Assembly: GCF_000025345.1 (NCBI RefSeq)
Contig: NC_013757.1
Span: forward strand, 1,426,001-1,490,000
DNA length: 64,000 nucleotides
Origin: Geodermatophilus obscurus DSM 43160
GTDB lineage: Bacteria; Actinomycetota; Actinomycetes; Mycobacteriales; Geodermatophilaceae
Reading direction: 5' to 3'
Shown here: positions 1 through 64,000 of the stretch, piece after piece
Position numbering within the stretch: position 1 is the first letter of the stretch
How the letters are laid out: every line of letters begins with the position of its first letter
Translations under genes and position numbers: made by a program
The notes under the pieces: model-generated
Databases searched by the model: none
What the model saw: only the letters and a program-made list of their open reading frames with translations
What the model was told of the DNA's origin: nothing

Positions 1-21
1 ATGCCGCCCCGAGATTTTCCT

Positions 22-41
22 CCCGTGAGTTCGCTCACGGG
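22..41. terminator. UUCG-loop hairpin
   Basis: A perfect 8-bp stem (CCCGTGAG / CTCACGGG) closes a TTCG loop. UUCG tetraloops are typical of very stable RNA hairpins. There is no U-run on the plus side; an A/T-rich stretch (gattttcc) lies on the left. It may end a transcript entering from outside the window. Confidence 0.4.
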
Positions 42-140
42 CCCTCCGACCCGCCGGGGGGAGAAGCGCGGTGGGCCGGGACGAGTCGGCCGGCAGCGCG
101 AGCCCGGGCAGGCCGCCGGGTGCGCAGGCAGAGTGGCGGC

Positions 141-1061
141 ATGCGGATCTCGGTGGGGAACGTCCGTGCGCTACGATTCGACGACGGGACGCCGGTCACC
201 GCGGCCTCGGCCATCGCACCGCTCGGCGACGGCTGGCTGGTGGCCCAGGACGACTCGACGTCCGCCGCGTGGTGGCGGGCCGGTGGGACCACCGCGGTGC
301 GCCTGCTGCCGCCCGTGGAGGGACTCGACCGGTTCAGCGAGGCGGCGGGGACCAAGCGCCTCAAGCCCGACCTCGAGGTGGCCTGCCCCGCGGAGGTCGA
401 CGGCGAGCCGGCGGTCCTGCTGCTGGGCTCCGGATCCACGGACCGGCGTACGCGCGGCGTGCTGGTGCGCCTGGACGACGGGCAGCCGGTCGCGCGGACC
501 GGTGAGCTCGCACCGCTCCACGCCGCCGTCGTGCAGTGCCTCGGGCTCACGGCGGACCAGCTCAACCTCGAGGGCGCCGCACGGCGCGGTGACACGGTGC
601 GCTGGTTCAACCGCGGCAACCTGGCCGCCGGAGTGCGCCCGGCCAGCGTGGACGTCCCGCTGGCCGATCTGGTGGACGCCGTCCTCGGCCGGACGGACCC
701 CGCGTCGGTACCGGTCGAGCAGCCGCGCGGCTACGACCTGGGCGAGGTCGCGGGCGTGGGGCTGGCGGTGACGGACGCGATCGCCCTGCCCGACGGGCGG
801 CTGCTGCTCAGCGCTGCCGCCGAGGACACCCCGAACGCCGTCGACGACGGGCCCGTGGTCGCCGCCGCGCTGGTGCTGGTCGACGGGGACACCGTGCTGG
901 ACGTCGCCACGGTGCCGGAGCTGGACGGGCGCGTGCCGAAGGTCGAGGGGCTGGCCCTGCGCGCCGTCCAGGGCGAGGACGTGCAACTGCTGGCCGTGGT
1001 GGACGACGACGACCCCACCCGGCCGTCCACCGCGCTGGAGATGCACGTCGCGCTGGGCTGA
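141..1061 (+). CDS. Conserved hypothetical protein, DUF6929-like
   Basis: Encodes about 306 residues starting at MRISVGNVRALRFDDG. An earlier in-frame ATG at 120 adds only a few Arg-rich residues, so 141 is preferred. The protein has repeated short hydrophobic strands separated by Asp/Gly turns, including a conserved-looking DTPNAVDDGP segment, which fits a beta-propeller-like fold. No signal peptide or membrane segment is visible. I associate the sequence from memory with a conserved actinobacterial family of unknown function (DUF6929 or DUF6910). No catalytic motif is evident and no function is assigned. It stands alone, with the convergent tRNA-Leu downstream. Confidence 0.75.
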   Translation: MRISVGNVRALRFDDGTPVTAASAIAPLGDGWLVAQDDSTSAAWWRAGGTTAVRLLPPVEGLDRFSEAAGTKRLKPDLEVACPAEVDGEPAVLLLGSGSTDRRTRGVLVRLDDGQPVARTGELAPLHAAVVQCLGLTADQLNLEGAARRGDTVRWFNRGNLAAGVRPASVDVPLADLVDAVLGRTDPASVPVEQPRGYDLGEVAGVGLAVTDAIALPDGRLLLSAAAEDTPNAVDDGPVVAAALVLVDGDTVLDVATVPELDGRVPKVEGLALRAVQGEDVQLLAVVDDDDPTRPSTALEMHVALG

Positions 1062-1160
1062 GTCGAACGCCGGACGCAGGGCGCGGTGGTGGACGGGGAG
1101 CCGGTCGCCCGACGCCGGCCCGGACGGCTCCTCGGGGCGCCGGCCAGGGGAGACCCCGGT

Positions 1161-1240
1161 GCGGGAGGCGGGAGTCGAACCCGCACGCCCGGAGGCACCA
1201 GATCCTAAGTCTGGCGTGGCTGCCGTTACACCACTCCCGC
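1161..1240 (-). tRNA. tRNA-Leu (anticodon UAG)
   Basis: Read on the minus strand, an 80-nt cloverleaf can be drawn. The acceptor arms GCGGGAG and CTCCCGC pair perfectly. The anticodon stem CCAGA/TCTGG encloses the loop CTTAGGA, giving anticodon TAG, which reads CUA leucine codons. A variable region of about 13 nt and the T-arm GCGGG-TTCGACT-CCCGC follow. The extended variable arm fits a class II leucine tRNA. CCA is not encoded. Confidence 0.93.
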
Positions 1241-1329
1241 GTGGACACAGAGTAGGAGGAGCCGCCCGTGCGGGTGGCCTCCGGTCGACGGACGCGCCCT
1301 CTCCGGCGTGGTCTGGCAGGCTGTCGGCC

Positions 1330-1560
1330 GTGCCTCGCGACCCTCGACAGATCCAGCTGGAGATCGACGCCGCCCGTGAGTCCCTCGCGGCGACCCTGGA
1401 CCAGCTGGTCTACCGGAGCAGCCCGCAGCGACTGAGGGCGCAGGGCCAGGCCGCCGTCCAGCAGTTCCTGCAGACCCCGGTGGGCATGGCGGCGGTCGGC
1501 GCGGTCGGCCTGCTCATGACCCTCGTCCTGGTCCAGAAGGTCCGGCACCGCAACGACTGA
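1330..1560 (+). CDS. DUF3618-type small membrane protein
   Basis: Encodes 76 residues from GTG at 1330. The N-terminal half (IQLEIDAARESLAATLDQL) is the amphipathic helix typical of DUF3618. The C-terminal half contains one hydrophobic segment (about residues 50-68) followed by a basic KVRHRND tail, consistent with a single-pass membrane protein. Longer in-frame extensions would run through the tRNA region and are rejected. The stop is one base before the next gene's GTG, so the two are probably co-translated. The family's function is unknown; members are common in actinobacteria, often near envelope-associated genes. Confidence 0.82.
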   Translation: MPRDPRQIQLEIDAARESLAATLDQLVYRSSPQRLRAQGQAAVQQFLQTPVGMAAVGAVGLLMTLVLVQKVRHRND

Positions 1561-1561
1561 C

Positions 1562-2059
1562 GTGCCTCGTCCGCGCCCCGACCCCGTCGGCCCCGGCCAG
1601 GAGTCGGTCTGGGACTACCCCCGCCCGCCCTCGGCCGAGGAGACGGGGCGGCGCGTCGTCGTCGAGCTCGGCGGCCGGGTCGTCGCGGCCACCGACCGTG
1701 CCGTCCGCGTCTGCGAGACGAGTCACCCGCCGGTCTACTACGTGCCGCGCGAGGACGTCGCCGAGGGTGTCCTGCAGCACGCGGCCGGCAGCTCGTGGTG
1801 CGAGTGGAAGGGCGCGGCCACCTACTGGGACGCCGTCGTCGACGGGCGGCGCTTCCCCTCCGTGGGCTGGTCCTACGAGGACCCGGTGGAGCGCTACACG
1901 TCCCTGCGCGGCGCGGTCGCCTTCTACCCGAGCCGGGTGGACCGCGCGCTCGTCGACGGCGAGACCGTGCGGGCGCAGGCCGGGGACTTCTACGGCGGCT
2001 GGATCACCGACGAGGTCGTCGGCCCGTTCAAGGGCGAGCCGGGCACCTGGGGCTGGTGA
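1562..2059 (+). CDS. DUF427 domain protein
   Basis: Encodes 165 residues from GTG at 1562, directly behind the DUF3618 gene. The core ESVWDYPRPP..., the GGRVVAATDRAVRVCETSHPPVYYVP segment in pieces, and the SSWCEWKGAATYWD motif are hallmarks of DUF427, a small all-beta domain usually about 90-160 residues long. The C-terminus (GDFYGGWITDEVVGPFKGEPGTWGW) is also typical. No enzymatic role is established for the family. It is soluble, with no signal peptide, and converges on the TetR gene 4 bp downstream. Confidence 0.85.
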   Translation: MPRPRPDPVGPGQESVWDYPRPPSAEETGRRVVVELGGRVVAATDRAVRVCETSHPPVYYVPREDVAEGVLQHAAGSSWCEWKGAATYWDAVVDGRRFPSVGWSYEDPVERYTSLRGAVAFYPSRVDRALVDGETVRAQAGDFYGGWITDEVVGPFKGEPGTWGW

Positions 2060-2063
2060 TCCC

Positions 2064-2690
2064 TCAGGCGGTCGGCCCGCCGGTCGCCCGCAGCAGCGGC
2101 AGCGCGACGTCGGTCAGCACCTCGTCGGCGTAGTCCCGGGTGACGGGGTGGCCGATGATCAGCCACCGCTGAACCAGCGGAGCCATGAGGGCTTCGGCGG
2201 TCACGGTGCCGGCCAGGCCAGGGCGCAGCTCGCCGCGCGCCTCGGCGCGGCCGAAGACCTGCTCGAACGCGCGGCGCCACACCCCGACCGGGCCGTCGCC
2301 GAAGGCCTCCTCCAGCCTGGGGTGGTGCGGGACCGTGGACAGCAGCGCCTGCGTCGCTGCACCGATGGGCCCGTTGATCACGTCGACGATGGCGTAGAGC
2401 AACGCCCGGAGGTCGGTCTCGAGCGACCCGGTGTCCGCCGGGGTGACCGTGGTCGCGTTCAGTTCGGTGATGGTGTCGGCCACGAGGTCCTGCTTGGTGC
2501 GCCAGCGGCGGTAGATGGTCGCCTTGCCGACGCCGGCCTCGGCCGCCACCGCGTCCATGGTCAGCGCGCCGTACCCGACGTCGGCCAGGAGCCGCATGAT
2601 GGCCGCCCGGATCACGCCGTCCCGGCTGGGGTCCCGGGGTCGCCCGCCACGCGACGAGCGCACCGATGGGGACTCCTGCACAACGATCAT
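2064..2690 (-). CDS. TetR/AcrR family transcriptional regulator
   Basis: Encodes 208 residues. The N-terminal HTH is clear: RDGVIRAAIMRLLADVGYGALTMDAV then AGVGKATIYRRW, the recognition helix of TetR proteins. The C-terminal ligand-binding half (VPHHPRLEEAF...RWLIIGHPVTRDYADEVL) matches the TetR_C_16-like group. Its start faces the divergent EAL gene across about 140 bp, and the TTAGACATTCAAGTGAGCC region just upstream of its start is a plausible operator. Target and ligand are unknown. A second TetR protein at 58975-59532 shares the same sequence style. Confidence 0.88.
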   Translation of the reverse strand: MIVVQESPSVRSSRGGRPRDPSRDGVIRAAIMRLLADVGYGALTMDAVAAEAGVGKATIYRRWRTKQDLVADTITELNATTVTPADTGSLETDLRALLYAIVDVINGPIGAATQALLSTVPHHPRLEEAFGDGPVGVWRRAFEQVFGRAEARGELRPGLAGTVTAEALMAPLVQRWLIIGHPVTRDYADEVLTDVALPLLRATGGPTA

Positions 2691-2829
2691 GAGCCGACCT
2701 TAGACATTCAAGTGAGCCACCACGACGGGTTTGGGGCTGCATGTCGCCGCATTTAGTGCCCTTGCACTACGATCCCCGACCGCGCGCCTGTCGGGTCCGG
2801 TTGCGCACCTCGGTCATCCTCGTGCGGTG

Positions 2830-3912
2830 GTGAGCACCGACGGACGACTCCGGCGCCGGGAGTACTGGCACCTCCCCGCGCGTGCCACCCGCGTCCTCCT
2901 GGCGACCTCCGACGCGCACCTGCTGTCCGAGGTCGCGCGGACGGCGCGGGGGCTGGGGCTGGTGGTCTCGACCGCGCCGGACCTGCTCGACCTCGACGAC
3001 GAGGACGGCGGCCGCGGCGTCGACCGGCTGTTCCGCCGGCTCGCCCGCGAGCTGACGACGGCCGAGGCCGAGGACCTCCGGGTGGCCACCGACCCACCGG
3101 ACGGGGGACCGGCCCTGGCCGCGCGGCTGCTCACCGCGCCCACGCTGGCCGTGGAACTGGCCCGCCGCGGGGTCACCGCGGAGATCGGCCTGCTGGCCGA
3201 GGCCGAGCTCTGGTCGGTGTACCAGCCGATCGTCCGGCTCGACGACCGCGCCGTCGTCGCGCAGGAGGCGCTGTTGCGCGGAACGGTCGACGGCCGGGAG
3301 GTGGGCGGTGAGGACCTCTTCTTCGTCGCCGAGTCGGCCGGCTGGCTGCCGCGGCTGGACCGCATCGGCCGCGAGTCGGCGATCACGGGCGCGGCCCCCT
3401 GGCTCGGGGACGCCGACCTGTTCGTCAACTCCGACCTGGCGTCGGTGCACCGGCCGGAGGTGAGCCTGGCCGGCACCCGGCAGGCGCTGCACGACGCCGG
3501 CATCGACCCGTCCCGGCTGGTCGTCGAGGTGGGCGAGGTGTCCGCCGTCAAGGACCGCGGGCACCTGTTCTCGGTGCTCGAGCACCACCGCTCGCTCGGC
3601 TGGCGGGTGGCGCTGGACGACGTCGCGGCGGGCTGGTCGAGCCGCTCGCTGATGGCGATCGTCCGCCCGGACGTCGTCAAGCTGGGCCGGGCGCTGGTGC
3701 AGGCGCTGCCCGACGAGGGCGCACGCACCATGGTCCGCTCGGTCGTCGAGCACGCGCACACCCTGGGCGCCCAGGTCGTGGCCGAGGGCGTGGAGACCGA
3801 GCGGATCGCCGACGAGGTGACCCGGCTCGGCGCCGACCTGGGTCAGGGCTGGCTGTTCGGCCGCCCCGTCCCGCCGCCGGCCGCGCGGCTCAGTGCAGGC
3901 CCCAGCCGGTGA
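2830..3912 (+). CDS. EAL-domain protein (cyclic-di-GMP phosphodiesterase family)
   Basis: About 360 residues if GTG 2830 is used; an upstream in-frame start at 2731 would add a poorly conserved leader. The first 110 residues form an uncharacterised region, then an EAL domain. The signature residues are visible: QEALLRG (EAL), FVNSDLAS (metal-binding Asn), VVEVGEV (Glu), LDDVAAGWSS (DD pair in the DDFGTG position), VKLGRAL (Lys), AEGVETE (Glu) and LGQGWLFGRP (Gln). The DDFGTG loop is altered to DDVAAG, so activity may be reduced, but the metal ligands remain. Predicted cytosolic c-di-GMP hydrolase or sensor. Its 3' end overlaps the convergent histidine phosphatase by 23 bp. Confidence 0.85.
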   Translation: MSTDGRLRRREYWHLPARATRVLLATSDAHLLSEVARTARGLGLVVSTAPDLLDLDDEDGGRGVDRLFRRLARELTTAEAEDLRVATDPPDGGPALAARLLTAPTLAVELARRGVTAEIGLLAEAELWSVYQPIVRLDDRAVVAQEALLRGTVDGREVGGEDLFFVAESAGWLPRLDRIGRESAITGAAPWLGDADLFVNSDLASVHRPEVSLAGTRQALHDAGIDPSRLVVEVGEVSAVKDRGHLFSVLEHHRSLGWRVALDDVAAGWSSRSLMAIVRPDVVKLGRALVQALPDEGARTMVRSVVEHAHTLGAQVVAEGVETERIADEVTRLGADLGQGWLFGRPVPPPAARLSAGPSR

Positions 3913-4471
3913 GCGCCGGCCGGGCGTGCTCGTGCCCGAGGACGCCGTAGGAGCCGGCCGGTAGCGCGAACAGGGCCCCGGCCGCGGGCTCAAGCCGCAG
4001 CCAGCGGGCGGTGAGGACGCGCAGCACGTGCCCGTGGGCGACCAGCACCACGTCGCCGTCCTCCAGCAGCGGCCGGGCGCGGTCGAGCACCCGGTCCACC
4101 CGCGCGCCGACGTCCTGCAGGGTCTCGCCCGGTGTCGCCCCGGGGATGGTGCCGTCGACCCACACCGACCAGGTCCGGCCCATCTCCTCGCTGATCTCCG
4201 CCGTCGTCCGCCCCTCGTAGCCGCCGTAGTCGATCTCCACGAGGTCCTCGTCGGTGGCGGTCGGGGTGAGCCCGGCCAGCTCGGCGGTCCGCTGCGCCCG
4301 CAGCCGGGGGCTCACCCACACGGCCGCGAACCTGCGGTCCCCGAACTCGCCGCGCAGCCGGCGGGCCTGCTCCTCGCCCTCGGGCAGCAGCGGCAGGTCG
4401 GTCACGCTGGTGTGCTGGCCGCTGAGGCTCCACTCGGTCTGCCCGTGCCGCAGCACCACGATCTCGCCCAT
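3890..4471 (-). CDS. Histidine phosphatase family protein
   Basis: Encodes 193 residues. The catalytic RHG motif is at residues 8-10 (VLRHGQTEW). The second conserved half contains SPRLRAQRTAEL, the acidic EIDYGGYEGR motif and VAHGHVLRVL with the second catalytic His. This is the phosphoglycerate-mutase-like (branch 1) histidine phosphatase fold, covalent through phospho-His. Family members act on sugar phosphates, nucleotides or phosphoproteins; the substrate here cannot be told. The length is normal. It overlaps the EAL gene's 3' end tail to tail. Confidence 0.88.
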   Translation of the reverse strand: MGEIVVLRHGQTEWSLSGQHTSVTDLPLLPEGEEQARRLRGEFGDRRFAAVWVSPRLRAQRTAELAGLTPTATDEDLVEIDYGGYEGRTTAEISEEMGRTWSVWVDGTIPGATPGETLQDVGARVDRVLDRARPLLEDGDVVLVAHGHVLRVLTARWLRLEPAAGALFALPAGSYGVLGHEHARPALTGWGLH

Positions 4472-4587
4472 GGGCCCTCCTAGCTGTGTCGGCGGTCACA
4501 TCCTGGAAGAGCAACACCCAGTGCGGGTGCTGCCGCGCATGACGGACCCCGTGGCACCTGGCCGCGGGCCGACCCTGCGGAGGCAGC

Positions 4588-5442
4588 ATGACCACGGTCG
4601 CGCCCAGCGACACCTTCTCGATCGGCGGGGACCTGCCCGTCCACCGCCTCGGCTACGGCGCCATGCAGCTGCCCGGCCCCGGCGTGTGGGGCGAGCCGGC
4701 CGACCCGGAGAACGCCCGCCGCGTCGTCCGCGCCGCCGTCGAGCAGGGCGTCGACTTCATCGACACCGCCGACTCCTACGGCCCGGTGGTCAGCGAGCGG
4801 ATCATCGCCGAGGCGTTGCACCCCTACCCGGAGGACCTGGTCATCGCGACCAAGGCCGGCCTGACCCGGCAGGGCCCGGGCATCTGGACGCCGGTCGGCC
4901 GCCCGGCCTACCTCAAGCAGCAGGTGGAACTGTCGCTGCGCACGCTGCGGCTGGAGCGCATCGACCTCATCCAGCTTCACCGCATCGACGGCGAGGTGCG
5001 GCTGGCCGACCAGCTCGGCGCCTTCAAGGAGCTGCAGGAGGAGGGCAAGGTCCGCCACATCGGCGTCTCGGAGGTGTCGGTGGCCGAGCTGGACGAGGCC
5101 CGCTCGATCGTCGACGTCGTCAGCGTCCAGAACCTCTACAACCTCACCAACCGCCAGTCGCAGGACGTCCTCGACCACGCCACCGAGCACGGCATCGGCT
5201 TCATCCCGTGGTTCCCGATCGCGACCGGTGACCTGGCCGCGCCGGACAGCCCGGTCGCCGACATCGCCCGCGAGCTGGACGCCACGCCGTCCCAGGTGGC
5301 GCTGGCCTGGCTGCTGCACACGTCGCCGGTCGTCCTGCCGATCCCCGGCACCAAGTCCGTCGAGCACCTGACGGAGAACCTGGGTGCGGCGCAGCTGCGT
5401 CTCTCCGACGAGGACATGGCCCGGCTGGACGCGCTGGCCTGA
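4588..5442 (+). CDS. Aldo/keto reductase
   Basis: Encodes 284 residues with ATG 4588 preceded by a GGAGG-like site (gcggaggcagc). The AKR tetrad is visible: Asp in DTADSYG, Tyr in the same motif, Lys in IATKAGL, and His in LIQLHRID. The C-terminal NADPH-binding region (VLPIPGTKSVEHLTENLGA) is typical. Predicted cytosolic NADPH-dependent carbonyl reductase of the AKR superfamily, close in style to bacterial AKRs annotated as oxidoreductases. The substrate is unknown. It is a single gene with a hairpin terminator downstream. Confidence 0.9.
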   Translation: MTTVAPSDTFSIGGDLPVHRLGYGAMQLPGPGVWGEPADPENARRVVRAAVEQGVDFIDTADSYGPVVSERIIAEALHPYPEDLVIATKAGLTRQGPGIWTPVGRPAYLKQQVELSLRTLRLERIDLIQLHRIDGEVRLADQLGAFKELQEEGKVRHIGVSEVSVAELDEARSIVDVVSVQNLYNLTNRQSQDVLDHATEHGIGFIPWFPIATGDLAAPDSPVADIARELDATPSQVALAWLLHTSPVVLPIPGTKSVEHLTENLGAAQLRLSDEDMARLDALA

Positions 5443-5471
5443 AGGGGGATCCGCCGGAGTGCCCCCGTCCC

Positions 5472-5514
5472 GGGTCCCGCCCTGAGCTTGCGAAGGATGG
5501 GGAGGGCGGGGTCC
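5472..5514. terminator. Bidirectional terminator hairpin
   Basis: Arms at 5472-5483 and 5503-5514 are complementary at 10 of 12 positions and GC-rich, with a T-rich tail (ccttcttc) on the plus side. It lies between the convergent aldo/keto reductase and STAS genes and could end both. Confidence 0.6.
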
Positions 5515-5518
5515 TTCT

Positions 5519-6025
5519 TCAGCGCCAGCGGCGCAGCGACCCGGGACGCAGTCGGCGCCGGCCCGGCCGCTCCTCGGCGCGCCGCGCGGGCCGCACCTGG
5601 TACGGCAGAGCCGCGCGGCGCACCGGGGACGGGGTGCGGGCCGAGGGTAGCGGGACGGCGGGACGCGGGTCCCCGGCGTCCACGGGGCCGTCGAGCTCCA
5701 GCCGCTCCCCGAGCCCGGCGGAGCGGACGAGGCGGCGGGTCGCCGCGGGGGCGCCCACGATGCGGCAGCGGCGGCCGGCCGGGATCAGCGCGTCGGTGAA
5801 CACGGCCAGCACCTGCAGGCCCGCGCAGTCGCGGAAGCAGGCGCCGGCGACGTCCACGACCACCGCTCCGCGCCCGCCGACCGCAGCCTCCTGCAGGGTC
5901 CTGGTGAGCCGGTCAGCGGCCACCACGTCGACGTCGCCGGTCAGCCGGACGACGACCTGGTCAGGAGCGTGGACAACTGCGGTCTGCAGGTGCGGCACGG
6001 GTACCTCGGCAGGGGTGTGCTGCAC
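5519..6025 (-). CDS. STAS-domain protein (anti-sigma antagonist-like)
   Basis: Encodes 168 residues. The STAS fold spans roughly residues 15-110: VVVRLTGDVDVVAADRL, VVVDVAGACFRDCAGLQVL and CRIVGAPAATRRLV. In classical anti-sigma factor antagonists the fifth block reads D-S-S-G, with one Ser phosphorylated. Here it is D-C-A-G, so the regulatory Ser is missing. The C-terminal 55 residues are Arg/Pro-rich and look disordered. It may be a constitutively unphosphorylated antagonist or a structural partner in a partner-switching system. The start is taken at 6025. Confidence 0.8.
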   Translation of the reverse strand: MQHTPAEVPVPHLQTAVVHAPDQVVVRLTGDVDVVAADRLTRTLQEAAVGGRGAVVVDVAGACFRDCAGLQVLAVFTDALIPAGRRCRIVGAPAATRRLVRSAGLGERLELDGPVDAGDPRPAVPLPSARTPSPVRRAALPYQVRPARRAEERPGRRRLRPGSLRRWR

Positions 6026-6165
6026 CGCCAGCGGTTTCGGGCGGTCACCCTACGTTAACGCCGCAACGCCGGTGACGACAAACGGTGCTCGCGCGGTTGC
6101 ACAGCGCGGTGTGCAACCGCCGGGGACCCGCTGCGGCCGGGCGTGACGCGCGGCACCATGTCGGC

Positions 6166-7320
6166 GTGGACGCCGAGGACTTCCGCCAGGTCAGGAACGC
6201 CGTCCGGCAGCTGGTGCGGGAGGTGGTCGTCCCGCTCGAGGAGCGCATCGAGGACGAGGACCGCATCCCCGACGAGCTGCGCGCCCGGGCCGCCGAGATG
6301 GGCCTGTTCGGCTACGCGCTGCCCGAGGAGCACGGCGGCCTGGACGTCACGATGGCCGAGGACGTCGAGCTGGCCTTCGAGTTCGGCTACACCACACCGG
6401 CCTTCCGCTCGCTGTTCGGCACCAACAACGGCATCGCCGGCCAGGTGATCGCGAAGTTCGGCAGCGACGAGCAGAGGAAGACGTACCTGCCGCGGCTGGC
6501 GTCCGGCGAGCTGATCGGCTCCTTCGCGCTGACCGAGGCCGAGGCCGGCTCGGACCCGGCGGGGCTGCGCACCACCGCCCGGCGGAACGGCGACGGCTGG
6601 GTGCTCAACGGGACGAAGCGCTACATCACCAACGCGCCGATCGCCGACCTCTTCGTCGTCTTCGCCCGCAGCGACCCGGCCGAGAAGGGCGGGCGCGGGA
6701 TCTCCAGCTTCGTCGTCGACGCGAAGGCGCCCGGGGTCACCGTGGGTCCGCGCGACAAGAAGATGGGCCAGGCCGGCGCCTGGACCGCCGAGGTGTTCCT
6801 CGACGACGCCCGTGTGCCCGCCGACGCGCTCATCGGCGAGGAGGGCCGCGGCTACGCCAAGGCGCTGACCGTGCTCTCGCGCGGCCGGCTGCACATCGCC
6901 GCGCTCTGCGTCGGGATGGCGCAGCGGGTGCTGGACGAGTCGGTGGCCTACGCCGCGACCGCGAAGCAGGGCGGCGCCCCGGTCGGCCGGTTCCAGCTGG
7001 TGCAGGCGCAGCTCGCCGACACGCACGCCGAGCTTCTGGCCGGCCGGGCGATGGTCCGCGACGTCGCCGCGCGCTACGACACCGGCGAGGACACCTCGAT
7101 CGGCCCGTCGTCGGCCAAGCTCTTCTGCACCGAGATGGTCGGCCGGGCCGTCGACCGCGCGGTGCAGGTGCACGGCGGCCTGGGCTACCTGCGGACGACA
7201 CCGGTCGAGCGCTTCTACCGCGACGCCCGGCTCTACCGGCTCTACGAGGGCACCAGCGAGGTGCAGCGGGTGATCATCGGCGGCGGGCTGCTCCGGGACG
7301 CCGGCATGCCGCGGGGCTGA
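6166..7320 (+). CDS. Acyl-CoA dehydrogenase
   Basis: Encodes 384 residues from GTG 6166 (VDAEDFRQVRNAVRQLV). Upstream in-frame sequence is Arg/Ala-rich and unlike the family. Features are typical: N-terminal helical domain, the FAD/substrate segment FALTEAEAGSDPA, WVLNGTKRYITNA, and the C-terminal YEGTSEVQRVIIGG with the catalytic-base region and FAD contacts. Predicted cytosolic FAD enzyme performing alpha,beta-dehydrogenation of an acyl-CoA in beta-oxidation or amino-acid catabolism, with electrons passed to ETF. No ETF or enoyl-CoA hydratase gene is adjacent, so chain-length preference is unknown. Confidence 0.92.
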   Translation: MDAEDFRQVRNAVRQLVREVVVPLEERIEDEDRIPDELRARAAEMGLFGYALPEEHGGLDVTMAEDVELAFEFGYTTPAFRSLFGTNNGIAGQVIAKFGSDEQRKTYLPRLASGELIGSFALTEAEAGSDPAGLRTTARRNGDGWVLNGTKRYITNAPIADLFVVFARSDPAEKGGRGISSFVVDAKAPGVTVGPRDKKMGQAGAWTAEVFLDDARVPADALIGEEGRGYAKALTVLSRGRLHIAALCVGMAQRVLDESVAYAATAKQGGAPVGRFQLVQAQLADTHAELLAGRAMVRDVAARYDTGEDTSIGPSSAKLFCTEMVGRAVDRAVQVHGGLGYLRTTPVERFYRDARLYRLYEGTSEVQRVIIGGGLLRDAGMPRG

Positions 7321-7428
7321 AGGAGGGTCCTCCTGCCGAGCCCTGCGAGGGGTGAGGGGACGGGTCCTCCCGCTGGTCGGCGCCGCCGTCCGCGCCGAGG
7401 TGGGCGCGTGGACGGTGCGGGAACCGGA

Positions 7429-7792
7429 TCAGCGCGAGTGGAGCTGCAGCGAGCCGACGGGGAGCAGCCGGCGGCCAGCAGCGCCCGCAGGCCGGCCGCG
7501 TTGCCCGGCGACACCGCGGCGACGACGAGCTCGCCGGCGAGCACCTGCCCCAGCGCGGCGGCCACCAGGGCAGCGCCCGCGCCCCGGCCCCGCCGCTCGG
7601 GCTCCAGCTCGGTGACGCCGCCGACGCCGCTGCCGAGCACGGCCACCGCCGAGCGGGCCGGGTAGGGGAGGCCGAGGACCACGTCGAGGCCGCCAGGTCC
7701 ACGACCGCGTGCACCGCGCCGCGCCACGAGTCGTCCGCCTCCCGGCCGGCGTAGGTGTCGCGGTTGGCGGGCGCGGAGAAGTCGATCGGCAC
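7429..7792 (-). pseudogene. Frameshifted GNAT acetyltransferase remnant
   Basis: Three reading frames must be joined to recover a GNAT-like sequence. From 7792 it reads MPIDFSAPANRDTYAG..., then another frame gives VGGVTELEPERRGRGAGAALV (the acetyl-CoA-binding R/Q-x-x-G-x-G/A motif) and LVVAAVSPGNAAGLRALLAAG. A third frame supplies the last residues, ending near 7429. At least two single-base shifts are required. It follows the epimerase gene by 10 bp on the same strand and was probably its operon partner. Sequencing error cannot be excluded, but two shifts in 360 bp favour decay. Confidence 0.65.
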
Positions 7793-7802
7793 GGTCGGAC
7801 CC

Positions 7803-8921
7803 TCAGGTCGCGCGGGGTCCGGGGACGTTGGCCGGGTCGCCGGCGGGGTCGCGCTCGGGCCCGCCGGCCGGGCTCAGCAGCGGGCCGGGTGCACCCTCGC
7901 CGCGGCCGAGCGCGGCGACGAACTGGCGCAGCACGTCGTCGCCACTGTGGGCCGGCACCCAGTCCAGCAGCCGGCGGGCGCGGCTGCTGTCCAGCGCCGG
8001 CGCCTGGGTGCCGAGGTCGAGCCAGCCGGGCTCGGTCGGCACGAGGTGGGCGTGGAAGGCGGCCGACAATGCCGTCCGCAGTGCGATCGCCGGTACCGGC
8101 ACCCGCACCGAGCCGAGGGCGCGTGCCAGGGCGTCGGCGTCGAACGTCGGCTCGGCGGCCAGGTTGAACGGCCCTCCGGCCCGGCGGTCCAGCATCGCCA
8201 CCAGCGCGTCGGCGACGTCGTCGGCGTGCACGAACTGCACGCGCAGCGCGGGCAGCGGCAGCGGCAGCAGCTTGGCCACCTGGCCGGGCAGCAGCCGGGC
8301 GGCGCCGAACAGCAGCGGCCCGAGGAAGTACCGGCCGATCTCGCTGCTGGCCTCCGGCTGCAGCACCAGCGTCGGGCGCACGACGGTCAGCGTCGTCCCC
8401 TCCCGGGAGCCGAGCAGCTCGCGGACCACCAGCTCGGCCTGGGACTTGTCGCGGCTGTACTGGGAGCTCGGGATGCCGGTGACCGGCCAGTCCTCGGCGA
8501 CCTCCCGGTCCCCGCCGCCGGCGGCGTAGGCGCCGAGCGAGGACAGGTGCACGACGTGGCCCACGCCCGCGGCCGCGGCCGCGCGCGCCAGCCGGCGGGT
8601 GCCCTCGACGTTGACGCGGTGCAGCCGCTCCGGCTGCCGACCCGGCTGGATCGCCCAGGCCAGGTGGACGACGGCGTCGACGCCGTCGAGGAAGCGGGTG
8701 AGCTCGTGCTCGCTGCGGGTCTCGCCGAGGTCGGCCAGGTGCCACCGGACGCCGTCGTAGGGAGCGAGGCTCGGCGGCTGCCGCCGGGCCAGCCCCCGCA
8801 CCTCCGCGACGCCGCTGCCGGGCGCGGTGAGCCGGCGCAACAGCGCCGTCCCCACGTTGCCACTGGCGCCGGTGACGGCGATCTTCAGGCCCTGAAGGCG
8901 GTCGCGGGTGGGTTCAGCCAT
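7803..8921 (-). CDS. NAD-dependent epimerase/dehydratase (extended SDR)
   Basis: Encodes 372 residues. The Rossmann motif VTGASGNVGTALLRRL is near residue 17, with YSRDKSQAE as the Tyr-x-x-x-Lys catalytic pair and LSSLGAY carrying the catalytic Ser region. Typical extended-SDR C-terminal substrate segments follow (FVHADDVADALVAML). Related proteins act on nucleotide sugars, but many actinobacterial members have unknown substrates. The last 40 residues are Pro/Gly-rich and probably disordered. The frameshifted GNAT lies immediately downstream in the same direction. Confidence 0.86.
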   Translation of the reverse strand: MAEPTRDRLQGLKIAVTGASGNVGTALLRRLTAPGSGVAEVRGLARRQPPSLAPYDGVRWHLADLGETRSEHELTRFLDGVDAVVHLAWAIQPGRQPERLHRVNVEGTRRLARAAAAAGVGHVVHLSSLGAYAAGGGDREVAEDWPVTGIPSSQYSRDKSQAELVVRELLGSREGTTLTVVRPTLVLQPEASSEIGRYFLGPLLFGAARLLPGQVAKLLPLPLPALRVQFVHADDVADALVAMLDRRAGGPFNLAAEPTFDADALARALGSVRVPVPAIALRTALSAAFHAHLVPTEPGWLDLGTQAPALDSSRARRLLDWVPAHSGDDVLRQFVAALGRGEGAPGPLLSPAGGPERDPAGDPANVPGPRAT

Positions 8922-9130
8922 GTCCCGCCGCTACCCCCGCCGCGGCCGGTGTACCCGGCGTCTGCGGTCCGGAGTGCCGGGGGCGCAGCCGCAGGGACAC
9001 CAGCGCGACGAGCAGCAGCGCCCGGGCGGCCGCCCAGAACCCGGCGGGGTCCCCGCCGCCCCGACCAGGCGCGGCACCAGCAGGCTGCCCCCTTTGCACG
9101 GAGCTCTGCGCACGGCGGCCGGCAGCCCCT

Positions 9131-9193
9131 CGTGATCATCGGCAGATGGCTGGTCGACACGCCGAGCACGGCCGCCGCACGCCGATGATCACG
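9131..9193. repeat. Intergenic inverted repeat (13-bp arms)
   Basis: Perfect 13-bp arms CGTGATCATCGGC at 9131-9143 and its complement at 9181-9193 enclose about 37 bp. It sits between the epimerase promoter side and the 3' end of the MFS gene, so it may act as a terminator. The long loop and perfect arms also suit a small palindromic repeat unit like those at 52005 and 54909. The rest of 8922-9210 shows no gene. Confidence 0.55.
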
Positions 9194-9210
9194 GGGGCGC
9201 GGCGGGCGCG

Positions 9211-10548
9211 TCAGCCGACGGGGGTCTCCAGCGACTGGCCGCGGCGCTCCGGCAGCAGGCAGGCGGCCAGCGCGGCGACCACGAAGAAGGCGGCGAAGGT
9301 GCCGAACACCAGGCCGTTGCCGCCGGCGGTCAGCAGCGGGGGCACGCACAGCGGGGCGGCGATCGAGGCGAGGCGCCCGAAGCCTGCGGCGGCGCCGGCG
9401 CCGGTGGCCCGCAGTGCGGTCGGGTAGACCTCCGGCGTCACGGCGTAGACCGCGCCCCAGGCCCCCAGGTTGAAGAACGACAGCACCATGCCGGTGACCA
9501 GGACCGCGGTGTCGCCGGCGGCCACTGCGAACAGCCCGGCGCCGGCGGCGGAGCCGAGCAGGAACACCACCAGCGTCGGCCGGCGGCCCCACCGCTCGAT
9601 GAGCAGGGCCGCGGCGGCGTAGCCGGGCAGCTGGGCGAGCGTGATGAGCAGCGTGAAGCCGAACGAGCGCACCAGCGAGAAGCCCGAGGCGACCAGCAGC
9701 GTCGGCAGCCAGATGAAGGCGCCGTAGTAGGCGAAGTTGATGCCGAACCACACCGCCCACAGCGCCGCCGTCCGCCGGCGGGAGCCCACCGCCCACAGCG
9801 CGCCGGGTCGCGGTGCCGGCGTCGGCCGCGCCGGGGCCGACGGCACCGGGTCGACCCCGGCCGCCGACTCGAACCGGCGCACCGCGGCCTCGGCCTCGTC
9901 GGTCCGGCCACGCAGCTCCAGGAAGCGCACCGACTCCGGCAGCCCCCGGCGCACGACCACCGCGTACAGCGCGGGGACGGCGCCCAGCGCCAGCGCCCAC
10001 CGCCAGCCGTCGTCGCTGCCGGGGACGACGAGATAGCCGATCAGCGCCGCCAGCAGCCAGCCGACCGCCCAGAACGCCTCCAGCGCCACGACCACGCGGC
10101 CGCGCACCCGGGCCGGGGCGTACTCGCTGACCAGCGTCGAGGCGACCGGCAGCTCGGCGCCCAGCCCCAGCCCGATGAGGAAGCGGAACACCAGCAGCGA
10201 GGCCACCGACCACGCCAGCGCGGCGGCGCCGGTGGCCACGCCGAAGACCAGCAGGGTGAGTGCGAAGACCTGCCGCCGGCCGATGCGGTCGGCCAGCAGG
10301 CCGCCGAGCGTGGCGCCCAGCGCCATCCCGACGAAGCCGATGGAGCCGATCCAGGACAGCTCGGTCGGGGTCAGCGACCACTGGACGGCGAGCGCGGCCA
10401 TCACGAAGGAGATGAGGCCGACGTCCATCGCGTCCAGCGCCCAGCCCAGGCCGGAGCCCACCACGAGCCGGCCGTGCTCGCGGGTGAACGGCAGCCGGTC
10501 CAGCCGCTCCGCTCGGGTCGCCGAGGTGGTGGTCGCGTCGGATCTCAC
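9211..10548 (-). CDS. MFS transporter, possibly NiaP-like
   Basis: Encodes 445 residues from GTG 10548. It has 12 predicted membrane helices with a central loop around residues 205-245. Family signatures include GLGWALDAMDVGLISFVMAAL in helix 1 (quoted in two parts in the protein), LGGLLADRIGRRQVFA (MFS loop 2-3 motif), FRFLIGLGLGAELPVA and IERWGRRPTLV. The DAMDVGLISFV signature resembles niacin/aromatic-acid transporters (NiaP, AAHS type), so a small organic-acid substrate is a reasonable guess only. Longer in-frame sequence upstream of 10548 is low-complexity and excluded. The next minus gene upstream is a small lipoprotein. Confidence 0.86.
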   Translation of the reverse strand: MRSDATTTSATRAERLDRLPFTREHGRLVVGSGLGWALDAMDVGLISFVMAALAVQWSLTPTELSWIGSIGFVGMALGATLGGLLADRIGRRQVFALTLLVFGVATGAAALAWSVASLLVFRFLIGLGLGAELPVASTLVSEYAPARVRGRVVVALEAFWAVGWLLAALIGYLVVPGSDDGWRWALALGAVPALYAVVVRRGLPESVRFLELRGRTDEAEAAVRRFESAAGVDPVPSAPARPTPAPRPGALWAVGSRRRTAALWAVWFGINFAYYGAFIWLPTLLVASGFSLVRSFGFTLLITLAQLPGYAAAALLIERWGRRPTLVVFLLGSAAGAGLFAVAAGDTAVLVTGMVLSFFNLGAWGAVYAVTPEVYPTALRATGAGAAAGFGRLASIAAPLCVPPLLTAGGNGLVFGTFAAFFVVAALAACLLPERRGQSLETPVG

Positions 10549-10595
10549 GGGCGGGCGCCGTACCCCGCGCCGTCGGCGGTCACGCGGCGGGCGGG

Positions 10596-10781
10596 TCAGC
10601 CGTCGTTGTCCTGGTCGGTGTCCCCGACCTCCTCCTCGACCTCGTTGCCGGCGTCCTCGACCTCCTGCTCGACGCCGTCGTCCACGACGTCGGAGCCGCA
10701 CGCGGCGGTGGTGAACGAGGTCGCGGCGAGGGCGACGCCGGCGGCGGCGAGGCGCCAGCGGCGGGTGCGGGTGGTCGTCAC
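10596..10781 (-). CDS. Small acidic putative lipoprotein
   Basis: Encodes 61 residues from GTG 10781, with a GGGAG ribosome-binding site about 7 bases upstream. The N-terminus is TRTRRW followed by a hydrophobic helix and FTTAACG, which resembles a lipobox with Cys about residue 28. The mature part is almost entirely Asp/Glu/Val/Asn (DVVDDGVEQEVEDAGNEVEE...), so a short, highly acidic surface lipoprotein is likely. No function is recognisable. It lies 48 bp upstream of the MFS gene on the same strand. Confidence 0.6.
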   Translation of the reverse strand: MTTTRTRRWRLAAAGVALAATSFTTAACGSDVVDDGVEQEVEDAGNEVEEEVGDTDQDNDG

Positions 10782-10869
10782 GGGGTGCTCCCGGGGGTCG
10801 GCTGCGGACGGGTCCCGGGTGTGCCCGGGGGAGGCGCACTCCATGCGGCAGCGGGCTACGGTCGCGGTC

Positions 10870-11269
10870 GTGACGGGACAGCTCGCGGTAGTCAAGGCCT
10901 GGCTGCACGCGGTGGACCGGGCCGACGCCGCGGCCGCCATGGCGCTGTGCGCGCCGGACCTGGAGGTCGTCGGGGCCGCGGGGCAGCGTGCGGGGCCGTG
11001 AGGTGCTGGGACCGTGGCTGGCGCGGGCCGGGTTCCGCGCCCGCCCGCTGCGCTGGTTCTGCGGTGCCGGCGGGGACGTCGTCGTCGAGCAGGACGCCAC
11101 CTGGGCAGACCCGGCGACGGGTGCCGAGCGCGGCCGGGCCGTCGTCGCCGCGCGGGTCCTGGTGACCGACGGCGTCATCACCCGCTTCCAGCGCCACGAC
11201 AACGGCCTGCCCACCGCGCTCGCCGCAGCGGGGCTGCGGGAGTCCGACGAGGTGACCGCGCGGGGCTGA
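10870..11269 (+). pseudogene. Frameshifted SnoaL/NTF2-like protein
   Basis: GTG 10870 opens VTGQLAVVKAWLHAVDRAD, a typical SnoaL/NTF2-like first helix, continuing to PDLEVVG and then stopping at 11001. A second frame carries PRGSVRGREVLGPWLARAGF and runs to 11269 with the expected beta-strands (VVEQDATW, VLVTDGVITRFQRHD). One extra G in the GGGG run near 10972 explains the break. Intact, it would be about 132 residues, the usual family length. It is either a recent pseudogene or a base-call error. Confidence 0.7.
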
Positions 11270-11289
11270 CCGGCAGCGGGCAGCGCCCG

Positions 11290-12123
11290 TCAGCCGTGGG
11301 CGCGCACGTGCTCGGTGACCAGCTCGGCGACCCGGTCGGGCGCCAGCTCGGGGATGAAGTGCGGGAGGCCCTCGAGCACCTCGAGCCGGTAGGGAGCGTC
11401 GACGAACCGCCGGGTCTGCTCGGTCGCGGTGCGGCCGAGGGCGAAGTCGCGGGTGCTCCACAGGTGCAGCGTCGGCACGCGCACCGTGCCGACCGGGTCG
11501 CGGGCGTCCAGGGGCAGCGCGCGGTACCAGGCCAGGGCGGTGCTGAGTGCGCCCGGTTCCTGCATCCGCCGCACGTAGTGCTCGGAGAGCTCGGGCGACA
11601 GGCCGCTGGTCAGCAGCACCCGGCGCAGCGCCGCGCCGTCCCCGGCCAGCAGCAGCCGCTCGGGCAGCACCGGCAGCTGGAACAGCCCCATGTACCACGA
11701 GCGCAGCGCCTGGTCGCTGGTGACGAAGGCCCTGGCCATCGCCGCCGGGTGCGGCACCGACAGCGCGGTCAGCGTGCGGACCCGCTCGGGGTGCCAGGCG
11801 GCGAGCGCCCACCCGACGATGCCGCCCCAGTCGTGCCCGACGACGTGCGCGCTGCCCAGCTCGGCGGCGTCGAGCAGCGCCAGGACGTCGGCGGTCAGCT
11901 CCCGCAGCCGGTAGGCCGCGCGGCCCGACGGCCGGGCGCCGGGGGAGTAGCCCCGCTGGTCGGCGGCCAGGGTGCGCAGCCCGGTGCCGTGCAGCCGGTC
12001 GGCCACGGCGGTGAAGGAGGCGGCGTCCTGCGGGAAGCCGTGCAGCAGGACGACCGGTTCGCCGTCGGCCGGGCCGCCGTCCCGGACGTCGAAGACCAGA
12101 CCGTCGCGCGTGAAGCTGTCCAC
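11290..12123 (-). CDS. Alpha/beta hydrolase, epoxide-hydrolase-like
   Basis: Encodes 277 residues. VVLLHGFPQDAASF gives the HGxP oxyanion motif. The nucleophile elbow is VVGHDWGGIVG, with Asp instead of Ser, as in epoxide hydrolases and haloalkane dehalogenases. The catalytic His is in GLPHFIPELAPDRV. The cap region contains Tyr/Trp residues (SWYMGLFQLP) of the kind that polarise an epoxide. Predicted cytosolic hydrolase; epoxide versus halide specificity cannot be decided by eye. It is divergent from the idi gene across about 130 bp. Confidence 0.87.
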   Translation of the reverse strand: MDSFTRDGLVFDVRDGGPADGEPVVLLHGFPQDAASFTAVADRLHGTGLRTLAADQRGYSPGARPSGRAAYRLRELTADVLALLDAAELGSAHVVGHDWGGIVGWALAAWHPERVRTLTALSVPHPAAMARAFVTSDQALRSWYMGLFQLPVLPERLLLAGDGAALRRVLLTSGLSPELSEHYVRRMQEPGALSTALAWYRALPLDARDPVGTVRVPTLHLWSTRDFALGRTATEQTRRFVDAPYRLEVLEGLPHFIPELAPDRVAELVTEHVRAHG

Positions 12124-12254
12124 CCCGGCACGGTGCCTGGTGCTCCGGTGCGCCGCCAGTCGGTCCCGGTGGTCGCCGCTCCGCCGCGCCCCGTGAGGAC
12201 GGTGACGGCCAGGTCGGATCGCCGGTGGTGGCCCGGCAGGTCGACAATGGACGA

Positions 12255-12797
12255 GTGACGGCCTCGGAGGAGCTCATCGTCCTGCTCGACGACGACGGGA
12301 CGGCGATCGGCGCGATGCCCAAGCCGCTGGTGCACCACGGCGAGACGCCGCTGCACCGGGCCTTCTCGGCGTACCTGTTCGACGAGGCCGGCCGGCTGCT
12401 GGTCACCCGCCGCGCGGAGGGGAAGCAGACCTTCCCGGGCATGTGGACCAACACCGTCTGCGGCCACCCCGGCCCCGGTGAGGACGACGCCGCGGCGATC
12501 GCCCGCCGCGCCGCCTTCGAGCTGGGCCTGCAGGTCGACGAGCTGCGCCCGGCGCTGCCCGGATACCGCTACCGCGCGGAGTTCCGCGGCGTCGTGGAGA
12601 ACGAGGTTTGCCCGGTCTACCTGGGCCGCTTCGCCGGCACCCCGGCGCCGGACCCCGGCGAGGTCGGCGAGTGGGAGCTGCTGGACTGGGCGACCTTCCG
12701 CGAGCGGCAGGAGACCCAGGACCCCGACGCCTGGTCACCGTGGTGCCGCGAGCAGGCCCGCCTCATCGAGGAGGCGGGGCTGGTCCCGGTCGGCTGA
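12255..12797 (+). CDS. idi: Isopentenyl-diphosphate delta-isomerase, type 1
   Basis: Encodes 180 residues from GTG 12255. It is a Nudix-fold enzyme interconverting IPP and DMAPP in isoprenoid biosynthesis. The catalytic Cys is in WTNTVCGHPGPGE and the catalytic Glu in VVENEVCPVYLG. The substrate-binding FDEAGRLLVTRRAEGKQTFPG segment and C-terminal SPWCREQARL are characteristic. Length matches bacterial type 1 enzymes. No other isoprenoid gene is adjacent. Confidence 0.95.
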   Translation: MTASEELIVLLDDDGTAIGAMPKPLVHHGETPLHRAFSAYLFDEAGRLLVTRRAEGKQTFPGMWTNTVCGHPGPGEDDAAAIARRAAFELGLQVDELRPALPGYRYRAEFRGVVENEVCPVYLGRFAGTPAPDPGEVGEWELLDWATFRERQETQDPDAWSPWCREQARLIEEAGLVPVG

Positions 12798-12811
12798 CCG
12801 TCCGGCCCGCA

Positions 12812-13426
12812 TCAGAGCACCGAGAAGCCCGCGGGGAGGCCGGTCCGGCCGGTGAGGGCGAGGAGGAGCGGGCCGGCGAGGCCCTCGGAGGAGCCGAGGT
12901 CGGCGACCAGCCGCAGTGCCTGCGACGCAGCCGTCGCCGGGACGTCCAGGGGCGCCCCCAGTGCAGTGGCGAGGTCCGCGGTGTGGACCGCCAGCTCGAA
13001 CGTGCGCGTGGGCAGGTAGTCCGCCAGCCGCATGCCACCCGCGATCGTCGTCACCAGCTCCGTGCCCTTCCGGGCCTCGACGAGCGGGAGCACGCGCCCG
13101 GCGATCTCCGCCACGGCGGCTGTCGGGTCACTGCCCAGGGCGGCCCCGGCGTCCCGTCCGCGCGCCGCGACAGCCGGATCGGCGGCCACTGCGCGCGTCG
13201 CACGGAAGTAGTCACCGGCCGAGGCCACCTCGACGGTCGCGGCGGGGCGGGCGAGGTAGGTCTCCACCGTCAGGAGCGAGCGGCTCGTGTGGCCCACGAG
13301 GGCGCGGACGTCCCACTCGCCCAGGGCGGGCCGGGACCACCGGTCGCCGACGAGGGCGGCCGTCCGGACGAACCACTGCGCGGCGTCGGCGAACGCCCGC
13401 CGCGAGTCGTCCCACGCGACGTCCAT
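12812..13426 (-). CDS. Maleylpyruvate isomerase N-terminal/DinB-fold protein
   Basis: Encodes 204 residues from ATG 13426. The helical-bundle start (WDDSRRAFADAAQWFVRTAALVGDRW...LGEWDVRALVGHTSRSL) contains the GEWDVRALVGH segment, with the metal-binding His typical of mycothiol-dependent DinB-fold proteins. A second cluster, TFELAVHTADLATALG, supplies another His. Family members are mycothiol-dependent enzymes or uncharacterised proteins, so a thiol-transfer or isomerase role is only suggested. Convergent with idi at a 14-bp distance. Confidence 0.78.
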   Translation of the reverse strand: MDVAWDDSRRAFADAAQWFVRTAALVGDRWSRPALGEWDVRALVGHTSRSLLTVETYLARPAATVEVASAGDYFRATRAVAADPAVAARGRDAGAALGSDPTAAVAEIAGRVLPLVEARKGTELVTTIAGGMRLADYLPTRTFELAVHTADLATALGAPLDVPATAASQALRLVADLGSSEGLAGPLLLALTGRTGLPAGFSVL

Positions 13427-13603
13427 GCGGGCGACGCTAGCCCCGACGCGGCCGGGCGCGGACAGGCCGCGGACGGCGGATGCGGCGCGCATCGCGAGAC
13501 GCCGAGCACGGCCGGTGACCGTCGGGGCGCGGACGGTACCGGCCACTCGGGGGCCTCGTGTCGGTGCCCGGGCGGACACGTGTCCCTCCCTAGCGTCCGC
13601 CGC

Positions 13604-14419
13604 ATGGAGCGCCGACGGTTCCTCCTCTTCCTCGCCGCGGGGCTGGCCGGCACGGCCGTGGGCCGTGGCACGGTCGGCCTCGTCGACCCCACGCGGGCGC
13701 CGATGAGCACCGCCGCGGCGGCCGAACCGGCGAGCGCGCCCGCGCTGCCCGGCGTGCTGCCCACGCCGACGGGGGTGGTGGACCGGCTGCCCGGTGAGGG
13801 CACCTCGCTGGCGCTGACCCTCGACGACGGCACCAGCTCGGAGGTCGTCGGGTCGGTCTGCCGGTTCGCCGAGGACTCCGGCGTCCGGCTGACCCTCTTC
13901 CCCAACGGCCGCTACTCCTCCTGGGAGGAGAACGCCGACCGGCTGCAGCCGCTCGTCGACTCCGGACAGGTCGCGCTGGGCAACCACACCTGGTCGCACC
14001 CGGACCTGACCACCCTCTCCGAGGACGGGATCGCCGAGGAGATCGGCCGCAACCGGGACTGGATCGAGAGCACCTTCGGCGTCCGGACGCCGTTCATGCG
14101 CCCGCCCTTCGGGTCGCACGACGACCGGGTCGACCGGATCAGCGCCGACCTCGGGCACCCGACGATCGTCATGTGGAACGGCACGCTGGAGGACAACCGG
14201 CTGCTCACCCCGGCCGAGCTCATGGCCGCCGCGCGCGAGTGGTTCACCGCGCAGGCGGTCATCGTGGGCCACGTCAACCAGCCGACGATCACCACCGTCT
14301 ACGACGAGCTGCTGGAACTGATCGCCGAGCGCGGGCTGCAGACGGTGACGCTCGCCGACGTGTGGAGCACGGGCCTGGGCGGGGTTCGGACGGCGTCCGG
14401 GAGGGCGGCCACTGCGTGA
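13604..14419 (+). CDS. Polysaccharide deacetylase (NodB homology domain)
   Basis: Encodes 271 residues. The N-terminus MERRRFLLFLAAGLAG is a twin-arginine-like or Sec signal, followed by an Ala/Pro linker. The NodB domain begins about residue 65: LALTLDDGTSSE (motif 1, catalytic and metal Asp), NHTWSHPDL (His-x-x-x-His metal motif), RPPFGSHDDR (motif 3) and IVGHVN (motif 5 His). Predicted extracellular carbohydrate esterase family 4 enzyme removing N-acetyl groups from peptidoglycan or another glycan. The family's fourth motif is weakly recognisable (VMWNGTLED). Confidence 0.88.
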   Translation: MERRRFLLFLAAGLAGTAVGRGTVGLVDPTRAPMSTAAAAEPASAPALPGVLPTPTGVVDRLPGEGTSLALTLDDGTSSEVVGSVCRFAEDSGVRLTLFPNGRYSSWEENADRLQPLVDSGQVALGNHTWSHPDLTTLSEDGIAEEIGRNRDWIESTFGVRTPFMRPPFGSHDDRVDRISADLGHPTIVMWNGTLEDNRLLTPAELMAAAREWFTAQAVIVGHVNQPTITTVYDELLELIAERGLQTVTLADVWSTGLGGVRTASGRAATA

Positions 14420-14493
14420 TCGTCCGACCTGCGACGGGCGGCCGCATCCACCAGGCTGGTCGGCGACATCCCGATCGACAGACGGAGGAGCGG

Positions 14494-15273
14494 ATGGCCG
14501 ACAGCAGGGCGTTGCAGGGACGGGTCGCCCTCGTCACGGGCGGCGCGAGCGGACTGGGCCGGGCCACCTGCGTGGCACTGGCCGAGGCCGGTGCGCACGT
14601 GGCGATCGCCGACATCGACCCGGCCGGCAGTGAGGCGACGTCGAAGCTGGTGGCCGACGCGGGCGGGTCGGCGGAGGTCGTCGCGCTCGACGTGACCGAG
14701 GACGCGAGCCGCCGCGCGGTGGTGCAGCAGCTCTTCGACGTGCACGGCGACGCCTTCGACGTCCTGGCCAACGTCGCCGGCATCGACCGGCCCGGCTACA
14801 TCACCGACATCGACCTCGCGGACTACCAGCGGGTGCAGGCGGTCAACTGCGAGGGGCCGGTCTTCCTGACCAGCGAGTTCATGAAGCGGGTGCAGCACCT
14901 GCCGGAGGGCCGCACCGCCGACGTGGTGCACATCGTGAGCCTGTCGGCGATCACCTCGGGCAGCGGCGCGATCGCCTACAACGGCTCCAAGGCCGGGTTC
15001 CTCAATGCCACCAGGTGCATCCAGCGGGAGCTGCGCGAGAAGGCGGTGCGCGGTGCGGACGGCGTCGAGCGGCCCTTCCCGTGCCGCGTGCAGGCGGTCA
15101 TCCCCGCGGCGATGGACACGCCGATGATGGAGCAGTGGGGCATCCCGGCCCACCTGATGATGCCGCCGTCGGCGGTCGCGCAGATGGTGCGCTACCTGGT
15201 GACGCTGCACCCGGCGGCCTTCGTGCCGGAGATGCAGATCATGCCGCGCCTGGAACCCAACTTCCCCCGATGA
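14494..15273 (+). CDS. Short-chain dehydrogenase/reductase
   Basis: Encodes 259 residues from ATG 14494, with a strong GGAGGAG site about 6 bases upstream. The cofactor motif VTGGASGLGRATCVAL, the NVAG motif (LANVAGIDRPG), catalytic Ser (SLSAITSG) and AYNGSKAGF as the Tyr-x-x-x-Lys pair are all present. Asp at the end of beta-2 (IADID) suggests NAD rather than NADP. Classical SDR length. The substrate is unknown. Confidence 0.9.
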   Translation: MADSRALQGRVALVTGGASGLGRATCVALAEAGAHVAIADIDPAGSEATSKLVADAGGSAEVVALDVTEDASRRAVVQQLFDVHGDAFDVLANVAGIDRPGYITDIDLADYQRVQAVNCEGPVFLTSEFMKRVQHLPEGRTADVVHIVSLSAITSGSGAIAYNGSKAGFLNATRCIQRELREKAVRGADGVERPFPCRVQAVIPAAMDTPMMEQWGIPAHLMMPPSAVAQMVRYLVTLHPAAFVPEMQIMPRLEPNFPR

Positions 15274-15329
15274 CCGGAGCGCAGCCGGACCTCCCGCGCT
15301 GACCCGGCACCCGTCCCGAGGAGACGACG

Positions 15330-15611
15330 ATGACCAGCCCGGACGACCCCACACCCGACTCGGCCATGGCCAGCGGGTCGGACGCCGGTGAGCCGGGGGA
15401 GCACCTCGGGCCTGCTGACCTGACCGACGACGAGCGCCGGGTGCTCGAGGAACTCGAGCGGGACGCCCCGGGCGACCGGGAGGACGACCTCGCCGACGAC
15501 GCCGTCGTGCGCGCGGCCGAGGACGAGGCGCCGCTGCCGGGTGAGGGCGGCGACCAGGGTGACGGGCTCAGCGCCCGGTTCAGCTCCCTGCCCGGGGAGG
15601 ACGAGCGCTGA
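15330..15611 (+). CDS. Small acidic hypothetical protein
   Basis: Encodes 93 residues with a GAGGAGACG ribosome-binding site before ATG 15330. The composition is dominated by Asp, Glu, Gly and Pro, with one predicted helix (LTDDERRVLEELERD). No cysteine, signal or membrane segment is present. It is probably an intrinsically disordered soluble protein. I recognise no family. It follows the SDR gene by 56 bp in the same direction and may share its transcript. Confidence 0.55.
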   Translation: MTSPDDPTPDSAMASGSDAGEPGEHLGPADLTDDERRVLEELERDAPGDREDDLADDAVVRAAEDEAPLPGEGGDQGDGLSARFSSLPGEDER

Positions 15612-15790
15612 CGCCGTGACGCCGGTGTCCGGGCAGCCGGGTCACAACGTGTCCTCCCCGCAGGCGGAGCAGCGGAGGTCGACCAGCCCGTTGTCCGTAC
15701 GCCGGTCTGGGTACCCGCTCCAGCGGCGGTCGTCCGACCGCCGGCCGCGAGCCTGCCCCGTGCGTGCGTGGGGCTACGGAGGACAGACCA

Positions 15791-16198
15791 GTGACCGTTG
15801 CCAGCCAGATGCTCGAGACCTACCCCGCCGACCTCGGGGGCATCGACCGGCAGAAGCTTGCCGCCTGCATCGAGGCCTGCTTCGAGTGCGCCCAGTCGTG
15901 CACCGCCTGCGCGGACGCCTGTCTGAGCGAGGAGATGGTCGACCAGTTGCGGACGTGCATCCGCACCAACCTCGACTGCGCCGACGTCTGCGACACCACC
16001 GGCCGGGTGCTCTCCCGGCACACCGGCTACGACGCCAACCTGACCCGCGCCGTCCTCGAGGCCTGCGCCGCGGCCTGCAAGGCCTGCGGCGACGAGTGCG
16101 CGGGCCACGCCGAGATGCACGAGCACTGCCGCATCTGCGCCGAGGCCTGCCGGCGCTGCCAGAGCGCCTGCCGGGAGCTCATCGACTCCCTCGGCTGA
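15791..16198 (+). CDS. Four-helix-bundle copper-binding protein (Csp/DUF326)
   Basis: Encodes 135 residues from GTG 15791, with GGAGGA 7 bases upstream. Repeated Cys-x-x-Cys and Cys-x-x-x-Cys patterns line the helices (IEACFECAQSCTACADACL, CIRTNLDCADVC, EACAAACKACGDEC, HCRICAEACRRCQSAC), about 17 cysteines in all. This is the signature of Csp-type copper-storage proteins and DUF326, in which Cys thiolates inside a four-helix bundle bind many Cu(I) ions. No signal peptide is seen, so a cytosolic Csp3-like role is likely. A strong terminator follows. Confidence 0.9.
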   Translation: MTVASQMLETYPADLGGIDRQKLAACIEACFECAQSCTACADACLSEEMVDQLRTCIRTNLDCADVCDTTGRVLSRHTGYDANLTRAVLEACAAACKACGDECAGHAEMHEHCRICAEACRRCQSACRELIDSLG

Positions 16199-16222
16199 GC
16201 GCGGGCCGGGCCCGGGTGGCAC

Positions 16223-16263
16223 CAGGAGGCCGGACGGCGTGCGTCACGGCGTCCGGCCTCCTG
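16223..16263. terminator. Rho-independent-type hairpin
   Basis: Perfect 14-bp arms CAGGAGGCCGGACG (16223-16236) and its complement (16250-16263) follow the copper-binding protein by 25 bp. No U-run is present, as is common in high-GC actinobacteria. It is a convincing terminator and marks the left edge of the mosaic region. Confidence 0.72.
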
Positions 16264-16454
16264 CTGGCGCCGCCGTCCTGGTGCAGCCCGTCACACGACG
16301 GCGCAGGACTCGTGGTGTCCGGCAGTGGCTCGGCACGAACGACCCCGGAGCCAGGCGGTCGGCGGAGCTGCTGACCCTCGACACGCCGCACGAGCGCGCT
16401 GAGCCGACCGGGCCAGGGCCCGTGCGTGGCCGCCCCGCGGCCGGCAGGCCGCGG

Positions 16455-16727
16455 TCATGCCCTCGCGCGGGCGTGAGTGGTGACCGTGCCACCGCCGACC
16501 AGGGTGCGCTCGTCGGTTATCTCGAAGGGCAGCGCAGTGGCATGGTCGGCGGCGATGACCGGGATGCCGGCGCCGACCACCACGGGGTAGCGCTTGACGA
16601 CCAATTCGTCGATCTCATCCAGCAGTGCTCCGGCCAGCCTGCCTCCGCCGGCCAGCCAGATCCCGGCGCCGTCCTCCTGCTTCAGCTGGCGAACCAGGCC
16701 GAGGGGGTCGGGAAACTCCTCCCTGCG
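16455..16727 (-). pseudogene. Dihydrofolate-reductase-family C-terminal fragment
   Basis: About 90 residues correspond to the C-terminal half of RibD-C/DHFR-family reductases: EEFPDPLGLVRQLKQEDGAGIWL..., GGGRLAGALLDEIDELVV, KRYPVVVGAGIP. The N-terminal half, including the cofactor-binding start, is missing. Homology ends just before the promoter of the divergent TetR gene at about 16740. The stop at 16455 is probably original. A complete relative of this family is at 41544-42107. The gene was likely truncated by the rearrangement that placed the TetR gene beside it. Confidence 0.75.
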
Positions 16728-16771
16728 GACGCCCCGGACGGGCTGCCCGCAACCACTACAGGCACAGTAGT

Positions 16772-16801
16772 AGTCGACTGTGTGTCCACCTACAGTTGGA
16801 C
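16772..16801. promoter_or_regulatory. Candidate TetR operator
   Basis: Just upstream of the TetR start are the palindrome AGTCGACT (16772-16779) and the inverted repeat GTCCA-n8-TGGAC (16784-16801). Local A/T content is higher than the surroundings. The position between divergent genes fits an operator controlling the TetR gene and the neighbouring reductase. No experiment or match supports it beyond symmetry. Confidence 0.4.
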
Positions 16802-16826
16802 TGGTGCGAGCGGGCGGAAGGGCGAC

Positions 16827-17444
16827 ATGCGCAACGCGGAACGGCGGGCCGCGCTGGTCGACGCCGCGATCGAGGTCTTGGCCGACCAGGGCGCCCGCGG
16901 GCTGACCTTCCGCGCAGTCGACACCCGAGCGGGCGTGCCGGCAGGCACCACCTCGAACTACTTCACCTCTCGCGATGAGCTGTTCACCCAGGCCGGGGGG
17001 CGCATCTACCAGCGCCTGACCCCGGATGCAGTGACCCTGGCCAGCGGTCTGAGCGGGCTGCGGGACCGCCAGCGTGTCGTCGAGCTCGTGCACGAACTGA
17101 CCGAGCGGATCGCTGCCTACCGCACCGGCTAACTGGCACTGCTGGAGCTGCGCCTGGAGGCCACCCGCCGCCCAGCCCTGCGCCAGGTGCTCACCGCCAC
17201 CGTTCGCGCGGCCCTGGAATCCACCATCGCCTACCACGTGGACACCGGCTTGCCCGGGGACGCCACCACCGCGGTGCTGCTCTACCTGGCTCTCAACTGG
17301 CTCATCCTGGAGCAGTTGACGCTGCCCGAGGTCCTCCAGGGCCTCACCGGCCCGGATGCTGACACCGTCGTCGCTGCAGTCGTCCAGCGCATCCTCGACG
17401 CCAATCCTGAACCGCCGTCTGGACCTGCCCCGACTGTGCCGTAG
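16827..17444 (+). pseudogene. TetR regulator interrupted by an in-frame stop
   Basis: ATG 16827 opens MRNAERRAALVDAAIEVLADQ and a clear TetR HTH (GVPAGTTSNYFTSRDELF). The frame is closed by TAA at 17130, inside the dimerisation domain, but continues in the same frame without another stop to 17444. The continuation (LALLELRLEATRRPALRQVL...LNWLILEQL) is exactly the expected rest of the protein. One substitution (for example TAC to TAA) explains it. The truncated product would have a DNA-binding domain but no effector domain. Confidence 0.8.
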
Positions 17445-17488
17445 GCCGATCCTCGTCGGGTGCCTGTTCGAGCGTCCGGCTGTTCCCG

Positions 17489-18286
17489 CTAGCGCGCATC
17501 CGCGAGGTGGCGCCGGAACCACCTGGTGAGGCCGGCGTCCACCTCGCGGGCCAACGGCAGCTGCGGCGCGGGCTCGATGCCGGGCTCATCGGCGAGCGCA
17601 TGCGCCAACCCAGGGATCGACAGCAGTTCGGAACTCTCCCCCAACGCGTCGACGAGGCTCGACGCGTCGACACGCAGCGCCGGGTGATCCAGCTCGCCGC
17701 TGATGACCAGCAGGGGCGCGCGACCGGCGATGACGCCCGCCTTGGCGACGAAGTCCAGGCTGTCGACGGCTTCCTCGGACTCGGTGTCGTACGGGTAGTC
17801 GCCTGGGAACAGGTCGACGACGGAGCGCATCCGGATGGCGCCGTTCACGACGGCGCCGGCGAAGACCGGGATCTCGGTGTCGGCGAGGATCCGCAGCGCG
17901 ACGGCACCACCCAGCGAGCCGCCGAGCACACCGATCGGGCCGTCACCGACCGGCAGCTGCGCACGGATCGACGCCAGCGCGGCCGGGAACTCCTCGGTCG
18001 CCTGTCGGACGAACGGGTACAGGAAGGACATCAGGGCGTCTCTGCTGAACAGCTCCACGATGGCGTCCGTGCTGCCGTCGACCATGCGCGCACCGCACAT
18101 CGGCATGCCGAGATGCACCCGCCACGCGGGCAGGTCGTTCATCGGCAACGCGGCAGCGAACGCGGCGTCCGACCTCGGTGGGTCCAGCATGTGCCAGGTG
18201 ACGATCAGCGGCGCGGGGCCGTCGTCGGCCGGCGGCAACGCCGTGAAAGGCACGCCGGCGGCCGTGCCCGTGATCGGTGGGTGCAT
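17489..18286 (-). CDS. Alpha/beta hydrolase family protein
   Basis: About 265 residues from ATG 18286; an upstream in-frame ATG at 18334 adds 16 residues without a better ribosome-binding site. The nucleophile elbow is VLGGSLGGAVAL (GxSxG), an acidic residue lies in VISGELDHPAL, and the His is in IPGLAHALADEPG. It resembles dienelactone-hydrolase-like or prolyl-oligopeptidase-like serine hydrolases. No signal peptide; probably cytosolic. The substrate is unknown. It converges on the TetR pseudogene. Confidence 0.8.
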   Translation of the reverse strand: MHPPITGTAAGVPFTALPPADDGPAPLIVTWHMLDPPRSDAAFAAALPMNDLPAWRVHLGMPMCGARMVDGSTDAIVELFSRDALMSFLYPFVRQATEEFPAALASIRAQLPVGDGPIGVLGGSLGGAVALRILADTEIPVFAGAVVNGAIRMRSVVDLFPGDYPYDTESEEAVDSLDFVAKAGVIAGRAPLLVISGELDHPALRVDASSLVDALGESSELLSIPGLAHALADEPGIEPAPQLPLAREVDAGLTRWFRRHLADAR

Positions 18287-18630
18287 GCGCCCACGGTAGG
18301 TCTGAGCAGCGTGCCGGGATTCGGATTGCGCCACCCGCGGAAGTCGCGCTACCGGCGCGATCAGCGCGGCAGGCGACCGGGCGCCACGTGCAGGTCCGGC
18401 CCCGGCCGCGCTCGCCGTGCGACTCGGTCCACGCCGAGGCGGCCGGGCCCCGAGCTGAGCCGAGTCAGGTCGTCACGGCGGTCACCACTGGGAGCGCCCG
18501 ACGACCTTGTCCATCCACACGTCCTCGACGGGGTTCGTCCTTCCCACGCATGTGCCGGTGCCGCGCCCGATGGCATCGCCCGTGTACCTGCACGGCCTGG
18601 GTCCCGAGCGCGACGAGGACGAGGAAGGCC

Positions 18631-18996
18631 GTGAACTCGAATGAGCCCTCGATGAGATCCGCCGGCGCGCGCGTATCGCACGGACAGGGCGTCCTGGTCG
18701 GGGATCCGATCGTCACGGAGGCTCACGCGTGGGATCCCGCCGTGCTGGTCTACGACGGGGCGGTCTACCTCTACACCGGCCACGACGAGGCGCCGCCGGA
18801 CGGGCAGACCTACGAGATGAACGACTGGCTCGGCTTCTCCTCCGACGACCTGCTCACCTGGCACTCGCATGGTCCGCTGCTGGCCGTCGACACATCCCGG
18901 GAGAGCCGGGCTCACGAAGCGTGCTGCCCTGCACTCACGCGTCCGTCCGCCGCGACTGGTCCCTTCGCGCGCGCCAGACCACCCACGCACCGCTGA
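18631..18996 (+). pseudogene. N-terminal fragment of a GH43-type glycoside hydrolase
   Basis: From GTG 18631 the frame reads about 90 residues resembling the first blade of GH43 arabinosidases/xylosidases: DPIVTEAHAWDPAVLVYDG (catalytic-base Asp region), VYLYTGHDEAP and MNDWLGFSSDDLLTWHSHG. Similarity ends near 18890, and the remaining residues are unrelated sequence overlapping the convergent membrane-protein gene. A complete GH43 enzyme needs about 300 residues or more. This is therefore a 3'-truncated remnant, not an active hydrolase. Confidence 0.72.
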
Positions 18997-19720
18997 TGGT
19001 GACGAGGCCTGCACCGACCAGGACGGTGGGGGGCGTGGCCCCGGTGGTGAGGGCGCCGAGGATGATCCCGAAGGGGTACATGAGCAGCGCTGCCAAGATC
19101 CACAGCGCCCCCGGCCAGACGGTGAGCGTGTCGGAACGCCACATGGCGATGCCGAGGAGCACGTTGCCGACGAAGCCCAGGAGGATCGCGGCCAGCATGA
19201 CGAGCGCCTGCGCGTCGTCCGCCGTGCTGGTGGGGAGCTCGTCGAGGTTCATCCCGGCCAAGTAGGCCTGGCCCTCCAGCGGAGGACCGAACGCGGAGAC
19301 GCCGGTGAAGAACAAGAAGATGCACTGGCCGAACACCGCGACGGTCATCGCCCACAGAGCGAGGCGCGCGGCGCGCGTGCGGAGCAGGTAGGCGCTCAAG
19401 GCGAAGGTCCCGAAGATCACGAAGATGAGACCGAGCCCGCTGCCCAGCACGTGCGTGAGGACGTACTCCGGCGCGGTGACGAACCGCGACCACGCCTCGT
19501 ACTCCTCGGCGGGGTTCGGCTGGGGCTCGCGGGCGGCCCACAGCGTCAGCAGCCCGTAGAGGGGCAGCCCCATGAGTCCGGCGCGGATCCAGGCCGCCAC
19601 CATCGGTGCGGTCGTCCCGTTCCTCTCGTGCAGTACTTCGGGTCCTCGTGCGGGTGCGGTGGCGCTGCCGGGAGCCGGGTCGTCCCCGAGGCGAGAGCTG
19701 GTGGGTCGGTGCGTGGACAT
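18935..19720 (-). CDS. Multi-pass membrane protein of unknown function
   Basis: Encodes 261 residues from ATG 19720, with GGAGACAGCACC upstream as ribosome-binding site. After a polar N-terminal 45 residues there are about seven hydrophobic segments (AGLMGLPLYGLLTLW, VLGSGLGLIFVIFGTFAL, LALWAMTVAVFGQCIFLFF, LVMLAAILLGFVGNVLLGIAM and others). No transport or enzymatic motif is recognised. Its 3' end runs into the GH43 fragment, so it may mark the rearrangement joint. It is probably a functional integral membrane protein. Confidence 0.65.
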   Translation of the reverse strand: MSTHRPTSSRLGDDPAPGSATAPARGPEVLHERNGTTAPMVAAWIRAGLMGLPLYGLLTLWAAREPQPNPAEEYEAWSRFVTAPEYVLTHVLGSGLGLIFVIFGTFALSAYLLRTRAARLALWAMTVAVFGQCIFLFFTGVSAFGPPLEGQAYLAGMNLDELPTSTADDAQALVMLAAILLGFVGNVLLGIAMWRSDTLTVWPGALWILAALLMYPFGIILGALTTGATPPTVLVGAGLVTISGAWVVWRARRDQSRRTDA

Positions 19721-20470
19721 GGTGCTGTCTCCAGTGCGGAGCGACAGGGAATGCCCGGTGCGGGAGCGCACCGGGCGGCAGGTCGGCGACCTCCCGGACG
19801 GGTGCCTGCGACGGTCCTGCGATCTGGCAGGCCCGGTCCACGTCGGTCGGGTCGGCGGCGAGGGGGGAGCACGGGGCGGATCAGGTGTGGTGCACCTCCA
19901 CCGCGCCCAGTCACTGCACCCGTGGAATCCACGGTCTGCAGCCGGCCGACCGCGAGGCGCAGCGCGCGGGACATGCCTTCCGCCTCGTCGCCAGTAAGCC
20001 GGGTGGCGTGCAGCTCGACCAGGAACCAGCGGTCCTCGACGCCTCCAGCCACCCTCCCACCGTGGCCCCCGATGCAGGCGTTCCACATCCGTAGGACTCC
20101 GGAGGGACCTACGGGCTCCGGTGCCGGCTCGAAGCCGCACTGGCGTCGAGGAGTTGCCCGCCACGGTGGCGCGCTCCGGTGCCACGTCTGCCGGCCGAGC
20201 GCAGTTCCTTCATCGGGTGACCGGTACGGCGTGTTCCTCGCCTGGATGAGGCAGGTGGCGAAGCGGTTCGCGGTGTCTCCGGAGCTGTTGGAGTACTTGC
20301 TGTTCCAGTCGCAGCTGAGGCGCCTATCCCCGCCCCCCACGCTGCTGAGCAATTGGTGCCGCCAGTCCAGTTCAGGCGCCGGCAGGAGTGGCGCCGGACG
20401 ACCGACAGCGGAGGCCGTGAGGCCGCCTCGGAGACAGGCCGCGGGCCTCAGCCGGCTGTCCCCGGATAGG
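19721..20470. other. Gene-poor stretch with coding remnants
   Basis: About 750 bp without a complete gene. On the minus strand near 19920-20050 a frame reads WFLVELHATRLTGDEAEG, resembling the first strand and helix of a small ferredoxin-fold protein, but the frame breaks within 45 residues. On the plus strand near 20228-20315 the frame VFLAWMRQVAKRFAVSPELL looks protein-like but has no start. A hairpin (CCGTAGG / CCTACGG, about 20090-20115) is also present. I read the interval as decayed sequence. Confidence 0.4.
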
Positions 20471-21076
20471 GATGGGCATACGGCACACGATCCCCTGGGT
20501 CGTCAACCGATCTCGGCCGTCGCTGCTGCGGGTGGCGAAACAGACCCTCGCGCGGAGATCTGCTGCACCGCCCAGCCGTTGCCGTCCGGGTCGCGGAAGA
20601 ACACGAACCCGACGTTGTCGAGTGCCGTCCCGCCCTGACGCAGCGCATTCTCGTCGCTGCCCAACGCCTGGATCTCGCTGACCTCGACTCCGCGCTCGAC
20701 GAGCTGCGCGTGTGCCTCAGCGATGTCCGGGACGACCAGCTGGAGGCCCTGGAGGGAGCCTGGAGGCATGTGCGGAACGACGCCCTCGCCGATCACGACC
20801 GAGCAGCCGGAGCCCGGCGGCGTCAGCTGGACGAGCCGGTTGCCCGGGCCCGGAGGGCTGACGTCGTGGTCGACGTTGAAGCCCAGCTTGTCGGCGTAGA
20901 AGGCCTTGGCTCGGTCGACGTCGGCCACCGGCACGACCACGACCTCCAACGTCCAGTTCATGTGCAACTCCTCGACCCGCTCCTCGGCAGTAGTCCTGCC
21001 AGCACAGACCCGTCGCCGTACGAGAACTCATCGGTGCGCTCGTCATCCACCTCAGCGCCGTCCGCAAGACGAACGG
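20471..21076. repeat. Direct repeat, copy 1 (VOC module)
   Basis: This 606-bp block matches 30271-30876 with only about 11 substitutions counted by eye and no indels, a constant offset of 9,800 bp. It contains a whole VOC gene. The left end carries ACACGATCCC(C/T)TGGGTCG, which resembles the right half of the 75-bp element. The right end stops inside the first six bases (GAACGG) of element copy A. The duplication therefore coincides with element boundaries. Confidence 0.92.
20503..20961 (-). CDS. VOC (glyoxalase-fold) family protein, copy 1
   Basis: Encodes 152 residues from ATG 20961, with GAGGAG 6 bases upstream. It has the paired beta-alpha-beta-beta-beta modules of the vicinal oxygen chelate fold: MNWTLEVVVVPVADVDRAKAF and YADKLGFNVDHDV in the first, VVPDIAEAHAQLVERGVEV and FVFFRDPDGNGWAVQQ in the second. 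Family members include glyoxalases, dioxygenases and resistance proteins; nothing here fixes the reaction. It is nearly identical to 30303-30761, differing at only a few residues (V/I, D/H, H/R), so duplication is recent. Confidence 0.88.
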   Translation of the reverse strand: MNWTLEVVVVPVADVDRAKAFYADKLGFNVDHDVSPPGPGNRLVQLTPPGSGCSVVIGEGVVPHMPPGSLQGLQLVVPDIAEAHAQLVERGVEVSEIQALGSDENALRQGGTALDNVGFVFFRDPDGNGWAVQQISARGSVSPPAAATAEIG

Positions 21077-21144
21077 CGACCGGCGCACTGGAGGCCGCCG
21101 GTCAACGAGCTGGCCGCCGTCCCGCAGGGGATCGCCTTGCGGGG
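21071..21144 (+). repeat. 75-bp dispersed element, copy A
   Basis: 74 bp. The left end is GAACGGCGACCGGCGCAC and the right dyad starts at 21119 with GTCCCGCAGGGGATCGCC and ends TTGCGGGGC. It belongs to the same subfamily as copy J (shared ACCGGCGCAC, GGAGG and GCTGGC blocks). It lies between the start of VOC copy 1 and the end of the second VOC gene. Confidence 0.85.
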
Positions 21145-21219
21145 CAGTCCCGTCCTGCAAGCGAGCCGAGGGAACTCGATCATTCGGCGGGAGGGGGTTG
21201 CGGGTCCGGGGACTCGTGG

Positions 21220-21660
21220 TCAGTCCGCCTTCTGCAGCTCCTCGGCGAACATCACGAGGATGTCGCTGGGGCCGCGGAGGTAGGTGAGCTTGTAGACGTC
21301 TTCGTAGATGGCGACGCCACGGAGCGGGTGACAGCCGTGCTCGGCGGCGACCTCGAGGGCGGCGTCGATGTTGTCGACGGTGAAGGCGACGCGGTGCATG
21401 CCGATGGTGTTCGGCTGGACGGGCTCGGCCTCGATTGCCTCCGGGTGCACGTACTGGAACATCTCGATGCGACCGTTACCGTCGGGTGTCTGGAGCACGG
21501 CGATGTCGGCGGTGTTGCCGTCCAGGCCGACGGCGATGTCAGCCCACTCGCCGCTGATCCGTGCGCGTCCGAGCACCGTCAGGCCGAGGTCGGTGAAGAA
21601 GGCGATGGCGGCTTCAAGGTCGCGGACGGCGATGGCGACGTTCTCCAGTTTGATGGGCAT
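21220..21660 (-). CDS. VOC family protein
   Basis: Encodes 146 residues from ATG 21660 (MPIKLENVAIAVRDLEAAIAF). A complete two-module glyoxalase fold is present: FFTDLGLTVLGRA, the metal-ligand-like IEMFQYVHPEAIEAEP, and the second module IGMHRVAFTVDNIDAAL and LTYLRGPSDILVMFAEEL. His and Glu at the usual ligand positions suggest a metal-dependent member. It is unrelated in detail to the duplicated VOC proteins nearby. The reaction is unknown. Confidence 0.87.
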   Translation of the reverse strand: MPIKLENVAIAVRDLEAAIAFFTDLGLTVLGRARISGEWADIAVGLDGNTADIAVLQTPDGNGRIEMFQYVHPEAIEAEPVQPNTIGMHRVAFTVDNIDAALEVAAEHGCHPLRGVAIYEDVYKLTYLRGPSDILVMFAEELQKAD

Positions 21661-21686
21661 GGGGGCGCACGCTAACGCCGCAGCGC

Positions 21687-21760
21687 GCTGGCGGATCGAC
21701 AGCGTGCCTTTCCATCGTGGATGGCGCCAAGAGACGCCGTTTGAGGATCCCTGTTCGGGG
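21687..21760 (+). repeat. Degenerate 75-bp element (partial)
   Basis: Only the right core is recognisable: GAGGATCCCTGTTCGGGG near 21743. It matches the core of copy G and the following GGCGGACTGA beyond it. The left end is not conserved. It lies between the second VOC gene and the ABM-like gene, where an element would be expected. Confidence 0.45.
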
Positions 21761-21865
21761 ACGGCGGACTGACACTGAGGTCCTCGTGCTGTCCCTGAAG
21801 GGCGGCCTCAGGGACGGTCGAGTTCCCTAGTCCTCCGCCGGGGGTGCGCCGCCGTGTCGTTCGCA

Positions 21866-22153
21866 CTAGCCGCCCAGGTGGAGAATCACACCGCCCTCGA
21901 TGACCTCGGGCGGGCTCACCGTCAGCTGGGGCAGGTTCTGCCTGACCCAGTCCGCCGCCACGCGGGTGGACTCGTCCGTTCCGGCCTTGTCCTGATAGAC
22001 GCCGACGCTGAAACCGCCGTCCGCCGTCCTCACCAGGACGTAGTTGACGAACCCGGGCACTCCCCGGATGACCTGCTCCACCTCATCGGTCCGCCGCTCC
22101 AACTCGTCGAAGAACTGCGCGTTGCCCCTGTAGTGCCGGATGACCGCATGCAC
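21866..22153 (-). CDS. ABM-like (dimeric alpha/beta barrel) protein
   Basis: About 95 residues from GTG 22153, preceded by GGAGG. The sequence VHAVIRHYRGNAQFFDEL, EVEQVIRGVPGFVNYVLVRT and FSVGVYQDKAGTDESTRVAADW follows small proteins of the antibiotic-biosynthesis-monooxygenase/dimeric ferredoxin-like group. Such proteins are cytosolic dimers, and most have no known substrate. A longer in-frame start at 22231 would add an unlikely basic leader. It is followed 150 bp upstream by a truncated oxidase fragment. Confidence 0.72.
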   Translation of the reverse strand: MHAVIRHYRGNAQFFDELERRTDEVEQVIRGVPGFVNYVLVRTADGGFSVGVYQDKAGTDESTRVAADWVRQNLPQLTVSPPEVIEGGVILHLGG

Positions 22154-22308
22154 CGTGCCCTCCCAGCTGACCGTTACGGGCCATTCGGGCAGGAGTGTCC
22201 GCCTCTCTGCGCGGGAAGGACGACGGCACAAGGTCCCGGCAGCCCGTTGCCTGGCTTGTCCCCGAGTGGGCCGCTCAGCGGTGTGTCATCCCCGCCCGTG
22301 CCCCGTCT

Positions 22309-22512
22309 TCACTTCGGCGGGATGTTGTGGTTGACGTGGAAGAGGTTCTCGGGGTCAAAGCGCCTCTTCGTGTCGACAAATTGCCGGTACTTCGTCGGTC
22401 CGAAGACCGTGCGGGCGTCGACCGCGCGGTGCCCCGCCAGCTCCTGACCCTGGAAGTTGACGTACTGGCCTCTGGTGGCGAGGGGCTCCATGTCGGTGGA
22501 CACGCCACGGAC
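22309..22512 (-). pseudogene. C-terminal fragment of a BBE-type FAD-linked oxidase
   Basis: About 67 residues (GQYVNFQGQELAGHR..., VFGPTKYRQFVDTKRRFDP, NLFHVNHNIPP) match the berberine-bridge-enzyme C-terminal domain of FAD-linked oxidases, which are normally 450-500 residues long. The upstream edge of the homology coincides with the left end of element copy C at 22513; beyond it the frame translates only element sequence. The remnant lacks the FAD-binding domain and cannot be active. Confidence 0.82.
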
Positions 22513-22587
22513 GAACCTTCTGCGGTACCTCGCGGTCAGGCCCGCCATGGGTAGTCGGGTTGTCCCGCAGGGATTCCCTTCGCGACG
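22513..22587 (+). repeat. 75-bp dispersed element, copy C
   Basis: 75 bp starting GAACCTTCTGCGGTACCTCG, with core GTCCCGCAGGGATTCCC at 22562. It is the closest relative of copy E, which lies 2.4 kb away in inverted orientation; the first 57 bases differ at about six positions. It exactly abuts the truncated oxidase fragment. Confidence 0.87.
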
Positions 22588-22704
22588 ACGAGCGTGGCCG
22601 TGTCTCCACTCCTGCGATGGCTGAAGGTCTAGCGCTGTCAACACGCGGCCGGGAGTTCGCCTGAAGCTTGGGTTACAGCCGTGACGTCGCCGACGTCCTG
22701 GACG

Positions 22705-23730
22705 TCACTCGAGCCAGCGTTGCCATCGAGAGGGCTCGGGTTCATGCGTTGGCTCCTGGCCCAGCGCGCGGGCAGCCTCAGCAACGTCGTCCGCGGTGAG
22801 CGTCGTTACGTCGGCACGGTCGAGCGCATCCACACTCCGGTCCTTATTGCGCGTCAGCCGCAGCGCCTGGCGGTTGAGCGCCTGCTCGAACAGCGTGCGG
22901 GCGAAGCGCGCGTTGCCGGACTCTTCACCAGGGCGGAGGCCACCGAGGATGCGGCGGAGCGTCGCTTCGGCGCCAGGCTCCAGCGCGTACTCGTGCTGGG
23001 CCACGATGATCGCGAAGATCGCTTCGAGTTCGTCCGTCGAGTAGTCGGGGAACCTCACCTCGCGAGCAAACCGGGAGCGGAGGCCGGGGTTCGAGAGCAG
23101 GAACGACTCCATGAGCCGGGGATAGCCGGCCACGATCACCACCAGGCGATGGCGGTGATCCTCCATGCGCTTGAGCAGGACCTCGACTGCCTCGGGTCCG
23201 AAGTCCAGCCGGCCGTCGCCCTCTGGGGCCAGCGAGTAGGCCTCGTCGATGAACAGGACGCCGTCGAGTGCCCGGCGGATTACGCGGTCGGTCTTGATTG
23301 CGGTCGCACCGACGTACTGCCCGACCAGAGCGGCCCGATCGACCTCCACCAGGTGGCCCTTCTGCAGCAAGCCGACCGCTCGGTACATCTCGGCCAGGAG
23401 CCGCGCCACCGTGGTCTTGCCGGTGCCCGGGTTTCCGAGGAACACGAGGTGCTGGGACGTCGCCACCTCGGGCAGGCCGTGTGTCTTGCGGCGCGCCTGC
23501 ACTTGCAGGAAGGCGACGAGCGCCTGCACCTGCTCTTTCACCGTCTCTAGTCCGACGAGCCCATCGAGCTCCGCCTGCACCGCCGAGAGCGGCCGAGCCG
23601 GCCCGGGGCGGCCGCCGAAGAGGTCGCTCACCAGGTCGTCCACGCCCCGCCGACCGGGCCGCGGAAGTTGATCGCCCAGGCGACCGACAGTCTCACGCAG
23701 GTCATCGAGTGGCTTGCGGTTGGAAGCCAT
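22705..23730 (-). CDS. CbxX/CfxQ-type AAA+ ATPase
   Basis: Encodes 341 residues. A short basic N-terminus is followed by [21 protein letters not shown], then Walker [22 protein letters not shown], pore-loop-like [18 protein letters not shown], Walker [12 protein letters not shown], sensor-like VIVAGYP and the arginine-finger region [17 protein letters not shown]. This is the CbxX/CfxQ (SpoVK-like) single-AAA family, which includes Rubisco activases; many bacterial members have unknown clients and no Rubisco gene is present here. It lies inside the segment bounded by inverted elements C and E. Confidence 0.9.
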
Positions 23731-24113
23731 GCCGGGAGCCTAGGTGGCCACAGAGGCGGATAACCCATCATGAGAGCCCAGGAGTTGGTCTCGGTGGGGG
23801 TCGATGAGCGCTCACCGCAGCCCTCGTCCGGCGCTGACCGGTTCCTTGGCGCGGTGGTAGGCAGCGGCGTCATGCTCGGTGTAGACGTGCGCTGTCCCTA
23901 TAGCAGCGCTGGATGTCGGGGTCGCTGAACGCCTCGAAAGGCGGGAGGCGTTCCGGGGGCGCTACAGCCGCAGCAGCAGACGTTTCCCGCGCAGCGGATG
24001 GTCCGGAGCTGCCAGTGCGGCCTTCACGCGACGGGAGGCGACGCCCCTGCGAGGGCGTCGCACCGGTGGTGTGTCCCCTGAGGTCGTCTTCGTCACGGAT
24101 GGGACCGATTCGG
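23731..24113. other. Intergenic stretch without a recognisable gene
   Basis: About 380 bp between the ATPase start and element D. It contains the hairpin GCGACGCCC-n6-GGGCGTCGC near 24040-24062. Short open stretches such as EAFSDPDIQR on the minus strand do not extend into a gene. Promoters of the ATPase are expected at its left end, but no clear -35/-10 pair is visible. Confidence 0.4.
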
Positions 24114-24190
24114 GAACCTGCTACGGCGACGTTTGGGAGGGCAGGGGCAGCCGGTCGCCGATGTGTCTCGTAAGGGATCTCCTTGGGGTG
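24114..24190 (+). repeat. 75-bp dispersed element, copy D
   Basis: 77 bp. Left end GAACCTGCTACGGCGACG, core GTCTCGTAAGGGATCTCC from 24165. It lies 150 bp upstream of the serine recombinase start, in the place where small resolvases often have their own recombination site. Confidence 0.85.
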
Positions 24191-24340
24191 TCGACTCGTT
24201 CACCTGCTCGGGTGATCTATGTCCTGACAGGCACGCTGGGGCTGTCCGTGGTGATCACCGTCCGCGGGTAGCGGCTGCGGCCGTCGCCGGTGACCCGGTG
24301 CACCGGAGCGCCGGCTTCGGCCTGCCTGTGGAGGTGCGCC

Positions 24341-24970
24341 ATGACGGCGCTGTTGATCGGCTACGCCCGGGTGTCCACCGACGCCCAGGACCTGACCGCC
24401 CAGCACGTCGGGCTGCTCGCGCTCGGCGTCGACTCAGGTCGGATTTACGTCGACCACGGGCTGATCGGCACCAACCGCGAGCGCCCCGGCCTGCGCGAGG
24501 CGCTGGCCGCCTGCCGAGAGGGTGACACCTTGGTAGTGACCAAGCTCGACCGGCTGGCCCGCTCGCTGCCCGACGCCCGCGCCATCGCCGAAGAGCTCAC
24601 CCGCCGGCAGGTCCGGCTCAGCTTGGGCGGGTCGGTGTACGACCCGCACGACCCGGTCGGACGGCTGCTGTTCAACGTGTTGGCGATGGTCGCCGAGTTC
24701 GAAGCCGACCTGATCCGGCTGCGCACCCGCGAAGGCATGCGGGTGGCGAAGGCCAAGGGCAAGCTGCGCGGCAAGCAGCCCAAGCTCAACCCTCGCCAGG
24801 AGGCCCACCTGGTGGACCTCTACCGGCGGGGCGAGCACAGCACCGCCGAATTGGCCGACCTGTTCGGCGTCGCCCGCTCCACCGTCTACCGCGCCCTGGA
24901 ACGCGACCGCGCCCGCGGCCGTACGAACGGTCACCCGACGGCGGCCGTGATCGAGAGCATGAGCAGGTGA
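24341..24970 (+). CDS. Serine recombinase (resolvase/invertase family)
   Basis: Encodes 209 residues from ATG 24341, with GGAGG 6 bases upstream. The N-terminal catalytic domain has the nucleophile Ser in LLIGYARVSTDAQDLTAQ, then TLVVTKLDRLARS and the long E-helix region NVLAMVAEFEADLIRLRTREG. The C-terminal 45 residues hold a Hin-like HTH (HSTAELADLFGVARSTVYRAL). The size is that of Tn3-type resolvases and Hin/Gin invertases. No transposase of the Tn3 family is present, so it is not part of a complete Tn3 element. It is the only site-specific recombinase in the array and may act on the 26-bp dyads. Confidence 0.93.
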   Translation: MTALLIGYARVSTDAQDLTAQHVGLLALGVDSGRIYVDHGLIGTNRERPGLREALAACREGDTLVVTKLDRLARSLPDARAIAEELTRRQVRLSLGGSVYDPHDPVGRLLFNVLAMVAEFEADLIRLRTREGMRVAKAKGKLRGKQPKLNPRQEAHLVDLYRRGEHSTAELADLFGVARSTVYRALERDRARGRTNGHPTAAVIESMSR

Positions 24971-24997
24971 GCTCAGCCGCAGGCGAGAGCTGGGGTT

Positions 24998-25073
24998 GTC
25001 CCGCAGGCCCCGACTCTGCGGGACAAGCCGACTACCCATGCCGGGCCTGACCACGCGGTGCCGCAGAAGGTTC
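24998..25073 (-). repeat. 75-bp dispersed element, copy E (inverted)
   Basis: 76 bp on the minus strand, starting GAACCTTCTGCGGCACCG. Its core is a near-perfect palindrome, GTCCCGCAG at one end and CTGCGGGAC at the other (24998-25024). It is the inverted partner of copy C. It truncates the small gene at 25170-25316 on its right and lies 28 bp after the recombinase stop on its left. Confidence 0.87.
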
Positions 25074-25316
25074 CCCTGACGGGATAACGTCTCCGCCCTG
25101 CCGCCCAGGGTCTCGGTAGCCGCCGGAGTCCTCGACGACCGCGTATGGCGGGTCGTAGAACTGCTCGGTCTACGTCCGCGCGTGCAGGGCGCGAGCGATC
25201 TCCATGGCGCGGTCACTGACGCGCAGAACAGGAAACCCACGCGGGCGGCGGTGCGGACGAATCACCCTGCCCCGTCGCGCAAGGAGCCGGCGCTCCTCGT
25301 CCCAGGAGAGGCCCAT
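25074..25316 (-). pseudogene. Small hypothetical gene with internal stop, cut by element E
   Basis: From ATG 25316 the frame reads MGLSWDEERRLLARRGRVI, PVLRVSDRAMEIARAL and stops at 25170 (TAG). The same frame continues TEQFYDPPYAVVEDSGGYRDPG without interruption until it enters element E. Both halves look protein-like. I do not recognise the family. It appears to be a short gene damaged by a nonsense mutation and a lost 3' end. Confidence 0.45.
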
Positions 25317-25336
25317 GATCGCCAGGCAAGTAGTGA

Positions 25337-26332
25337 TCAGCGGTCCGGGAAGCCCGTGCCGACCATCACCCACAGCGCGTTGGCCTCAAGCGCGATCCGC
25401 ACGGGCGTGCGTCCGCGGATCTCGCCGTCGACGTCGAGCGCGAGGGGCGGGTCGGTCTCCAACCACACCTCGCGGGTCGTGAGGTACCGGGTGCGGGCCA
25501 GCGGCCGGCGGGGCCCGATGACCGTCTGGCGGACGGTCGCGAGGCTCAGCCGGAGCCGGTTGGCGTGGCCGAGCCGGTACACCACCAGCTGGCGGTCGTC
25601 GAGGCCGGTGTCGGAGGCGATCGCCCGGCCGGCGTGGTGGCCGCCGTTGGCGATGTTGAGCTGGTGGGTCGCGAGTTCGTGGACCTCGTCGCCGATGCGC
25701 AGGCGCGCGGTGAAGGGCCGGTGGCCGGGCAGCAGTGCGAGCGCGGTCAGCGGGTAGGCAGCGCGGCCGAGCACCCGCTTCAGCCGGTGCGGGACGTGCT
25801 CGGCGACCTGCACCGACAGCCCCAGGCTGGTCAGGTTGGCGAAGTGTTGCCCGGCCACGTGGCCGAGGTCGACGTCGGCGACCTTGCCGCCGGTGAGCAC
25901 GCGCAGGGCGGCGGGCAGGCGGAGCGGCAGGCCCAGGCTGCGGGCGAAGTTGTTGGTCGTGCCGAGCGGAACCACGCCGAGGCAGACGTCGCGGTGAGCG
26001 AGCTGGTGCGCGGCCTCGCTCAGCGTGCCGTCGCCGCCGCCCACCACCACCAGGTCCGCGCCGCTGTCGGCCGCGGCGGCGAGCGCCTCGGGCAGGCCCC
26101 GGGGGTCGGCGACCGGGCGCACGTCGACCAGCTCCATGGCGGCCTGCAGCCGCCGGTGCACCGTCGCGAAGTGACGGCGTCCCCGGCGGGACCGGACGTT
26201 GACGACCAGCGCGGTGCGGCGCCGGGCGCGGATGTCAGCGTCCAGCGCCGCCTTCGACCGCTGGTGCACAGGTCCCGTCACGACGATCTCCGTCCTCCCG
26301 GCGCAGATGGCTGCCCGGGCAGCCTGCACCAC
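25337..26332 (-). CDS. Diacylglycerol/lipid kinase family protein
   Basis: Encodes 331 residues. The DAGK catalytic domain is recognised by ALVVNVRSRRGRRH, the nucleotide motif LVVVGGGDGTLSEAAHQL, and LGVVPLGTTNNFARSLGLP. The C-terminal beta-sandwich contains NIANGGHHAGRAI and LDVDGEIRGRTPV. These are all hallmarks of YegS/DgkB-like lipid kinases, which phosphorylate diacylglycerol or related lipids at the membrane. Start 26332 is the longest; internal starts about 30 residues later are possible. It is one of the few full-length conventional genes in the mosaic region. Confidence 0.88.
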   Translation of the reverse strand: MVQAARAAICAGRTEIVVTGPVHQRSKAALDADIRARRRTALVVNVRSRRGRRHFATVHRRLQAAMELVDVRPVADPRGLPEALAAAADSGADLVVVGGGDGTLSEAAHQLAHRDVCLGVVPLGTTNNFARSLGLPLRLPAALRVLTGGKVADVDLGHVAGQHFANLTSLGLSVQVAEHVPHRLKRVLGRAAYPLTALALLPGHRPFTARLRIGDEVHELATHQLNIANGGHHAGRAIASDTGLDDRQLVVYRLGHANRLRLSLATVRQTVIGPRRPLARTRYLTTREVWLETDPPLALDVDGEIRGRTPVRIALEANALWVMVGTGFPDR

Positions 26333-26845
26333 GACCTGACCGCCGGTCGGAGGGGGCTGCCGAGCGTGACCCGTGACCTGGCGGACGGGCTACCGAAGGA
26401 CCTCACTCGGCAAGAGGCTGTACGGGTTGCAACTCATAGGGGACGTGGCGAGCACAAGTCGCTCCTTTGAGTTCCAAGGCAATACCAGATGATCAGCGTT
26501 CGCTGGAATTGAGTCGGGCGTCTACGAGGAGCTCGAGCCGGCTGTCGTCCACCACGTTGGTGTCGAGATTGGCGGCTCACGACCTTCGCTGCCCATGACC
26601 CAGGCTCCTGACGACGCCCGCAAGAGGATCGCCTTACCGAGCGCGGGACATCTCGGTCGTCAGTGAGCCCTGGATGTAGGTCATCACCTGTTGCGCGGCC
26701 GGATCGCCCAACCCTGACGCGAGATCGGCTGGGTCGTCATCGAAGCGCTCTTGGAACCCGCCGCAGTTCGCCCTGGACATCAGGCACTCAAGCCACCCAC
26801 TCGCCGACAGCTCCTCGCCCCACCGAAGCGAGGGAGACAAGGTCC
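26333..26845. other. Sparse intergenic region
   Basis: About 510 bp with less GC-biased sequence than the neighbours. A 68-codon frame on the minus strand (26634-26840, TTG start) ends AAQQVMTYIQGSLTTEMSRA and has protein-like composition but no family or ribosome-binding site. I do not call it as a gene. Nothing else is supported. Confidence 0.35.
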
Positions 26846-26867
26846 CTTGACAGATCTTTTTGTCAAG
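26846..26867. promoter_or_regulatory. Operator-like inverted repeat before the ArsR-type gene
   Basis: A perfect 7-bp inverted repeat, CTTGACA-n8-TGTCAAG, is centred 25 bp upstream of ATG 26882. The left arm contains a consensus -35 hexamer TTGACA. A regulator binding here would block transcription, so autoregulation by the adjacent ArsR-type protein is likely. Confidence 0.62.
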
Positions 26868-26881
26868 AGCACGGTGGCGTC

Positions 26882-27460
26882 ATGCGCGATGTCGAGGTCA
26901 TCGAGAGCGCGGAGGCAGCCGCCGCCGCGCTTGATCCGGTCCGGGCCCGGCTGCTCGGCGAGCTGGCTGTCCCGTCCTCCGCCGCCGGGCTCGCGGCCCG
27001 GGTCGGCATCGCCCGCCAGAAGGTCAACTACCACCTCAAGGCGCTCGAGGCGCACGGCCTGGCGGTGCTTTCCGAGGAGCGCCGGCACGGGGGCATCACC
27101 GAGCGGGTGCTGCAGGCGTCGGCGGCGTCCTACGTCGTGTCGCCGGCGGCCGTCAGCGCTTCCGCGGCCGACCCGGACGCCAACGCCGACCACCTGTCGG
27201 CGGGCTACCTCGTCGCGCTGGCCGGTCGGCTGGTGCGCGAGGTCGGCGCCCTGGCGCGCCGAGCCGGAACGTCCGGCAAGCGCCTGCCGACGCTGACCAT
27301 CGACACCCGGATCGGCTTCCGGTCGGCCGCCGACCGCGCTGCCTTCGCCGACGACCTCACTGCCGCGGTGCTCGACCTGGCCGCTCGCTACCACCACGAC
27401 GACGGGCGCCCGCATCGGCTCGTCGTCGCGGCCCACCCCCTTCCTGAGGAGATCGCATGA
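26882..27460 (+). CDS. ArsR-type winged-helix transcriptional regulator
   Basis: Encodes 192 residues from ATG 26882. The winged-helix domain occupies about residues 10-75: AALDPVRARLLGELAVPSSA, ARVGIARQKVNYHLKALEAHGL and the wing VLSEERRHGGITERVL. The C-terminal part is helical and not a known sensor. The stop overlaps the SRPBCC start by 4 bp, so the two are co-translated. ArsR-type regulators paired with SRPBCC proteins are common in actinobacteria. The inverted repeat upstream suggests self-repression. Confidence 0.87.
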   Translation: MRDVEVIESAEAAAAALDPVRARLLGELAVPSSAAGLAARVGIARQKVNYHLKALEAHGLAVLSEERRHGGITERVLQASAASYVVSPAAVSASAADPDANADHLSAGYLVALAGRLVREVGALARRAGTSGKRLPTLTIDTRIGFRSAADRAAFADDLTAAVLDLAARYHHDDGRPHRLVVAAHPLPEEIA

Positions 27461-28248
27461 GCACGACCCCGAACGTCCCGTACCGCCTGGAGTTCAGCGT
27501 CGAGGTTCCGGGCACCCCGGAGCAGGTCTGGCAGGCCATCGCCACCGCCAAGGGCATGAGCGCCTGGTTCCTGCCGACCGAGATGGAGGAGCGCGAGGGC
27601 GGCTCCCTGCACTTCAGCATGGGCCCGGAGATGGGCTCGGACGGCCAGGTCACGGGCTGGGACTCGCCGCGCCGCATCGCGTACGAGGAGGACTGGGCCG
27701 CCCTCATGGGCAGGGACCCGGACGCCCTCAGCCCGCTGACGTCGGAGTTCCTCGTCGAGGCGACCTCCGGCGGCACCTGTGTCGTGCGCGTCACCTCCAG
27801 CGGCTTCGGCACCGGTGCCCAGTGGGAGCAGGAGTGGTGGGCCGACATGGGCACCCAGTGGCGGCCGTTCTTCGACAACCTGCGCCTCTACCTGGCGCAC
27901 TTCCCCGGCCAGGAGGCCACGCAGCTCGAGGTCACCGCCTCCCACCCCGGCGACCCCGAGGCGCTCTGGTCGACCCTGCGCGATGCGCTCGGGCTGGGCG
28001 AGGAGGGCGCACCCGTCGAGGTGCGCGGCGCCACCGGCACCGTCGAGCGCGTCGGGGAGCAGCAGGCGCTGGTCCGGCTCACCGCACCGGTGCCCGGGAT
28101 GCTCAACGCCTTCACCTACGGCTACGGCGACGGCACGGCGACGGCGGGCGTGCGGGCATACCTGTTCTCCACCGGCGCGGCGGACTACGTGCGGCGCGAG
28201 GAGCCGGCCTGGCGGGCCTGGTTGCGGGGGCTCTCCGTCCCGGCCTGA
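27457..28248 (+). CDS. SRPBCC (AHSA1/START-like) domain protein
   Basis: Encodes 263 residues. The first half is an AHSA1-type SRPBCC domain: YRLEFSVEVPGTPEQVWQAI, AWFLPTEMEEREGGSLHFSMG, TGWDSPRRIAYEEDW and WWADMGTQWRPFFDNLRLYL. The second half may form another SRPBCC-like module (ASHPGDPEALWSTLRDALGL). These helix-grip folds bind hydrophobic ligands. It is translationally coupled to the ArsR-type regulator, which probably controls it. A GAACCGGCTCCGC sequence 13 bp after its stop resembles the left end of the dispersed element. Confidence 0.87.
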   Translation: MSTTPNVPYRLEFSVEVPGTPEQVWQAIATAKGMSAWFLPTEMEEREGGSLHFSMGPEMGSDGQVTGWDSPRRIAYEEDWAALMGRDPDALSPLTSEFLVEATSGGTCVVRVTSSGFGTGAQWEQEWWADMGTQWRPFFDNLRLYLAHFPGQEATQLEVTASHPGDPEALWSTLRDALGLGEEGAPVEVRGATGTVERVGEQQALVRLTAPVPGMLNAFTYGYGDGTATAGVRAYLFSTGAADYVRREEPAWRAWLRGLSVPA

Positions 28249-28260
28249 CCTTCATCGCGG

Positions 28261-28277
28261 GAACCGGCTCCGCAGCC
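28261..28277 (+). repeat. Possible left half of a 75-bp element
   Basis: GAACCGGCTCCGCAGCC follows the SRPBCC stop by 12 bp and matches the element left-end consensus except at two positions. No right core follows at the expected distance. CCGGCTCCGCAGCC recurs at about 28349. Confidence 0.35.
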
Positions 28278-28474
28278 CATGACCGCGGACGCCGGCGAGG
28301 GGGCCTCTGGCTGCGGAGGCTCGCGTGGACCGCGGGACGTCGCGCATCCCGGCTCCGCAGCCGAACGCACCGGCGGTCAGCTGGTCGACCCGACCGGTGG
28401 ACCGCCGCGGTCAGGACCCGTCACGTGCCAGTCAGCACGCGCTGTACGCCAGTGACCCGATGAGGGAGGACGAC

Positions 28475-28926
28475 ATGAACAGCACGAACGACACCGCGGT
28501 CGTCGCGGGCCGGGCGTCGGGCCAGACCACCCGCCCCCACAGACTCCGCAGGCTCGTCGGCACCGGCGTCATCGCCACGCTCGGGGCGACGGCGGCCACC
28601 ACCCTCGCCGCTGCGCTTGCTCAGGCAGGCGGTGTCGACTTCGAGGTCTCCAATGATGGCCGGCCGATCCCGTTGGCTGGGTTCGCCGTGATGACCGGCT
28701 TCTTCCCGGTCGTGGGCATCGTCATCGTCGCCGCCCTTCGTCGGTGGAGCGCTCGCCCGTCCCGGCGATTCACGCAGACGGCCTGGTCGCTAACCGCGAT
28801 CTCGTTCGTTCCGCCCTCGACGCGACAGACCCCGCCACCACCACCGCCCTCCTCGGCCTACACCTGGTCGCCGCGACGGTGGTGATCCCTACCCTGGCGC
28901 GGAGCGTCCGCACTCGAACCGATTGA
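28475..28926 (+). pseudogene. Frameshifted DUF6069-like membrane protein
   Basis: ATG 28475 has a good ribosome-binding site (GAGGGAGGA). The frame gives VGTGVIATLGATAATTLAAAL, IPLAGFAVMTGFFPVVGIVIV and TAWSLTAISFVP (four-helix membrane protein style), then turns into poly-Pro. From about 28810 another frame continues SALDATDPATTTALLGLHLVAA and stops at 28926. This is the expected last helix of DUF6069-like proteins. One base shift is needed. Element F begins 2 bp after this stop. Confidence 0.7.
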
Positions 28927-28927
28927 C

Positions 28928-29002
28928 GAACCGACTACGGCGACGTCCGCGTACTTCGTGTGACCGCGGCGTCGGCGTCCGGTAGGGGATCCCCTGCGGG
29001 GC
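28928..29002 (+). repeat. 75-bp dispersed element, copy F
   Basis: 75 bp. Left end GAACCGACTACGGCGACG; the right dyad GTCCGGTAGGGGATCCCC plus TGCGGGGC ends at 29002. It starts 1 base after the stop codon of the DUF6069-like gene. Confidence 0.9.
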
Positions 29003-29102
29003 GGGGTCGGCGGCCAGTTGGGACTGCCTAAATCGTGCCGCTTGAGGTGGCAGCGGACCAACGCAGTCGAGTCCGCGCCTGACGACACGAGAAGGTGAGC
29101 GC

Positions 29103-29352
29103 ATGACCGACTCACCCCGGCAGGGCGACCGTGCCGGGTCGCTGCGGCTGGCCATCGTCGTGGGCGCCGACGAGGAGGCCTGCACCATCGTCGAGCAGAA
29201 CCAGCGGACCACGGTGCCCTACGCCCCGTCTTCCCCAGGCCGCGCGCGGGGCGGGTGGTCCCCGGCCACCCGGTGGCCCTCGCGGCCACGCCGGCGGCGG
29301 CGAGGTCGTGGTCTGGCGGTGGTTCGACGCCGTCGTTGTCGAGGACCCCTGA
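29103..29352 (+). pseudogene. Small doubly frameshifted gene remnant
   Basis: ATG 29103 (after GAGAAGGTGAGC) reads LRLAIVVGADEEACTIVEQN. A second frame supplies VVPGHPVALAATPAA and a third EVVVWRWFDAVVVEDP, ending at 29352. Joined, these make a plausible 80-residue protein, but two frameshifts are needed. The family is not recognised. It lies between element F and the nucleotidyltransferase gene. Confidence 0.45.
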
Positions 29353-29440
29353 CCGCAGGTGCAACCCGTCCCGGTCACCGATCCCCATCCGGCGCCGCGT
29401 TGGCGGCTGGGTGGTACCTCGGGTCGGTGAGGATGACCCG

Positions 29441-30268
29441 GTGCTCGGTAAACAGCGTCTCGTGGACCTGGCCGACCGCGTGGTCGAGGTATCCGGCGTG
29501 GTCGGCGTGGTGCTCGGCGGCAGTCGCGCTCGTGGCGAGCACACCGGGGACTCCGACGTCGACCTGGGCCTGTACTACCGCCGGCCCCTGGACGTCGACG
29601 CGCTGGGTGCGCTGGCGCGGGAACTCGCCGGCCCCGGTGCGCAGGTGACTGAGCCCGGGGCGTGGGGGCCGTGGGTCGACGGCGGAGCCTGGCTGCGGAT
29701 CGACGGCACGGCGGTGGACTGGATCTACCGGGACGTGGACCGGGTGCGCTCGTGCTGGGCCGCGGCCCAGCACGGCGAGTTCACCTTCCACACCCAGGTC
29801 GGCCACCCACTGGGCGTGCCGGACTTCGCCTACGCCGGAGAACTCGCACTCGCCCGAGTGTTGGCCGATCCCACCGGGGAGCTGGCCGCCCTGCGACAGC
29901 AGATGGCCACCTATCCGGTCACGCTCGGCCGAGCCCTGGTCGCGGGGTTGTGGGAGGCCGGCTTCACCCTGGACATCGCGCGCAAGGCGGTGTCACGGGC
30001 GGATACCGCCTACGTGGCCGGCTGCGTGTTCCGTGCGGTGCTGCTGTGCGCGCACGCCCTGCACGGATGGGCCGGGCGGTGGCTGGTCAACGAGAAGGGC
30101 GCGATCGCCTCGGCCGGGCGCCTACCCGCGGCACCACCGGGCTTCACCGTCCGAGCCCACGGCGTCCTGGCCCGTCTCGGGGACCGACCCGACCAGCTGC
30201 AGGCAGCGATTACCGCCGCTCAGGCGCTGCTCGACGACGTCCGCGCCACCTGCGAACCACCCCAGTAG
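29441..30268 (+). CDS. Nucleotidyltransferase-domain protein
   Basis: About 275 residues from GTG 29441; an upstream start at 29255 would overlap the preceding remnant. The polymerase-beta-like core is clear: GVVLGGSRARGEHTGDSDVD, with the GGS motif and the metal-binding Asp-x-Asp. A further acidic residue is expected in RIDGTAVDWIYRDVD. The remainder is helical (SWAAAQ..., LGRALVAGLWEAGFTLDIA, FRAVLLCAHALHGWAGRW) and resembles the substrate domain of aminoglycoside-type or orphan nucleotidyltransferases. Substrate unknown. It is followed directly by the second VOC module. Confidence 0.84.
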   Translation: MLGKQRLVDLADRVVEVSGVVGVVLGGSRARGEHTGDSDVDLGLYYRRPLDVDALGALARELAGPGAQVTEPGAWGPWVDGGAWLRIDGTAVDWIYRDVDRVRSCWAAAQHGEFTFHTQVGHPLGVPDFAYAGELALARVLADPTGELAALRQQMATYPVTLGRALVAGLWEAGFTLDIARKAVSRADTAYVAGCVFRAVLLCAHALHGWAGRWLVNEKGAIASAGRLPAAPPGFTVRAHGVLARLGDRPDQLQAAITAAQALLDDVRATCEPPQ

Positions 30269-30270
30269 CC

Positions 30271-30876
30271 GATGGGCGTACGGCACACGATCCCTTGGGT
30301 CGTCAACCGATCTCGGCCGTCGCTGCTGCCGGTGGCGAAACAGACCCTCGCGCGGAGATCTGCTGCACCGCCCAGCCGTTGCCGTCCGGGTCGCGGAAGA
30401 ACACGAACCCGACGTTGTCGAGTGCCGTCCCGCCCTGACGCAGCGCATTCTCGTCGCTGCCCAACGCCTGGATCTCGCTGACCTCGACTCCGCGCTCGAC
30501 GAGCTGCGCGTGTGCCTCAGCGATGTGCGGGACGACCAGTTGGAGGCCCTGGAGGGAGCCTGGAGGCATGTGCGGAACGACGCCCTCGCCGATCACGACC
30601 GAGCAGCCGGAGCCCGGCGGCGTCAGCTGGACGAGCCGGTTGCCCGGGCCTGGAGGGCTGATGTCGTGGTCGACGTTGAAGCCCAGCTTGTCGGCGTAGA
30701 AGGCCTTGGCTCGGTCGACGTCGGCCACCGGCACGACCACGACCTCCAACGTCCAGTTCATGCGCAACTCCTCGATCCGCTCCTCGGCAGTAGTCCTGCC
30801 AGCACAGACCTGTCGCCGTACGAGAACTCATCGGTGCGCTCGTCATCCACCTCAGTGCCGTCCGCAAGACGAACGG
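30271..30876. repeat. Direct repeat, copy 2 (VOC module)
   Basis: Second copy of the block at 20471-21076, same length, about 98% identical. Left flank: the nucleotidyltransferase stop two bases earlier. Right flank: sequence diverges six bases into element B. The module thus begins and ends at element-like sequences in both places. Confidence 0.92.
30303..30761 (-). CDS. VOC (glyoxalase-fold) family protein, copy 2
   Basis: Encodes 152 residues from ATG 30761, with GAGGAG upstream. It is the near-identical duplicate of 20503-20961 (few residue changes: HDI for HDV, VVPHI for VVPDI). Both copies keep the full reading frame, the ribosome-binding site and the fold, so both may be functional. 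No metal-dependent reaction can be assigned. Its flanks are described under the direct repeat. Confidence 0.88.
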   Translation of the reverse strand: MNWTLEVVVVPVADVDRAKAFYADKLGFNVDHDISPPGPGNRLVQLTPPGSGCSVVIGEGVVPHMPPGSLQGLQLVVPHIAEAHAQLVERGVEVSEIQALGSDENALRQGGTALDNVGFVFFRDPDGNGWAVQQISARGSVSPPAAATAEIG

Positions 30877-30944
30877 TCAGCGGCGACGTCCTCGGCGACC
30901 TGGCCGTCGAAGGCACCCGTCCCGCAGGGGATCCCTGTCCGGCC
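30871..30944 (+). repeat. 75-bp dispersed element, copy B
   Basis: 74 bp. It starts GAACGGTCAGCGGCGACG; the core GTCCCGCAGGGGATCCC begins at 30919. The six bases GAACGG are shared with copy A through the VOC duplication, after which A and B are different subfamily members. Confidence 0.88.
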
Positions 30945-31091
30945 TGACGGAGCGGCTCGATACGGGACTGGCCCGGTTGGAGGGCATCGACTGGTTCGGC
31001 CAAGTCGGCTGACCACGCCGTCACGCGCAACTGCCTTGACACGATGCGAGGGCCGTGCCTGGCTGGCGGCATATCCGACGAGGGGGCGGGC

Positions 31092-31499
31092 ATGCACGAG
31101 ACGATCGCCCGCCTGCGCGACGCCGTGAACGCCCACAACGTGGACGCTATGGTCGAGTTGATCGCGCCCGAGTACCGCAGCGAACAACCCGCGCATCCCA
31201 ACCGGGGCTTCGGCGGCAAGGATCAGGTGCGCAAGAACTGGAGCACCCTGTTCGCCGGAGTCCCGGACCTCAGGGTCGACGTGCGCGCCTATCTGGACGA
31301 TGGGACGACGTCCTGCTCGGAGTGGGAGTTCCTCGGCCATCACGCCGACGGGTCGGACTTCAACGAGCGGGGGGTCGTCATCTTCGGCCTTCGCGACGAC
31401 GGCCTGATCACCTGGGGACGGCTGTACATGGAGATCGTCGAGCAGGGCGGTGCGGACATCGACGAGACGATGCGCCAGACCGCGAGAGTGCCGGACTGA
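31092..31499 (+). CDS. SnoaL/NTF2-like domain protein
   Basis: Encodes 135 residues from ATG 31092 (MHETIARLRDAVNAHNVDAM) with a G-rich ribosome-binding site. The cone-shaped NTF2 fold is indicated by VELIAPEYRSEQPA, FGGKDQVRKNWSTLFAGVPDL, and the beta-strands TSCSEWEFLGHHADGS and GLITWGRLYMEIVEQGG. Members include polyketide cyclases and many uncharacterised proteins. Asp/His residues are in typical pocket positions but no reaction can be given. It is a short stand-alone gene between elements B and G. Confidence 0.86.
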   Translation: MHETIARLRDAVNAHNVDAMVELIAPEYRSEQPAHPNRGFGGKDQVRKNWSTLFAGVPDLRVDVRAYLDDGTTSCSEWEFLGHHADGSDFNERGVVIFGLRDDGLITWGRLYMEIVEQGGADIDETMRQTARVPD

Positions 31500-31512
31500 C
31501 CGCGCTGCAGGC

Positions 31513-31790
31513 TCAGAGCCAGGCGGCGAATGAGGGCACCTGTCCGGAGAGGCCCGAGGCGTCGCCACGGGTCAGCCAGGCGACGATGGCCGACACCGCC
31601 CCCTCGAGCTTCGTACTTCCGGATCCCCAGGTCCGGTCGGTGTCGGTCGCGACGAGCGTGACGTCGGTTGCCTCGAGGCGTTCAGTGCAGGTGGCAACGC
31701 CGTCGTCGACGAGCCCGGCCTAGAGGTCGGGCGGCAGGCCGGCAATCATGAGTCCGGCGCGCAGATCGACGCCGTGAATTTGCTGTCCGA
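31513..31790 (-). pseudogene. C-terminal fragment of a mycothiol-dependent (MDMPI-like) protein
   Basis: The minus-strand frame reads QQIHGVDLRAGLMIAGLPPDL, an in-frame TAG at 31720-31722, then AGLVDDGVATCTERLEATDV and AVSAIVAWLTRGDASGLSG before stopping at 31513. This resembles the C-terminal domain of maleylpyruvate isomerase-like/DinB-fold proteins. The N-terminal half is missing, and homology ends at the left edge of element G (31796). The internal stop probably replaced a Trp codon. Confidence 0.68.
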
Positions 31791-31804
31791 ATGGGGAACC
31801 CTTA

Positions 31805-32713
31805 GAAGACGTTTCGAAAGTAGGTCGTCGGGCTCTGGTCGCCGGCGACGAGGCGGCGCAGGCTGCCGGGCATGTCGTCGTCGGTGTCTTCCCCGCCGCC
31901 GCGGCTGATCAGTGACGAGCTGTGGGCGCTGGTCGAGCCGCTGATCCCGCCTCCGCCGCCGGCGGTGCATGGCCGCACCGGGCGGCCCCGCACCGGTGAT
32001 CGGGACGTGCTCGAAGGCATCGCCTTCGTGCTGTCCACCGGCATCGGCTGGACCAAGCTGCCCACCGAGCTGGGCTACGGCTCGGGTGTGACGTGCTGGC
32101 GGCGGATGCGCGAGTGGGCCGAGGCCGGGCTCTTCGACCAGCTGCACCGGGCGGTGCTGGACCGGCTCGGCGAACAAGGGCAGCTGGACTGGTCCCGGGC
32201 CAGCCTGGACTCGGTCAGCGTCCGGGCGAAAAGGGGGGTGAGCTGACCGGGCCGAACCCCACCGACCGCGGCAAGGCCGGCAGCAAGTATCACCTGCTCG
32301 TCGACGCCGGCGGGCTGCCGCTCAACGTGCTCGTCTCGGGCGCGAACCGACACGACAGCATGCTGGTCGAGCCGATCCTGGACTCGATGCCGGCGATCCG
32401 CCGTGGCGGCCGCGGTCACCCGCGCCGGCGGCCGGTCAAGCTGCACGGCGACAAGGGCTACGACGTTCCGCGGGTGCGCCGCTACCTACGCCGCCGCGGG
32501 ATCACCGCCCGGATCGCCCGCATCGGCCGGGACTCCAGCGCCCGACTGGGCCGGCACCGCTGGGTCGTGGAGCGCACTCTCGGCTGGCTGCTGTCCTACA
32601 AACGCCTCGCGCTGCGCTACGACCGCACCGCCACAACGATCACCGCGCTGGCCCGACTGGCCGTCACCCTGATCTGTGCCCGCCGCCTAACGACGAACTA
32701 TTGAAACGTCTTC
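31805..32713 (+). mobile_element. IS5-family insertion sequence (IS427-like)
   Basis: A 909-bp element with terminal inverted repeats beginning GAAGACGTTTC at both ends and flanked by a TTA direct repeat (31802-31804 and 32714-32716). The three-base TNA-type duplication and two overlapping transposase frames are typical of the IS427 group of IS5. It carries only the transposase. It is inserted in element G and appears intact. Confidence 0.92.
31872..32704 (+). CDS. IS5-family transposase, made by -1 frameshift
   Basis: The first frame (31872-32246) encodes the N-terminal part: SDELWALVEPLIPPPPPAVH, GIAFVLSTGIGWTKLPTELG, and LDSVSVRAK with the first catalytic Asp. The second frame continues from about 32230: GGELTGPNPTDRGKAGSKYH, SGANRHDSMLVEPIL (second Asp), and RHRWVVERTLGWLLSYKRLA (catalytic Glu). 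The change of frame occurs at an A4G6 run (GCGAAAAGGGGGG), a credible programmed -1 slip site used by IS427-type elements. The complete DDE transposase would be about 277 residues. Confidence 0.88.
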
Positions 32714-32927
32714 TTAGCGGCGACGTTCGAGCGGTCCCTGTGGTCCCGCGCCGGTGTCCCTCAGGGGATCCCTGTGCGGTGATGGCGGACTGAGGCATCT
32801 GACCTGTCTCGGGAGGGGGCTTCACGACACCTGGGACACCGAACTGCTGCGGCGCGCAACCGTCCGGTGTGCAGGACCAGCAGCGCTGAGTCGCGCGTAC
32901 GCCGGGTGATGGGTGTATGGCTGATGC

Positions 32928-35507
32928 GTGAGTGATCGGGGAACCGATTTCTTTATCAGTCACGCCGGCCGAGACACCGGGTGGGCGGAGTGGCTGGCCT
33001 GGCAGCTGCAGCAGGCCGGCTACAGCGTCGAGCTGGACGTGTGGGACTGGGTGCCGGGTGAGGACTTCGTTGCCCGCATGCAGGAGGCACTGCAGCGGGC
33101 CGATCGGCTGCTGGCGGTGTGCACCTCGGCCTACTTCTCGAGCACCTTCAGCGGCGCGGAGCTGCGCGCGGCCTTCGCGCAGCAGTCAGCGGGGCGGATC
33201 GTGCCCGTGCTGGTTGAACCGGTCACCCTGCCTACGCTGTACGCGCCACTGATAATCGTGGATCTGACCGGCCTGGATGAGGCCACCGCGGCCGCCCGGT
33301 TACGGGCCCGGCTGGCCGGTGGCCGGCCGGTGAACGCGCCGCCGTTCCCGAGGACCGAGCCGGTGCCTGCGGAGAAGCCGGGGTTCGCCGGTGCGCTACC
33401 GGCGGTGTGGAAGGTGCCGCCGCGCAATCCGCGGTTCACCGGCCGGGACGGCATGCTCACCGAGCTGCGCCGACGGCTGCACGCCGGCGAGGGCACGCTG
33501 GTGGTGCAGGCGCTCTACGGGCTGGGCGGGGTGGGCAAGACCCAGCTGGCCATCGAGTACGCACACCGGTTCGCCGCCGACTACGACCTCATCTGGTGGA
33601 TCGACGCCGAACAACCAGTGCTGATCCCCGAACAGCTCGCTCGGCTCGCCGAGAGCCTGGACCTTGCCGCCGGGTCGACGGTGGCCGCCACCGTCGACCG
33701 GCTGCTCGCCGAGCTGCGCCACCGGGACCGTTGGCTGCTGGTGTTCGACAACGCCGAACGGCCGGCCGACATCGCCGCCTACCAGCCCGGCGGGCCAGGA
33801 CATCTGCTGATCACCTCCCGCAACCCCGGCTGGGGTGCCCTCGGTGGCCGGCTGGAGGTCGACGTGTTGAACCGGGCGGAGACGATCGCGCTGCTGCGGG
33901 CCCGGATCCCGGGCCTGGGTGAGGAGCTGGCCGACAAGCTCGCCGCCGAGCTGGGTGACCTGCCGCTCGCCGCGGCGCAGGCCGTCGGCTACCTGGAGCA
34001 GACCGACCTGCCCGCGGCGGATTACCTGCGCCGCTTTCGCACCCGCCGGGCCGGCCTGCTGGCCCGCGGCGACGTGGTTGGCTACTCGGGGCGGCTCGAC
34101 ACCGCCTGGGCGCTGTCCCTGGAGCGACTCAGCTGTGAGGACCCGGCCGCGGTCCAGCTGCTGGGACTGGCCGCCTTCCTCGCCCCAGAACCCATCCCGC
34201 TCCACCTGTTCACCGAGCACTCCGCGTTGCTGGAGGTGCCGCTGCGCAGCACCGCCGCCGACCCCGACGCGCTGGCCGACACCGTCGGCGCGCTGGTCGG
34301 CTACTCCCTGGCCCGCCGCCACCCCGGCGGCTTCCAGATCCACCGGCTCGTGCAGGCGGTGATCCGCCAGCAACTTCCGCTCGACCGACAGCAGACCACC
34401 GCCCAGCGGGTGGTCGCGCTGCTCGCCGCCGCCGCCCCCACCAACCCGGACGATGACGATCCGGCCAGCTGGCCCACCTACGCCCAGCTCGCCCCGCACA
34501 TGCTGGCCACTGCCCCCCTGAGTGACCGCTCATCCGCCGGCCGGCGACTCGTTCTGGACACCATCCGTTATCTGCAGGCCCACGGCGACATTCACGCCAG
34601 CCGGACTGTTGGCGAACCGCTGCTTGACCGCTGGCGGGCGGTCCTCGGCCCTGACCATCCCGATACCTTGACCGCCGCGACCAGGCTCACCAGCGCCCTG
34701 GTTCACCTGGGCGAGGCGGAGCCGGCCCGCGCCCTGGGGGAAGACACCGTGCAGCGCTGCCGCCGGGTGTTCGGCCCAGACCACCGGATCACTCTAGATG
34801 CGGCGAGCGGCCTGACCCTCGCCCTGGGCCTGCTGGGTGAGGCGGAACCGGCCCGCGCCCTGGGGGAAGACACCGTGCAGCGCAGCCGCCGGGGGTTCGG
34901 CCGCGACCATCCGGTCACCCTATGGGCGGCGACCGCCCTGACCCTCGCCCTGGTCTTGGTGGGTGAGGCGGAGCCGGCCCGCGCCCTGGGGGAGGACACC
35001 CTGCAGCGCTGCCGCCGGGCGCTGGGCCCGGACCACCCCAGAACCCTATGGGTGGCGACCGCCCTGACCCTCGCCCTGGTCTGGGTGGGTGAGGCGGAGC
35101 CGGCCCGCGCCCTGGGGGAGGACACCGTGCAGCGCTGCCGCCGGGCGCTGGGCCCGGACCACCCGATCACCCTGTGGTTGGCGACCGGCCTGACCCTCGC
35201 CCTGGCCCGGCTGGGCGAGGCGGAGCCGGCCCGCACCCTGGGGGAGGACACCGTGCAGCGCTGCCGCCGGGCGCTGGCCCCGGACCACCCGACCACCCTG
35301 ATGGCGGCGACCGGCCTGACCCTCGCCCTGGCCCGGCTGGGCGAGGCGAAGGCGGCCCGCGCCCTGGGGAGGGACGCCCTGCAGCGCAGCCGCCGGGCGC
35401 TCGGCGCGGACAATCCGGTCACGCTGTACCTGACCCAGGCCGCCAGCAGCGGCCAGCTCCAGCTCCGTGACGATGCCGCTGAGGACCACCCGAGTCAGCC
35501 GCTGTGA
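32928..35507 (+). CDS. TIR-NB-ARC-TPR protein (STAND NTPase, NLR-like)
   Basis: Encodes 859 residues from GTG 32928. Residues 1-135 form a TIR domain (DFFISHAGRDTGWAEWLAWQ; the likely NADase Glu is in FSGAELRAAF near residue 78). An NB-ARC ATPase follows: Walker A GLGGVGKTQLAIEYA at 198-205, Walker B WLLVFDNAE near 268, and LPLAAAQAVGYLEQT corresponding to the GLPLA motif. From about residue 560 there are six 42-residue TPR units (GEAEPARALGEDTVQRCRRA-type). Such proteins are known or suspected antiphage NLRs in which TPR sensing triggers NAD depletion by TIR. It lies between elements G and R as cargo. Confidence 0.92.
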   Translation: MSDRGTDFFISHAGRDTGWAEWLAWQLQQAGYSVELDVWDWVPGEDFVARMQEALQRADRLLAVCTSAYFSSTFSGAELRAAFAQQSAGRIVPVLVEPVTLPTLYAPLIIVDLTGLDEATAAARLRARLAGGRPVNAPPFPRTEPVPAEKPGFAGALPAVWKVPPRNPRFTGRDGMLTELRRRLHAGEGTLVVQALYGLGGVGKTQLAIEYAHRFAADYDLIWWIDAEQPVLIPEQLARLAESLDLAAGSTVAATVDRLLAELRHRDRWLLVFDNAERPADIAAYQPGGPGHLLITSRNPGWGALGGRLEVDVLNRAETIALLRARIPGLGEELADKLAAELGDLPLAAAQAVGYLEQTDLPAADYLRRFRTRRAGLLARGDVVGYSGRLDTAWALSLERLSCEDPAAVQLLGLAAFLAPEPIPLHLFTEHSALLEVPLRSTAADPDALADTVGALVGYSLARRHPGGFQIHRLVQAVIRQQLPLDRQQTTAQRVVALLAAAAPTNPDDDDPASWPTYAQLAPHMLATAPLSDRSSAGRRLVLDTIRYLQAHGDIHASRTVGEPLLDRWRAVLGPDHPDTLTAATRLTSALVHLGEAEPARALGEDTVQRCRRVFGPDHRITLDAASGLTLALGLLGEAEPARALGEDTVQRSRRGFGRDHPVTLWAATALTLALVLVGEAEPARALGEDTLQRCRRALGPDHPRTLWVATALTLALVWVGEAEPARALGEDTVQRCRRALGPDHPITLWLATGLTLALARLGEAEPARTLGEDTVQRCRRALAPDHPTTLMAATGLTLALARLGEAKAARALGRDALQRSRRALGADNPVTLYLTQAASSGQLQLRDDAAEDHPSQPL
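34670..35420 (+). repeat. 126-bp tandem repeats encoding TPR units
   Basis: Six copies of a 126-bp (42-codon) unit lie in the 3' part of the TIR-NB-ARC gene. The block GGCCCGCGCCCTGGGGGA recurs near-identically every 126 bp. The last copies are more divergent. Nearly identical DNA repeats allow copy-number change by slippage or recombination, so the sensor length may vary between strains. Confidence 0.88.
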
Positions 35508-35670
35508 GCGTTCCATGGCTGCCAGGGCCCTGGATCCTTCCGCGGGCACGGCCGCCTCGGCCCTACATCTGATGGGCCGAGCGCTGTCCTAGCGGCGTGT
35601 CGCTCTGGCGCTTTCTGCAAGCGAAGGGCCAGGACTACCGCCACGCGGTCGCGACACGCACCAGCTCGGC

Positions 35671-35744
35671 GTTCCGTCCACGGCGAGTGGACACCATCCC
35701 GAGCAGACCGCACCCCGTGTCCCACAGACGATCCCCAAACGGTG
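35671..35744 (+). repeat. Degenerate 75-bp element, copy R (core only)
   Basis: The core GTCCCACAGACGATCCCC, starting at 35719, matches the family dyad except for a few bases and is followed by ACGGTG as in other copies. The left end at the expected position (35671) reads GTTCCG and is not conserved. It follows the TIR-NB-ARC gene by about 160 bp. Confidence 0.55.
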
Positions 35745-35802
35745 ACACGCGGGCACCTGCAACTGGCGGGTCAGCCCTGATGAGCCTCTAACCTCGGCCT
35801 TC

Positions 35803-36471
35803 GTGTGTGACTCGGTTGAGCAGCCCGCGGATCTGCAACTCGTTCGGGCGTCCTATGACCGGGTAGCCGACAACTACGTTGCGATGAACGTCGGTGACCT
35901 GGTGCCGGCCCCGTGGCTGCGCGCCGCCCTTGGAGCGTTCGCTGAAGATGTCCGCGCCCTCGGGCCAGTGCTCGACGTCGGCTGTGGCCCGGGAACGGTC
36001 ACCGCCCACCTCGCGGGGCTGGGCCTCGACGTGTCCGGTGTCGACCTGTCGCCGCGGATGATCGCGCACGCCCGCCGGCTGCACCCTGCACTGCGGTTCG
36101 CCATCGCCTCCGCCACCGACCTCCACCTGGCCGAGGCATCCCTCGGTGGTGTCCTTGGCTGGTGGTCGCTGTTCAACCTGCCCCGCACCGTGCTGCCCGA
36201 CGTGCTCGCCTCGTTCGCCCGGGCGCTGGTTCCTGGTGGGCAGCTCCTGGTGGGAACGCACGTAGGCGACGGCGACATCGAGCGCACCGAGGTCTACGGC
36301 ATGCCCGTCACCTGGACGACCCATCTGTGGCAGCCCCAGCAACTGGCCGGCCTGCTTTCTCAGGCCGGCCTCCAGCCGGTTGCCGAGCTGCGGCTGCCGC
36401 CGACTCCTGCAGCTCCATCGGCCCCCGCTCTCCCGGCCCAGGTGGTCCTCGCCGCTCGGCGGCCAAGCTGA
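35803..36471 (+). CDS. Class I SAM-dependent methyltransferase
   Basis: Encodes 222 residues from 35803. The SAM-binding motif is PVLDVGCGPGTVTAHLAGLG, with the motif II acidic loop GVDLSPRMIAHARRL and the post-I region FAIASATDLHLAEASLGGV. VLASFARALVPGGQLLVG is the usual motif III context. The YDRVADNYVAMN start is typical of small-molecule methyltransferases. The substrate is unknown. It overlaps nothing and precedes the phosphoribosyltransferase by 77 bp in the same direction. Confidence 0.9.
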   Translation: MCDSVEQPADLQLVRASYDRVADNYVAMNVGDLVPAPWLRAALGAFAEDVRALGPVLDVGCGPGTVTAHLAGLGLDVSGVDLSPRMIAHARRLHPALRFAIASATDLHLAEASLGGVLGWWSLFNLPRTVLPDVLASFARALVPGGQLLVGTHVGDGDIERTEVYGMPVTWTTHLWQPQQLAGLLSQAGLQPVAELRLPPTPAAPSAPALPAQVVLAARRPS

Positions 36472-36548
36472 CCCCCACCCGACTGGCTCGGTCAGCGATC
36501 CCGCTGCGGACCGACTCCGGGTCAGGCGGCAGCGCTGCCCGAAGATGG

Positions 36549-37085
36549 ATGCTGATGACTACTGCTGCGCATGACGCGCTGATGACCCACTTCCGGTGGG
36601 AGGGCGGCCACGCCGACATGTGGCGGGTCTTCGCCGACGCTGAGGCGTTCGCCGCGGTGCTCGACGGTCTGGTTGAGCCCTGGCGCGGCCGCGGAGTCAC
36701 CCGGGTGGTCGGGATCGAGTCGCGCGGCTTCGTCCTCGGCGGAGCCACCGCAGTCGCCCTGGGGGTCGGCTTCGTGGCGATTCGCAAGCCCGGAGGCCTA
36801 CTTCCCGAACCGAAGCACGTCGTCGACTCGGACGCCGACTACCGCGGACGTCGCCACCAGCTCCGGATGCAGGGCGTCCTGAGTCCTGAGGACAGGGTCG
36901 TGCTGGTCGACGACTGGGCCGAGCAGGGCAGCCAAGCTTGGGCCGCGCGCCGACTGGTCGAATCCGCCGGCGCGACGTTTCTCGGGGTTGCCCCCCTCGT
37001 CGATCAGCTCCCGGCTGCAGCGAGAGGCCGCCTGGGTGACGTCACGGCGGTCGCCCGAGCCGAGGAGCTTGGACCGGCCCGGTAG
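36549..37085 (+). CDS. Adenine-phosphoribosyltransferase-like protein
   Basis: About 178 residues from ATG 36549, or 176 from 36555; no strong ribosome-binding site. The PRTase core is clear: VVGIESRGFVLGGATAVALG, GFVAIRKPGGLLPEPKHVV, and the PRPP loop RVVLVDDWAEQGSQAWAARR. The usual PRPP loop (DDxxATGGT) is altered to DDWAEQGSQ, so specificity or activity may differ from true Apt. It likely acts on a purine base or has a regulatory role. Element H begins 1 base after its stop codon. Confidence 0.85.
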   Translation: MLMTTAAHDALMTHFRWEGGHADMWRVFADAEAFAAVLDGLVEPWRGRGVTRVVGIESRGFVLGGATAVALGVGFVAIRKPGGLLPEPKHVVDSDADYRGRRHQLRMQGVLSPEDRVVLVDDWAEQGSQAWAARRLVESAGATFLGVAPLVDQLPAAARGRLGDVTAVARAEELGPAR

Positions 37086-37086
37086 C

Positions 37087-37161
37087 CAACCCGCTACGGC
37101 GACGTTCAAGAAGGCCGGAGCAGCCGGCCGCCGGTGTCTCGCAGGGGATTCCTTGTGGGAC
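37087..37161 (+). repeat. 75-bp dispersed element, copy H
   Basis: 75 bp. Left end (c)AACCCGCTACGGCGACG; core GTCTCGCAGGGGATTCC, ending TTGTGGGAC. It directly abuts the phosphoribosyltransferase stop on the left and the truncated end of the DUF6933-like gene on the right. Confidence 0.9.
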
Positions 37162-37612
37162 CTCAGGGCGCGTCAGGTTGCGAGCCGGGTTGTCCAGTCT
37201 CTTGAAGTCCGGCGATGAGAGCCGCGAGTTCCTGCATGGGGTCGTGGCCAGCCGTATGGACAGGCGCATCAGATCGAGGTTCTCCGCACGGTCGAGGTCG
37301 GCGAGGTAGGCGAACTCGTTCATCACGCCGACCAGGCTGCGGTTGGCCGTAGCGGCCAGCCGGTGATCAAGGGCCTGGACCCGTTCGGCCTCGATCAGTT
37401 GCGCGGGGACTCGGTGCGCGGATAGCAGTTCAGCGAGCGCGTCCGGAAATCGGGTTAGCCGCGTCCTCGCAGGGGTCAGCGGCATGACGAGCGGCAGCAG
37501 CGTCAGCTCGTTGACCAACAGCGCGCGGGCGGCGCCACCGCAGCACGGTGGCATACCAGGCCCCGAGCACTGTCGTCGACGTCTCGCCCAGCGTGACAGC
37601 CGGTCCCGGCAC
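37162..37612 (-). pseudogene. Frameshifted DUF6933-like gene, 3' end cut by element H
   Basis: From 37612 one frame reads TLGETSTTVLGAWYATVLRW. A second frame continues ALLVNELTLLPLVMPLTPAR, FPDALAELLSAHRVPAQLI and NRSLVGVMNEFAYLADLDRA. This is the order found in DUF6933-type proteins. At least one frameshift separates the two parts. At the C-terminus the frame runs without a stop into element H, translating it as PEVPQGIPCETPAAG. The gene has thus lost its own stop codon at the element edge. Confidence 0.68.
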
Positions 37613-37737
37613 TCGGTCCCGCCCCGCCGTCCCCCGGGCGCCGGTTAGCGGCGTCCACGACTCGCCGGGAACCGTCTCCGCCGGCGTAGCGTCCGGCGCA
37701 CGGAGCCGCTCGGGTTTCCGACGAGGGAGCGCACACC

Positions 37738-37872
37738 ATGGGTGACAAGTCCCCGAAACAGACGAACGCCAAGAAGCCGCACGGCAAGTCGATCAAGGAG
37801 AAGCGCCTCGACAAGAAAGCAAAGAGCGACCACACCTCGCAGATGGAGAACCTGACCCACGGCAAGAAGTAG
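37738..37872 (+). CDS. Short lysine-rich protein
   Basis: Encodes 44 residues from ATG 37738, with GAGGGAG upstream. The sequence MGDKSPKQTNAKKPHGKSIK then KEKRLDKKAKSDHTSQMENL and THGKK is strongly basic and hydrophilic. Very similar short KSPKQ...KEKR proteins are common and usually unannotated in actinobacteria; this family memory is my main support. It probably binds nucleic acid or is disordered. Codons are AAG-biased. It is too short for many gene finders. Confidence 0.78.
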   Translation: MGDKSPKQTNAKKPHGKSIKEKRLDKKAKSDHTSQMENLTHGKK

Positions 37873-37916
37873 GGTTCCCGCGCCCGCCGGACGGGCGACC
37901 GACCGGCGGGTTGCGG

Positions 37917-38378
37917 CTACTCCTCGGCTGCCCGCCGGATAATGAGGTGCGGCGGCCGGGCCAGGCTCTGGGCGACGCAGTAGCGCTCGGTCAGCTCCGC
38001 CACGACCTGGATGTCGCCGAGCCTCACGGGCGCCTTCCGGGAGACGCCGAGCGTGCCGCGGGCGTCCATCTCGGTGCTCGCCCGGAGCCGGCCGTTGCGG
38101 ATGTCGATGCCCATCGCTGTCGCGACGCTGCGCATCGTCACGCCGGCACAGGCCAGCAGGTCATGCAACAGCATGTCGCCGGAGCAGGCGTCGCTGCCGT
38201 CCCCACCGGTGAACGGGTGGAAACCGGCCCGGGTGTCGGCCCAGGTCTGCACGGTGCAGGTGATGCCCGCGTCGGAGAAGTCGGCCTCGGCGTGCAGGTG
38301 CGCCCGAGCGGACTCCGGGTCGTCGCGGTACCTCCGCTTCAGCGGGGCCTTCAGCTCGCGCAGTGCGGTGGCGTCCAT
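37917..38378 (-). CDS. OsmC/Ohr family protein
   Basis: Encodes 153 residues from ATG 38378. Typical features: basic beta-hairpin KAPLKRRYRDDPESARAHL, the helix with the redox Cys in GDMLLHDLLACAGVTMRSVA, and the C-terminal domain VAELTERYCVAQSLARPP with the second Cys. In OsmC/Ohr proteins two Cys reduce hydroperoxides; here an ACSGD Cys, an ACAG Cys and the RYC Cys are present, so the canonical pair is plausible. Predicted cytosolic peroxide reductase or OsmC-like protein. Confidence 0.87.
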   Translation of the reverse strand: MDATALRELKAPLKRRYRDDPESARAHLHAEADFSDAGITCTVQTWADTRAGFHPFTGGDGSDACSGDMLLHDLLACAGVTMRSVATAMGIDIRNGRLRASTEMDARGTLGVSRKAPVRLGDIQVVAELTERYCVAQSLARPPHLIIRRAAEE

Positions 38379-38469
38379 GGGCCACGGAAGCACTGCGATG
38401 CGCACCGCAGTGGCTGTCGGGGCGCGGATGAACACCGCGGTGCGCATGCGGGCGCGATCGGTTCGTGCG

Positions 38470-38640
38470 CAGCACCGCCTGGATCAGGTGCGAGCCGGGC
38501 TCGGCCAGTGCCCGCCGCAGCTGGTCGGCCAGCTTCTCCGCCGTCGTCGCCCGGGTGGCCAGCAGGCCCATGCCGGTAGCCAGCGCCACGAAGTCCAGGT
38601 CCGGCTCGCTCAGGTCGAGCAACGGCCCGGCCCGCTCGCC
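38470..38640 (-). pseudogene. C-terminal fragment of a ThDP-dependent enzyme
   Basis: About 57 residues, LLDLSEPDLDFVALATGMGL, ATRATTAEKLADQLRRAL and EPGSHLIQAVL, match the end of acetolactate-synthase-like thiamine-diphosphate enzymes, after the ThDP-Mg motif. Upstream the frame is unrelated basic sequence. Downstream the family's usual end (HLIEAVLP, stop) is replaced by read-through. It is a remnant only. Confidence 0.72.
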
Positions 38641-38808
38641 GTCCTTGGGTGGGTCGTCAGGGCCACCCAGGGACCTGTCAACCTTGCGCATTCTGCTCCG
38701 CATGCGTCGTATCCACCTGCGGCGCTCCTTCACGCGGAGCGACACGTCGTCGACCGCATGGCGCATTTCAGCAGTTCCATTCGCGGCCACGATGCCGTCT
38801 CGATGGAG

Positions 38809-38882
38809 GAACGTCTACTGACACGCCAGAGGCGGTCGGCGGAGTAGCTGGACGGTGTCCGGCAGGGGATGCCTGGCGGTGA
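38809..38882 (+). repeat. 75-bp dispersed element, copy I
   Basis: 74 bp. Left end GAACGTCTACTGACACGCC (diverged); the core GTCCGGCAGGGGATGCC starts at 38857 and is followed by TGGCGGTG. It lies between the ThDP fragment region and the winged-helix gene. Confidence 0.75.
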
Positions 38883-38990
38883 TCGCCCGACGTGCTGGTC
38901 TGAGGACGTCAGCGGCGCCCGGTGTGGGCTCCTCGTGTGGGGTGGGCTCAGCTCGTGCGGTGAGGGCCGATCATCTGGCCATAGGCACGG

Positions 38991-39311
38991 TCAGGACACA
39001 GAGGACGGCGGTGGCCAGACGGTGGCGGTCGCGGCGATGCGGCGGAGTTCGGCCAGGTGTCCGTTCAGGGCTGAGCGGCCGGTGTCGGTGAGGGAGAGCC
39101 AGGTGCGGGTGCGGGTTGCATGAAGTTTCTTGGACGTGCTCAGGTAACCTGCATCTACGAGTATTCGGACATGTTTGCTGAGGACGTAGTCGCTGATGCC
39201 CAGGGCTTCGCGCACGGTGGTGAAGTCCAGGGCATCGACTGGTGCGAGCATTGCGCAGATCTGTAGGCGGTTGGGGGCGTGGATCAGTTCGTCGAAGCGG
39301 GGCTGCGGCAC
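38991..39311 (-). CDS. Winged-helix transcriptional regulator
   Basis: About 106 residues from GTG 39311 (VPQPRFDELIHAPNRLQICA). The wHTH is PVDALDFTTVREALGISDYV then LSKHVRILVDAGYLSTSKKL, the wing being KKLHATRTRTWLSLTD. This is the compact repressor type (helix_turn_helix ArsR/MarR-like) that often controls the gene just upstream. It starts 5 bases after the stop of the membrane-protein gene, so both are probably co-transcribed. Longer in-frame extension upstream is not protein-like. Confidence 0.86.
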   Translation of the reverse strand: MPQPRFDELIHAPNRLQICAMLAPVDALDFTTVREALGISDYVLSKHVRILVDAGYLSTSKKLHATRTRTWLSLTDTGRSALNGHLAELRRIAATATVWPPPSSVS

Positions 39312-39316
39312 CGACG

Positions 39317-39805
39317 TTATTTCCCTTTCCGCACCCGTTCGCGGAGCAAGGCGTCGATTTGCCGCTCTTTGGCGTAAGCGAGGACGAAGGCCCCGACACC
39401 GGCGGCGGCCACGGCGAACGGCACGCTCAGCCACGCTTGTAGAACGAAGGCGACGGCGAGCAGCAAGAATGTGATGGCGTCGTAGCGGCCCGGTGTTCCT
39501 GGCCCGTAGCGGTTGATGGAGACGCCAGTAGAGCGGCGCATAGCCCACATCAGTACGCAGGGCATGATGCAGCACGCCAGCGCGATCAGCAGGTTTCCCG
39601 CCGGATAGCTGTCGCCGTCGGGGCCTGGGCCGGAATTCCCCATGAGCAGGCTCATCCCGACGAACCCGGAGGCCACGCACAGGCCTGCGCCTACTCGGTA
39701 CCACCACGGCGAGGTGATCCGGTTGGCTATGTGCTCTCGGGCGGAGGTCAGCTCTTGCAGGCTGGATCGCGCGGATTCCGGGGTCATGGGCGGCACGCTT
39801 GCCAT
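39317..39805 (-). CDS. Four-helix membrane protein
   Basis: Encodes 162 residues. After a helical polar N-terminus (SARSSLQELTSAREHIANRI) there are four hydrophobic segments: VGAGLCVASGFVGMSLLMG, LLIALACCIMPCVLMWAM, ITFLLLAVAFVLQAWLSV and FAVAAAGVGAFVLAYA, then a basic tail. It pairs with the downstream winged-helix regulator in an operon, an arrangement seen for many uncharacterised actinobacterial membrane proteins. No function is assigned. Confidence 0.8.
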   Translation of the reverse strand: MASVPPMTPESARSSLQELTSAREHIANRITSPWWYRVGAGLCVASGFVGMSLLMGNSGPGPDGDSYPAGNLLIALACCIMPCVLMWAMRRSTGVSINRYGPGTPGRYDAITFLLLAVAFVLQAWLSVPFAVAAAGVGAFVLAYAKERQIDALLRERVRKGK

Positions 39806-39910
39806 GTCGGCAACCTACAGCTGGGTTGCCATGACGGCAAGCCCGCGGATAAGCTGGTCCTGCACGGCGGCGGTGCGTCCAGCGGACGCCAGCTGCACCC
39901 CCTTGCTGAG

Positions 39911-39984
39911 GAACCGCCAGTGGCGAGTTCGTCGTAGCTAGATTGCCTGCGGGACAGACGGCAAGGGCTGACCACTAGCTCGTC
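39911..39984 (+). repeat. Candidate degenerate 75-bp element, copy P
   Basis: The left end GAACCGCCAGTGGCGAGTTC resembles the family start, and GGCAAGGGCTGACC appears near the expected core. A second, inverted core-like sequence (GTCCCGTAGGCGGATCGGC on the minus strand) lies at 39994-40016. Both are diverged; the call rests on position and partial matches. Confidence 0.4.
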
Positions 39985-40019
39985 AGGCACAGCGGTAGCC
40001 GATCCGCCTACGGGACTCG

Positions 40020-40466
40020 GAGACGCCCGGACGGCTTATCGTGGCAATCAGCGCCGCTCACGGGCTGCTGTGATCGGCTCCTTGTCGACCGACGAGGAGC
40101 CGACGGGTCCGTCCTCGATAGGGCCGACCCCGGATACGTGCCGACGTGGAGGCCGTGTAGGTCAGGCGCGGAGCAACAGGCTGTCGGCCCCATCGTGCAG
40201 GGCCCGCCGGACGCGCTCGAGGTTACTCGGTGGCCGAGCGCTGCCACCTCGAGTCGTGCGGCAACTTAGCGAGGGGTGTCCGGGACGTGCCCGCGAACGG
40301 GACCGGTCGTCGAGCTTTCTGGCCCCGTGGCGTCGGAGTCAAGACATGCTTTTCGCCGGCCTCTGCGTCCAGTTGGGGTCGCATCGTGTTCCGTACGGCC
40401 AAGATGTGCTTTATCCGGTGGCCGGCGAGGTCGAACGCGCCCGGTGCCGTCGGCGTCCGCCCATCC
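40020..40466. other. Intergenic region without a recognisable gene
   Basis: About 450 bp between the element-like sequences and the 3' end of a membrane-protein gene. Open frames here have poor codon usage, no ribosome-binding sites and no family resemblance. GC bias is weaker than in neighbouring genes. I see no RNA gene. Confidence 0.4.
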
Positions 40467-41012
40467 TCAGCAGCCGGATGTCTGCCGGCGACGGTTTGCC
40501 CGTCGATAGCTGTGAACGCCTCCGACGATCGCCGCGGCCCCGCCGAGCATTCCGCCGACGACGGCGCCCTGTGCCATACCGCCCATGAATCCCTGCCCGG
40601 GGGTCACCCCGAGCGGCGGGACCGGCAGCACTGGCTGGCCCGTGAAGACGGTGTACGTCATCGCGGCAAAGGTCAGGACCCCCGCCGCGCCGTAGACGAC
40701 GATGCCAATCATCGTCGACCTGGCGCCAGCGTTCTCGGCCAGCTTCTGCAGGTCGACGCCGCGCCGTCTCGCATACCACAAGGCCGCGGCCGCTGGAAGG
40801 ATGGTCATAACCAGCAGCGCGGCCGGCAGCAGCACGAGCCCGAAGATCGAGGCGACGACGGCGCCCAGGAGCCCGACGTAGAACCCGCTTGTCAGTCCGA
40901 AGGAATTCGACTCCATGAACACGGCTCGTTCCCGCTCGTCGCCGTAGGCCGGGCTGTCGAGGTCCATGACCCGCTCCGCCACCCGGTCCAGCACGTTCCG
41001 TCTGCGCGTCAT
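40467..41012 (-). CDS. Membrane protein paired with an XRE regulator
   Basis: Encodes 181 residues. A hydrophilic N-terminus ([20 protein letters not shown]) is followed by four hydrophobic segments: [52 protein letters not shown] and [19 protein letters not shown]. Membrane proteins of this size co-encoded with a small HTH regulator (DUF2178-like arrangement) are common. Its start overlaps the XRE gene's stop by 4 bp, so translation is coupled. Function unknown. Confidence 0.82.
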
Positions 41013-41242
41013 CTGACGTCTCCCGTCTCCTCGGTGAAGAACTCTTCGACGGTTCCGCCCAGGACGCGGGCGATCCGCAGCGCGAGGTAGACCGACGGGG
41101 CGTAGTCGCCCTGTTCGACGGCGATAATCGTCTGCCGGCTCACGCCAACCTGCTCGGCGAGCTCGGCTTGGGTGATGCGCCGTTCCTTACGGCGCTCTCG
41201 CACCGGGCTTGCCGCGGCGGTGATGGACTCGTGGGGAACCAC
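41009..41242 (-). CDS. XRE-family HTH regulator
   Basis: Encodes 77 residues from GTG 41242. The Cro/CI HTH is unmistakable: [19 protein letters not shown] then [20 protein letters not shown], and [14 protein letters not shown]. It is a YozG-like short single-domain protein. The predicted -10 lies directly before the GTG, so the mRNA may be leaderless. A 17-bp palindrome overlaps its -35 region, indicating autoregulation. It is co-translated with the membrane protein downstream. Confidence 0.9.
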
Positions 41243-41248
41243 GGCCTC

Positions 41249-41278
41249 ATGTTAAGGATAATTGACATCCAGTGTCAA
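41249..41278 (-). promoter_or_regulatory. Promoter with overlapping palindromic operator
   Basis: On the minus strand a consensus -35 TTGACA (41273-41278) is followed after 17 bp by TTAACAT as -10 (41249-41255). The palindrome TTGACA-n5-TGTCAA (41262-41278) covers the -35. The transcription start is predicted at about the GTG codon at 41242. The XRE protein is the obvious candidate binder. Confidence 0.68.
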
Positions 41279-41421
41279 GGGCCCTTGACGCGCGGAAGGA
41301 GTGCTCGCCCCTGATCGTCGATGGACGTGAGGCGAGCCGCGGCATCGCGGCAGTATCGGGCGTGCGGCGACCGACTGGTCCCGGCAACGCTGTTTGCGTC
41401 ACGTTGCCATCACCGCAAGGA

Positions 41422-41496
41422 AAACGGCTACCGGCGCACCGGAGGACTGCCAGGTGACCAGCTGGCTGCCGTCCCGCAAGGGATCCCTCAACGGCC
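41422..41496 (+). repeat. 75-bp dispersed element, copy J
   Basis: 75 bp. Left end AAACGGCTACCGGCGCACC; the core GTCCCGCAAGGGATCCC starts at 41471. It shares several middle blocks with copy A. It lies between the XRE promoter region and the 3' end of the reductase. Confidence 0.85.
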
Positions 41497-41543
41497 ACGA
41501 GATCGTTGGGTGCCCGAGCCCGCGCCGATCCGAGGTCGGGCAT

Positions 41544-42107
41544 TCACCGCCTGGCCTCGTACCTGGTCAGGAGCACGCCGTCGGGAAACGTCCGGGTCTC
41601 CACCAGGCTCAGGTTCACCCAGTTGTCCAGGGTTGTGAAGAACGGCGTGCCGCCGCCCACCAGGACCGGGTGGGTGACGATCGCGTACTCGTCGATCAGC
41701 CCGGCCCGCATGGCCGCCGCGGCGAGGGTGGCGCCGCCGACGTCCATGGGACCGCCATCCTCAGTCTTGAGCCGGGTGATCTCGGTGACCGCGTCGCCGG
41801 TGACCAGGCGGGCGTTCCAGTCGACCGCGCTGGTCGTCGAGGAGAACACCACCTTCGGCATGTCCCGCCAGCGGCGGGCGAACTGGATCTGCGCCGGTGT
41901 GGCGCCAGGCTGCTGGTCGGCGGTCGGCCAGTGGGAGCTCATCGTCTCCCACAGTCTGCGCCCGTACAGCGCCAGGCCCGTCGCCCCCACCCGGTCGGAC
42001 CACCACTGAAACAGCTCGTCGCTCGGCACGCTCCAGCCGAGGTCGTCGCCGGGCGCGGCGATGTAGCCGTCCACGCTCAGGTTCATGCGAAAGGTCAGTG
42101 TCCGCAT
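41544..42107 (-). CDS. Dihydrofolate-reductase-family (RibD-C) protein
   Basis: Encodes 187 residues from ATG 42107. The RibD-C fold is indicated by LTFRMNLSVDGYIAAPGDDL, LALYGRRLWETMSSHW, KVVFSSTTSAVDWNARLV, DVGGATLAAAAMRAGLIDEY and VTHPVLVGGGTPFF. It is probably an NADPH-binding reductase of unknown substrate, not folA. It is a complete relative of the truncated copy at 16455-16727. It lies between elements J and K. Confidence 0.88.
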   Translation of the reverse strand: MRTLTFRMNLSVDGYIAAPGDDLGWSVPSDELFQWWSDRVGATGLALYGRRLWETMSSHWPTADQQPGATPAQIQFARRWRDMPKVVFSSTTSAVDWNARLVTGDAVTEITRLKTEDGGPMDVGGATLAAAAMRAGLIDEYAIVTHPVLVGGGTPFFTTLDNWVNLSLVETRTFPDGVLLTRYEARR

Positions 42108-42229
42108 GGCGGAGCCTCCCGTGAGTCGGTATTCGGCTGATCAGACGAACACGGCGCGGAAAATTGATCGGTCAGACCACACCGAGGGCCGGTTGACCAC
42201 CGCGCCAAGCGGATGCTGCGTACGGAGGG

Positions 42230-42303
42230 GAACCCGCTACGGCACCTTCCCGGCGGCTCGATCCTCGCGGCGCCGGGGTCCCGCAGGGGATCCGGCTGCG
42301 GGA
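42230..42303 (+). repeat. 75-bp dispersed element, copy K
   Basis: 74 bp. Left end GAACCCGCTACGGCACC; the core GTCCCGCAGGGGATCCGG starts at 42278 and ends CTGCGGGA. It ends 16 bp before the stop codon of the minus-strand hydrolase. Confidence 0.9.
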
Positions 42304-42319
42304 AGCGGTGTGGCCTCAC

Positions 42320-43150
42320 TCAGGCCCGGCGCTGTTGCTGCTCGACGAGCCAACCATGCAGGACGGTGGCAAGACTCTCGGGAGCGTCCATCTGGATCAG
42401 ATGCCCCGCACCCGGGACGAGCTGCAGGCGGGCCCCGGGTATCGCCTCGGCCAGGGAATGAGCCCTGTCGACCGGAATCCAGGTGTCCTCGACGCCCCAG
42501 GTGACCAGGACCGGGAGCGCCAGTGAGCCGTACAGCGGCTGGACCTCGTCGGTGTAGGTCTGGTCAGCCTGAGCGATCTGTCGATAGAACGCTGCCTGGC
42601 CCAGCGATCCGAGCCACGGCTCAACCAGCATGCGCGTTTGGCGCTCGTCGAGGCCGCGGTGGCTGGCTCCCTCGATGTACGCGCGCACCACGCCCTCGTG
42701 CACGGCAGCCGGCAAGGCGGCGAAGACCTCAGCGTTGTCGCGTACCAGACGGAAGAACTCCGAGCCCCACGGCGCAAGCGCCACGACGTCGACCAGGGCC
42801 AGGGAGCTGTAGAGCGCGCCGTGGAGCAGGTGTGCGCGCAGTGCAACGGCCCCGCCGTAGTCGTGGGCGATGAGATGTGGCCGGTCCAGTCCCCAGTAGC
42901 CGATGAGATCGGAGAGCAGCTCGCCTTGCACGTCGAGGGAGACGCGGTGCTCGGCCTCCATCGAGGACTGTCCGTAGCCGGGCATGTCCCACAGGTGGAC
43001 CCGGAACCGGGAGCTCAGCGCATCGGCGAACGGGTGCCAGAGCGCCGAGGACCATGGGGTGCCGTGGCAGAACACCACGGGTAGACCATCGCCCCAGGCA
43101 TCCCATCGCACTCGACGTCCTCGCCAGGCGAAGGTGTGCTCAAGTCGCAC
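42320..43150 (-). CDS. Alpha/beta hydrolase (Asp-nucleophile type)
   Basis: Encodes 276 residues. VVFCHGTPWSSALW is the oxyanion motif, LIAHDYGGAVALR the nucleophile elbow with Asp, and VPGAGHLIQMDAP the catalytic His. The acid is probably in WGVEDTWIPVDRA. Asp as nucleophile places it with haloalkane dehalogenases and epoxide hydrolases. The cap domain is between residues about 125 and 205. Cytosolic; the substrate cannot be told. It lies between elements K and L. Confidence 0.88.
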   Translation of the reverse strand: MRLEHTFAWRGRRVRWDAWGDGLPVVFCHGTPWSSALWHPFADALSSRFRVHLWDMPGYGQSSMEAEHRVSLDVQGELLSDLIGYWGLDRPHLIAHDYGGAVALRAHLLHGALYSSLALVDVVALAPWGSEFFRLVRDNAEVFAALPAAVHEGVVRAYIEGASHRGLDERQTRMLVEPWLGSLGQAAFYRQIAQADQTYTDEVQPLYGSLALPVLVTWGVEDTWIPVDRAHSLAEAIPGARLQLVPGAGHLIQMDAPESLATVLHGWLVEQQQRRA

Positions 43151-43235
43151 CCGACGATCCTCGCAGGGCTCGAGTCCGGTCGTATCGCCCTCGATCCGGT
43201 ACAGCCCGCCGGGTTGGTGTCGGGACTCCGTCGGC

Positions 43236-43309
43236 GAACCGGCTACGGCTGCCTCCGGCCAACTGGACGGACCGGCAGGGAGCGTCCCATAGAGGATCCC
43301 CTAACGGAC
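43236..43309 (+). repeat. 75-bp dispersed element, copy L
   Basis: 74 bp. Left end GAACCGGCTACGGCTGCC; the core GTCCCATAGAGGATCCCC starts at 43284 and ends AACGGAC. It is the last copy seen; none was found to the right of 43.3 kb. Confidence 0.87.
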
Positions 43310-43508
43310 GTGCGGTCGAATCGGAGGCATTGTTCGTCAGGCACCGGGACGGCGCCGAGCGGCGTCGTCTACGTTGCAGTGTCTCCGGTCAACGTCTTCG
43401 CCAGCCGACGACGGGGCACCTCCTTCACCGTCCGCTACGCCGACTGAGCTGAACCGCCCCCGCGTCCGAAGTCATCCGCCCGCTGCCCCAGGCGAGCCGC
43501 GTGAAGGG
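43310..43508. other. Possible gene-end remnant
   Basis: On the plus strand a frame ends at 43447 with SGVVYVAVSPVNVFASRRRG and TSFTVRYAD. It has the look of the C-terminus of a small beta-barrel flavin-binding protein, but it is too short to assign and its 5' part is absent beyond element L. Nothing else is supported in this interval. Confidence 0.3.
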
Positions 43509-43742
43509 ATGACCTGGCCCGTCCACCCGCTGCACACGGAACTGGTCGGAGCCGAGGGTTGGCGCGCATGCGTGTCGTACAAGCTGCGATCCGCAGACTG
43601 GTACATCGACCAGTGGCCGCACCACGACGACAGATGGAGGCGGGGGCAGGCCGCCCCCTTCCTTCGCGGCCCGGTGTCGCCGCCGGCGGCTGGCTGGCGG
43701 TCTCCCCAGAGGGCCGCCATGGGCGACCCGCTTCCGGGCTGA
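43509..43742 (+). CDS. Hypothetical short protein
   Basis: 77 codons from ATG 43509 (MTWPVHPLHTELVGAEGWRA). The middle is rich in Trp, Tyr, His and Asp (VSYKLRSADWYIDQWPHHDD), unlike random GC-rich frames, but the C-terminus becomes low-complexity. The ribosome-binding site (CGTGAAGGG) is acceptable. No family recognised. It may be the first part of a damaged gene. Confidence 0.3.
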   Translation: MTWPVHPLHTELVGAEGWRACVSYKLRSADWYIDQWPHHDDRWRRGQAAPFLRGPVSPPAAGWRSPQRAAMGDPLPG

Positions 43743-43929
43743 TCCACCCGACCCGCAGCCCTGTCCCGCGAGGCGAGGGCTCACCGAGCACTCGGCCGAC
43801 AGGTCGACGGCGCGGGAGGCGCGTCCGCAGGACCCGCCCGGTCACTGTTTCCCGCAGAGGGGCGTCAACCGGGACGGGTGTGGAGCAGTCCTCGTCGGCG
43901 CAGACCCACGGGCCCGGCCCGTCCAGAGG

Positions 43930-43955
43930 CTCACCGTGAGCCTGCGAACGGTGAG
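43930..43955. terminator. Terminator hairpin after bphP
   Basis: Arms CTCACCGT (43930-43937) and ACGGTGAG (43948-43955) pair perfectly. It lies just downstream (minus strand) of the phytochrome stop at 43969 and is a likely end of the bphO-bphP transcript. Confidence 0.6.
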
Positions 43956-43968
43956 GAGGACGGGGTCC

Positions 43969-46281
43969 TCAGCCGCGCAGCCGGACGGCGACCAGCGCCA
44001 CGTCGTCCTCCGCGCCGTCGCGGAGCATCCGGCCGATCAGCTCGTCGGCGGCCGCCTCGAGCGGGCGGTCCCGGACGGCGACCAGCTCGCCGGCCAGCCG
44101 CTCCACGCCGATGTCGAAGACCTGGTCGCGCCGCTCGACGAGGCCGTCGGTGTAGAGCAGCAGCGTCGAGCCCGGCTCGAGCAGCGCCTCGGACTCGGTG
44201 CGCCGCGCGGCCGGGTCCACGCCCAGCAGCAGTTCGGCGCGGGGCGTGGTCAGGGTCAGCACGTCGTCCCCCGGTTCGACGAGCAGCGGCGGCAGGTGCC
44301 CGGCGCTGGACCAGCGCAGCCGGGCGCCGCCGGTCTCCGGGTCCGGCGTCAGCCGGCCGACCAGGACCGTGGCCATGGCGTGCGGCCCGAGGCCGGCGAC
44401 GGCGAAGTCCAGCCGGCGCAGGACGGTGGCCGGGCCGTCCGCGCTGTCGTAGGCGATGCCGCGCAGCAGCCCGCGCAGCTGGGCCATGTCGGCGGCGGCC
44501 GCGGTGTCGTGGCCGACGACGTCGCCGATGACGACGAAGGTCGACCCGTCGGGCTGCTCGAAGACGTCGTACCAGTCGCCGCCGACCTGGGCCTCGCGGG
44601 CGGCGGGCACGTACCGCACCGCGACCTGCAGGCGCGGGGACTCCGGCGGCGCGGTGAGCATCGAGCGCTGCAGCGTCTCCGCGGCGCGGACGATGCTGCG
44701 GCTGCGCGCGTACAGCGCCTCCAGCAGGTGGGTGCGCAGCTCGCCGACCTCGGCCAGCTCCTGCGCGGTCCACGGTTCGGAGCGGTCGCGGACCGTCTCC
44801 TGCCACCGCTCGAAGCTCTTGCGCGGGCTCAGCCGCACCGAGTCGCCCTCGCGCTCGGCGATCGCCTTGTTGTGCGGGTCGCCGCCCCAGTCGACCGTGC
44901 GCCGGGCCTCGGCACGGTGCCACAGCACGTACTGGCCGTCGGGCAGCGGCAGCACGAGCACCCCGCAGGCCACCTCGCACGACACCTGCAGTTCCGCGGC
45001 GTGCCGGGGCAGTGAGTCGGTGGCGACGACGTCCTCGTGGCGGGCGGCGGCCCAGGCCGCGATCGCCCCGGCGGTGGCCTCGGGCAGCGGCGTGCCGCGG
45101 CTGCCGCGGTGGCCCTGCAGGTGCACCGCGACGCCGTCGGCCGGCAGCAGGTCGAGCAGGTCGGGCGAGCCGAGCAGCGTGTCGGCGAGCGGGCGGTCCT
45201 CGTCGAGGGTCGCGGTGGTCAGCCAGGCCAGCGTCGAGCGCACCTGCAGCGCGCGGTGCACCTCGCCCTCCTCGGCGCGGTCGACCAGGCGCAGCGAGAG
45301 CGTGGAGCCGAGGAACTCCGCGGCCGCCCGGGTCGCGTAGGGCGGGGCGTGCGGACCGGAGTAGTGGTGGCAGGCGATGAGGCCCCACAGCCTGTCGTCG
45401 CGCAGCAGGGAGACCGACATGGAGGCGCGCACGCCCATGTTCTGCAGGTACTCGACGTGGATAGGCGAGACGCTGCGCAGCGTGGAGAAGGTCATGTCCA
45501 GCGGCTGCCCGGTGGAGGGCACCAGCGCCGGGCGCAGCGGCACCGGCCGGTAGTCGACGTCGGAGATCAGCCGGATCCAGTTCTTCTCGTACAGCGCCCG
45601 CGCCTGGGCCGGGATGTCGGAGGCCGGGTAGTGCAGGCCGAGGAAGGAGTTGAGCTCCTCGGCCTTCGCCTCGGCCACGACCTCGCCGTTGTAGTCGGCG
45701 TCGTAGCGGTAGACCATCACGCGGTCGAAGCCGGTCAGCTCGCGCACCGCCTGCGCGGTGATGTCGTAGAGCTCCTGCAGCGAGGTCGCGCGGTTCAGCT
45801 CGCCGACCGTGCCGCGCACCGCCTGGTAGGTGTTCGGGAACGAGAACGGGCGGGGGCCGCGCGCCGGCTCGAGCTCGACGACCAGAAGCGCCGTCGGCGG
45901 GCTGACGCCGTCGTCCGGGCCGACGACGGCGCGGTGCAGCAGCGCGTCGACCGGCACCGGACTCCCCTCGACGTCGAGGGTGACCTCCACCGGGTTGCGC
46001 TCGCGCAGGTCGCCGAAGGCGCTGGCCGACCGGGCCACCGCCCCGGCCGCGGCCACCCCGAGGACCTCGGGCAGCCGCCGGCCGAGGGCGTCGGAGGGGT
46101 CGACGCCGACCAGGTCGGCGAGGTTCTCCGACACCTGCACGACGACGAGGTCGGGCTCGCTCACCGCCAGCAGCACCCCGCGCGGCTGGATGCTGCCGGG
46201 CACGTGGATCGGCTCGCGCTCGCAGTTGGACAGGTCGACCGGCGTCCCCGCCGGCAGCAGGTCGGTCTCGGAGCCGGTCAT
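43969..46281 (-). CDS. bphP: Bacteriophytochrome with C-terminal SpoIIE/PP2C phosphatase
   Basis: Encodes 770 residues from ATG 46281. Domain order is PAS (residues about 15-130), GAF (150-320), PHY (330-510), then a PPM/SpoIIE phosphatase (540-770). The biliverdin-attachment Cys is residue 20 in DLSNCEREPIHVPGSIQPRG. The chromophore motif HYPASDIPA is at 218-225, and the PHY tongue motif is PRKSF. The phosphatase has VGGDWYDVF and IGDVVGHDTAAAADMAQ with metal-binding Asp residues. It predicts a red/far-red sensor controlling a Ser/Thr phosphatase of a sigma-factor partner-switching system rather than a His kinase. Co-translated with the heme oxygenase gene (4-bp overlap). Confidence 0.95.
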   Translation of the reverse strand: MTGSETDLLPAGTPVDLSNCEREPIHVPGSIQPRGVLLAVSEPDLVVVQVSENLADLVGVDPSDALGRRLPEVLGVAAAGAVARSASAFGDLRERNPVEVTLDVEGSPVPVDALLHRAVVGPDDGVSPPTALLVVELEPARGPRPFSFPNTYQAVRGTVGELNRATSLQELYDITAQAVRELTGFDRVMVYRYDADYNGEVVAEAKAEELNSFLGLHYPASDIPAQARALYEKNWIRLISDVDYRPVPLRPALVPSTGQPLDMTFSTLRSVSPIHVEYLQNMGVRASMSVSLLRDDRLWGLIACHHYSGPHAPPYATRAAAEFLGSTLSLRLVDRAEEGEVHRALQVRSTLAWLTTATLDEDRPLADTLLGSPDLLDLLPADGVAVHLQGHRGSRGTPLPEATAGAIAAWAAARHEDVVATDSLPRHAAELQVSCEVACGVLVLPLPDGQYVLWHRAEARRTVDWGGDPHNKAIAEREGDSVRLSPRKSFERWQETVRDRSEPWTAQELAEVGELRTHLLEALYARSRSIVRAAETLQRSMLTAPPESPRLQVAVRYVPAAREAQVGGDWYDVFEQPDGSTFVVIGDVVGHDTAAAADMAQLRGLLRGIAYDSADGPATVLRRLDFAVAGLGPHAMATVLVGRLTPDPETGGARLRWSSAGHLPPLLVEPGDDVLTLTTPRAELLLGVDPAARRTESEALLEPGSTLLLYTDGLVERRDQVFDIGVERLAGELVAVRDRPLEAAADELIGRMLRDGAEDDVALVAVRLRG

Positions 46282-46904
46282 GCGGGCGCCCCGACCGGCG
46301 TGCACCAGGCGGCCAGCGCGGTGAAGGTGGCCCGCGCGGCCGCGACCACCCGGCCGGCGTCGCCGCCCGTGGCGACCTGCTCCCGGGTCACCCGGCGGTA
46401 GGCGTGCCACATGGCACCGGTCTCGGCGCCGTAGGGGGAGAAGGCGCCCAGTCGGACGCCGGGTCCGAGGGTGGGCAGGGTGGCGAGGTGGCGGGCGATG
46501 AACGTGCCGCCGAGCGTGGAGCCCTCCAGGACGTAGAGCCGGCCCAGGGCCTGGTCGGTGTCCTCGACGGCGGGCAGCTCGGGTCGCCCCCCGGCGTCCG
46601 GCTCGGCGCCCAGGGCGCGCAGGTCCTCGGCGAACAGGTGGGCGCGGCGCCGCCGCGACCAGGCGACGGTCTCGGCATCGCCCGGGTGGCGGCCGGCCCA
46701 GGCGTCCAGGCCGGCCTCGGCGGCGGTCCAGAAGGCGTGCAGCCGGGTGAGGACGGCGACCAGCCGGTCGCGGCCCAGCCGCGGGTCCATGAGCCCGAGG
46801 GTGGACTCCACCTGCTCGTGCTCGACGGCCGTGGCCGTGCGCAGTTCGGCGAGGACGTCGGCGCCCGCCGCGTGTCGAGGCGACGCCTCGGATCCAGCAC
46901 CCAT
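46278..46904 (-). CDS. bphO: Biliverdin-forming heme oxygenase
   Basis: Encodes 208 residues from ATG 46904. It resembles bacterial heme oxygenases of the BphO type: VLAELRTATAVEHEQVESTL with the proximal His in EHEQVE, LTRLHAFWTAAEAGLDAW, and the distal helix GRLYVLEGSTLGGTFIARHL. It opens heme to biliverdin IX-alpha, CO and iron, supplying the chromophore of the adjacent phytochrome. The stop overlaps bphP's start (ATGA), a classical bphO-bphP pair. Cytosolic. Confidence 0.93.
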   Translation of the reverse strand: MGAGSEASPRHAAGADVLAELRTATAVEHEQVESTLGLMDPRLGRDRLVAVLTRLHAFWTAAEAGLDAWAGRHPGDAETVAWSRRRRAHLFAEDLRALGAEPDAGGRPELPAVEDTDQALGRLYVLEGSTLGGTFIARHLATLPTLGPGVRLGAFSPYGAETGAMWHAYRRVTREQVATGGDAGRVVAAARATFTALAAWCTPVGAPA

Positions 46905-46993
46905 ACCGGTTCCGAGACTAGGCGACTCCCGCCGCGGTGGCGCGAGCTGAACGGGGGGTGTGAGGCCGGTCACGGCGCGGTCGACGGGGGCGC

Positions 46994-47608
46994 TCAGCGG
47001 CGACCCGGCCGGTCCTCGGACGACGCGGCCCTGGTCCTGGCCGGACGGTCGAGCAGCAGGTCGGCGGCGCGGGCGAGGACCTCCGCCCGGGTGCGGTCGC
47101 CGTGGTCGGCGGCGAGGAAGTGCTCGCCGATCGCCACGCAGAAGGCGAGCAGGCTGCGGGCCTCGACCTCGTCGGGGTCGGGGCAGAAGGTGCCGATCAT
47201 CTCGCGGAGCAGCGCCATGCGCCGGTTGTCCACCCGTCGCAGGCGCAGGGCGACGGCCTCGTCCCGCCGGGCCCAGTCCCGGACCGCCAGGTCGATCGGC
47301 AGCAGGCGGTCGTCGGAGAAGGTGAGCACGCCCGCGCGCTCGATCTTGGTCCGCGGATCGCCGCCCTCGCGCTCGACCCGGTCGAGCACGTCGTCGGTGC
47401 TCTCCCGCTCCCAGGTGTCCAGCATCGCCTCCAGCAGCGCGTCCCGGTCGGCGAACGACCCGTAGAAGCCGCCCTTGGTGACGCCCAGTTCCTTCGCCAG
47501 CGCCTCGACGCGGACGGCGTCCGGACCGCCGGCGGCCAGTGCCTGCAGCCCCTGCTCGATCCACCTCTCCCGCGGCGTGCGGGTCACGCCCACGACGGAC
47601 CCCCTCAT
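46994..47608 (-). CDS. TetR/AcrR family regulator
   Basis: Encodes 204 residues from ATG 47608; GTG 47590 is an alternative. The HTH is RWIEQGLQALAAGGPDAVRV then AKELGVTKGGFYGSFADRDA, with the KGGFYGSF recognition helix of a distinct TetR subgroup. The C-terminal domain is helical (IDLAVRDWARRDEAVALRLR). It is divergent from 47681-48151 across 72 bp containing repeated GGAAGCG motifs, so it probably controls both. Ligand unknown. Confidence 0.9.
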   Translation of the reverse strand: MRGSVVGVTRTPRERWIEQGLQALAAGGPDAVRVEALAKELGVTKGGFYGSFADRDALLEAMLDTWERESTDDVLDRVEREGGDPRTKIERAGVLTFSDDRLLPIDLAVRDWARRDEAVALRLRRVDNRRMALLREMIGTFCPDPDEVEARSLLAFCVAIGEHFLAADHGDRTRAEVLARAADLLLDRPARTRAASSEDRPGRR

Positions 47609-47622
47609 CTCCTGTACGCCAC

Positions 47623-47665
47623 CGTATGGAAGCGCTAGCGTGCTCGTGTACGGAAGCGTATACGA
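47623..47665. promoter_or_regulatory. Candidate TetR operator between divergent genes
   Basis: Two related boxes, CGTATGGAAGCG (47623-47634) and GTACGGAAGCG followed by TATACG (47648-47664), lie 25 bp apart. The second contains the partial palindrome CGTATACG. Spacing on one DNA face and the position between a TetR gene and its neighbour make it a plausible operator. Confidence 0.55.
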
Positions 47666-47680
47666 GGGGGAGACAAGGCG

Positions 47681-48151
47681 ATGGGTCTCAGCAGTGCCGT
47701 GGAACTGGGCCAGATCCCCGGGTCGGTCCGCGCGATCAGTTCCCTGCCCGAGATCGACTACGCCGACCGGTACACCCTCCCCACCGACGCGGAGGCGACA
47801 CCGGAGCAGTGGGCCCGGGCGGTGTTCGGCGACGTGCCCGACGTCGCGGAGCGGTTCATCTGGCGCGGTCTCCTCGGTCTGCGGCTCACCCGAGGGCCCT
47901 CGCCGGCCACCGTCGCGGGATGGCGGATCGGCGGACGTGGCGAGGACTGGATCCGGCTGGAGACCGCCTCCAGGTCCCTGGGCGCCAACCTCATCGTGCA
48001 GACGGTGGAGGGCCGGGTGTCGCTGACGACCTGTCTGGACCAGGGCCGGCGCCGGGACGAGCTAGTGTGGCGCCGGTTGTCCGCCGTGCACCGCCGGCTG
48101 GTGCCCCGGGTGCTCCGCGATGCCGAGAGGAGGATCCGGGAGGGCCGGTGA
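47681..48151 (+). CDS. DUF2867-like protein under TetR control
   Basis: Encodes 156 residues from ATG 47681, preceded by GGGGGAGA. It has an alternating strand pattern (PEIDYADRYTLPTDAEATPE, FIWRGLLGLRLTRGPSPATV, GWRIGGRGEDWIRLETAS, LIVQTVEGRVSLTTCL) resembling DUF2867/SRPBCC-like small proteins. No catalytic motif or membrane segment. It is the only gene divergent from the TetR gene, and was probably its target. Function unknown. Confidence 0.7.
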   Translation: MGLSSAVELGQIPGSVRAISSLPEIDYADRYTLPTDAEATPEQWARAVFGDVPDVAERFIWRGLLGLRLTRGPSPATVAGWRIGGRGEDWIRLETASRSLGANLIVQTVEGRVSLTTCLDQGRRRDELVWRRLSAVHRRLVPRVLRDAERRIREGR

Positions 48152-48164
48152 GGACCCGCTGGGG

Positions 48165-49289
48165 TCACGGGAGCCGGGCACGGCGCAGCGAGGCGTGCAG
48201 CAGCAGTCGCGCGTCGCCGTCGGCCACGTCCAGGCCGGTCAGCTCCGCGATCCGCGCGAGCCGGTAGTACAGCGTCTGGCGGTGCACGTGCAGGGCCGCG
48301 GACGCCCGCGCCGCGCTGCACCCGGCGTCCAGCCAGGTCTCGGCGGTCGCGGTGAGGACCGGGTCGGCCAGCAGGGGCCGGACGACCGGGTCGGGGCCGG
48401 GCAGCGCGGCGGCCAGCCGCCAGCCGCCGAGCTCGTCCCAGTGCGCCACGGGCGAGAAGCGCGGGACGGCGGCCGCGACCCGCGCCGCGGTGCGCGCCTG
48501 GTCCCACCGCCCGGCCGGCTCCTCGGCGCCGGTGCCGACCGCCGACAGGCCCGCGGTGCTGCCGGGCGGCAGGCCGGCCAGCGCGGCGGCGGTCACCGCG
48601 GCGGCCGGCCGCAGGTCGGCCCGTCCGGGCAGCGGGACGGCGACCGCTACCAGCTGCTCCCCGGGCAGCACGGCGCTGACCGCACCCGCGGCCGGCGCCC
48701 GCCACGGCGAGGGCAGCCCCGCCCCGGCCGGGCGCAGCGCCACGAGCACCACCGGGGTCCGCTCACCCCAGGCCGCGGCGAGCGTCCGGACCGCCTGGGC
48801 CCGCGCGGCGGGGGAGCCGGTGAGCGCGGTGGCCAGCGGGCGGGCCAGGTCACCGGCGCTCTCCTCCCGCTCGGCCAGCAGCCGCCCGGCCTCGGCGGCC
48901 AGCTTCACCGCGCCGGCCAGCGCGGGGTCGTCGGCAGCCGCGGGGTCGGTGCGCCCACCGTCGAGCAGCCACAGGTAGCCGTGGGTGCGCCCGGAGTGCC
49001 GGACCGGCAGCACCAGGCGGGTGAGGATCCCGGCGTCCGGGTCGCCCGGGGTGCGCAGCGGCCCCTCGGCGACCGCGATGCCGAAGTCCTCGAACCAGAG
49101 CCGGGTGGCCGGCGTCGAGCCCCGGCCGAGGATCGAGCGGGTGCGCACGGCGTCCATCACCGGGGTGTCGGCGCCGTCGACCGGGTGGGCGCAGAAGGCC
49201 AGCAGGGTGAAGTCGGCGTCCTCCAGGGTCGCGGGGGCGCCGAGCAGGCCCGCCACCCGGTCCACCAGCTCCTGCAGCTCGTCGCGCAC
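48165..49289 (-). CDS. PucR-family regulator of proline utilisation
   Basis: Encodes 374 residues. An N-terminal effector region (MRDELQELVDRVAGLLGAPA) is followed by a GGDEF-like/PucR middle, and a C-terminal PucR HTH: ETWLDAGCSAARASAALHVH then RQTLYYRLARIAELTGLDV. It is divergent from the proline dehydrogenase gene. This arrangement is found for proline-responsive PucR/PruR activators, which switch on prodh-p5cdh when proline is present; regulation of those genes is inferred from position. Confidence 0.88.
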   Translation of the reverse strand: MRDELQELVDRVAGLLGAPATLEDADFTLLAFCAHPVDGADTPVMDAVRTRSILGRGSTPATRLWFEDFGIAVAEGPLRTPGDPDAGILTRLVLPVRHSGRTHGYLWLLDGGRTDPAAADDPALAGAVKLAAEAGRLLAEREESAGDLARPLATALTGSPAARAQAVRTLAAAWGERTPVVLVALRPAGAGLPSPWRAPAAGAVSAVLPGEQLVAVAVPLPGRADLRPAAAVTAAALAGLPPGSTAGLSAVGTGAEEPAGRWDQARTAARVAAAVPRFSPVAHWDELGGWRLAAALPGPDPVVRPLLADPVLTATAETWLDAGCSAARASAALHVHRQTLYYRLARIAELTGLDVADGDARLLLHASLRRARLP

Positions 49290-49414
49290 GCCGCCGTCCT
49301 CCTGTACAGGTGTATGACACGCCGACGGCGGACACCGTACGTCTGTCGCTGGCCCCGGGGGCTCGGGCTGCCTAGCGTCGGAGGAGTCAGGTCCCCCGGT
49401 GGCGGAGGTGGCGC

Positions 49415-50350
49415 GTGTTCTCGCAGAAGGCCCTGCTGCTCGGTGCCTCGCGGCGCCCGGAGCTGCGCCGGCTGGTCACCGGCACCCCGGCCACCCGGCG
49501 GGTGGTCGACCGGTTCGTCGCCGGCGAGACCCTCGACGGGGCGCTGGCCGTCGTCCGGCAGCTGTGCGGTGAGGGCATCGCGGTGACCCTCGACCACCTC
49601 GGCGAGGGCGTGACCGACCGCGCCGAGGCGGTGCGCTCACGCGACGCCTACCTCGCGCTGCTCGAGGGGCTGGCGCCGCTGCGGCTGGGCCGCGCCGCCG
49701 AGGTGTCGGTGAAGCTCTCGGCGTTCGGCCAGGCACTGCCCGGCGGCGGCACCGACCTGGCCCTGGAGCTGGTCCGGCCGGTCGCCGAGGCGGCGTCGGC
49801 GATCGGCACCACGGTCACCCTCGACATGGAGGAGTCGGCCACCGTCGACTCCACCCTCGCCGTCCTCGCCGAGCTGCGCCGCGACCACCCGGGCACCGGG
49901 GCGGTGCTGCAGGCCGCGCTGCACCGCACCGAGGACGACGCCGCCGCGCTCGCCGTCCCCGGGTCGCGGGTGCGGCTGGTCAAGGGCGCCTACGACGAGC
50001 CGCCGTCGGTCGCGTGGCAGTCCCGCGCCGACGTCGACGCCGCCTACGCCCGCTGCCTCGGCGTCCTCATGCGCGGACCCGGCCACCCGATGGTCGGCAG
50101 CCACGACCCGCGGCTGATCTCGCTGGCCCAGCGGCTGGCCGACCACGAGGGTCGGACGCCGGACTCCTGGGAGGTGCAGATGCTCTACGGCATCCGCGCC
50201 ACCGAGCAGCGTCGGCTCGCCGCCGAGGGCGTCTGCGTGCGCGCCTACGTGCCCTACGGCGCCGACTGGTACGGCTACTTCATGCGCCGGCTGGCCGAGC
50301 GTCCTGCGAACCTGCGCTTCTTCCTGCGCTCCCTCGTCAGCACCAACTGA
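49415..50350 (+). CDS. putB: Proline dehydrogenase (monofunctional)
   Basis: Encodes 311 residues from GTG 49415 with GGAGG upstream. The FAD (beta-alpha)8 barrel shows AEVSVKLSAFGQALPGGGTD, TTVTLDMEESATVDSTLAVL, VLQAALHRTEDDA, RVRLVKGAYDEP and the C-terminal QMLYGIRATEQRRLA...RAYVPYGADWYGYFMRRLAE. It oxidises proline to delta-1-pyrroline-5-carboxylate, passing electrons to the membrane quinone pool. It is an actinobacterial stand-alone PRODH, and the P5C dehydrogenase gene follows 11 bp later. Confidence 0.94.
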   Translation: MFSQKALLLGASRRPELRRLVTGTPATRRVVDRFVAGETLDGALAVVRQLCGEGIAVTLDHLGEGVTDRAEAVRSRDAYLALLEGLAPLRLGRAAEVSVKLSAFGQALPGGGTDLALELVRPVAEAASAIGTTVTLDMEESATVDSTLAVLAELRRDHPGTGAVLQAALHRTEDDAAALAVPGSRVRLVKGAYDEPPSVAWQSRADVDAAYARCLGVLMRGPGHPMVGSHDPRLISLAQRLADHEGRTPDSWEVQMLYGIRATEQRRLAAEGVCVRAYVPYGADWYGYFMRRLAERPANLRFFLRSLVSTN

Positions 50351-50361
50351 AGGGAAGTCCC

Positions 50362-51987
<1,626 letters not shown>

Positions 51988-52004
51988 GCGCCCCCCGTCG
52001 ACGC

Positions 52005-52063
52005 GCGAGATCGGCACACTGGCGTCCTTCAGGGGGCTGAAGGCCGCGAGTGTGCAGATCTCG
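52005..52063. repeat. Long imperfect intergenic palindrome
   Basis: Arms CGAGATCGGCACACTGG (52005-52021) and its partner at 52047-52063 match at 15 of 17 positions. An inner stem CCTTCAG/CTGAAGG fills the loop. It overlaps the convergent 3' ends of pruA and the DUF488 gene and could terminate both; it covers the last codons of DUF488. Similar long-loop palindromes occur at 9131 and 54909. Confidence 0.7.
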
Positions 52064-52583
52064 CCGGCCAGTGGACGAGGCCGTCCTCGCCGAGCACCGC
52101 GCCCTCGGAGGGGCGGTGCTCGGCGAGCCGGCCGTCGGGCATGAGGTGGTGCACCGGTACGCCACGACCGAGGACGGCGACGTCGGCGACGATCCGCCGG
52201 TGGCAGCGCCACCACACGCTCTCGCTGCACATCACCGCCACGGTCGCCGTCGCGGCCTCGGCCAGGACCTCGTCGAGCGCGGCGGCGAACTCCGGCGTCC
52301 GGGTGTGCGCGGCGTACGCAGCGAACTGGGCGACGGTCCACCAGCCGTCGGCCACCGGCTGGTCCGGCGGCAGCCGGCGCCGCCCGCCCAGCCGCCCGTC
52401 CCACCGGTAGCCGACGCCGGCCGCGGGCAGCCAGCCGGCGAGCGCGTCCCGCCGGACGTCGGGGTTGCTGCGGCTGCCCGGGAACCGGCGGACGTCGACG
52501 ACCAGCCCGACCCCCGCCCCCGTCAGCCGGGCGCCGAGGCGGGTGCGGTCCTCGGGTCCGTGGCCCACGGTCAGCAGCGGCAC
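52029..52583 (-). CDS. DUF488 domain protein
   Basis: Encodes 184 residues from GTG 52583. The family start VPLLTVGHGPEDRTRLGARL and the conserved DVRRFPGSRSNPDVRRDALAG, GYRWDGRLGGRRRLP and VMCSESVWWRCHRRIVADV motifs (Cys/Glu/His positions) identify DUF488. The biochemical role is unknown; conserved Arg, Cys and His residues suggest an enzyme. The end overlaps the palindrome. The upstream methyltransferase on the same strand ends 19 bp away. Confidence 0.9.
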   Translation of the reverse strand: MPLLTVGHGPEDRTRLGARLTGAGVGLVVDVRRFPGSRSNPDVRRDALAGWLPAAGVGYRWDGRLGGRRRLPPDQPVADGWWTVAQFAAYAAHTRTPEFAAALDEVLAEAATATVAVMCSESVWWRCHRRIVADVAVLGRGVPVHHLMPDGRLAEHRPSEGAVLGEDGLVHWPARSAHSRPSAP

Positions 52584-52602
52584 GCGCCCCCCTCCTCGGC
52601 GG

Positions 52603-53265
52603 TCAGCCGGGCCGGCGGGCGAGGCCGAGCACGTGCGGCGTGGCCGGCAGGGTGACGCGGGAGTCGGGGAACCGCAGCCGGCGCAGGGCCGTGACCGCGA
52701 AGCCGGCCCGCTCGACGAGGCCGACCGGGTCGACGGCGGTGTGGCAGCCACCGGCCAGCAGCGGCCACAGCGTCGCGTCGGCGAGGCGCTGCACCGCACG
52801 CACCCGCCGGGTCGGGCCGAGGCCGTGCTCGAGGAAGGCGAGGGTCCCCCCGGGGCGCAGCACGCGGGCGATCTCGGCGAGCGCCGTGTCGCGGTCGGGC
52901 AGCGAGCACAGCACCAGGCACAGCACCGCGGCGTCGGCAGTGGCGTCAGGCACCGGCAGCGCCTCCGCCGTCCCGGGGACCACGGTGACCAGCACGGGCG
53001 CCGCGGCGGCCGCTCGGGTCGCCAGGGCCCGGAGGTGCGGTTCGGGCTCGACCGCGGTCACCCGGGTCACCGCGTCCGGGTAGCGCGCGAAGTTGCGGCC
53101 GTTGCCGCAGCCCACCTCGACCACCGTCCCGGAGAGCGGCGCCAGCAGCTCGGTGCGCAGCGCGGCGAGGCCCTCGGCGTCCATCCCCTCGCTGATCCGC
53201 GCGTACAGGCGGCTGAAGACCGGACGGGGACGGTCCACCGGCGGGACGCGCTGGGGTGCGGCCAT
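52603..53265 (-). CDS. Class I SAM-dependent methyltransferase
   Basis: Encodes 220 residues from ATG 53265; an earlier in-frame ATG adds 5 residues. SAM motif TVVEVGCGNGRNFARYPDAV, then VTAVEPEPHLRALATRAAA and LCLVLCSLPDRDTALAEI, RVLRPGGTLAFLEHGL. This is the UbiE/COQ5-like small-molecule methyltransferase type. C-terminal LWPLLAGGCHTAVDPVGLVE resembles methyltransferases acting on thiols or lipids. Substrate unknown. It precedes DUF488 on the same strand and probably shares a transcript. Confidence 0.9.
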   Translation of the reverse strand: MAAPQRVPPVDRPRPVFSRLYARISEGMDAEGLAALRTELLAPLSGTVVEVGCGNGRNFARYPDAVTRVTAVEPEPHLRALATRAAAAAPVLVTVVPGTAEALPVPDATADAAVLCLVLCSLPDRDTALAEIARVLRPGGTLAFLEHGLGPTRRVRAVQRLADATLWPLLAGGCHTAVDPVGLVERAGFAVTALRRLRFPDSRVTLPATPHVLGLARRPG

Positions 53266-53385
53266 CCCCGGATGGTGCACGCACGTCGACCGGCGCGCAG
53301 CCCCCCGCGCACCCGCTGCCGCGTCGGCACGCCGGGCCGGTCATGCTGGTCGGCCGGGCGACGGTGCCCGGTGGAGGGGAGCGGT

Positions 53386-54540
53386 GTGGCCCGGGGGACG
53401 ACGGAGGGGCGGACGTCGCTGTGGCGGCTGCCGGCGATGCGGGCGCTGGTCGGCGCGACGGTGCTCGGCTTCACCAGCTTCAGCCTGACCCTGGCCTCGC
53501 TGCCCACCCTCGCGGTCGCCCGGGGCGCGGCGGTCGACACGGCGGGCGTGGTGACCGCCGTCTTCCTCGTCGTCACCGTCGCCGGGCAGTCGGCGGTGCC
53601 GGCGGCGACGGCCCGCTTCGGCGCAGGGCCGGTGCTCGCCGCGGGGCTCGTGGCCCTCGGCGCCCCCTCGCCGCTCTACGCGGTCGACGGCGGGCTGCTG
53701 TGGCTGTCGGCCGTCTCCGCGGTCCGCGGCGCCGGGTTCGCGGTGCTCACGGTGCTGGGGGCGACGCTGGCCGCGCGGGTCGCCCCGGCCGCGCGGCGAG
53801 GCGAGTCGATCGGCATCTACGGGTTGGCGATCGCGGTGCCCAACCTGGTCGCCGTCCCCGCCGGGGTCGCGCTGGTGCTCGACGGTCAGGTCACCTGGCT
53901 GGCCTGGCTGGCCGCCTCGCCGGTGCTCGCGCTGCCGCTGGTGCCCGGCGTGGTCCGCGGGGCGCGCACCGAGCGGCCGGCCGGGACGTCGTCCTCCCGC
54001 GCCGCGGTGCGGGCCGCGCTGCCGCCGTCGGCGGTGCTGCTCGTGGTCACCCTCGCCGGCGGCGGGCTGGTGACCTTCCTGCCGATCGAGCGGCCCGACG
54101 GCGTCCTGGCGACGGCGACGCTGCTGGTCTTCGGGATCACCGCGGCGGCCGGCCGCTGGCGGGCCGGCGTGCTCGCCGACCGGACGGGCACCCGGCTGCT
54201 GCTGCCGCTGGCCCTGCTCGCCTCGGCGGCCGGGCTCGCCGCCGTCGCGCTCGGGCTGGGCGCCGGCGCCGGCTGGGTCCTCGCCGGTGCCGCCGTCTTC
54301 GGCGCGGGCTACGGAGCGGTGCAGAACCTGACGCTGCTGACCGCCTTCGCCCGCGCCGGTGAGGGCGGGGCCACCGCCGCCAGCGCGATGTGGAACGCCT
54401 CGTTCGACGCCGGGACCGCCGTCGGCGCCCTGGTGCTCGGGCTGGTGGCGGCGGGGGTCGGTCTGCCGTGGACCTACGTGCTGGTCTCCGGGGTGCTGCT
54501 GCTCGCCCTGCCGCTGGCGCGGACGGCGACGCGACCGTAG
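53386..54540 (+). CDS. MFS transporter
   Basis: Encodes 384 residues from GTG 53386, with GGAGGGGAG upstream. About 12 hydrophobic helices are seen (ALVGATVLGFTSFSLTLASL, AVFLVVTVAGQSAVPAAT and others). The loop motif GRWRAGVLADRTGTRLLLPL is the MFS signature in the second half. The GYGAVQNLTLLTAFARAG segment is typical of drug-efflux-like MFS proteins. Substrate unknown. The gene is divergent from the methyltransferase. Confidence 0.88.
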   Translation: MARGTTEGRTSLWRLPAMRALVGATVLGFTSFSLTLASLPTLAVARGAAVDTAGVVTAVFLVVTVAGQSAVPAATARFGAGPVLAAGLVALGAPSPLYAVDGGLLWLSAVSAVRGAGFAVLTVLGATLAARVAPAARRGESIGIYGLAIAVPNLVAVPAGVALVLDGQVTWLAWLAASPVLALPLVPGVVRGARTERPAGTSSSRAAVRAALPPSAVLLVVTLAGGGLVTFLPIERPDGVLATATLLVFGITAAAGRWRAGVLADRTGTRLLLPLALLASAAGLAAVALGLGAGAGWVLAGAAVFGAGYGAVQNLTLLTAFARAGEGGATAASAMWNASFDAGTAVGALVLGLVAAGVGLPWTYVLVSGVLLLALPLARTATRP

Positions 54541-54541
54541 G

Positions 54542-54883
54542 TCAGCCGGCGACGCGCGCGGCGGCCTCGCGCAGCGCGCGGAGGAAGAGGATCTCCTCGG
54601 CGGACCGGCGCAGCCAGGTGCGCAGCCCGTCGGGGTCGCCGCGGTGGGCGTCGCGCAGCTGCCCCAGGTTCAGCTGCCGGGTGCTGGCCTGCGCCCGCTG
54701 GGCCGGGGGGAGCTGGCGGCCGTGGGTGCGCGCGATCGCGGTCAGGCCGGCGCCGACGAACACGAGGTCGCGGATCTCGGTGATGCCGGCGAGCAGCTCG
54801 TCGGCCCCGGCGCCGTCGTCGGTGGAGAGGCGGCGGACCAGCTCGTCGGCGGTCTCTCGACCAGCGGCCTGGGGGTCTGTCAT
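54542..54883 (-). CDS. Small helical hypothetical protein
   Basis: Encodes 113 residues from ATG 54883 (MTDPQAAGRETADELVRRLS). A longer in-frame start at 54970 would run into the palindrome and is rejected. The protein is entirely helical, rich in Arg, Leu and Ala: LLAGITEIRDLVFVGAGLTA, ARTHGRQLPPAQRAQAS and RTWLRRSAEEILFLRALRE. No family recognised. The 3' end abuts the MFS stop (1 bp). Confidence 0.6.
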   Translation of the reverse strand: MTDPQAAGRETADELVRRLSTDDGAGADELLAGITEIRDLVFVGAGLTAIARTHGRQLPPAQRAQASTRQLNLGQLRDAHRGDPDGLRTWLRRSAEEILFLRALREAAARVAG

Positions 54884-54908
54884 GGGGACGATTGTCCCTT
54901 GCCGCAAT

Positions 54909-54968
54909 GCCGGCGTTCCTCGCGCCCTGACGGGCCTGCCGGACCCGCAGTGCACGAGGAACGCCGGC
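54909..54968. repeat. Intergenic inverted repeat/terminator
   Basis: Perfect 14-bp arms GCCGGCGTTCCTCG (54909-54922) and complement (54955-54968) enclose a 32-bp loop. It lies just after the permease stop (minus strand) and may terminate the ABC operon. It belongs with the long-loop palindromes at 9131 and 52005 in style. Confidence 0.65.
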
Positions 54969-54983
54969 AACGAGGAGCGGGTG

Positions 54984-55799
54984 TCACGCGTCGCGGCGGG
55001 TGAACACCGCAGCGGCGACCGCGAGCACGACGGCGACCTCGGCGGCGAACACCGCGAAGCCCACCCAGGGGTCCAGCAGCAGCGGGTTGAACGACTCCGG
55101 CGTCGCGACGGCCGAGCCGGCGTTGCCCGGCATCAGCCTGGTCGCCCACTCGCCCCAGGCGCCGGGCAGCACCATCACCAGGTTGCCGACGACGAACACC
55201 AGGCCCAGCACGATCGCCAGCGCGGCCGCGGTGTGCCGCACCAGCAGGCCCACGCCCGCGGCGAACAGCCCGAGCCCGGCCAGGTAGAGGCCGCTGCCCA
55301 CCATCGACCGCAGCACGCCGTCGTCAGTGAGCGCCAGGCCGATGCCCTCGCGGTCGAGGAACCAGTTGCCGCCGAGGTAGCCGGCCAGCGCGGTCAGCGT
55401 GCCGGCGACGAACAGCGTCGAGGCGAGCACCGCGGCCTTGGCCGCCAGCACCGCGCCGCGCCGCGGGGTGGCCGCGAGCGTCGCGCGGATCATCCCGGTC
55501 CCGTACTCGCTGGTGACCACCAGCGCCCCGAGGACGACGGCGGTGACCTGCGCGAACATCAGCCCCCAGGTGACGAAGGCGCCCACCGGCTCGCCGACGT
55601 CCCCGCGTGCCAGGGCCTCCGCGCTCAGGGCGCACACCAGGGTGGTGAGGCCGGTACCCAGCAGGAACATCGCCGTGAGCGACCATGGGGTCGAGCGGAC
55701 GGTCCAGAACTTGACCAACTCGGCCCGCAGCGCGGCCGTGGCACCGGGCGCCGCCGCGGTCTCCACCCGGGTCCAGGCGTGCGTGCCCACGGTGCTCAC
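54984..55799 (-). CDS. ABC-2 type transporter permease
   Basis: Encodes 271 residues. Six hydrophobic segments are visible: SLTAMFLLGTGLTTLVCAL, AFVTWGLMFAQVTAVVLGAL, LFVAGTLTALAGYLGG, GLYLAGLGLFAAGVGLLV, ALAIVLGLVFVVGNLVMVL and VGFAVFAAEVAVVLAVAAAV. The conserved TSEYGTGMIRATLAATPRRG loop (ABC-2/NatB type) is present. It is translated with the ATPase gene (4-bp overlap) and forms the membrane part of an exporter of unknown substrate. Confidence 0.9.
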   Translation of the reverse strand: MSTVGTHAWTRVETAAAPGATAALRAELVKFWTVRSTPWSLTAMFLLGTGLTTLVCALSAEALARGDVGEPVGAFVTWGLMFAQVTAVVLGALVVTSEYGTGMIRATLAATPRRGAVLAAKAAVLASTLFVAGTLTALAGYLGGNWFLDREGIGLALTDDGVLRSMVGSGLYLAGLGLFAAGVGLLVRHTAAALAIVLGLVFVVGNLVMVLPGAWGEWATRLMPGNAGSAVATPESFNPLLLDPWVGFAVFAAEVAVVLAVAAAVFTRRDA

Positions 55800-56701
55800 C
55801 GGGAGGCTCCTGCGTACTCGACGCTGTCGGCGGTCAGGGTCATGAAGGCGTCCTCGAGGGAGGAGCGCACCAGGGTCAGCTCGTGCAGCAGCAGGCCGGA
55901 CCGGCCGACCAGCTCACCGACGCCGGCCGGGTCCAGGCCCCGCACGCGCAGCTCCCCGCCGTGCGCGGCGACGTCCAGGCCCTGGTGGCGCAGCAGGGTG
56001 GCGACCTCGTCGTGCTGCGGGCTGCGGACCCGCACGTGGGAGGCGGCGTGCTGGGCGACGAACTCCGCGGTGGAGCAGTCGGCCAGCACCCGTCCGCGGC
56101 CGATGACCACGAGGTGGTCGGCGGTCAGCGCCATCTCCGACATCAGGTGGCTGGAGACGAACACCGTGCGGCCCTCGGTGGCGAGGTCCCGGGCGAGGGT
56201 GCGCACCCAGCGGATGCCCTCGGGGTCCAGCCCGTTGACCGGCTCGTCGAGGACGACGACCGGCGGGTCGCCGATCAGCGCGGCCGCGATGCCCAGCCGC
56301 TGGCCCATGCCGAGGGAGAACCGGCCGACCCGCTGGTCGGCGACCGCGGTGATCCCGACCAGGTCGAGCACCTCGTCGACGCGGGCCCGCGGGATGCCGT
56401 TGCTGGCCGCCAGCCAGCGCAGGTGGTCGCGCGCCGAGCGGCCCGGGTGCAGGGCGCGGGCCTCGAGCAGCGCACCCACCTCGCGCAGCGGGGCGGGGTG
56501 GTCGGCGTAGCGGCGGCCGTCGACGGTGACGCTGCCGGAGGTGGGCCGGTCCAGCCCGAGCACCATCCGCATCGTCGTGGACTTGCCCGCGCCGTTCGGA
56601 CCGAGGAAGCCGGTCACCCGGCCGGGCTCGACGGTGAAGCTGATGCCGTCGACGGCGGTGCGATCGCCGTAGGTCTTGGTGAGCCGGTGCGCGGTGATCA
56701 T
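55796..56701 (-). CDS. ABC transporter ATP-binding protein
   Basis: Encodes 301 residues. Walker A is FLGPNGAGKSTTMRMVLGL, ABC signature RFSLGMGQRLGIAAAL, Walker B PPVVVLDEPVNGLDPEGI, and the H-loop VFVSSHLMSEM. It belongs to the CcmA/NatA-like ABC-2 exporter ATPases. The C-terminal ~70 residues may sense or bind the permease. It powers the export system with the permease downstream; related actinobacterial pairs are often for antibiotics or peptides, but substrate is not determinable. Confidence 0.93.
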   Translation of the reverse strand: MITAHRLTKTYGDRTAVDGISFTVEPGRVTGFLGPNGAGKSTTMRMVLGLDRPTSGSVTVDGRRYADHPAPLREVGALLEARALHPGRSARDHLRWLAASNGIPRARVDEVLDLVGITAVADQRVGRFSLGMGQRLGIAAALIGDPPVVVLDEPVNGLDPEGIRWVRTLARDLATEGRTVFVSSHLMSEMALTADHLVVIGRGRVLADCSTAEFVAQHAASHVRVRSPQHDEVATLLRHQGLDVAAHGGELRVRGLDPAGVGELVGRSGLLLHELTLVRSSLEDAFMTLTADSVEYAGASR

Positions 56702-56812
56702 GCGGTCACCGGGCCGCGGGAGGTCGGGGAGGTCATGGCGTCGAGGCTCTCGGCCACCGGCGCCCGCGGGTATCCGGGAACGCCCTGGACCGACCCTGAT
56801 CGACCCCCGAGG

Positions 56813-56862
56813 GGCCCCCTCCTGGGCGTCCCCGAGCGTGCGAGGGGACCCAGGAGGGGGCC
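56813..56862. terminator. Strong terminator hairpin
   Basis: Arms GGCCCCCTCCTGGG (56813-56826) and its complement (56849-56862) pair perfectly, with an additional inner stem (TCCCC/GGGGA). It lies directly after the flavin monooxygenase stop at 56867 on the minus strand. One of the clearest terminators in the window. Confidence 0.82.
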
Positions 56863-56866
56863 TTGA

Positions 56867-57946
56867 TCAGGCGGCCGAGCGGGGGAGCGCCGCCTCCGGG
56901 TGCAGCAGCCGGCGCAGCGCCACCGCGGCCTCGCGGCCGGCCCGGTTGGCGCCGACCGTGCTCGCCGAGGGGCCGTAGCCGACCAGGTGCACCCGCGGCT
57001 CGCCGGCCACGTGCGTGCCCTCCATCCGGATGCCGCCACCCGGCCCGCGCAGGCCCAGCGGCGCCAGGTGGCCCAGCGCCGCCCGGAAGCCGGTGGCCCA
57101 CAGGACGGCGTCGGCGCGGACGGACCGGCCGTCGTCCCACGCGACACCGTCGGGGGTGAGGCGGTCGAACACCGGCAGCCGGTCGAGGACCCCGCGCTCG
57201 CGGGCCGCCCGCACCCACGGGGTGACGACCAGCCCGGTGACCCCGACGACGCTGCCCGGGGACCGGCCCTCGCGGACGGCGTCCTCCACCAGCGCGACCG
57301 CCGCCCGGCCCTCGTCCGGCCCGAACGGCTCCTCGCGCCAGACCGGCGGGCGCCGGGTCACCCAGGTCGTGTCGGCGACCTCGGCGATCTCCCCGAGCAG
57401 CTGCACCGCCGAGGCCCCGCCGCCCACCACGACCACCGACTGCCCGGCGAACTCCGCGGCACCCCGGTAGTCGACCGGGGTCAGCTGGCGGCCCCGGAAG
57501 AGCTCCTGCCCGGGGTAGCGGGGCACGAACGGCCGGGTCCAGGTGCCGGTGGCGTTGACGACGGCAGCGGCGGTCCAGTCGCCGTCCGAGGTCTCGACGC
57601 GGAACCGGCCGTCGCGGGTCCGCCGGACCGCACGCACCCGGACCGGCCGGTGCACGGGCAGCCCGAAGTGCCGCTCGTAGTCGGCGAAGTAGGCGGGGAC
57701 CGCCGCTGCCGCGGGGACGTCGTCCTCCGCCGGCGGGAACGGCAGGCCGGGCAGGTCGTGCACGTGGTGGGTGCGGGCCAGCGTCAGCGACGACCAGCGG
57801 TGCTGCCACGCGCCGCCGGCACGGGTCTCGCCGTCGAGGACGACGAAGCCCGTGCCGGGTGCGAACCCCTGCCGCGCCAGGTGGTGCGCGGCGCTCAGCC
57901 CGGCCTGCCCGGCGCCGATGACGACGACCTCGACGTCCCTGCTCAC
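56867..57946 (-). CDS. Flavin-dependent monooxygenase/FAD-NAD(P) oxidoreductase
   Basis: Encodes 359 residues from GTG 57946. First Rossmann motif VVVIGAGQAGLSAAHHLARQ (FAD), second VVVVGGGASAVQLLGEIAEV (NADPH), and ATGTWTRPFVPRYPGQELFR, ATGFRAALGHLAPLGL are typical of flavin-containing monooxygenases (CzcO-like). It may oxidise a soft nucleophile or serve as a reductase; substrate is not indicated. The gene stands alone with a strong terminator. Confidence 0.9.
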   Translation of the reverse strand: MSRDVEVVVIGAGQAGLSAAHHLARQGFAPGTGFVVLDGETRAGGAWQHRWSSLTLARTHHVHDLPGLPFPPAEDDVPAAAAVPAYFADYERHFGLPVHRPVRVRAVRRTRDGRFRVETSDGDWTAAAVVNATGTWTRPFVPRYPGQELFRGRQLTPVDYRGAAEFAGQSVVVVGGGASAVQLLGEIAEVADTTWVTRRPPVWREEPFGPDEGRAAVALVEDAVREGRSPGSVVGVTGLVVTPWVRAARERGVLDRLPVFDRLTPDGVAWDDGRSVRADAVLWATGFRAALGHLAPLGLRGPGGGIRMEGTHVAGEPRVHLVGYGPSASTVGANRAGREAAVALRRLLHPEAALPRSAA

Positions 57947-57985
57947 GTCCGGACAACCGCGGCGCGGCGTCCGGCCTTCCGCGGG

Positions 57986-58333
57986 TCACCCGGTGGGGGT
58001 GAGGACCAGCCGGCCGAGCGCCTCCCCGGTGCGCGTGACGGTGTCGTACGGGTCGGCGCCGAACCGGACGGTGACCGCGCCGGGGCGTGCCTCCACGAGG
58101 ACGGTGGGCCGCCACTCCGCGTCGTCCGACGGCCGGTACCACCAGCGCTCGGCCAGCAGCGGCAGGCCGGACCGGCGCAGGAACGCCACCGCCTCCGCCC
58201 GGTCCGGGAAGGCGCGCAGGACGGAGCCGAAGACGGCGTGCGCCACCCACACGTCGGCGCCGCCGCGCCGCTCGGCGCCGACGTGCCCGACGAGTTCGCC
58301 GTCCTCCTCGCGGAGGACCCGCTCCAGCTCCAC
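57986..58333 (-). CDS. Conserved hypothetical protein
   Basis: About 115 residues from GTG 58333 (VELERVLREEDGELVGHVG). The sequence alternates beta-strands and helices: GADVWVAHAVFGSVLRAFPD, RAEAVAFLRRSGLPLLAERW and YDTVTRTGEALGRLVLTPT. No motif is recognised. In-frame sequence upstream is low-complexity Pro/Arg and is rejected. It lies 39 bp upstream of the monooxygenase, possibly in the same transcript. Confidence 0.55.
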   Translation of the reverse strand: MELERVLREEDGELVGHVGAERRGGADVWVAHAVFGSVLRAFPDRAEAVAFLRRSGLPLLAERWWYRPSDDAEWRPTVLVEARPGAVTVRFGADPYDTVTRTGEALGRLVLTPTG

Positions 58334-58974
58334 GACCCGACGGTAGGGACGGCGGCAAGCGGGTTCTGCGCATCTTGCGGCTCCCTTGCGGTTCCCCGGC
58401 GGGTGCGCTGCGGATGGGCCAGCAGAGTCCTCCCTGTTCCCGAGACACCCGGCACCGGGGAGGGACCGGAACCGCTCGGGACACCCAGCGCGACGGCGTC
58501 GCGCGATGAGCCGGCCCTGCGGGGCCTGAACGACAGCCGGCGTCTCCATCGCACGGGGGGATGGAGCCGCCGGCGGTTCGACCGGCGGCCTCGGAGGGGA
58601 CGACGCCGCCGGGCACGACGACCGGCACCGCCGTGGGGGACGGCGGCGCCGGCCGGACGGGGACGACCGGGGCGCCGAGGGGAACGGTGCACCGGTCGGG
58701 CCGGAGGACGCCGGGGGGGATCGGCGGCACCGGCTGCCCGAGGACCGTCGCGACCGTGGGGGACGGGAGTGCCGGTCGAGGGGACGACGGGGCCGGCCGC
58801 GGGGGACCGCGGCCGGCCCCGTCGCGTCGTCCGGGCGTGCAGCGCTCCGCCCCGGCTCGGCGGGTCCTCCGTCCTGCACCGTTCGGGAACACGCGTTACG
58901 TTCGTTCGGTGACGTAGTGTGACGAGTTAGTCCCGACGGTCCACCCGACCCGCACCCGGGCGGGCGGACGCCGG
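58334..58974. other. GC-skewed low-complexity region and upstream region of TetR gene
   Basis: About 640 bp with strong G-rich runs on the plus strand (repeated GGGGGACGAC, ACCGGGGC and GACGACGG patterns), open in several frames on both strands but with no family resemblance. No gene is called. The right end (58895-58925) contains ACGTTCGTTCGGTGACGT, a likely promoter/operator for the TetR gene. Confidence 0.45.
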
Positions 58975-59532
58975 TTGGACGCGTCCCGCGACGCGGCGAT
59001 CGCGTCGGCGGTGCTGGAGGTGCTGGGCCGGACCGGTTACGCCGGCCTGACGATGGACGCCGTCGCCCTGGCGGCCGGGGTCGGCAAGGCGACGATCTAC
59101 CGGCGCTGGTCGAGCAAGGCCGAGCTGCTGCTCAGCGTGATGGACGTCGTGGGCGCCCCGGTGCTGGAGGTCCCGGACACCGGCGGCCTGCGCGGTGACC
59201 TGGTCGCCCTCCTGAGCGAGGTCGTGGAGCTCTTCGGCGGCCCCTCCGGACGGGCGCTGCGCAGCCTGCTCGGCGCCGTCATCGACGACCCGGTGCTGCA
59301 GGAGGGTTGCCGCCGCCCGCCGCTGGCCCGCTGGGACGCGGCCTGGGCGGCCGTGCTGGCCCGGGCGGTCGAGCGCGGCGAGGTCCCCGCCGGCGTCGGC
59401 CGGTCGATCGCGGCGGAGGTCGGCCCGGCGGTGCTCGCGCTGCGCTGGCTGGTCACCGGGCGGCCGATGGACGGCACCGTCGTGCTCGACCTGATCGACC
59501 GAGTGCTACTGCCGCTGTTGCAGCGTCCGTAG
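58975..59532 (+). CDS. TetR/AcrR family regulator (TTG start)
   Basis: Encodes 185 residues. The in-frame stop at 58915 and lack of any ATG or GTG between force the start to TTG 58975 (LDASRDAAIASAVLEVLGRT) or a non-standard codon. The HTH is GYAGLTMDAVALAAGVGKAT then IYRRWSSKAELLL, close to that of the TetR at 2064-2690. C-terminal: LRSLLGAVIDDPVLQEGCRR, LALRWLVTGRPMDGTVVLDL. Ligand unknown. A symmetric sequence upstream suggests self-control. Confidence 0.88.
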   Translation: MDASRDAAIASAVLEVLGRTGYAGLTMDAVALAAGVGKATIYRRWSSKAELLLSVMDVVGAPVLEVPDTGGLRGDLVALLSEVVELFGGPSGRALRSLLGAVIDDPVLQEGCRRPPLARWDAAWAAVLARAVERGEVPAGVGRSIAAEVGPAVLALRWLVTGRPMDGTVVLDLIDRVLLPLLQRP

Positions 59533-59602
59533 CGCAGTCGGACCGCAGCAGCGATGCTGTGGTCCGATCCCCGGGCTGCCGGGGCGGCGGGCGGAGGACT
59601 GC

Positions 59603-59989
59603 GTGAACCTGGAGAAGGTCGTCTTCGGGTTCTTCGTCCTGCTCGCCGCCACGCTGAACTTCGGCTTCTTCCTCGGCGACATGCGCGACCCCGACGTGCA
59701 CAACCCGTTCGAGCTCTTCGCCGCGGTGGTGGTGAACCTCATCGCCCTCGTGCTGAAGTTCGGCGACCGCACGCAGATCGGTGCCGTGCACCTCGCGACC
59801 AGCCTGGTGGCCAGCCTCCAGCTGGTCGGGGCCGCCCTGATGTACGGCTACGCCATCTACGTCTCGTCGGCCGGCATGACCGAGACATGGACGTCGAGCG
59901 TGGTCTCCCTGTCCGGGGGCGCGCTACTGGCCAACATCGTCTCCGTGGTGCTCCTGGTCGTGGAGACGGTGTCGTTCCACCGCGGGTGA
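59603..59989 (+). CDS. DUF6394-like membrane protein
   Basis: Encodes 128 residues from GTG 59603 (VNLEKVVFGFFVLLAATLNF). Four membrane segments: VVFGFFVLLAATLNFGFFLG, FAAVVVNLIALVL, HLATSLVASLQLVGAALMYG and LLANIVSVVLLVVETVSF. The family start MNLEKVVFGFFVLLA is diagnostic in my memory for DUF6394. It precedes the potassium channel gene by 13 bp and probably forms a unit with it, perhaps as an accessory subunit. Confidence 0.82.
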   Translation: MNLEKVVFGFFVLLAATLNFGFFLGDMRDPDVHNPFELFAAVVVNLIALVLKFGDRTQIGAVHLATSLVASLQLVGAALMYGYAIYVSSAGMTETWTSSVVSLSGGALLANIVSVVLLVVETVSFHRG

Positions 59990-60002
59990 CCGGGAGGCCG
60001 CC

Positions 60003-61847
60003 ATGGGCAACCCCCTGCTGACATTCTGGGCGCGCCGGAGCAAGCGCGAGGAGGAGGAGCGGCGGGCCCGTCGCGCTCGGCTGCTGGCGGCCGCCGCGTC
60101 GGCGAACCGGGCGTCCGAGACGATCTTCCTGATCCTACGGCGCATGCGGGCGCCCCTGATCGTGCTGATCGCCATCTTCTCGGTCAGCGTCCTCGGCCTG
60201 ACCCTGATCCCCGGGCAGGACGACCAGGGCCGGCCCTGGGACATGGGCTTCTTCGACGCCATCTACGTCATGAGCTACACCGCGACGACGATCGGGTTCG
60301 GGGAGATCCCGTACCCGTTCACCTACAACCAGCGGATGTGGCTGACCATCTCGATCTACCTCACGGTGGTCGGCTGGGCCTACGCCATCGGCTCGCTGCT
60401 CGGCCTGCTGCAGGACCGCGCGTTCCGCTCGGCGCTGGCGCTGCAGCGCTTCACCCGCAGGGTGGCCCGGCTGTCCGAGCCGTTCGTCCTGATCGCAGGC
60501 TACGGCCGCGCCGGCGAGCTGCTCGGGCACTCGATGGACGCGCTGGGCCGCCGGGTCGTCGTCCTCGACCGGAACGACGAGCGGATCGACGGTCTGGAGC
60601 TCGAGTCGTACCACGGCGACGTCCCCGGGCTCGCCGCCGACGCCCGGGACCCCGGGCACCTCGGGGTCGCGGGGCTGGACCACCCCTGCTGCGAGGCGGT
60701 CGTGGCGCTCACCGACGACGACGAGGCCAACCTCGCCGTCGTCATGACGACCGCACTGCTGCGTCCCGACATCCCGGTGATCGCGCGGGCGACGACCAGC
60801 GTCATGGCCGACCGCATGCGGGTGTTCGGCTCGCCCAGCGTGGTCAACCCCTTCGACCTGTTCGGCGACCACGTGCAGCTGGCGCTGCGGGCACCGGCGT
60901 CCTTCCAGCTGCTGACCTGGCTGGAGAGCGGGCCCGGAGCCCCCTTGCCCCCGCGGGGCGCACCACCGCGCGACGGCCGCTGGGTGGTGTGCGGGTACGG
61001 CCGGCTCGGCCGGGAGCTGACCGAGGACCTGCGTGCCGAGGGCATCGACGTGACCGTCATCGACCCCAGCCCGCACGACGACGTGGACGACGTCGTCGTC
61101 GCAGGGGGCTTCGAAGCCGATGTGCTGGCGGCGGTGGGGCTCGAGAAAGCCGTGGGTTTCGTCGCGGGGACCGACAACGACATCACCAACCTCTCGCTGG
61201 TGGAGACCGCCCGCCGGGTCAATCCCGATCTGTTCCTCGCCGCTCGCCAGAACCGGCCGTCCAGCGCTCCGCTGTTCGCCGCGATGGAGCTCGACGCGCT
61301 CCTCGTCCCGACCGAGGAGATCGCGCACGAGGTGTACGCGCAGCTCTCGACGCCGCTGCTCTGGCGCTTCCTCCGCGTGATGCCGGCGCTCGGGGACGCC
61401 TGGGCCGAGGCCCTGGTCGACCGGCTCACCGCGCTCTGCGGGCAGCACCTGCAGGCGCTGTGGAAGGTGCGGCTCACCGAGCGGGAGGCCCCGGCCCTGA
61501 CGCCCTGGCTGGCCTCGGGGGAGGCGCGGCTCGGCGACCTGCTGCGGAACCCGGAGGACCGTGACGAGCCCCTCCACGCAGTGCCGCTGCTCCTGCTGCG
61601 TGGCGACGACGCCACGCTGGCGCCGGACTCCGATCACGTCCTGGCGGCCGGGGACGAGCTCCTGCTCGCTGGCTGGCCGGCCGCCCGGCGGGCGCTGGGG
61701 GTCACCCTGCTGGTGGACGCCGTCCGCGAGTACGTGGTGACCGGCCGCCGGGTCCCGTCGAGCTGGCTCTGGCGCAGGGTCAGCCGCACCCCCGCGGCGG
61801 CGAGCGAGGACACCGGGCCCCGGCCCACCACGCCCACGGCGGTCTGA
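60003..61847 (+). CDS. RCK-domain potassium channel
   Basis: Encodes 614 residues from ATG 60003, with GGAGG upstream. The N-terminal pore has two transmembrane helices around the selectivity filter TATTIGFGEIPYPFTYNQ (TIGFGE in place of TVGYGD). Two RCK/TrkA-N Rossmann domains follow: VLIAGYGRAGELLGHSM near 160 and WVVCGYGRLGRELTEDL near 327, with C-terminal TrkA-C-like parts. Similar two-RCK KefB/Kch-like proteins are ligand-gated K+ channels. It sits in the cytoplasmic membrane. Coupled with the DUF6394-like gene. Confidence 0.92.
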   Translation: MGNPLLTFWARRSKREEEERRARRARLLAAAASANRASETIFLILRRMRAPLIVLIAIFSVSVLGLTLIPGQDDQGRPWDMGFFDAIYVMSYTATTIGFGEIPYPFTYNQRMWLTISIYLTVVGWAYAIGSLLGLLQDRAFRSALALQRFTRRVARLSEPFVLIAGYGRAGELLGHSMDALGRRVVVLDRNDERIDGLELESYHGDVPGLAADARDPGHLGVAGLDHPCCEAVVALTDDDEANLAVVMTTALLRPDIPVIARATTSVMADRMRVFGSPSVVNPFDLFGDHVQLALRAPASFQLLTWLESGPGAPLPPRGAPPRDGRWVVCGYGRLGRELTEDLRAEGIDVTVIDPSPHDDVDDVVVAGGFEADVLAAVGLEKAVGFVAGTDNDITNLSLVETARRVNPDLFLAARQNRPSSAPLFAAMELDALLVPTEEIAHEVYAQLSTPLLWRFLRVMPALGDAWAEALVDRLTALCGQHLQALWKVRLTEREAPALTPWLASGEARLGDLLRNPEDRDEPLHAVPLLLLRGDDATLAPDSDHVLAAGDELLLAGWPAARRALGVTLLVDAVREYVVTGRRVPSSWLWRRVSRTPAAASEDTGPRPTTPTAV

Positions 61848-62094
61848 GGGGAGGTCGACGTCCCTCCGCCGAGGGGCGTCGGGGCACCGCGTCCGCGGGG
61901 TGGCACGCCCGGCAGGTGGCCGGCCACCCGTCGACGGAGAGCGACAGGTGCGTTCTCTCGAGGCCCGGGCGCCGTCCACGCACCCCACGTGCAGGACCCG
62001 GTCGGCAGCCGTGCCGGGAACGACTCCCCGGCGGCGCGGCCGGTGCTTCACTGGAGCCCCTGAGGGGCCGACCCGCACGGGCGAGGAGCCGTCG

Positions 62095-62292
62095 ATGGAC
62101 ACGCCGACCGCACCGCTGACACCCCGGACCGTCCCGGCAGCCGAGCCCTGCGTGGCCGGCGACATCGGCCCCGAGCGCCGGGAGATCGAGTTCGAGCCGG
62201 TCGCCGACCCGGCCCCGGCCGCGCCGAGCCCGGTGCCCGCACCGGCACCGACCGCACCGGCACCGCCTGCGCCGGTGCCCGCACCGGCGTGA
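62095..62292 (+). CDS. Small Pro/Ala-rich protein
   Basis: Encodes 65 residues from ATG 62095, with GAGGAG upstream. The first half (TPTAPLTPRTVPAAEPCVAG, DIGPERREIEFEPV) is followed by Pro-Ala repeats (PAPAAPSPVPAPAPTAPAPP). It is likely disordered. Its stop overlaps the next gene's GTG by 4 bp, which supports real translation. Function unknown. Confidence 0.62.
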   Translation: MDTPTAPLTPRTVPAAEPCVAGDIGPERREIEFEPVADPAPAAPSPVPAPAPTAPAPPAPVPAPA

Positions 62293-63005
62293 CCCTCCCG
62301 GTCGACCCCGCCGCGGACCCGCCCGCCCTGGTCACCGGGGAGCTGCGGGGCTACCGCCGCTTCCGCCTGGCCGAGGACGGCCTGCGCCCACCGGTGCACG
62401 TCGCCGCAGGCCCCTGGAGCTGGCCGGTCGAGCAGGCCCGCTGCGCGGTCGACGACGGGCACGCGCCGCCCGCGCGCGGGTGCGGCTGCGGCCTCTACGG
62501 CTGGTACCACCCCAGCTGCACCGGCCTGGGGACCGGCTGGGGGGACGTGACGGCGGTGGTCGCCGCCCGCGGCCGGATCGTCCTCGGCGACACCGGCTTC
62601 CGCGCCGCTGCGGCGCGCGTCCAGGCCGTCACCCTGCCCCGCCGGGCCCGCCTCTCCCCGCGCCGGCGTCGCCGGTGCGAGCGGGTGCTGGCCGAGCGGT
62701 ACCCCGGGGTGCTGGTCTACCGGTCGCGGCGGCGGATGCTGCGCCGGCACCCGCCCGAGGACCTGTCGTCCCTGGGCATCACCGTCCGCCCCAGCACGGC
62801 ACCGCGGTACCGCTGGACGGCGCTGGCCGTGTGGCTGGCCGGCGTCCTGACGCTGTGCTCGGTGGCGGTCGTCCCGCGCCCGGTCCTCGTCGGCATCACC
62901 CCGGCGGGCTGGCTCGTCGCGCTCGCCGGCTTCGTCCTGTGGCAGGCCGCTCTGGTCTGGCTGGTGGTCCGGGCCTCGCCGCTACCAGGTCAGGCGCCGC
63001 GGTAG
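62289..63005 (+). CDS. Hypothetical protein with Cys-rich segment and two membrane helices
   Basis: Encodes 238 residues from GTG 62289. The middle has GHAPPARGCGCGLYGWYHPS, a Cys-x-Cys-rich motif with aromatic residues seen in uncharacterised actinobacterial proteins. Arg-rich linker (SPRRRRRCERVLAERYPGVL) precedes two C-terminal hydrophobic helices (ALAVWLAGVLTLCSVAVVP, WLVALAGFVLWQAALVWLVV). The Cys pairs may bind zinc. It overlaps the previous small gene by 4 bp and converges on the VOC gene by 16 bp. Confidence 0.68.
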   Translation: MTLPVDPAADPPALVTGELRGYRRFRLAEDGLRPPVHVAAGPWSWPVEQARCAVDDGHAPPARGCGCGLYGWYHPSCTGLGTGWGDVTAVVAARGRIVLGDTGFRAAAARVQAVTLPRRARLSPRRRRRCERVLAERYPGVLVYRSRRRMLRRHPPEDLSSLGITVRPSTAPRYRWTALAVWLAGVLTLCSVAVVPRPVLVGITPAGWLVALAGFVLWQAALVWLVVRASPLPGQAPR

Positions 63006-63403
63006 GTGCCCATCGTCCAGAGGTTGCCGTCGGGGTCGCGGACGCCGAACTCGTGGGAGCCGTAGTCGGTGTCGTGCAGCTCCTGCAGCACCTCGACCCC
63101 GGCCGTGCCGCGGACGCGCTCCCAGGCGGCGTCGACGGTGGCCGGCTCGGCCGCGACGACGTAGACGCCCTGCGGCCCGAGGGTGCCCCAGTCGCCGGGC
63201 TTGCCGCGGCTGCCGAACATGACGCCGCCGCCGTCCGGCCAGCGGGCCTCGGCGTGCACGACGGTGCCGTCCTCGTCGCGGTAGCAGGCGGTGACGGTGA
63301 AGCCGAGCCCCTCGGTGAGGAAGCGGATCCCGGCGTCGACGTCGGTGAAGCCGACGCTCGGCCAGACGGTGGGTGCGGGTGCGGTGGTGGTCGGAGGAGT
63401 CAT
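62990..63403 (-). CDS. VOC family protein (glyoxalase-like)
   Basis: Encodes 137 residues from ATG 63403, with GGAGGAG just upstream in the reverse sense. It has the modules WPSVGFTDVDAGIRFLTEGL and GFTVTACYRDEDGTVVHAEA, then VYVVAAEPATVDAAWERVRG and GSHEFGVRDPDGNLWTMGTY. YdeO/PhnB-like small VOC protein. It is co-translated with the AraC gene (4-bp overlap), which may regulate it or sense the same chemical. Confidence 0.87.
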   Translation of the reverse strand: MTPPTTTAPAPTVWPSVGFTDVDAGIRFLTEGLGFTVTACYRDEDGTVVHAEARWPDGGGVMFGSRGKPGDWGTLGPQGVYVVAAEPATVDAAWERVRGTAGVEVLQELHDTDYGSHEFGVRDPDGNLWTMGTYRGA

Positions 63404-64000
63404 GCCGGGGAGGGTGCCGCCTCGGCCGGGGCGCTGTCTTGGACGAACGGGAGCTCCTCGCGCAGCCAGGTCCCCACGCTGCACCCGGCGAGGGCCCGCC
63501 ACTCCCGGGCCAGGTGCGGCTGGTCGGCGTAGCCGCACCGGACGGCGACCTCGGCCAGCGGCGGACGCCGCGGGTCCAGCAGCAGCCGGCGGGTGGCCTC
63601 GAACCGGGCGATCCGCGCCGCCTGCTTGGGCGTCAGCCCGGTGGCCAGCCGGAACCGCTCGCTCAGGTGCCGGCGGCTCCACCCGACGTGCGCGGCCAGG
63701 TCCTCGACCCGGCAGCGGCCGGCGCTGCCGTGCACCAGCCGCCAGGCCTCGCGGACCTCGGGCGGTACGGGTGCGACGTCGCCGCAGAGTCGGTCGAGCA
63801 GTGCGGCGTCGAGCTGGGCGAACCGCTCCGCCCAGCCGTCGGCGGCCGCCAGGTCGCCGACGAGCCGGTCCGCCGCCCGGCCGAGGACGTCGGCCAGGTC
63901 GACGGTGCGCTCGGCGAGCTCGGCGGCGGGCAGCCCGAGGAGGGCGCTCGCGGCCAGTGGGGTGAGGGCGTACTGGAGGCCCTCCTGGGGACGGGTGGCG
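63400..64000 (-). CDS. AraC-family transcriptional regulator (5' end outside window)
   Basis: The frame is open from the right window edge to 63400; the true start is beyond 64000. The visible C-terminal part contains an AraC HTH pair: RCRVEDLAAHVGWSRRHLSE, RFRLATGLTPKQAARIARFE and LAEVAVRCGYADQPHLAREW then RALAGCSVGTWLREELPF. Upstream residues (AERFAQLDAALLDRLCGDVA) belong to the effector/dimerisation part. It overlaps the VOC gene's start by 4 bp, making a regulator-enzyme pair. Confidence 0.9.
   Translation of the reverse strand, partial: ATRPQEGLQYALTPLAASALLGLPAAELAERTVDLADVLGRAADRLVGDLAAADGWAERFAQLDAALLDRLCGDVAPVPPEVREAWRLVHGSAGRCRVEDLAAHVGWSRRHLSERFRLATGLTPKQAARIARFEATRRLLLDPRRPPLAEVAVRCGYADQPHLAREWRALAGCSVGTWLREELPFVQDSAPAEAAPSPA

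What the first reader, a model, noticed from the sequence alone, without database searches (positions are those of the whole stretch)
28924..37162. Elements begin within 1-2 bases of stop codons and mark exact edges of truncated genes
F begins 1 base after the DUF6069-like stop and H begins 1 base after the phosphoribosyltransferase stop. The BBE oxidase fragment is cut at the left end of C, the MDMPI-like fragment at the left end of G, and the DUF6933-like gene loses its stop exactly at the right end of H. This is the relation expected if genes enter or leave as units with the element as junction, as in cassette systems.
Basis: partly seen in the sequence, partly recalled or inferred. Interest (0 to 1): 0.85.

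Follow-up and report, generated by a model that had tools for sequence, protein, structure and literature searches.

The report
Gene modules shuffled at resolvase-like sites
A desert-soil bacterium and its relatives carry strings of unrelated genes joined end to end at copies of a short DNA sign resembling the cutting sites of resolvase enzymes, and genes are swapped between strains at those signs, much as integrons do but apparently with a different kind of enzyme.

Summary
The elements are real: 12 copies (ten strong) lie between 21.0 and 43.3 kb of the window. The ten best hits of the whole genome (recognised by its size as Geodermatophilus obscurus DSM 43160) are all here. Relatives of the element occur in 38 of 112 genomes of the family.

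Gene segments are shared between strains in different neighbourhoods, and the shared DNA stops at the two arms of the element far more often than at shifted positions. One truncated gene was mapped: the BBE oxidase fragment ends at the GAAC core of the element at 22511. An empty locus without the array exists in G. poikilotrophus.

Each arm is an imperfect palindrome of about 28 bp around GA(A/T)C. Half-sites learned here recur upstream of related Tn3-type serine resolvases on plasmids (8 of 16 significant), and such a resolvase gene sits inside the array. No integron integrase was found, and several attC features fail.

Best reading: a gene-module array exchanged at resolvase-type (res-like) sites, working like an integron but not one. 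Which enzyme acts is inferred.

The stop-codon rule is weak (5 of 51 and 6 of 57 within 20 bp), and the lost DUF6933 stop is better explained by an internal deletion.

The parts
21069..21143 (+). element eA (left core GAAC, right core GATC)
24112..24189 (+). element eC, upstream of the resolvase gene
24341..24970 (+). Tn3-type serine resolvase (PF00239 + HTH_7), candidate recombinase
24997..25086 (-). inverted element (partial model match on the minus strand) closing the resolvase module
26614..26643 (-). solo site; the segment shared with L051 starts at 26628
28926..29001 (+). element F
29367..29396 (+). weak solo site where homology to L043 starts
   Evidence: score at noise level
20471..21076 (.). 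VOC gene module, first copy
30271..30876 (.). VOC gene module, 98% copy of 20471-21076; right edge inside the next element
30869..30943 (+). element e30
31796..31804 (+). left end of element G, before the insertion sequence
31805..32713 (+). insertion sequence with TTA target repeats, inside element G (not part of the system)
32714..32783 (+). remainder of element G
35669..35740 (+). diverged element; edge of the methyltransferase module
37085..37160 (+). element H
38806..38878 (+). diverged element
39928..40017 (-). possible inverted diverged element (two sites)
   Evidence: weak
41420..41495 (+). element e41, edge of the RibD_C module
42228..42302 (+). element e42
43234..43308 (+). element e43
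43848..43876 (+). terminal site next to conserved chromosome; a very similar site ends the arrays of L212 and L237
   Evidence: by eye; its scan score (11.6) is at noise level

Best explanation
This is a mobile gene-module array. Unrelated accessory genes are joined end to end at copies of an imperfectly palindromic site of about 28 bp, TGTCCCGCAAG-NN-GA(A/T)C-CTTGCGGGACA. The 75-bp 'element' is two such sites with centres 59-62 bp apart. Shown: modules differ between strains and many of their edges fall on the GA(A/T)C cores of the two arms. Inferred: the exchange is conservative site-specific recombination by a Tn3-type small serine recombinase, of which one intact copy lies inside the array, acting on res-type sites. 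So it works like an integron cassette array or pdif modules, but with resolvase-type sites. New modules may form when a core sequence inside a chromosomal gene is used, as in the BBE gene.
For: Element family: 73 hits at 18 bits or more (training copies included) against 1 in reversed sequence over 770,879 bp; 126 (one added by hand) against 3 over 81 loci.
Location: the ten best hits of the own genome lie at 1.447-1.469 Mb.
Exchange at the arms: distinct elements with breaks 18, 10, 17 of 110; 44 shifted controls mean 1.5, 1.5, 2.3, max 4, 4, 12.
Single cases: VOC duplication; L039 17587 vs L053, L079 12837 vs window 25039, e30 vs L143; BBE gene cut at 22516.
Empty locus in G. poikilotrophus, other arrays at the same place in L212 and L237.
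Link to serine resolvases: half-sites trained only on these elements match upstream of 8 of 16 plasmid resolvases at p<=0.05 (100 shuffles each; coding control 2 of 16). 7 of 16 best sites start at -135 to -141, six of those with p<=0.05.
Resolvase (E<=1e-30, fragments included) in 14 of 112 family genomes, 12 of which have elements (38 of 112 overall).
Cores GAAC (37 of 44) and GATC (35 of 44) share GA while the two bases before it vary, which suits a 2-bp overlap.
Against: 26 of 38 element-bearing genomes lack a close resolvase. Eight of 16 plasmid resolvases gave no significant site. A second group of right-side breaks, 25 of 117, lies at offsets 108-155, outside the element, and is not explained. 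Site length varies (about 26-30 bp, by eye), and a third res subsite was not identified. At the BBE junction the outer half is plain gene sequence with only the GAAC core in common, so a full site was not used there. The left end of the array (18457) shows no site. Tn3 resolvases normally favour directly repeated sites on one molecule (recalled), so intermolecular insertion needs relaxed control. The exact crossover base is not resolved beyond the core.
Confidence: 0.6

Rival explanations
1. A divergent integron cassette array without integrase (CALIN): elements are attC sites recombined by an IntI-like tyrosine recombinase acting on the folded single strand.
For: AAC invariant in the nine window copies, two arms that can pair imperfectly with extrahelical bases (read by eye), one gene per module in several cases, array layout.
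Against: No TIGR02249 match over cut-off in 26 genus genomes. Pairing within an element is no better than between shuffled elements. Element orientation is mixed in 10 of 13 loci with more than two elements. Exchange occurs at both arms. The base after GA follows the right-hand module, not AA|C (read by eye).
Confidence: 0.12
2. Sites of an unidentified tyrosine recombinase (Xer/pdif-like modules): two inverted arms around a 6-8 bp spacer.
For: Palindromic simple sites, mixed orientation, module exchange; tyrosine recombinases lie within 10 kb of some arrays (G009, G011, G022).
Against: The spacer is not conserved (the two bases before GA and the A/T after it vary), although partners must match over 6-8 bp (recalled). 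I saw no one recombinase shared by the arrays, but compared them only by eye; those of G000 (about 31 kb from the array) and G022 look alike. Half-sites match serine resolvase upstream sites.
Confidence: 0.15
3. A family of small transposable repeats (MITE or TIME-like) inserting between genes; module differences arise from transposition and deletion, not site-specific recombination.
For: Modules have inverted-repeat ends; one element joins plain gene sequence with only GAAC in common; elements also sit singly in some genomes.
Against: Genes move with their flanking half-sites, and solo sites without the middle part are seen by eye (L046, L079, L088). Target duplications were not searched for.
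Confidence: 0.1

Closest known systems
Resolvase-mediated module shuffling at res sites (Kholodii 2001, known here only from citations in PMC9501444 and PMC12217951; CinH-RS2 on Acinetobacter plasmids, passage in PMC9501444)
   Same: Small serine recombinase, res-type sites, exchange of DNA between sites of related elements.
   Different: Here many sites are strung in chromosomal arrays of mostly unrelated accessory genes, with one or no resolvase.
Res sites of Tn3-family transposons (layout from passages of PMC12217951)
   Same: Dyad-symmetric subsites, resolvase gene downstream in the resolvase module, centre spacing of 59-62 bp, inside the stated 4-7 turns.
   Different: Two subsites seen, not three; the spacing is not a whole number of turns; sites are repeated between other genes; a tnpA transposase was not searched for.
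Integron cassette arrays / CALIN (passages of PMC9024848)
   Same: Gene modules joined at short repeated sites, array at a locus, gain and loss of modules.
   Different: No IntI found, no canonical boxes, both arms exchange, mixed orientation, no sign of covariation.
pdif (dif) modules of Acinetobacter plasmids (search listing of PMC6449649, PMC12907356)
   Same: Genes bounded by short palindromic sites in either orientation.
   Different: The sites match serine resolvase sites; similarity to dif was not tested.

Membership tests
Integron cassette array | integron integrase (TIGR02249 above cut-off) in the genome | tested here: not met
   0 of 26 genus genomes over cut-off
Integron cassette array | attC R box RYYYAAC/GTTRRRY (recalled) with crossover in one R box | tested here: not met
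   alignment, by eye: AAC conserved but the bases before it vary; breaks at both arms
Integron cassette array | hairpin conserved by compensating changes | tested here: inconclusive
   485 of 609 cells paired, 682 of 1000 shuffles as high; invariant columns cannot speak either way
Integron cassette array | attC sites all in one orientation within an array | tested here: not met
   10 of the 13 loci with more than two elements are mixed (threshold 16 bits, weak copies included); the window, L054 and L128 are uniform
Tn3-type res site / serine resolvase system | resolvase with serine recombinase catalytic domain and HTH | tested here: met
   PF00239 2-144/145, PF02796; for the window copy
Tn3-type res site / serine resolvase system | dyad-symmetric site of the same half-site type upstream of the resolvase gene | tested here: met
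   8 of 16 plasmid homologues at p<=0.05, 8 not, by eye, 7 of 13 family copies (distant L170 left out)
Tn3-type res site / serine resolvase system | three subsites of about 120 bp in all | tested here: inconclusive
   two subsites with centres 59-62 bp apart in nine window copies; a third was not searched for systematically
Tn3-type res site / serine resolvase system | binding and strand exchange by the resolvase | not testable with these tools
   needs the bench
pdif modules | XerC/XerD binding arms similar to dif | not tested
   dif of this species was not compared
TIME / Tn3-derived miniature elements | terminal inverted repeats of Tn3-family type with 5-bp target repeats | not tested
   not searched for; passages of PMC4133298 read

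The most novel reading that the evidence does not exclude
A serine-recombinase counterpart of the integron: a gene-capture system widespread in Geodermatophilaceae in which resolvase-type sites have become cassette junctions. It takes up pieces of chromosomal genes at GAAC cores, exchanges modules between strains and keeps them at hotspot loci.
Probability: 0.4. Interest if true: 0.9.

Novelty: new variant of a known kind. Interest (0 to 1): 0.73.

Why it matters
Integrons are described as extremely rare in Actinobacteria (PMC9024848, passages read). If resolvase-type sites do the same job there, cassette-style gene exchange has evolved on a second, unrelated enzyme class, and the accessory genes of these desert bacteria can be listed module by module. 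The claim is directly testable with one small enzyme and one short site.

Tried and rejected
attC reading: the element arms can pair with extrahelical bases, which first suggested integron attC; rejected, with no support. A dedicated tyrosine recombinase beside arrays: none shared was seen, by eye only. Site search on a Pseudonocardia plasmid: no excess over reversed sequence (7 against 10 at threshold 12), so no array was shown there. The simple-site scan of the window at low threshold is noisy (56 against 27 at 10 bits; 26 against 2 at 14 bits), so weak solo sites are used only where a breakpoint falls on them. Stop-codon rule: weak. Elements beyond the family: 21 of 397 order genomes match, all in the own family (stricter filters). 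One search printed only breaks at 90% identity or more, and its output was cut, so not all of its 68 cases were read. The 16 plasmid resolvases are 16 of the 30 rows listed, which itself stopped at 5000 records.

Full report
WHAT WAS CHECKED. The window is bases 1,426,001-1,490,000 of a single-contig genome of 5,322,497 bp, the size given for Geodermatophilus obscurus DSM 43160 (PMC3035280, passages read). The finding says that ~75-bp elements sit next to stop codons and at the edges of truncated genes.

THE ELEMENTS ARE REAL. Nine copies align with invariant AAC, GTC and other columns. A sequence-only model built from them places its ten best hits in the own genome at 1.447-1.469 Mb, i.e. window 21-43 kb; the next is a 28-bit hit at 0.737 Mb (only 150 of 22,748 candidates were scored there). 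A second model gives 12 hits at E<=1e-5 in the own genome, 11 of them in this locus. With a weight matrix trained on 44 elements, 73 hits, training copies included, were found at 18 bits or more in 770,879 bases, against 1 in reversed sequence. With 81 loci and a threshold of 16 bits it was 126 (element G added by hand) against 3. One copy, G, is split by an insertion sequence with TTA repeats, so its left edge is partly an IS edge.

DISTRIBUTION. 17 of 26 genus genomes have hits, 38 of 112 in the family, in 6 of 12 genera, and 21 of 397 in the order, all in the own family. Hits are often clustered, about 1-5 kb apart, but single copies also occur. The 12 window copies share one orientation, with one partial inverted copy at 25014-25072; in 10 of 13 loci with more than two elements the orientation is mixed.

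GENES MOVE WITH THEIR EDGES ON THE ARMS. All-against-all comparison of array loci shows the same gene segments in different neighbourhoods (matches of 78% identity or more and 150 bp or more were used for the counts). Offsets are counted from two bases before the left GAAC. Among breaks where the similar DNA lies on the right, 20 of 117 fall at offsets -12 to 11 and 37 of 117 at 48 to 71. Among breaks where it lies on the left, 23 of 77 fall at -12 to 23. A further 25 of the 117 fall at 108 to 155, outside the element; this group is unexplained. Counted as distinct elements out of 110, the numbers at the arms are 10, 18 and 17, against means of 1.5, 1.5 and 2.3 and maxima of 4, 4 and 12 in 44 shifted controls. 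Ends come from related pairs and are not fully independent.

SINGLE CASES. A VOC gene occurs twice in the window at 98%; identity begins abruptly at 20471/30271 and ends in the GAACGG of the next elements. L039 17587 and L053 share DNA up to GCCGAAC and then differ. L079 12837 and window 25039 share up to GGGGAAC. The segment after e30 matches L143 from GATCCCTG onward with no element before it. The RibD segment (window 41470-42233) follows different left arms in L054 and L040, and what look by eye like solo sites without the middle part in L046 and L079. The crossover therefore lies near the GA(A/T)C core of either arm.

TRUNCATED GENES. BBE oxidase: the C-terminal BBE domain is complete, and the homologue in G009 (724-aa open frame) matches window 22309-22516 and no further. 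The match ends on the last base of the GAAC core (22513-22516), where the G009 gene itself reads GAAC in the same orientation, so the true edge could be a few bases inside. A second short match (21835-21941, 107 bp, 78%) at the end of the ABM-like ORF lies in the same order, so neighbouring DNA probably came along. The outer half of that junction is gene sequence, not a full site. DUF6933: the homologous segment ends at 37143 or 37147, at H's right core (37147-37150), but the missing stop is explained by a deletion of about 34 bases near 37234-37241 relative to L282 and L283. MDMPI: not supported by Pfam.

STOP CODONS. Over 108 distinct elements a facing stop lies within -10 to 20 bp of the core in 5 of 51 (left) and 6 of 57 (right), against 24 of 896 within 20 bp for random intergenic points. 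The control counts only left neighbours. So the rule in the title is an enrichment, not a law.

EMPTY LOCUS. Of 52 loci around the neighbouring phytochrome-like gene, 34 also show the left flank of the array, and 32 of these hold no element at 18 bits. In G. poikilotrophus (L188) the sequences matching window 18457 and 43909 are 24 bases apart. G. africanus (L212) and Geodermatophilus sp. DSM 45219 (L237) have two elements each there. The right ends of the three arrays carry very similar sites, by eye CCCGCAGAGGG(G)CGTYMACCGGGAC, in the window at 43848-43876; its scan score alone is at noise level. The left end at 18457 has no recognisable site.

WHAT THE SITE IS. Each arm is an imperfect palindrome, TGTCCCGCAAG-NN-GA(A/T)C-CTTGCGGGACA. 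The core is GAAC in 37 of 44 left arms and GATC in 35 of 44 right arms; the two bases before it vary. A Tn3-type serine resolvase (PF00239, HTH_7) lies at 24341-24970, between element eC and an inverted element. The same unit is seen in L039, L051 and L055, with a broken reading frame in the last two. Homologues at 70-82% identity head the list from actinobacterial plasmids. In 16 of these, a half-site matrix trained only on the Geodermatophilus elements finds a paired site upstream at p<=0.05 in 8, against 2 of 16 in coding controls. Seven of the 16 best sites start at -135 to -141; one of these seven has p 0.09. Examples are CGTCTCCTAAGGGGAACCCCCACCGGGACA and CGTCCCACATGGGGATCCCGTTGCGGGCCG. 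Tn3 res sites have dyad-symmetric subsites with site I and II centres usually 5 turns apart, range 4-7, and cleavage at the central 2 bp (PMC12217951, passages). Element centres here are 59-62 bp apart in nine window copies, not a whole number of turns.

WHAT IT IS NOT SHOWN TO BE. No integron integrase passes the cut-off in 26 genomes. Pairing of the two arms is not better within elements than between them. [quoted passage not shown]

ENZYME. In 14 of 112 family genomes a close resolvase or a piece of one is found, 12 of them with elements, while 26 element-bearing genomes lack one. The resolvase is therefore a candidate, not proven. It could act in trans, have been lost, or be a passenger module itself.

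LITERATURE. Shuffling by resolvases is a known idea (Kholodii 2001, cited in PMC9501444 and PMC12217951; the paper itself was not seen). The searches listed under Tried and rejected returned no description of such arrays in Geodermatophilaceae.

Noticed in passing
window 31805-32713: An insertion sequence (inverted ends, TTA target repeats, transposase-like ORFs in two frames; label from recall, no Pfam run) sits inside element G, close to the left core.
   Followed up: partly
window 32928-35507: A module gene encodes TIR and TPR domains and a sub-threshold NB-ARC match, with PADLOC matches to TIR and SEFIR defence proteins: a possible immune gene carried as a module.
   Followed up: partly
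L188, L212, L237 next to the phytochrome-like gene (window 43969-46410): The place beside this gene is a hotspot: no elements in many relatives, different arrays in three species.
   Followed up: partly
L057 9556-15019 (genome 1.4996-1.505 Mb): A 400-aa tyrosine integrase with a large relaxase-like gene (label by eye) lies about 10 kb beyond the window, suggesting an integrated conjugative element.
   Followed up: no
L051 6782: In this relative an inverted element cuts the DUF6069-like gene about 200 bases earlier than element F does in the window.
   Followed up: no
offsets 108-155 to the right of elements, 81 loci: A second cluster of similarity breaks (25 of 117) lies 30-80 bases beyond the right arm; possibly another feature there.
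   Followed up: no
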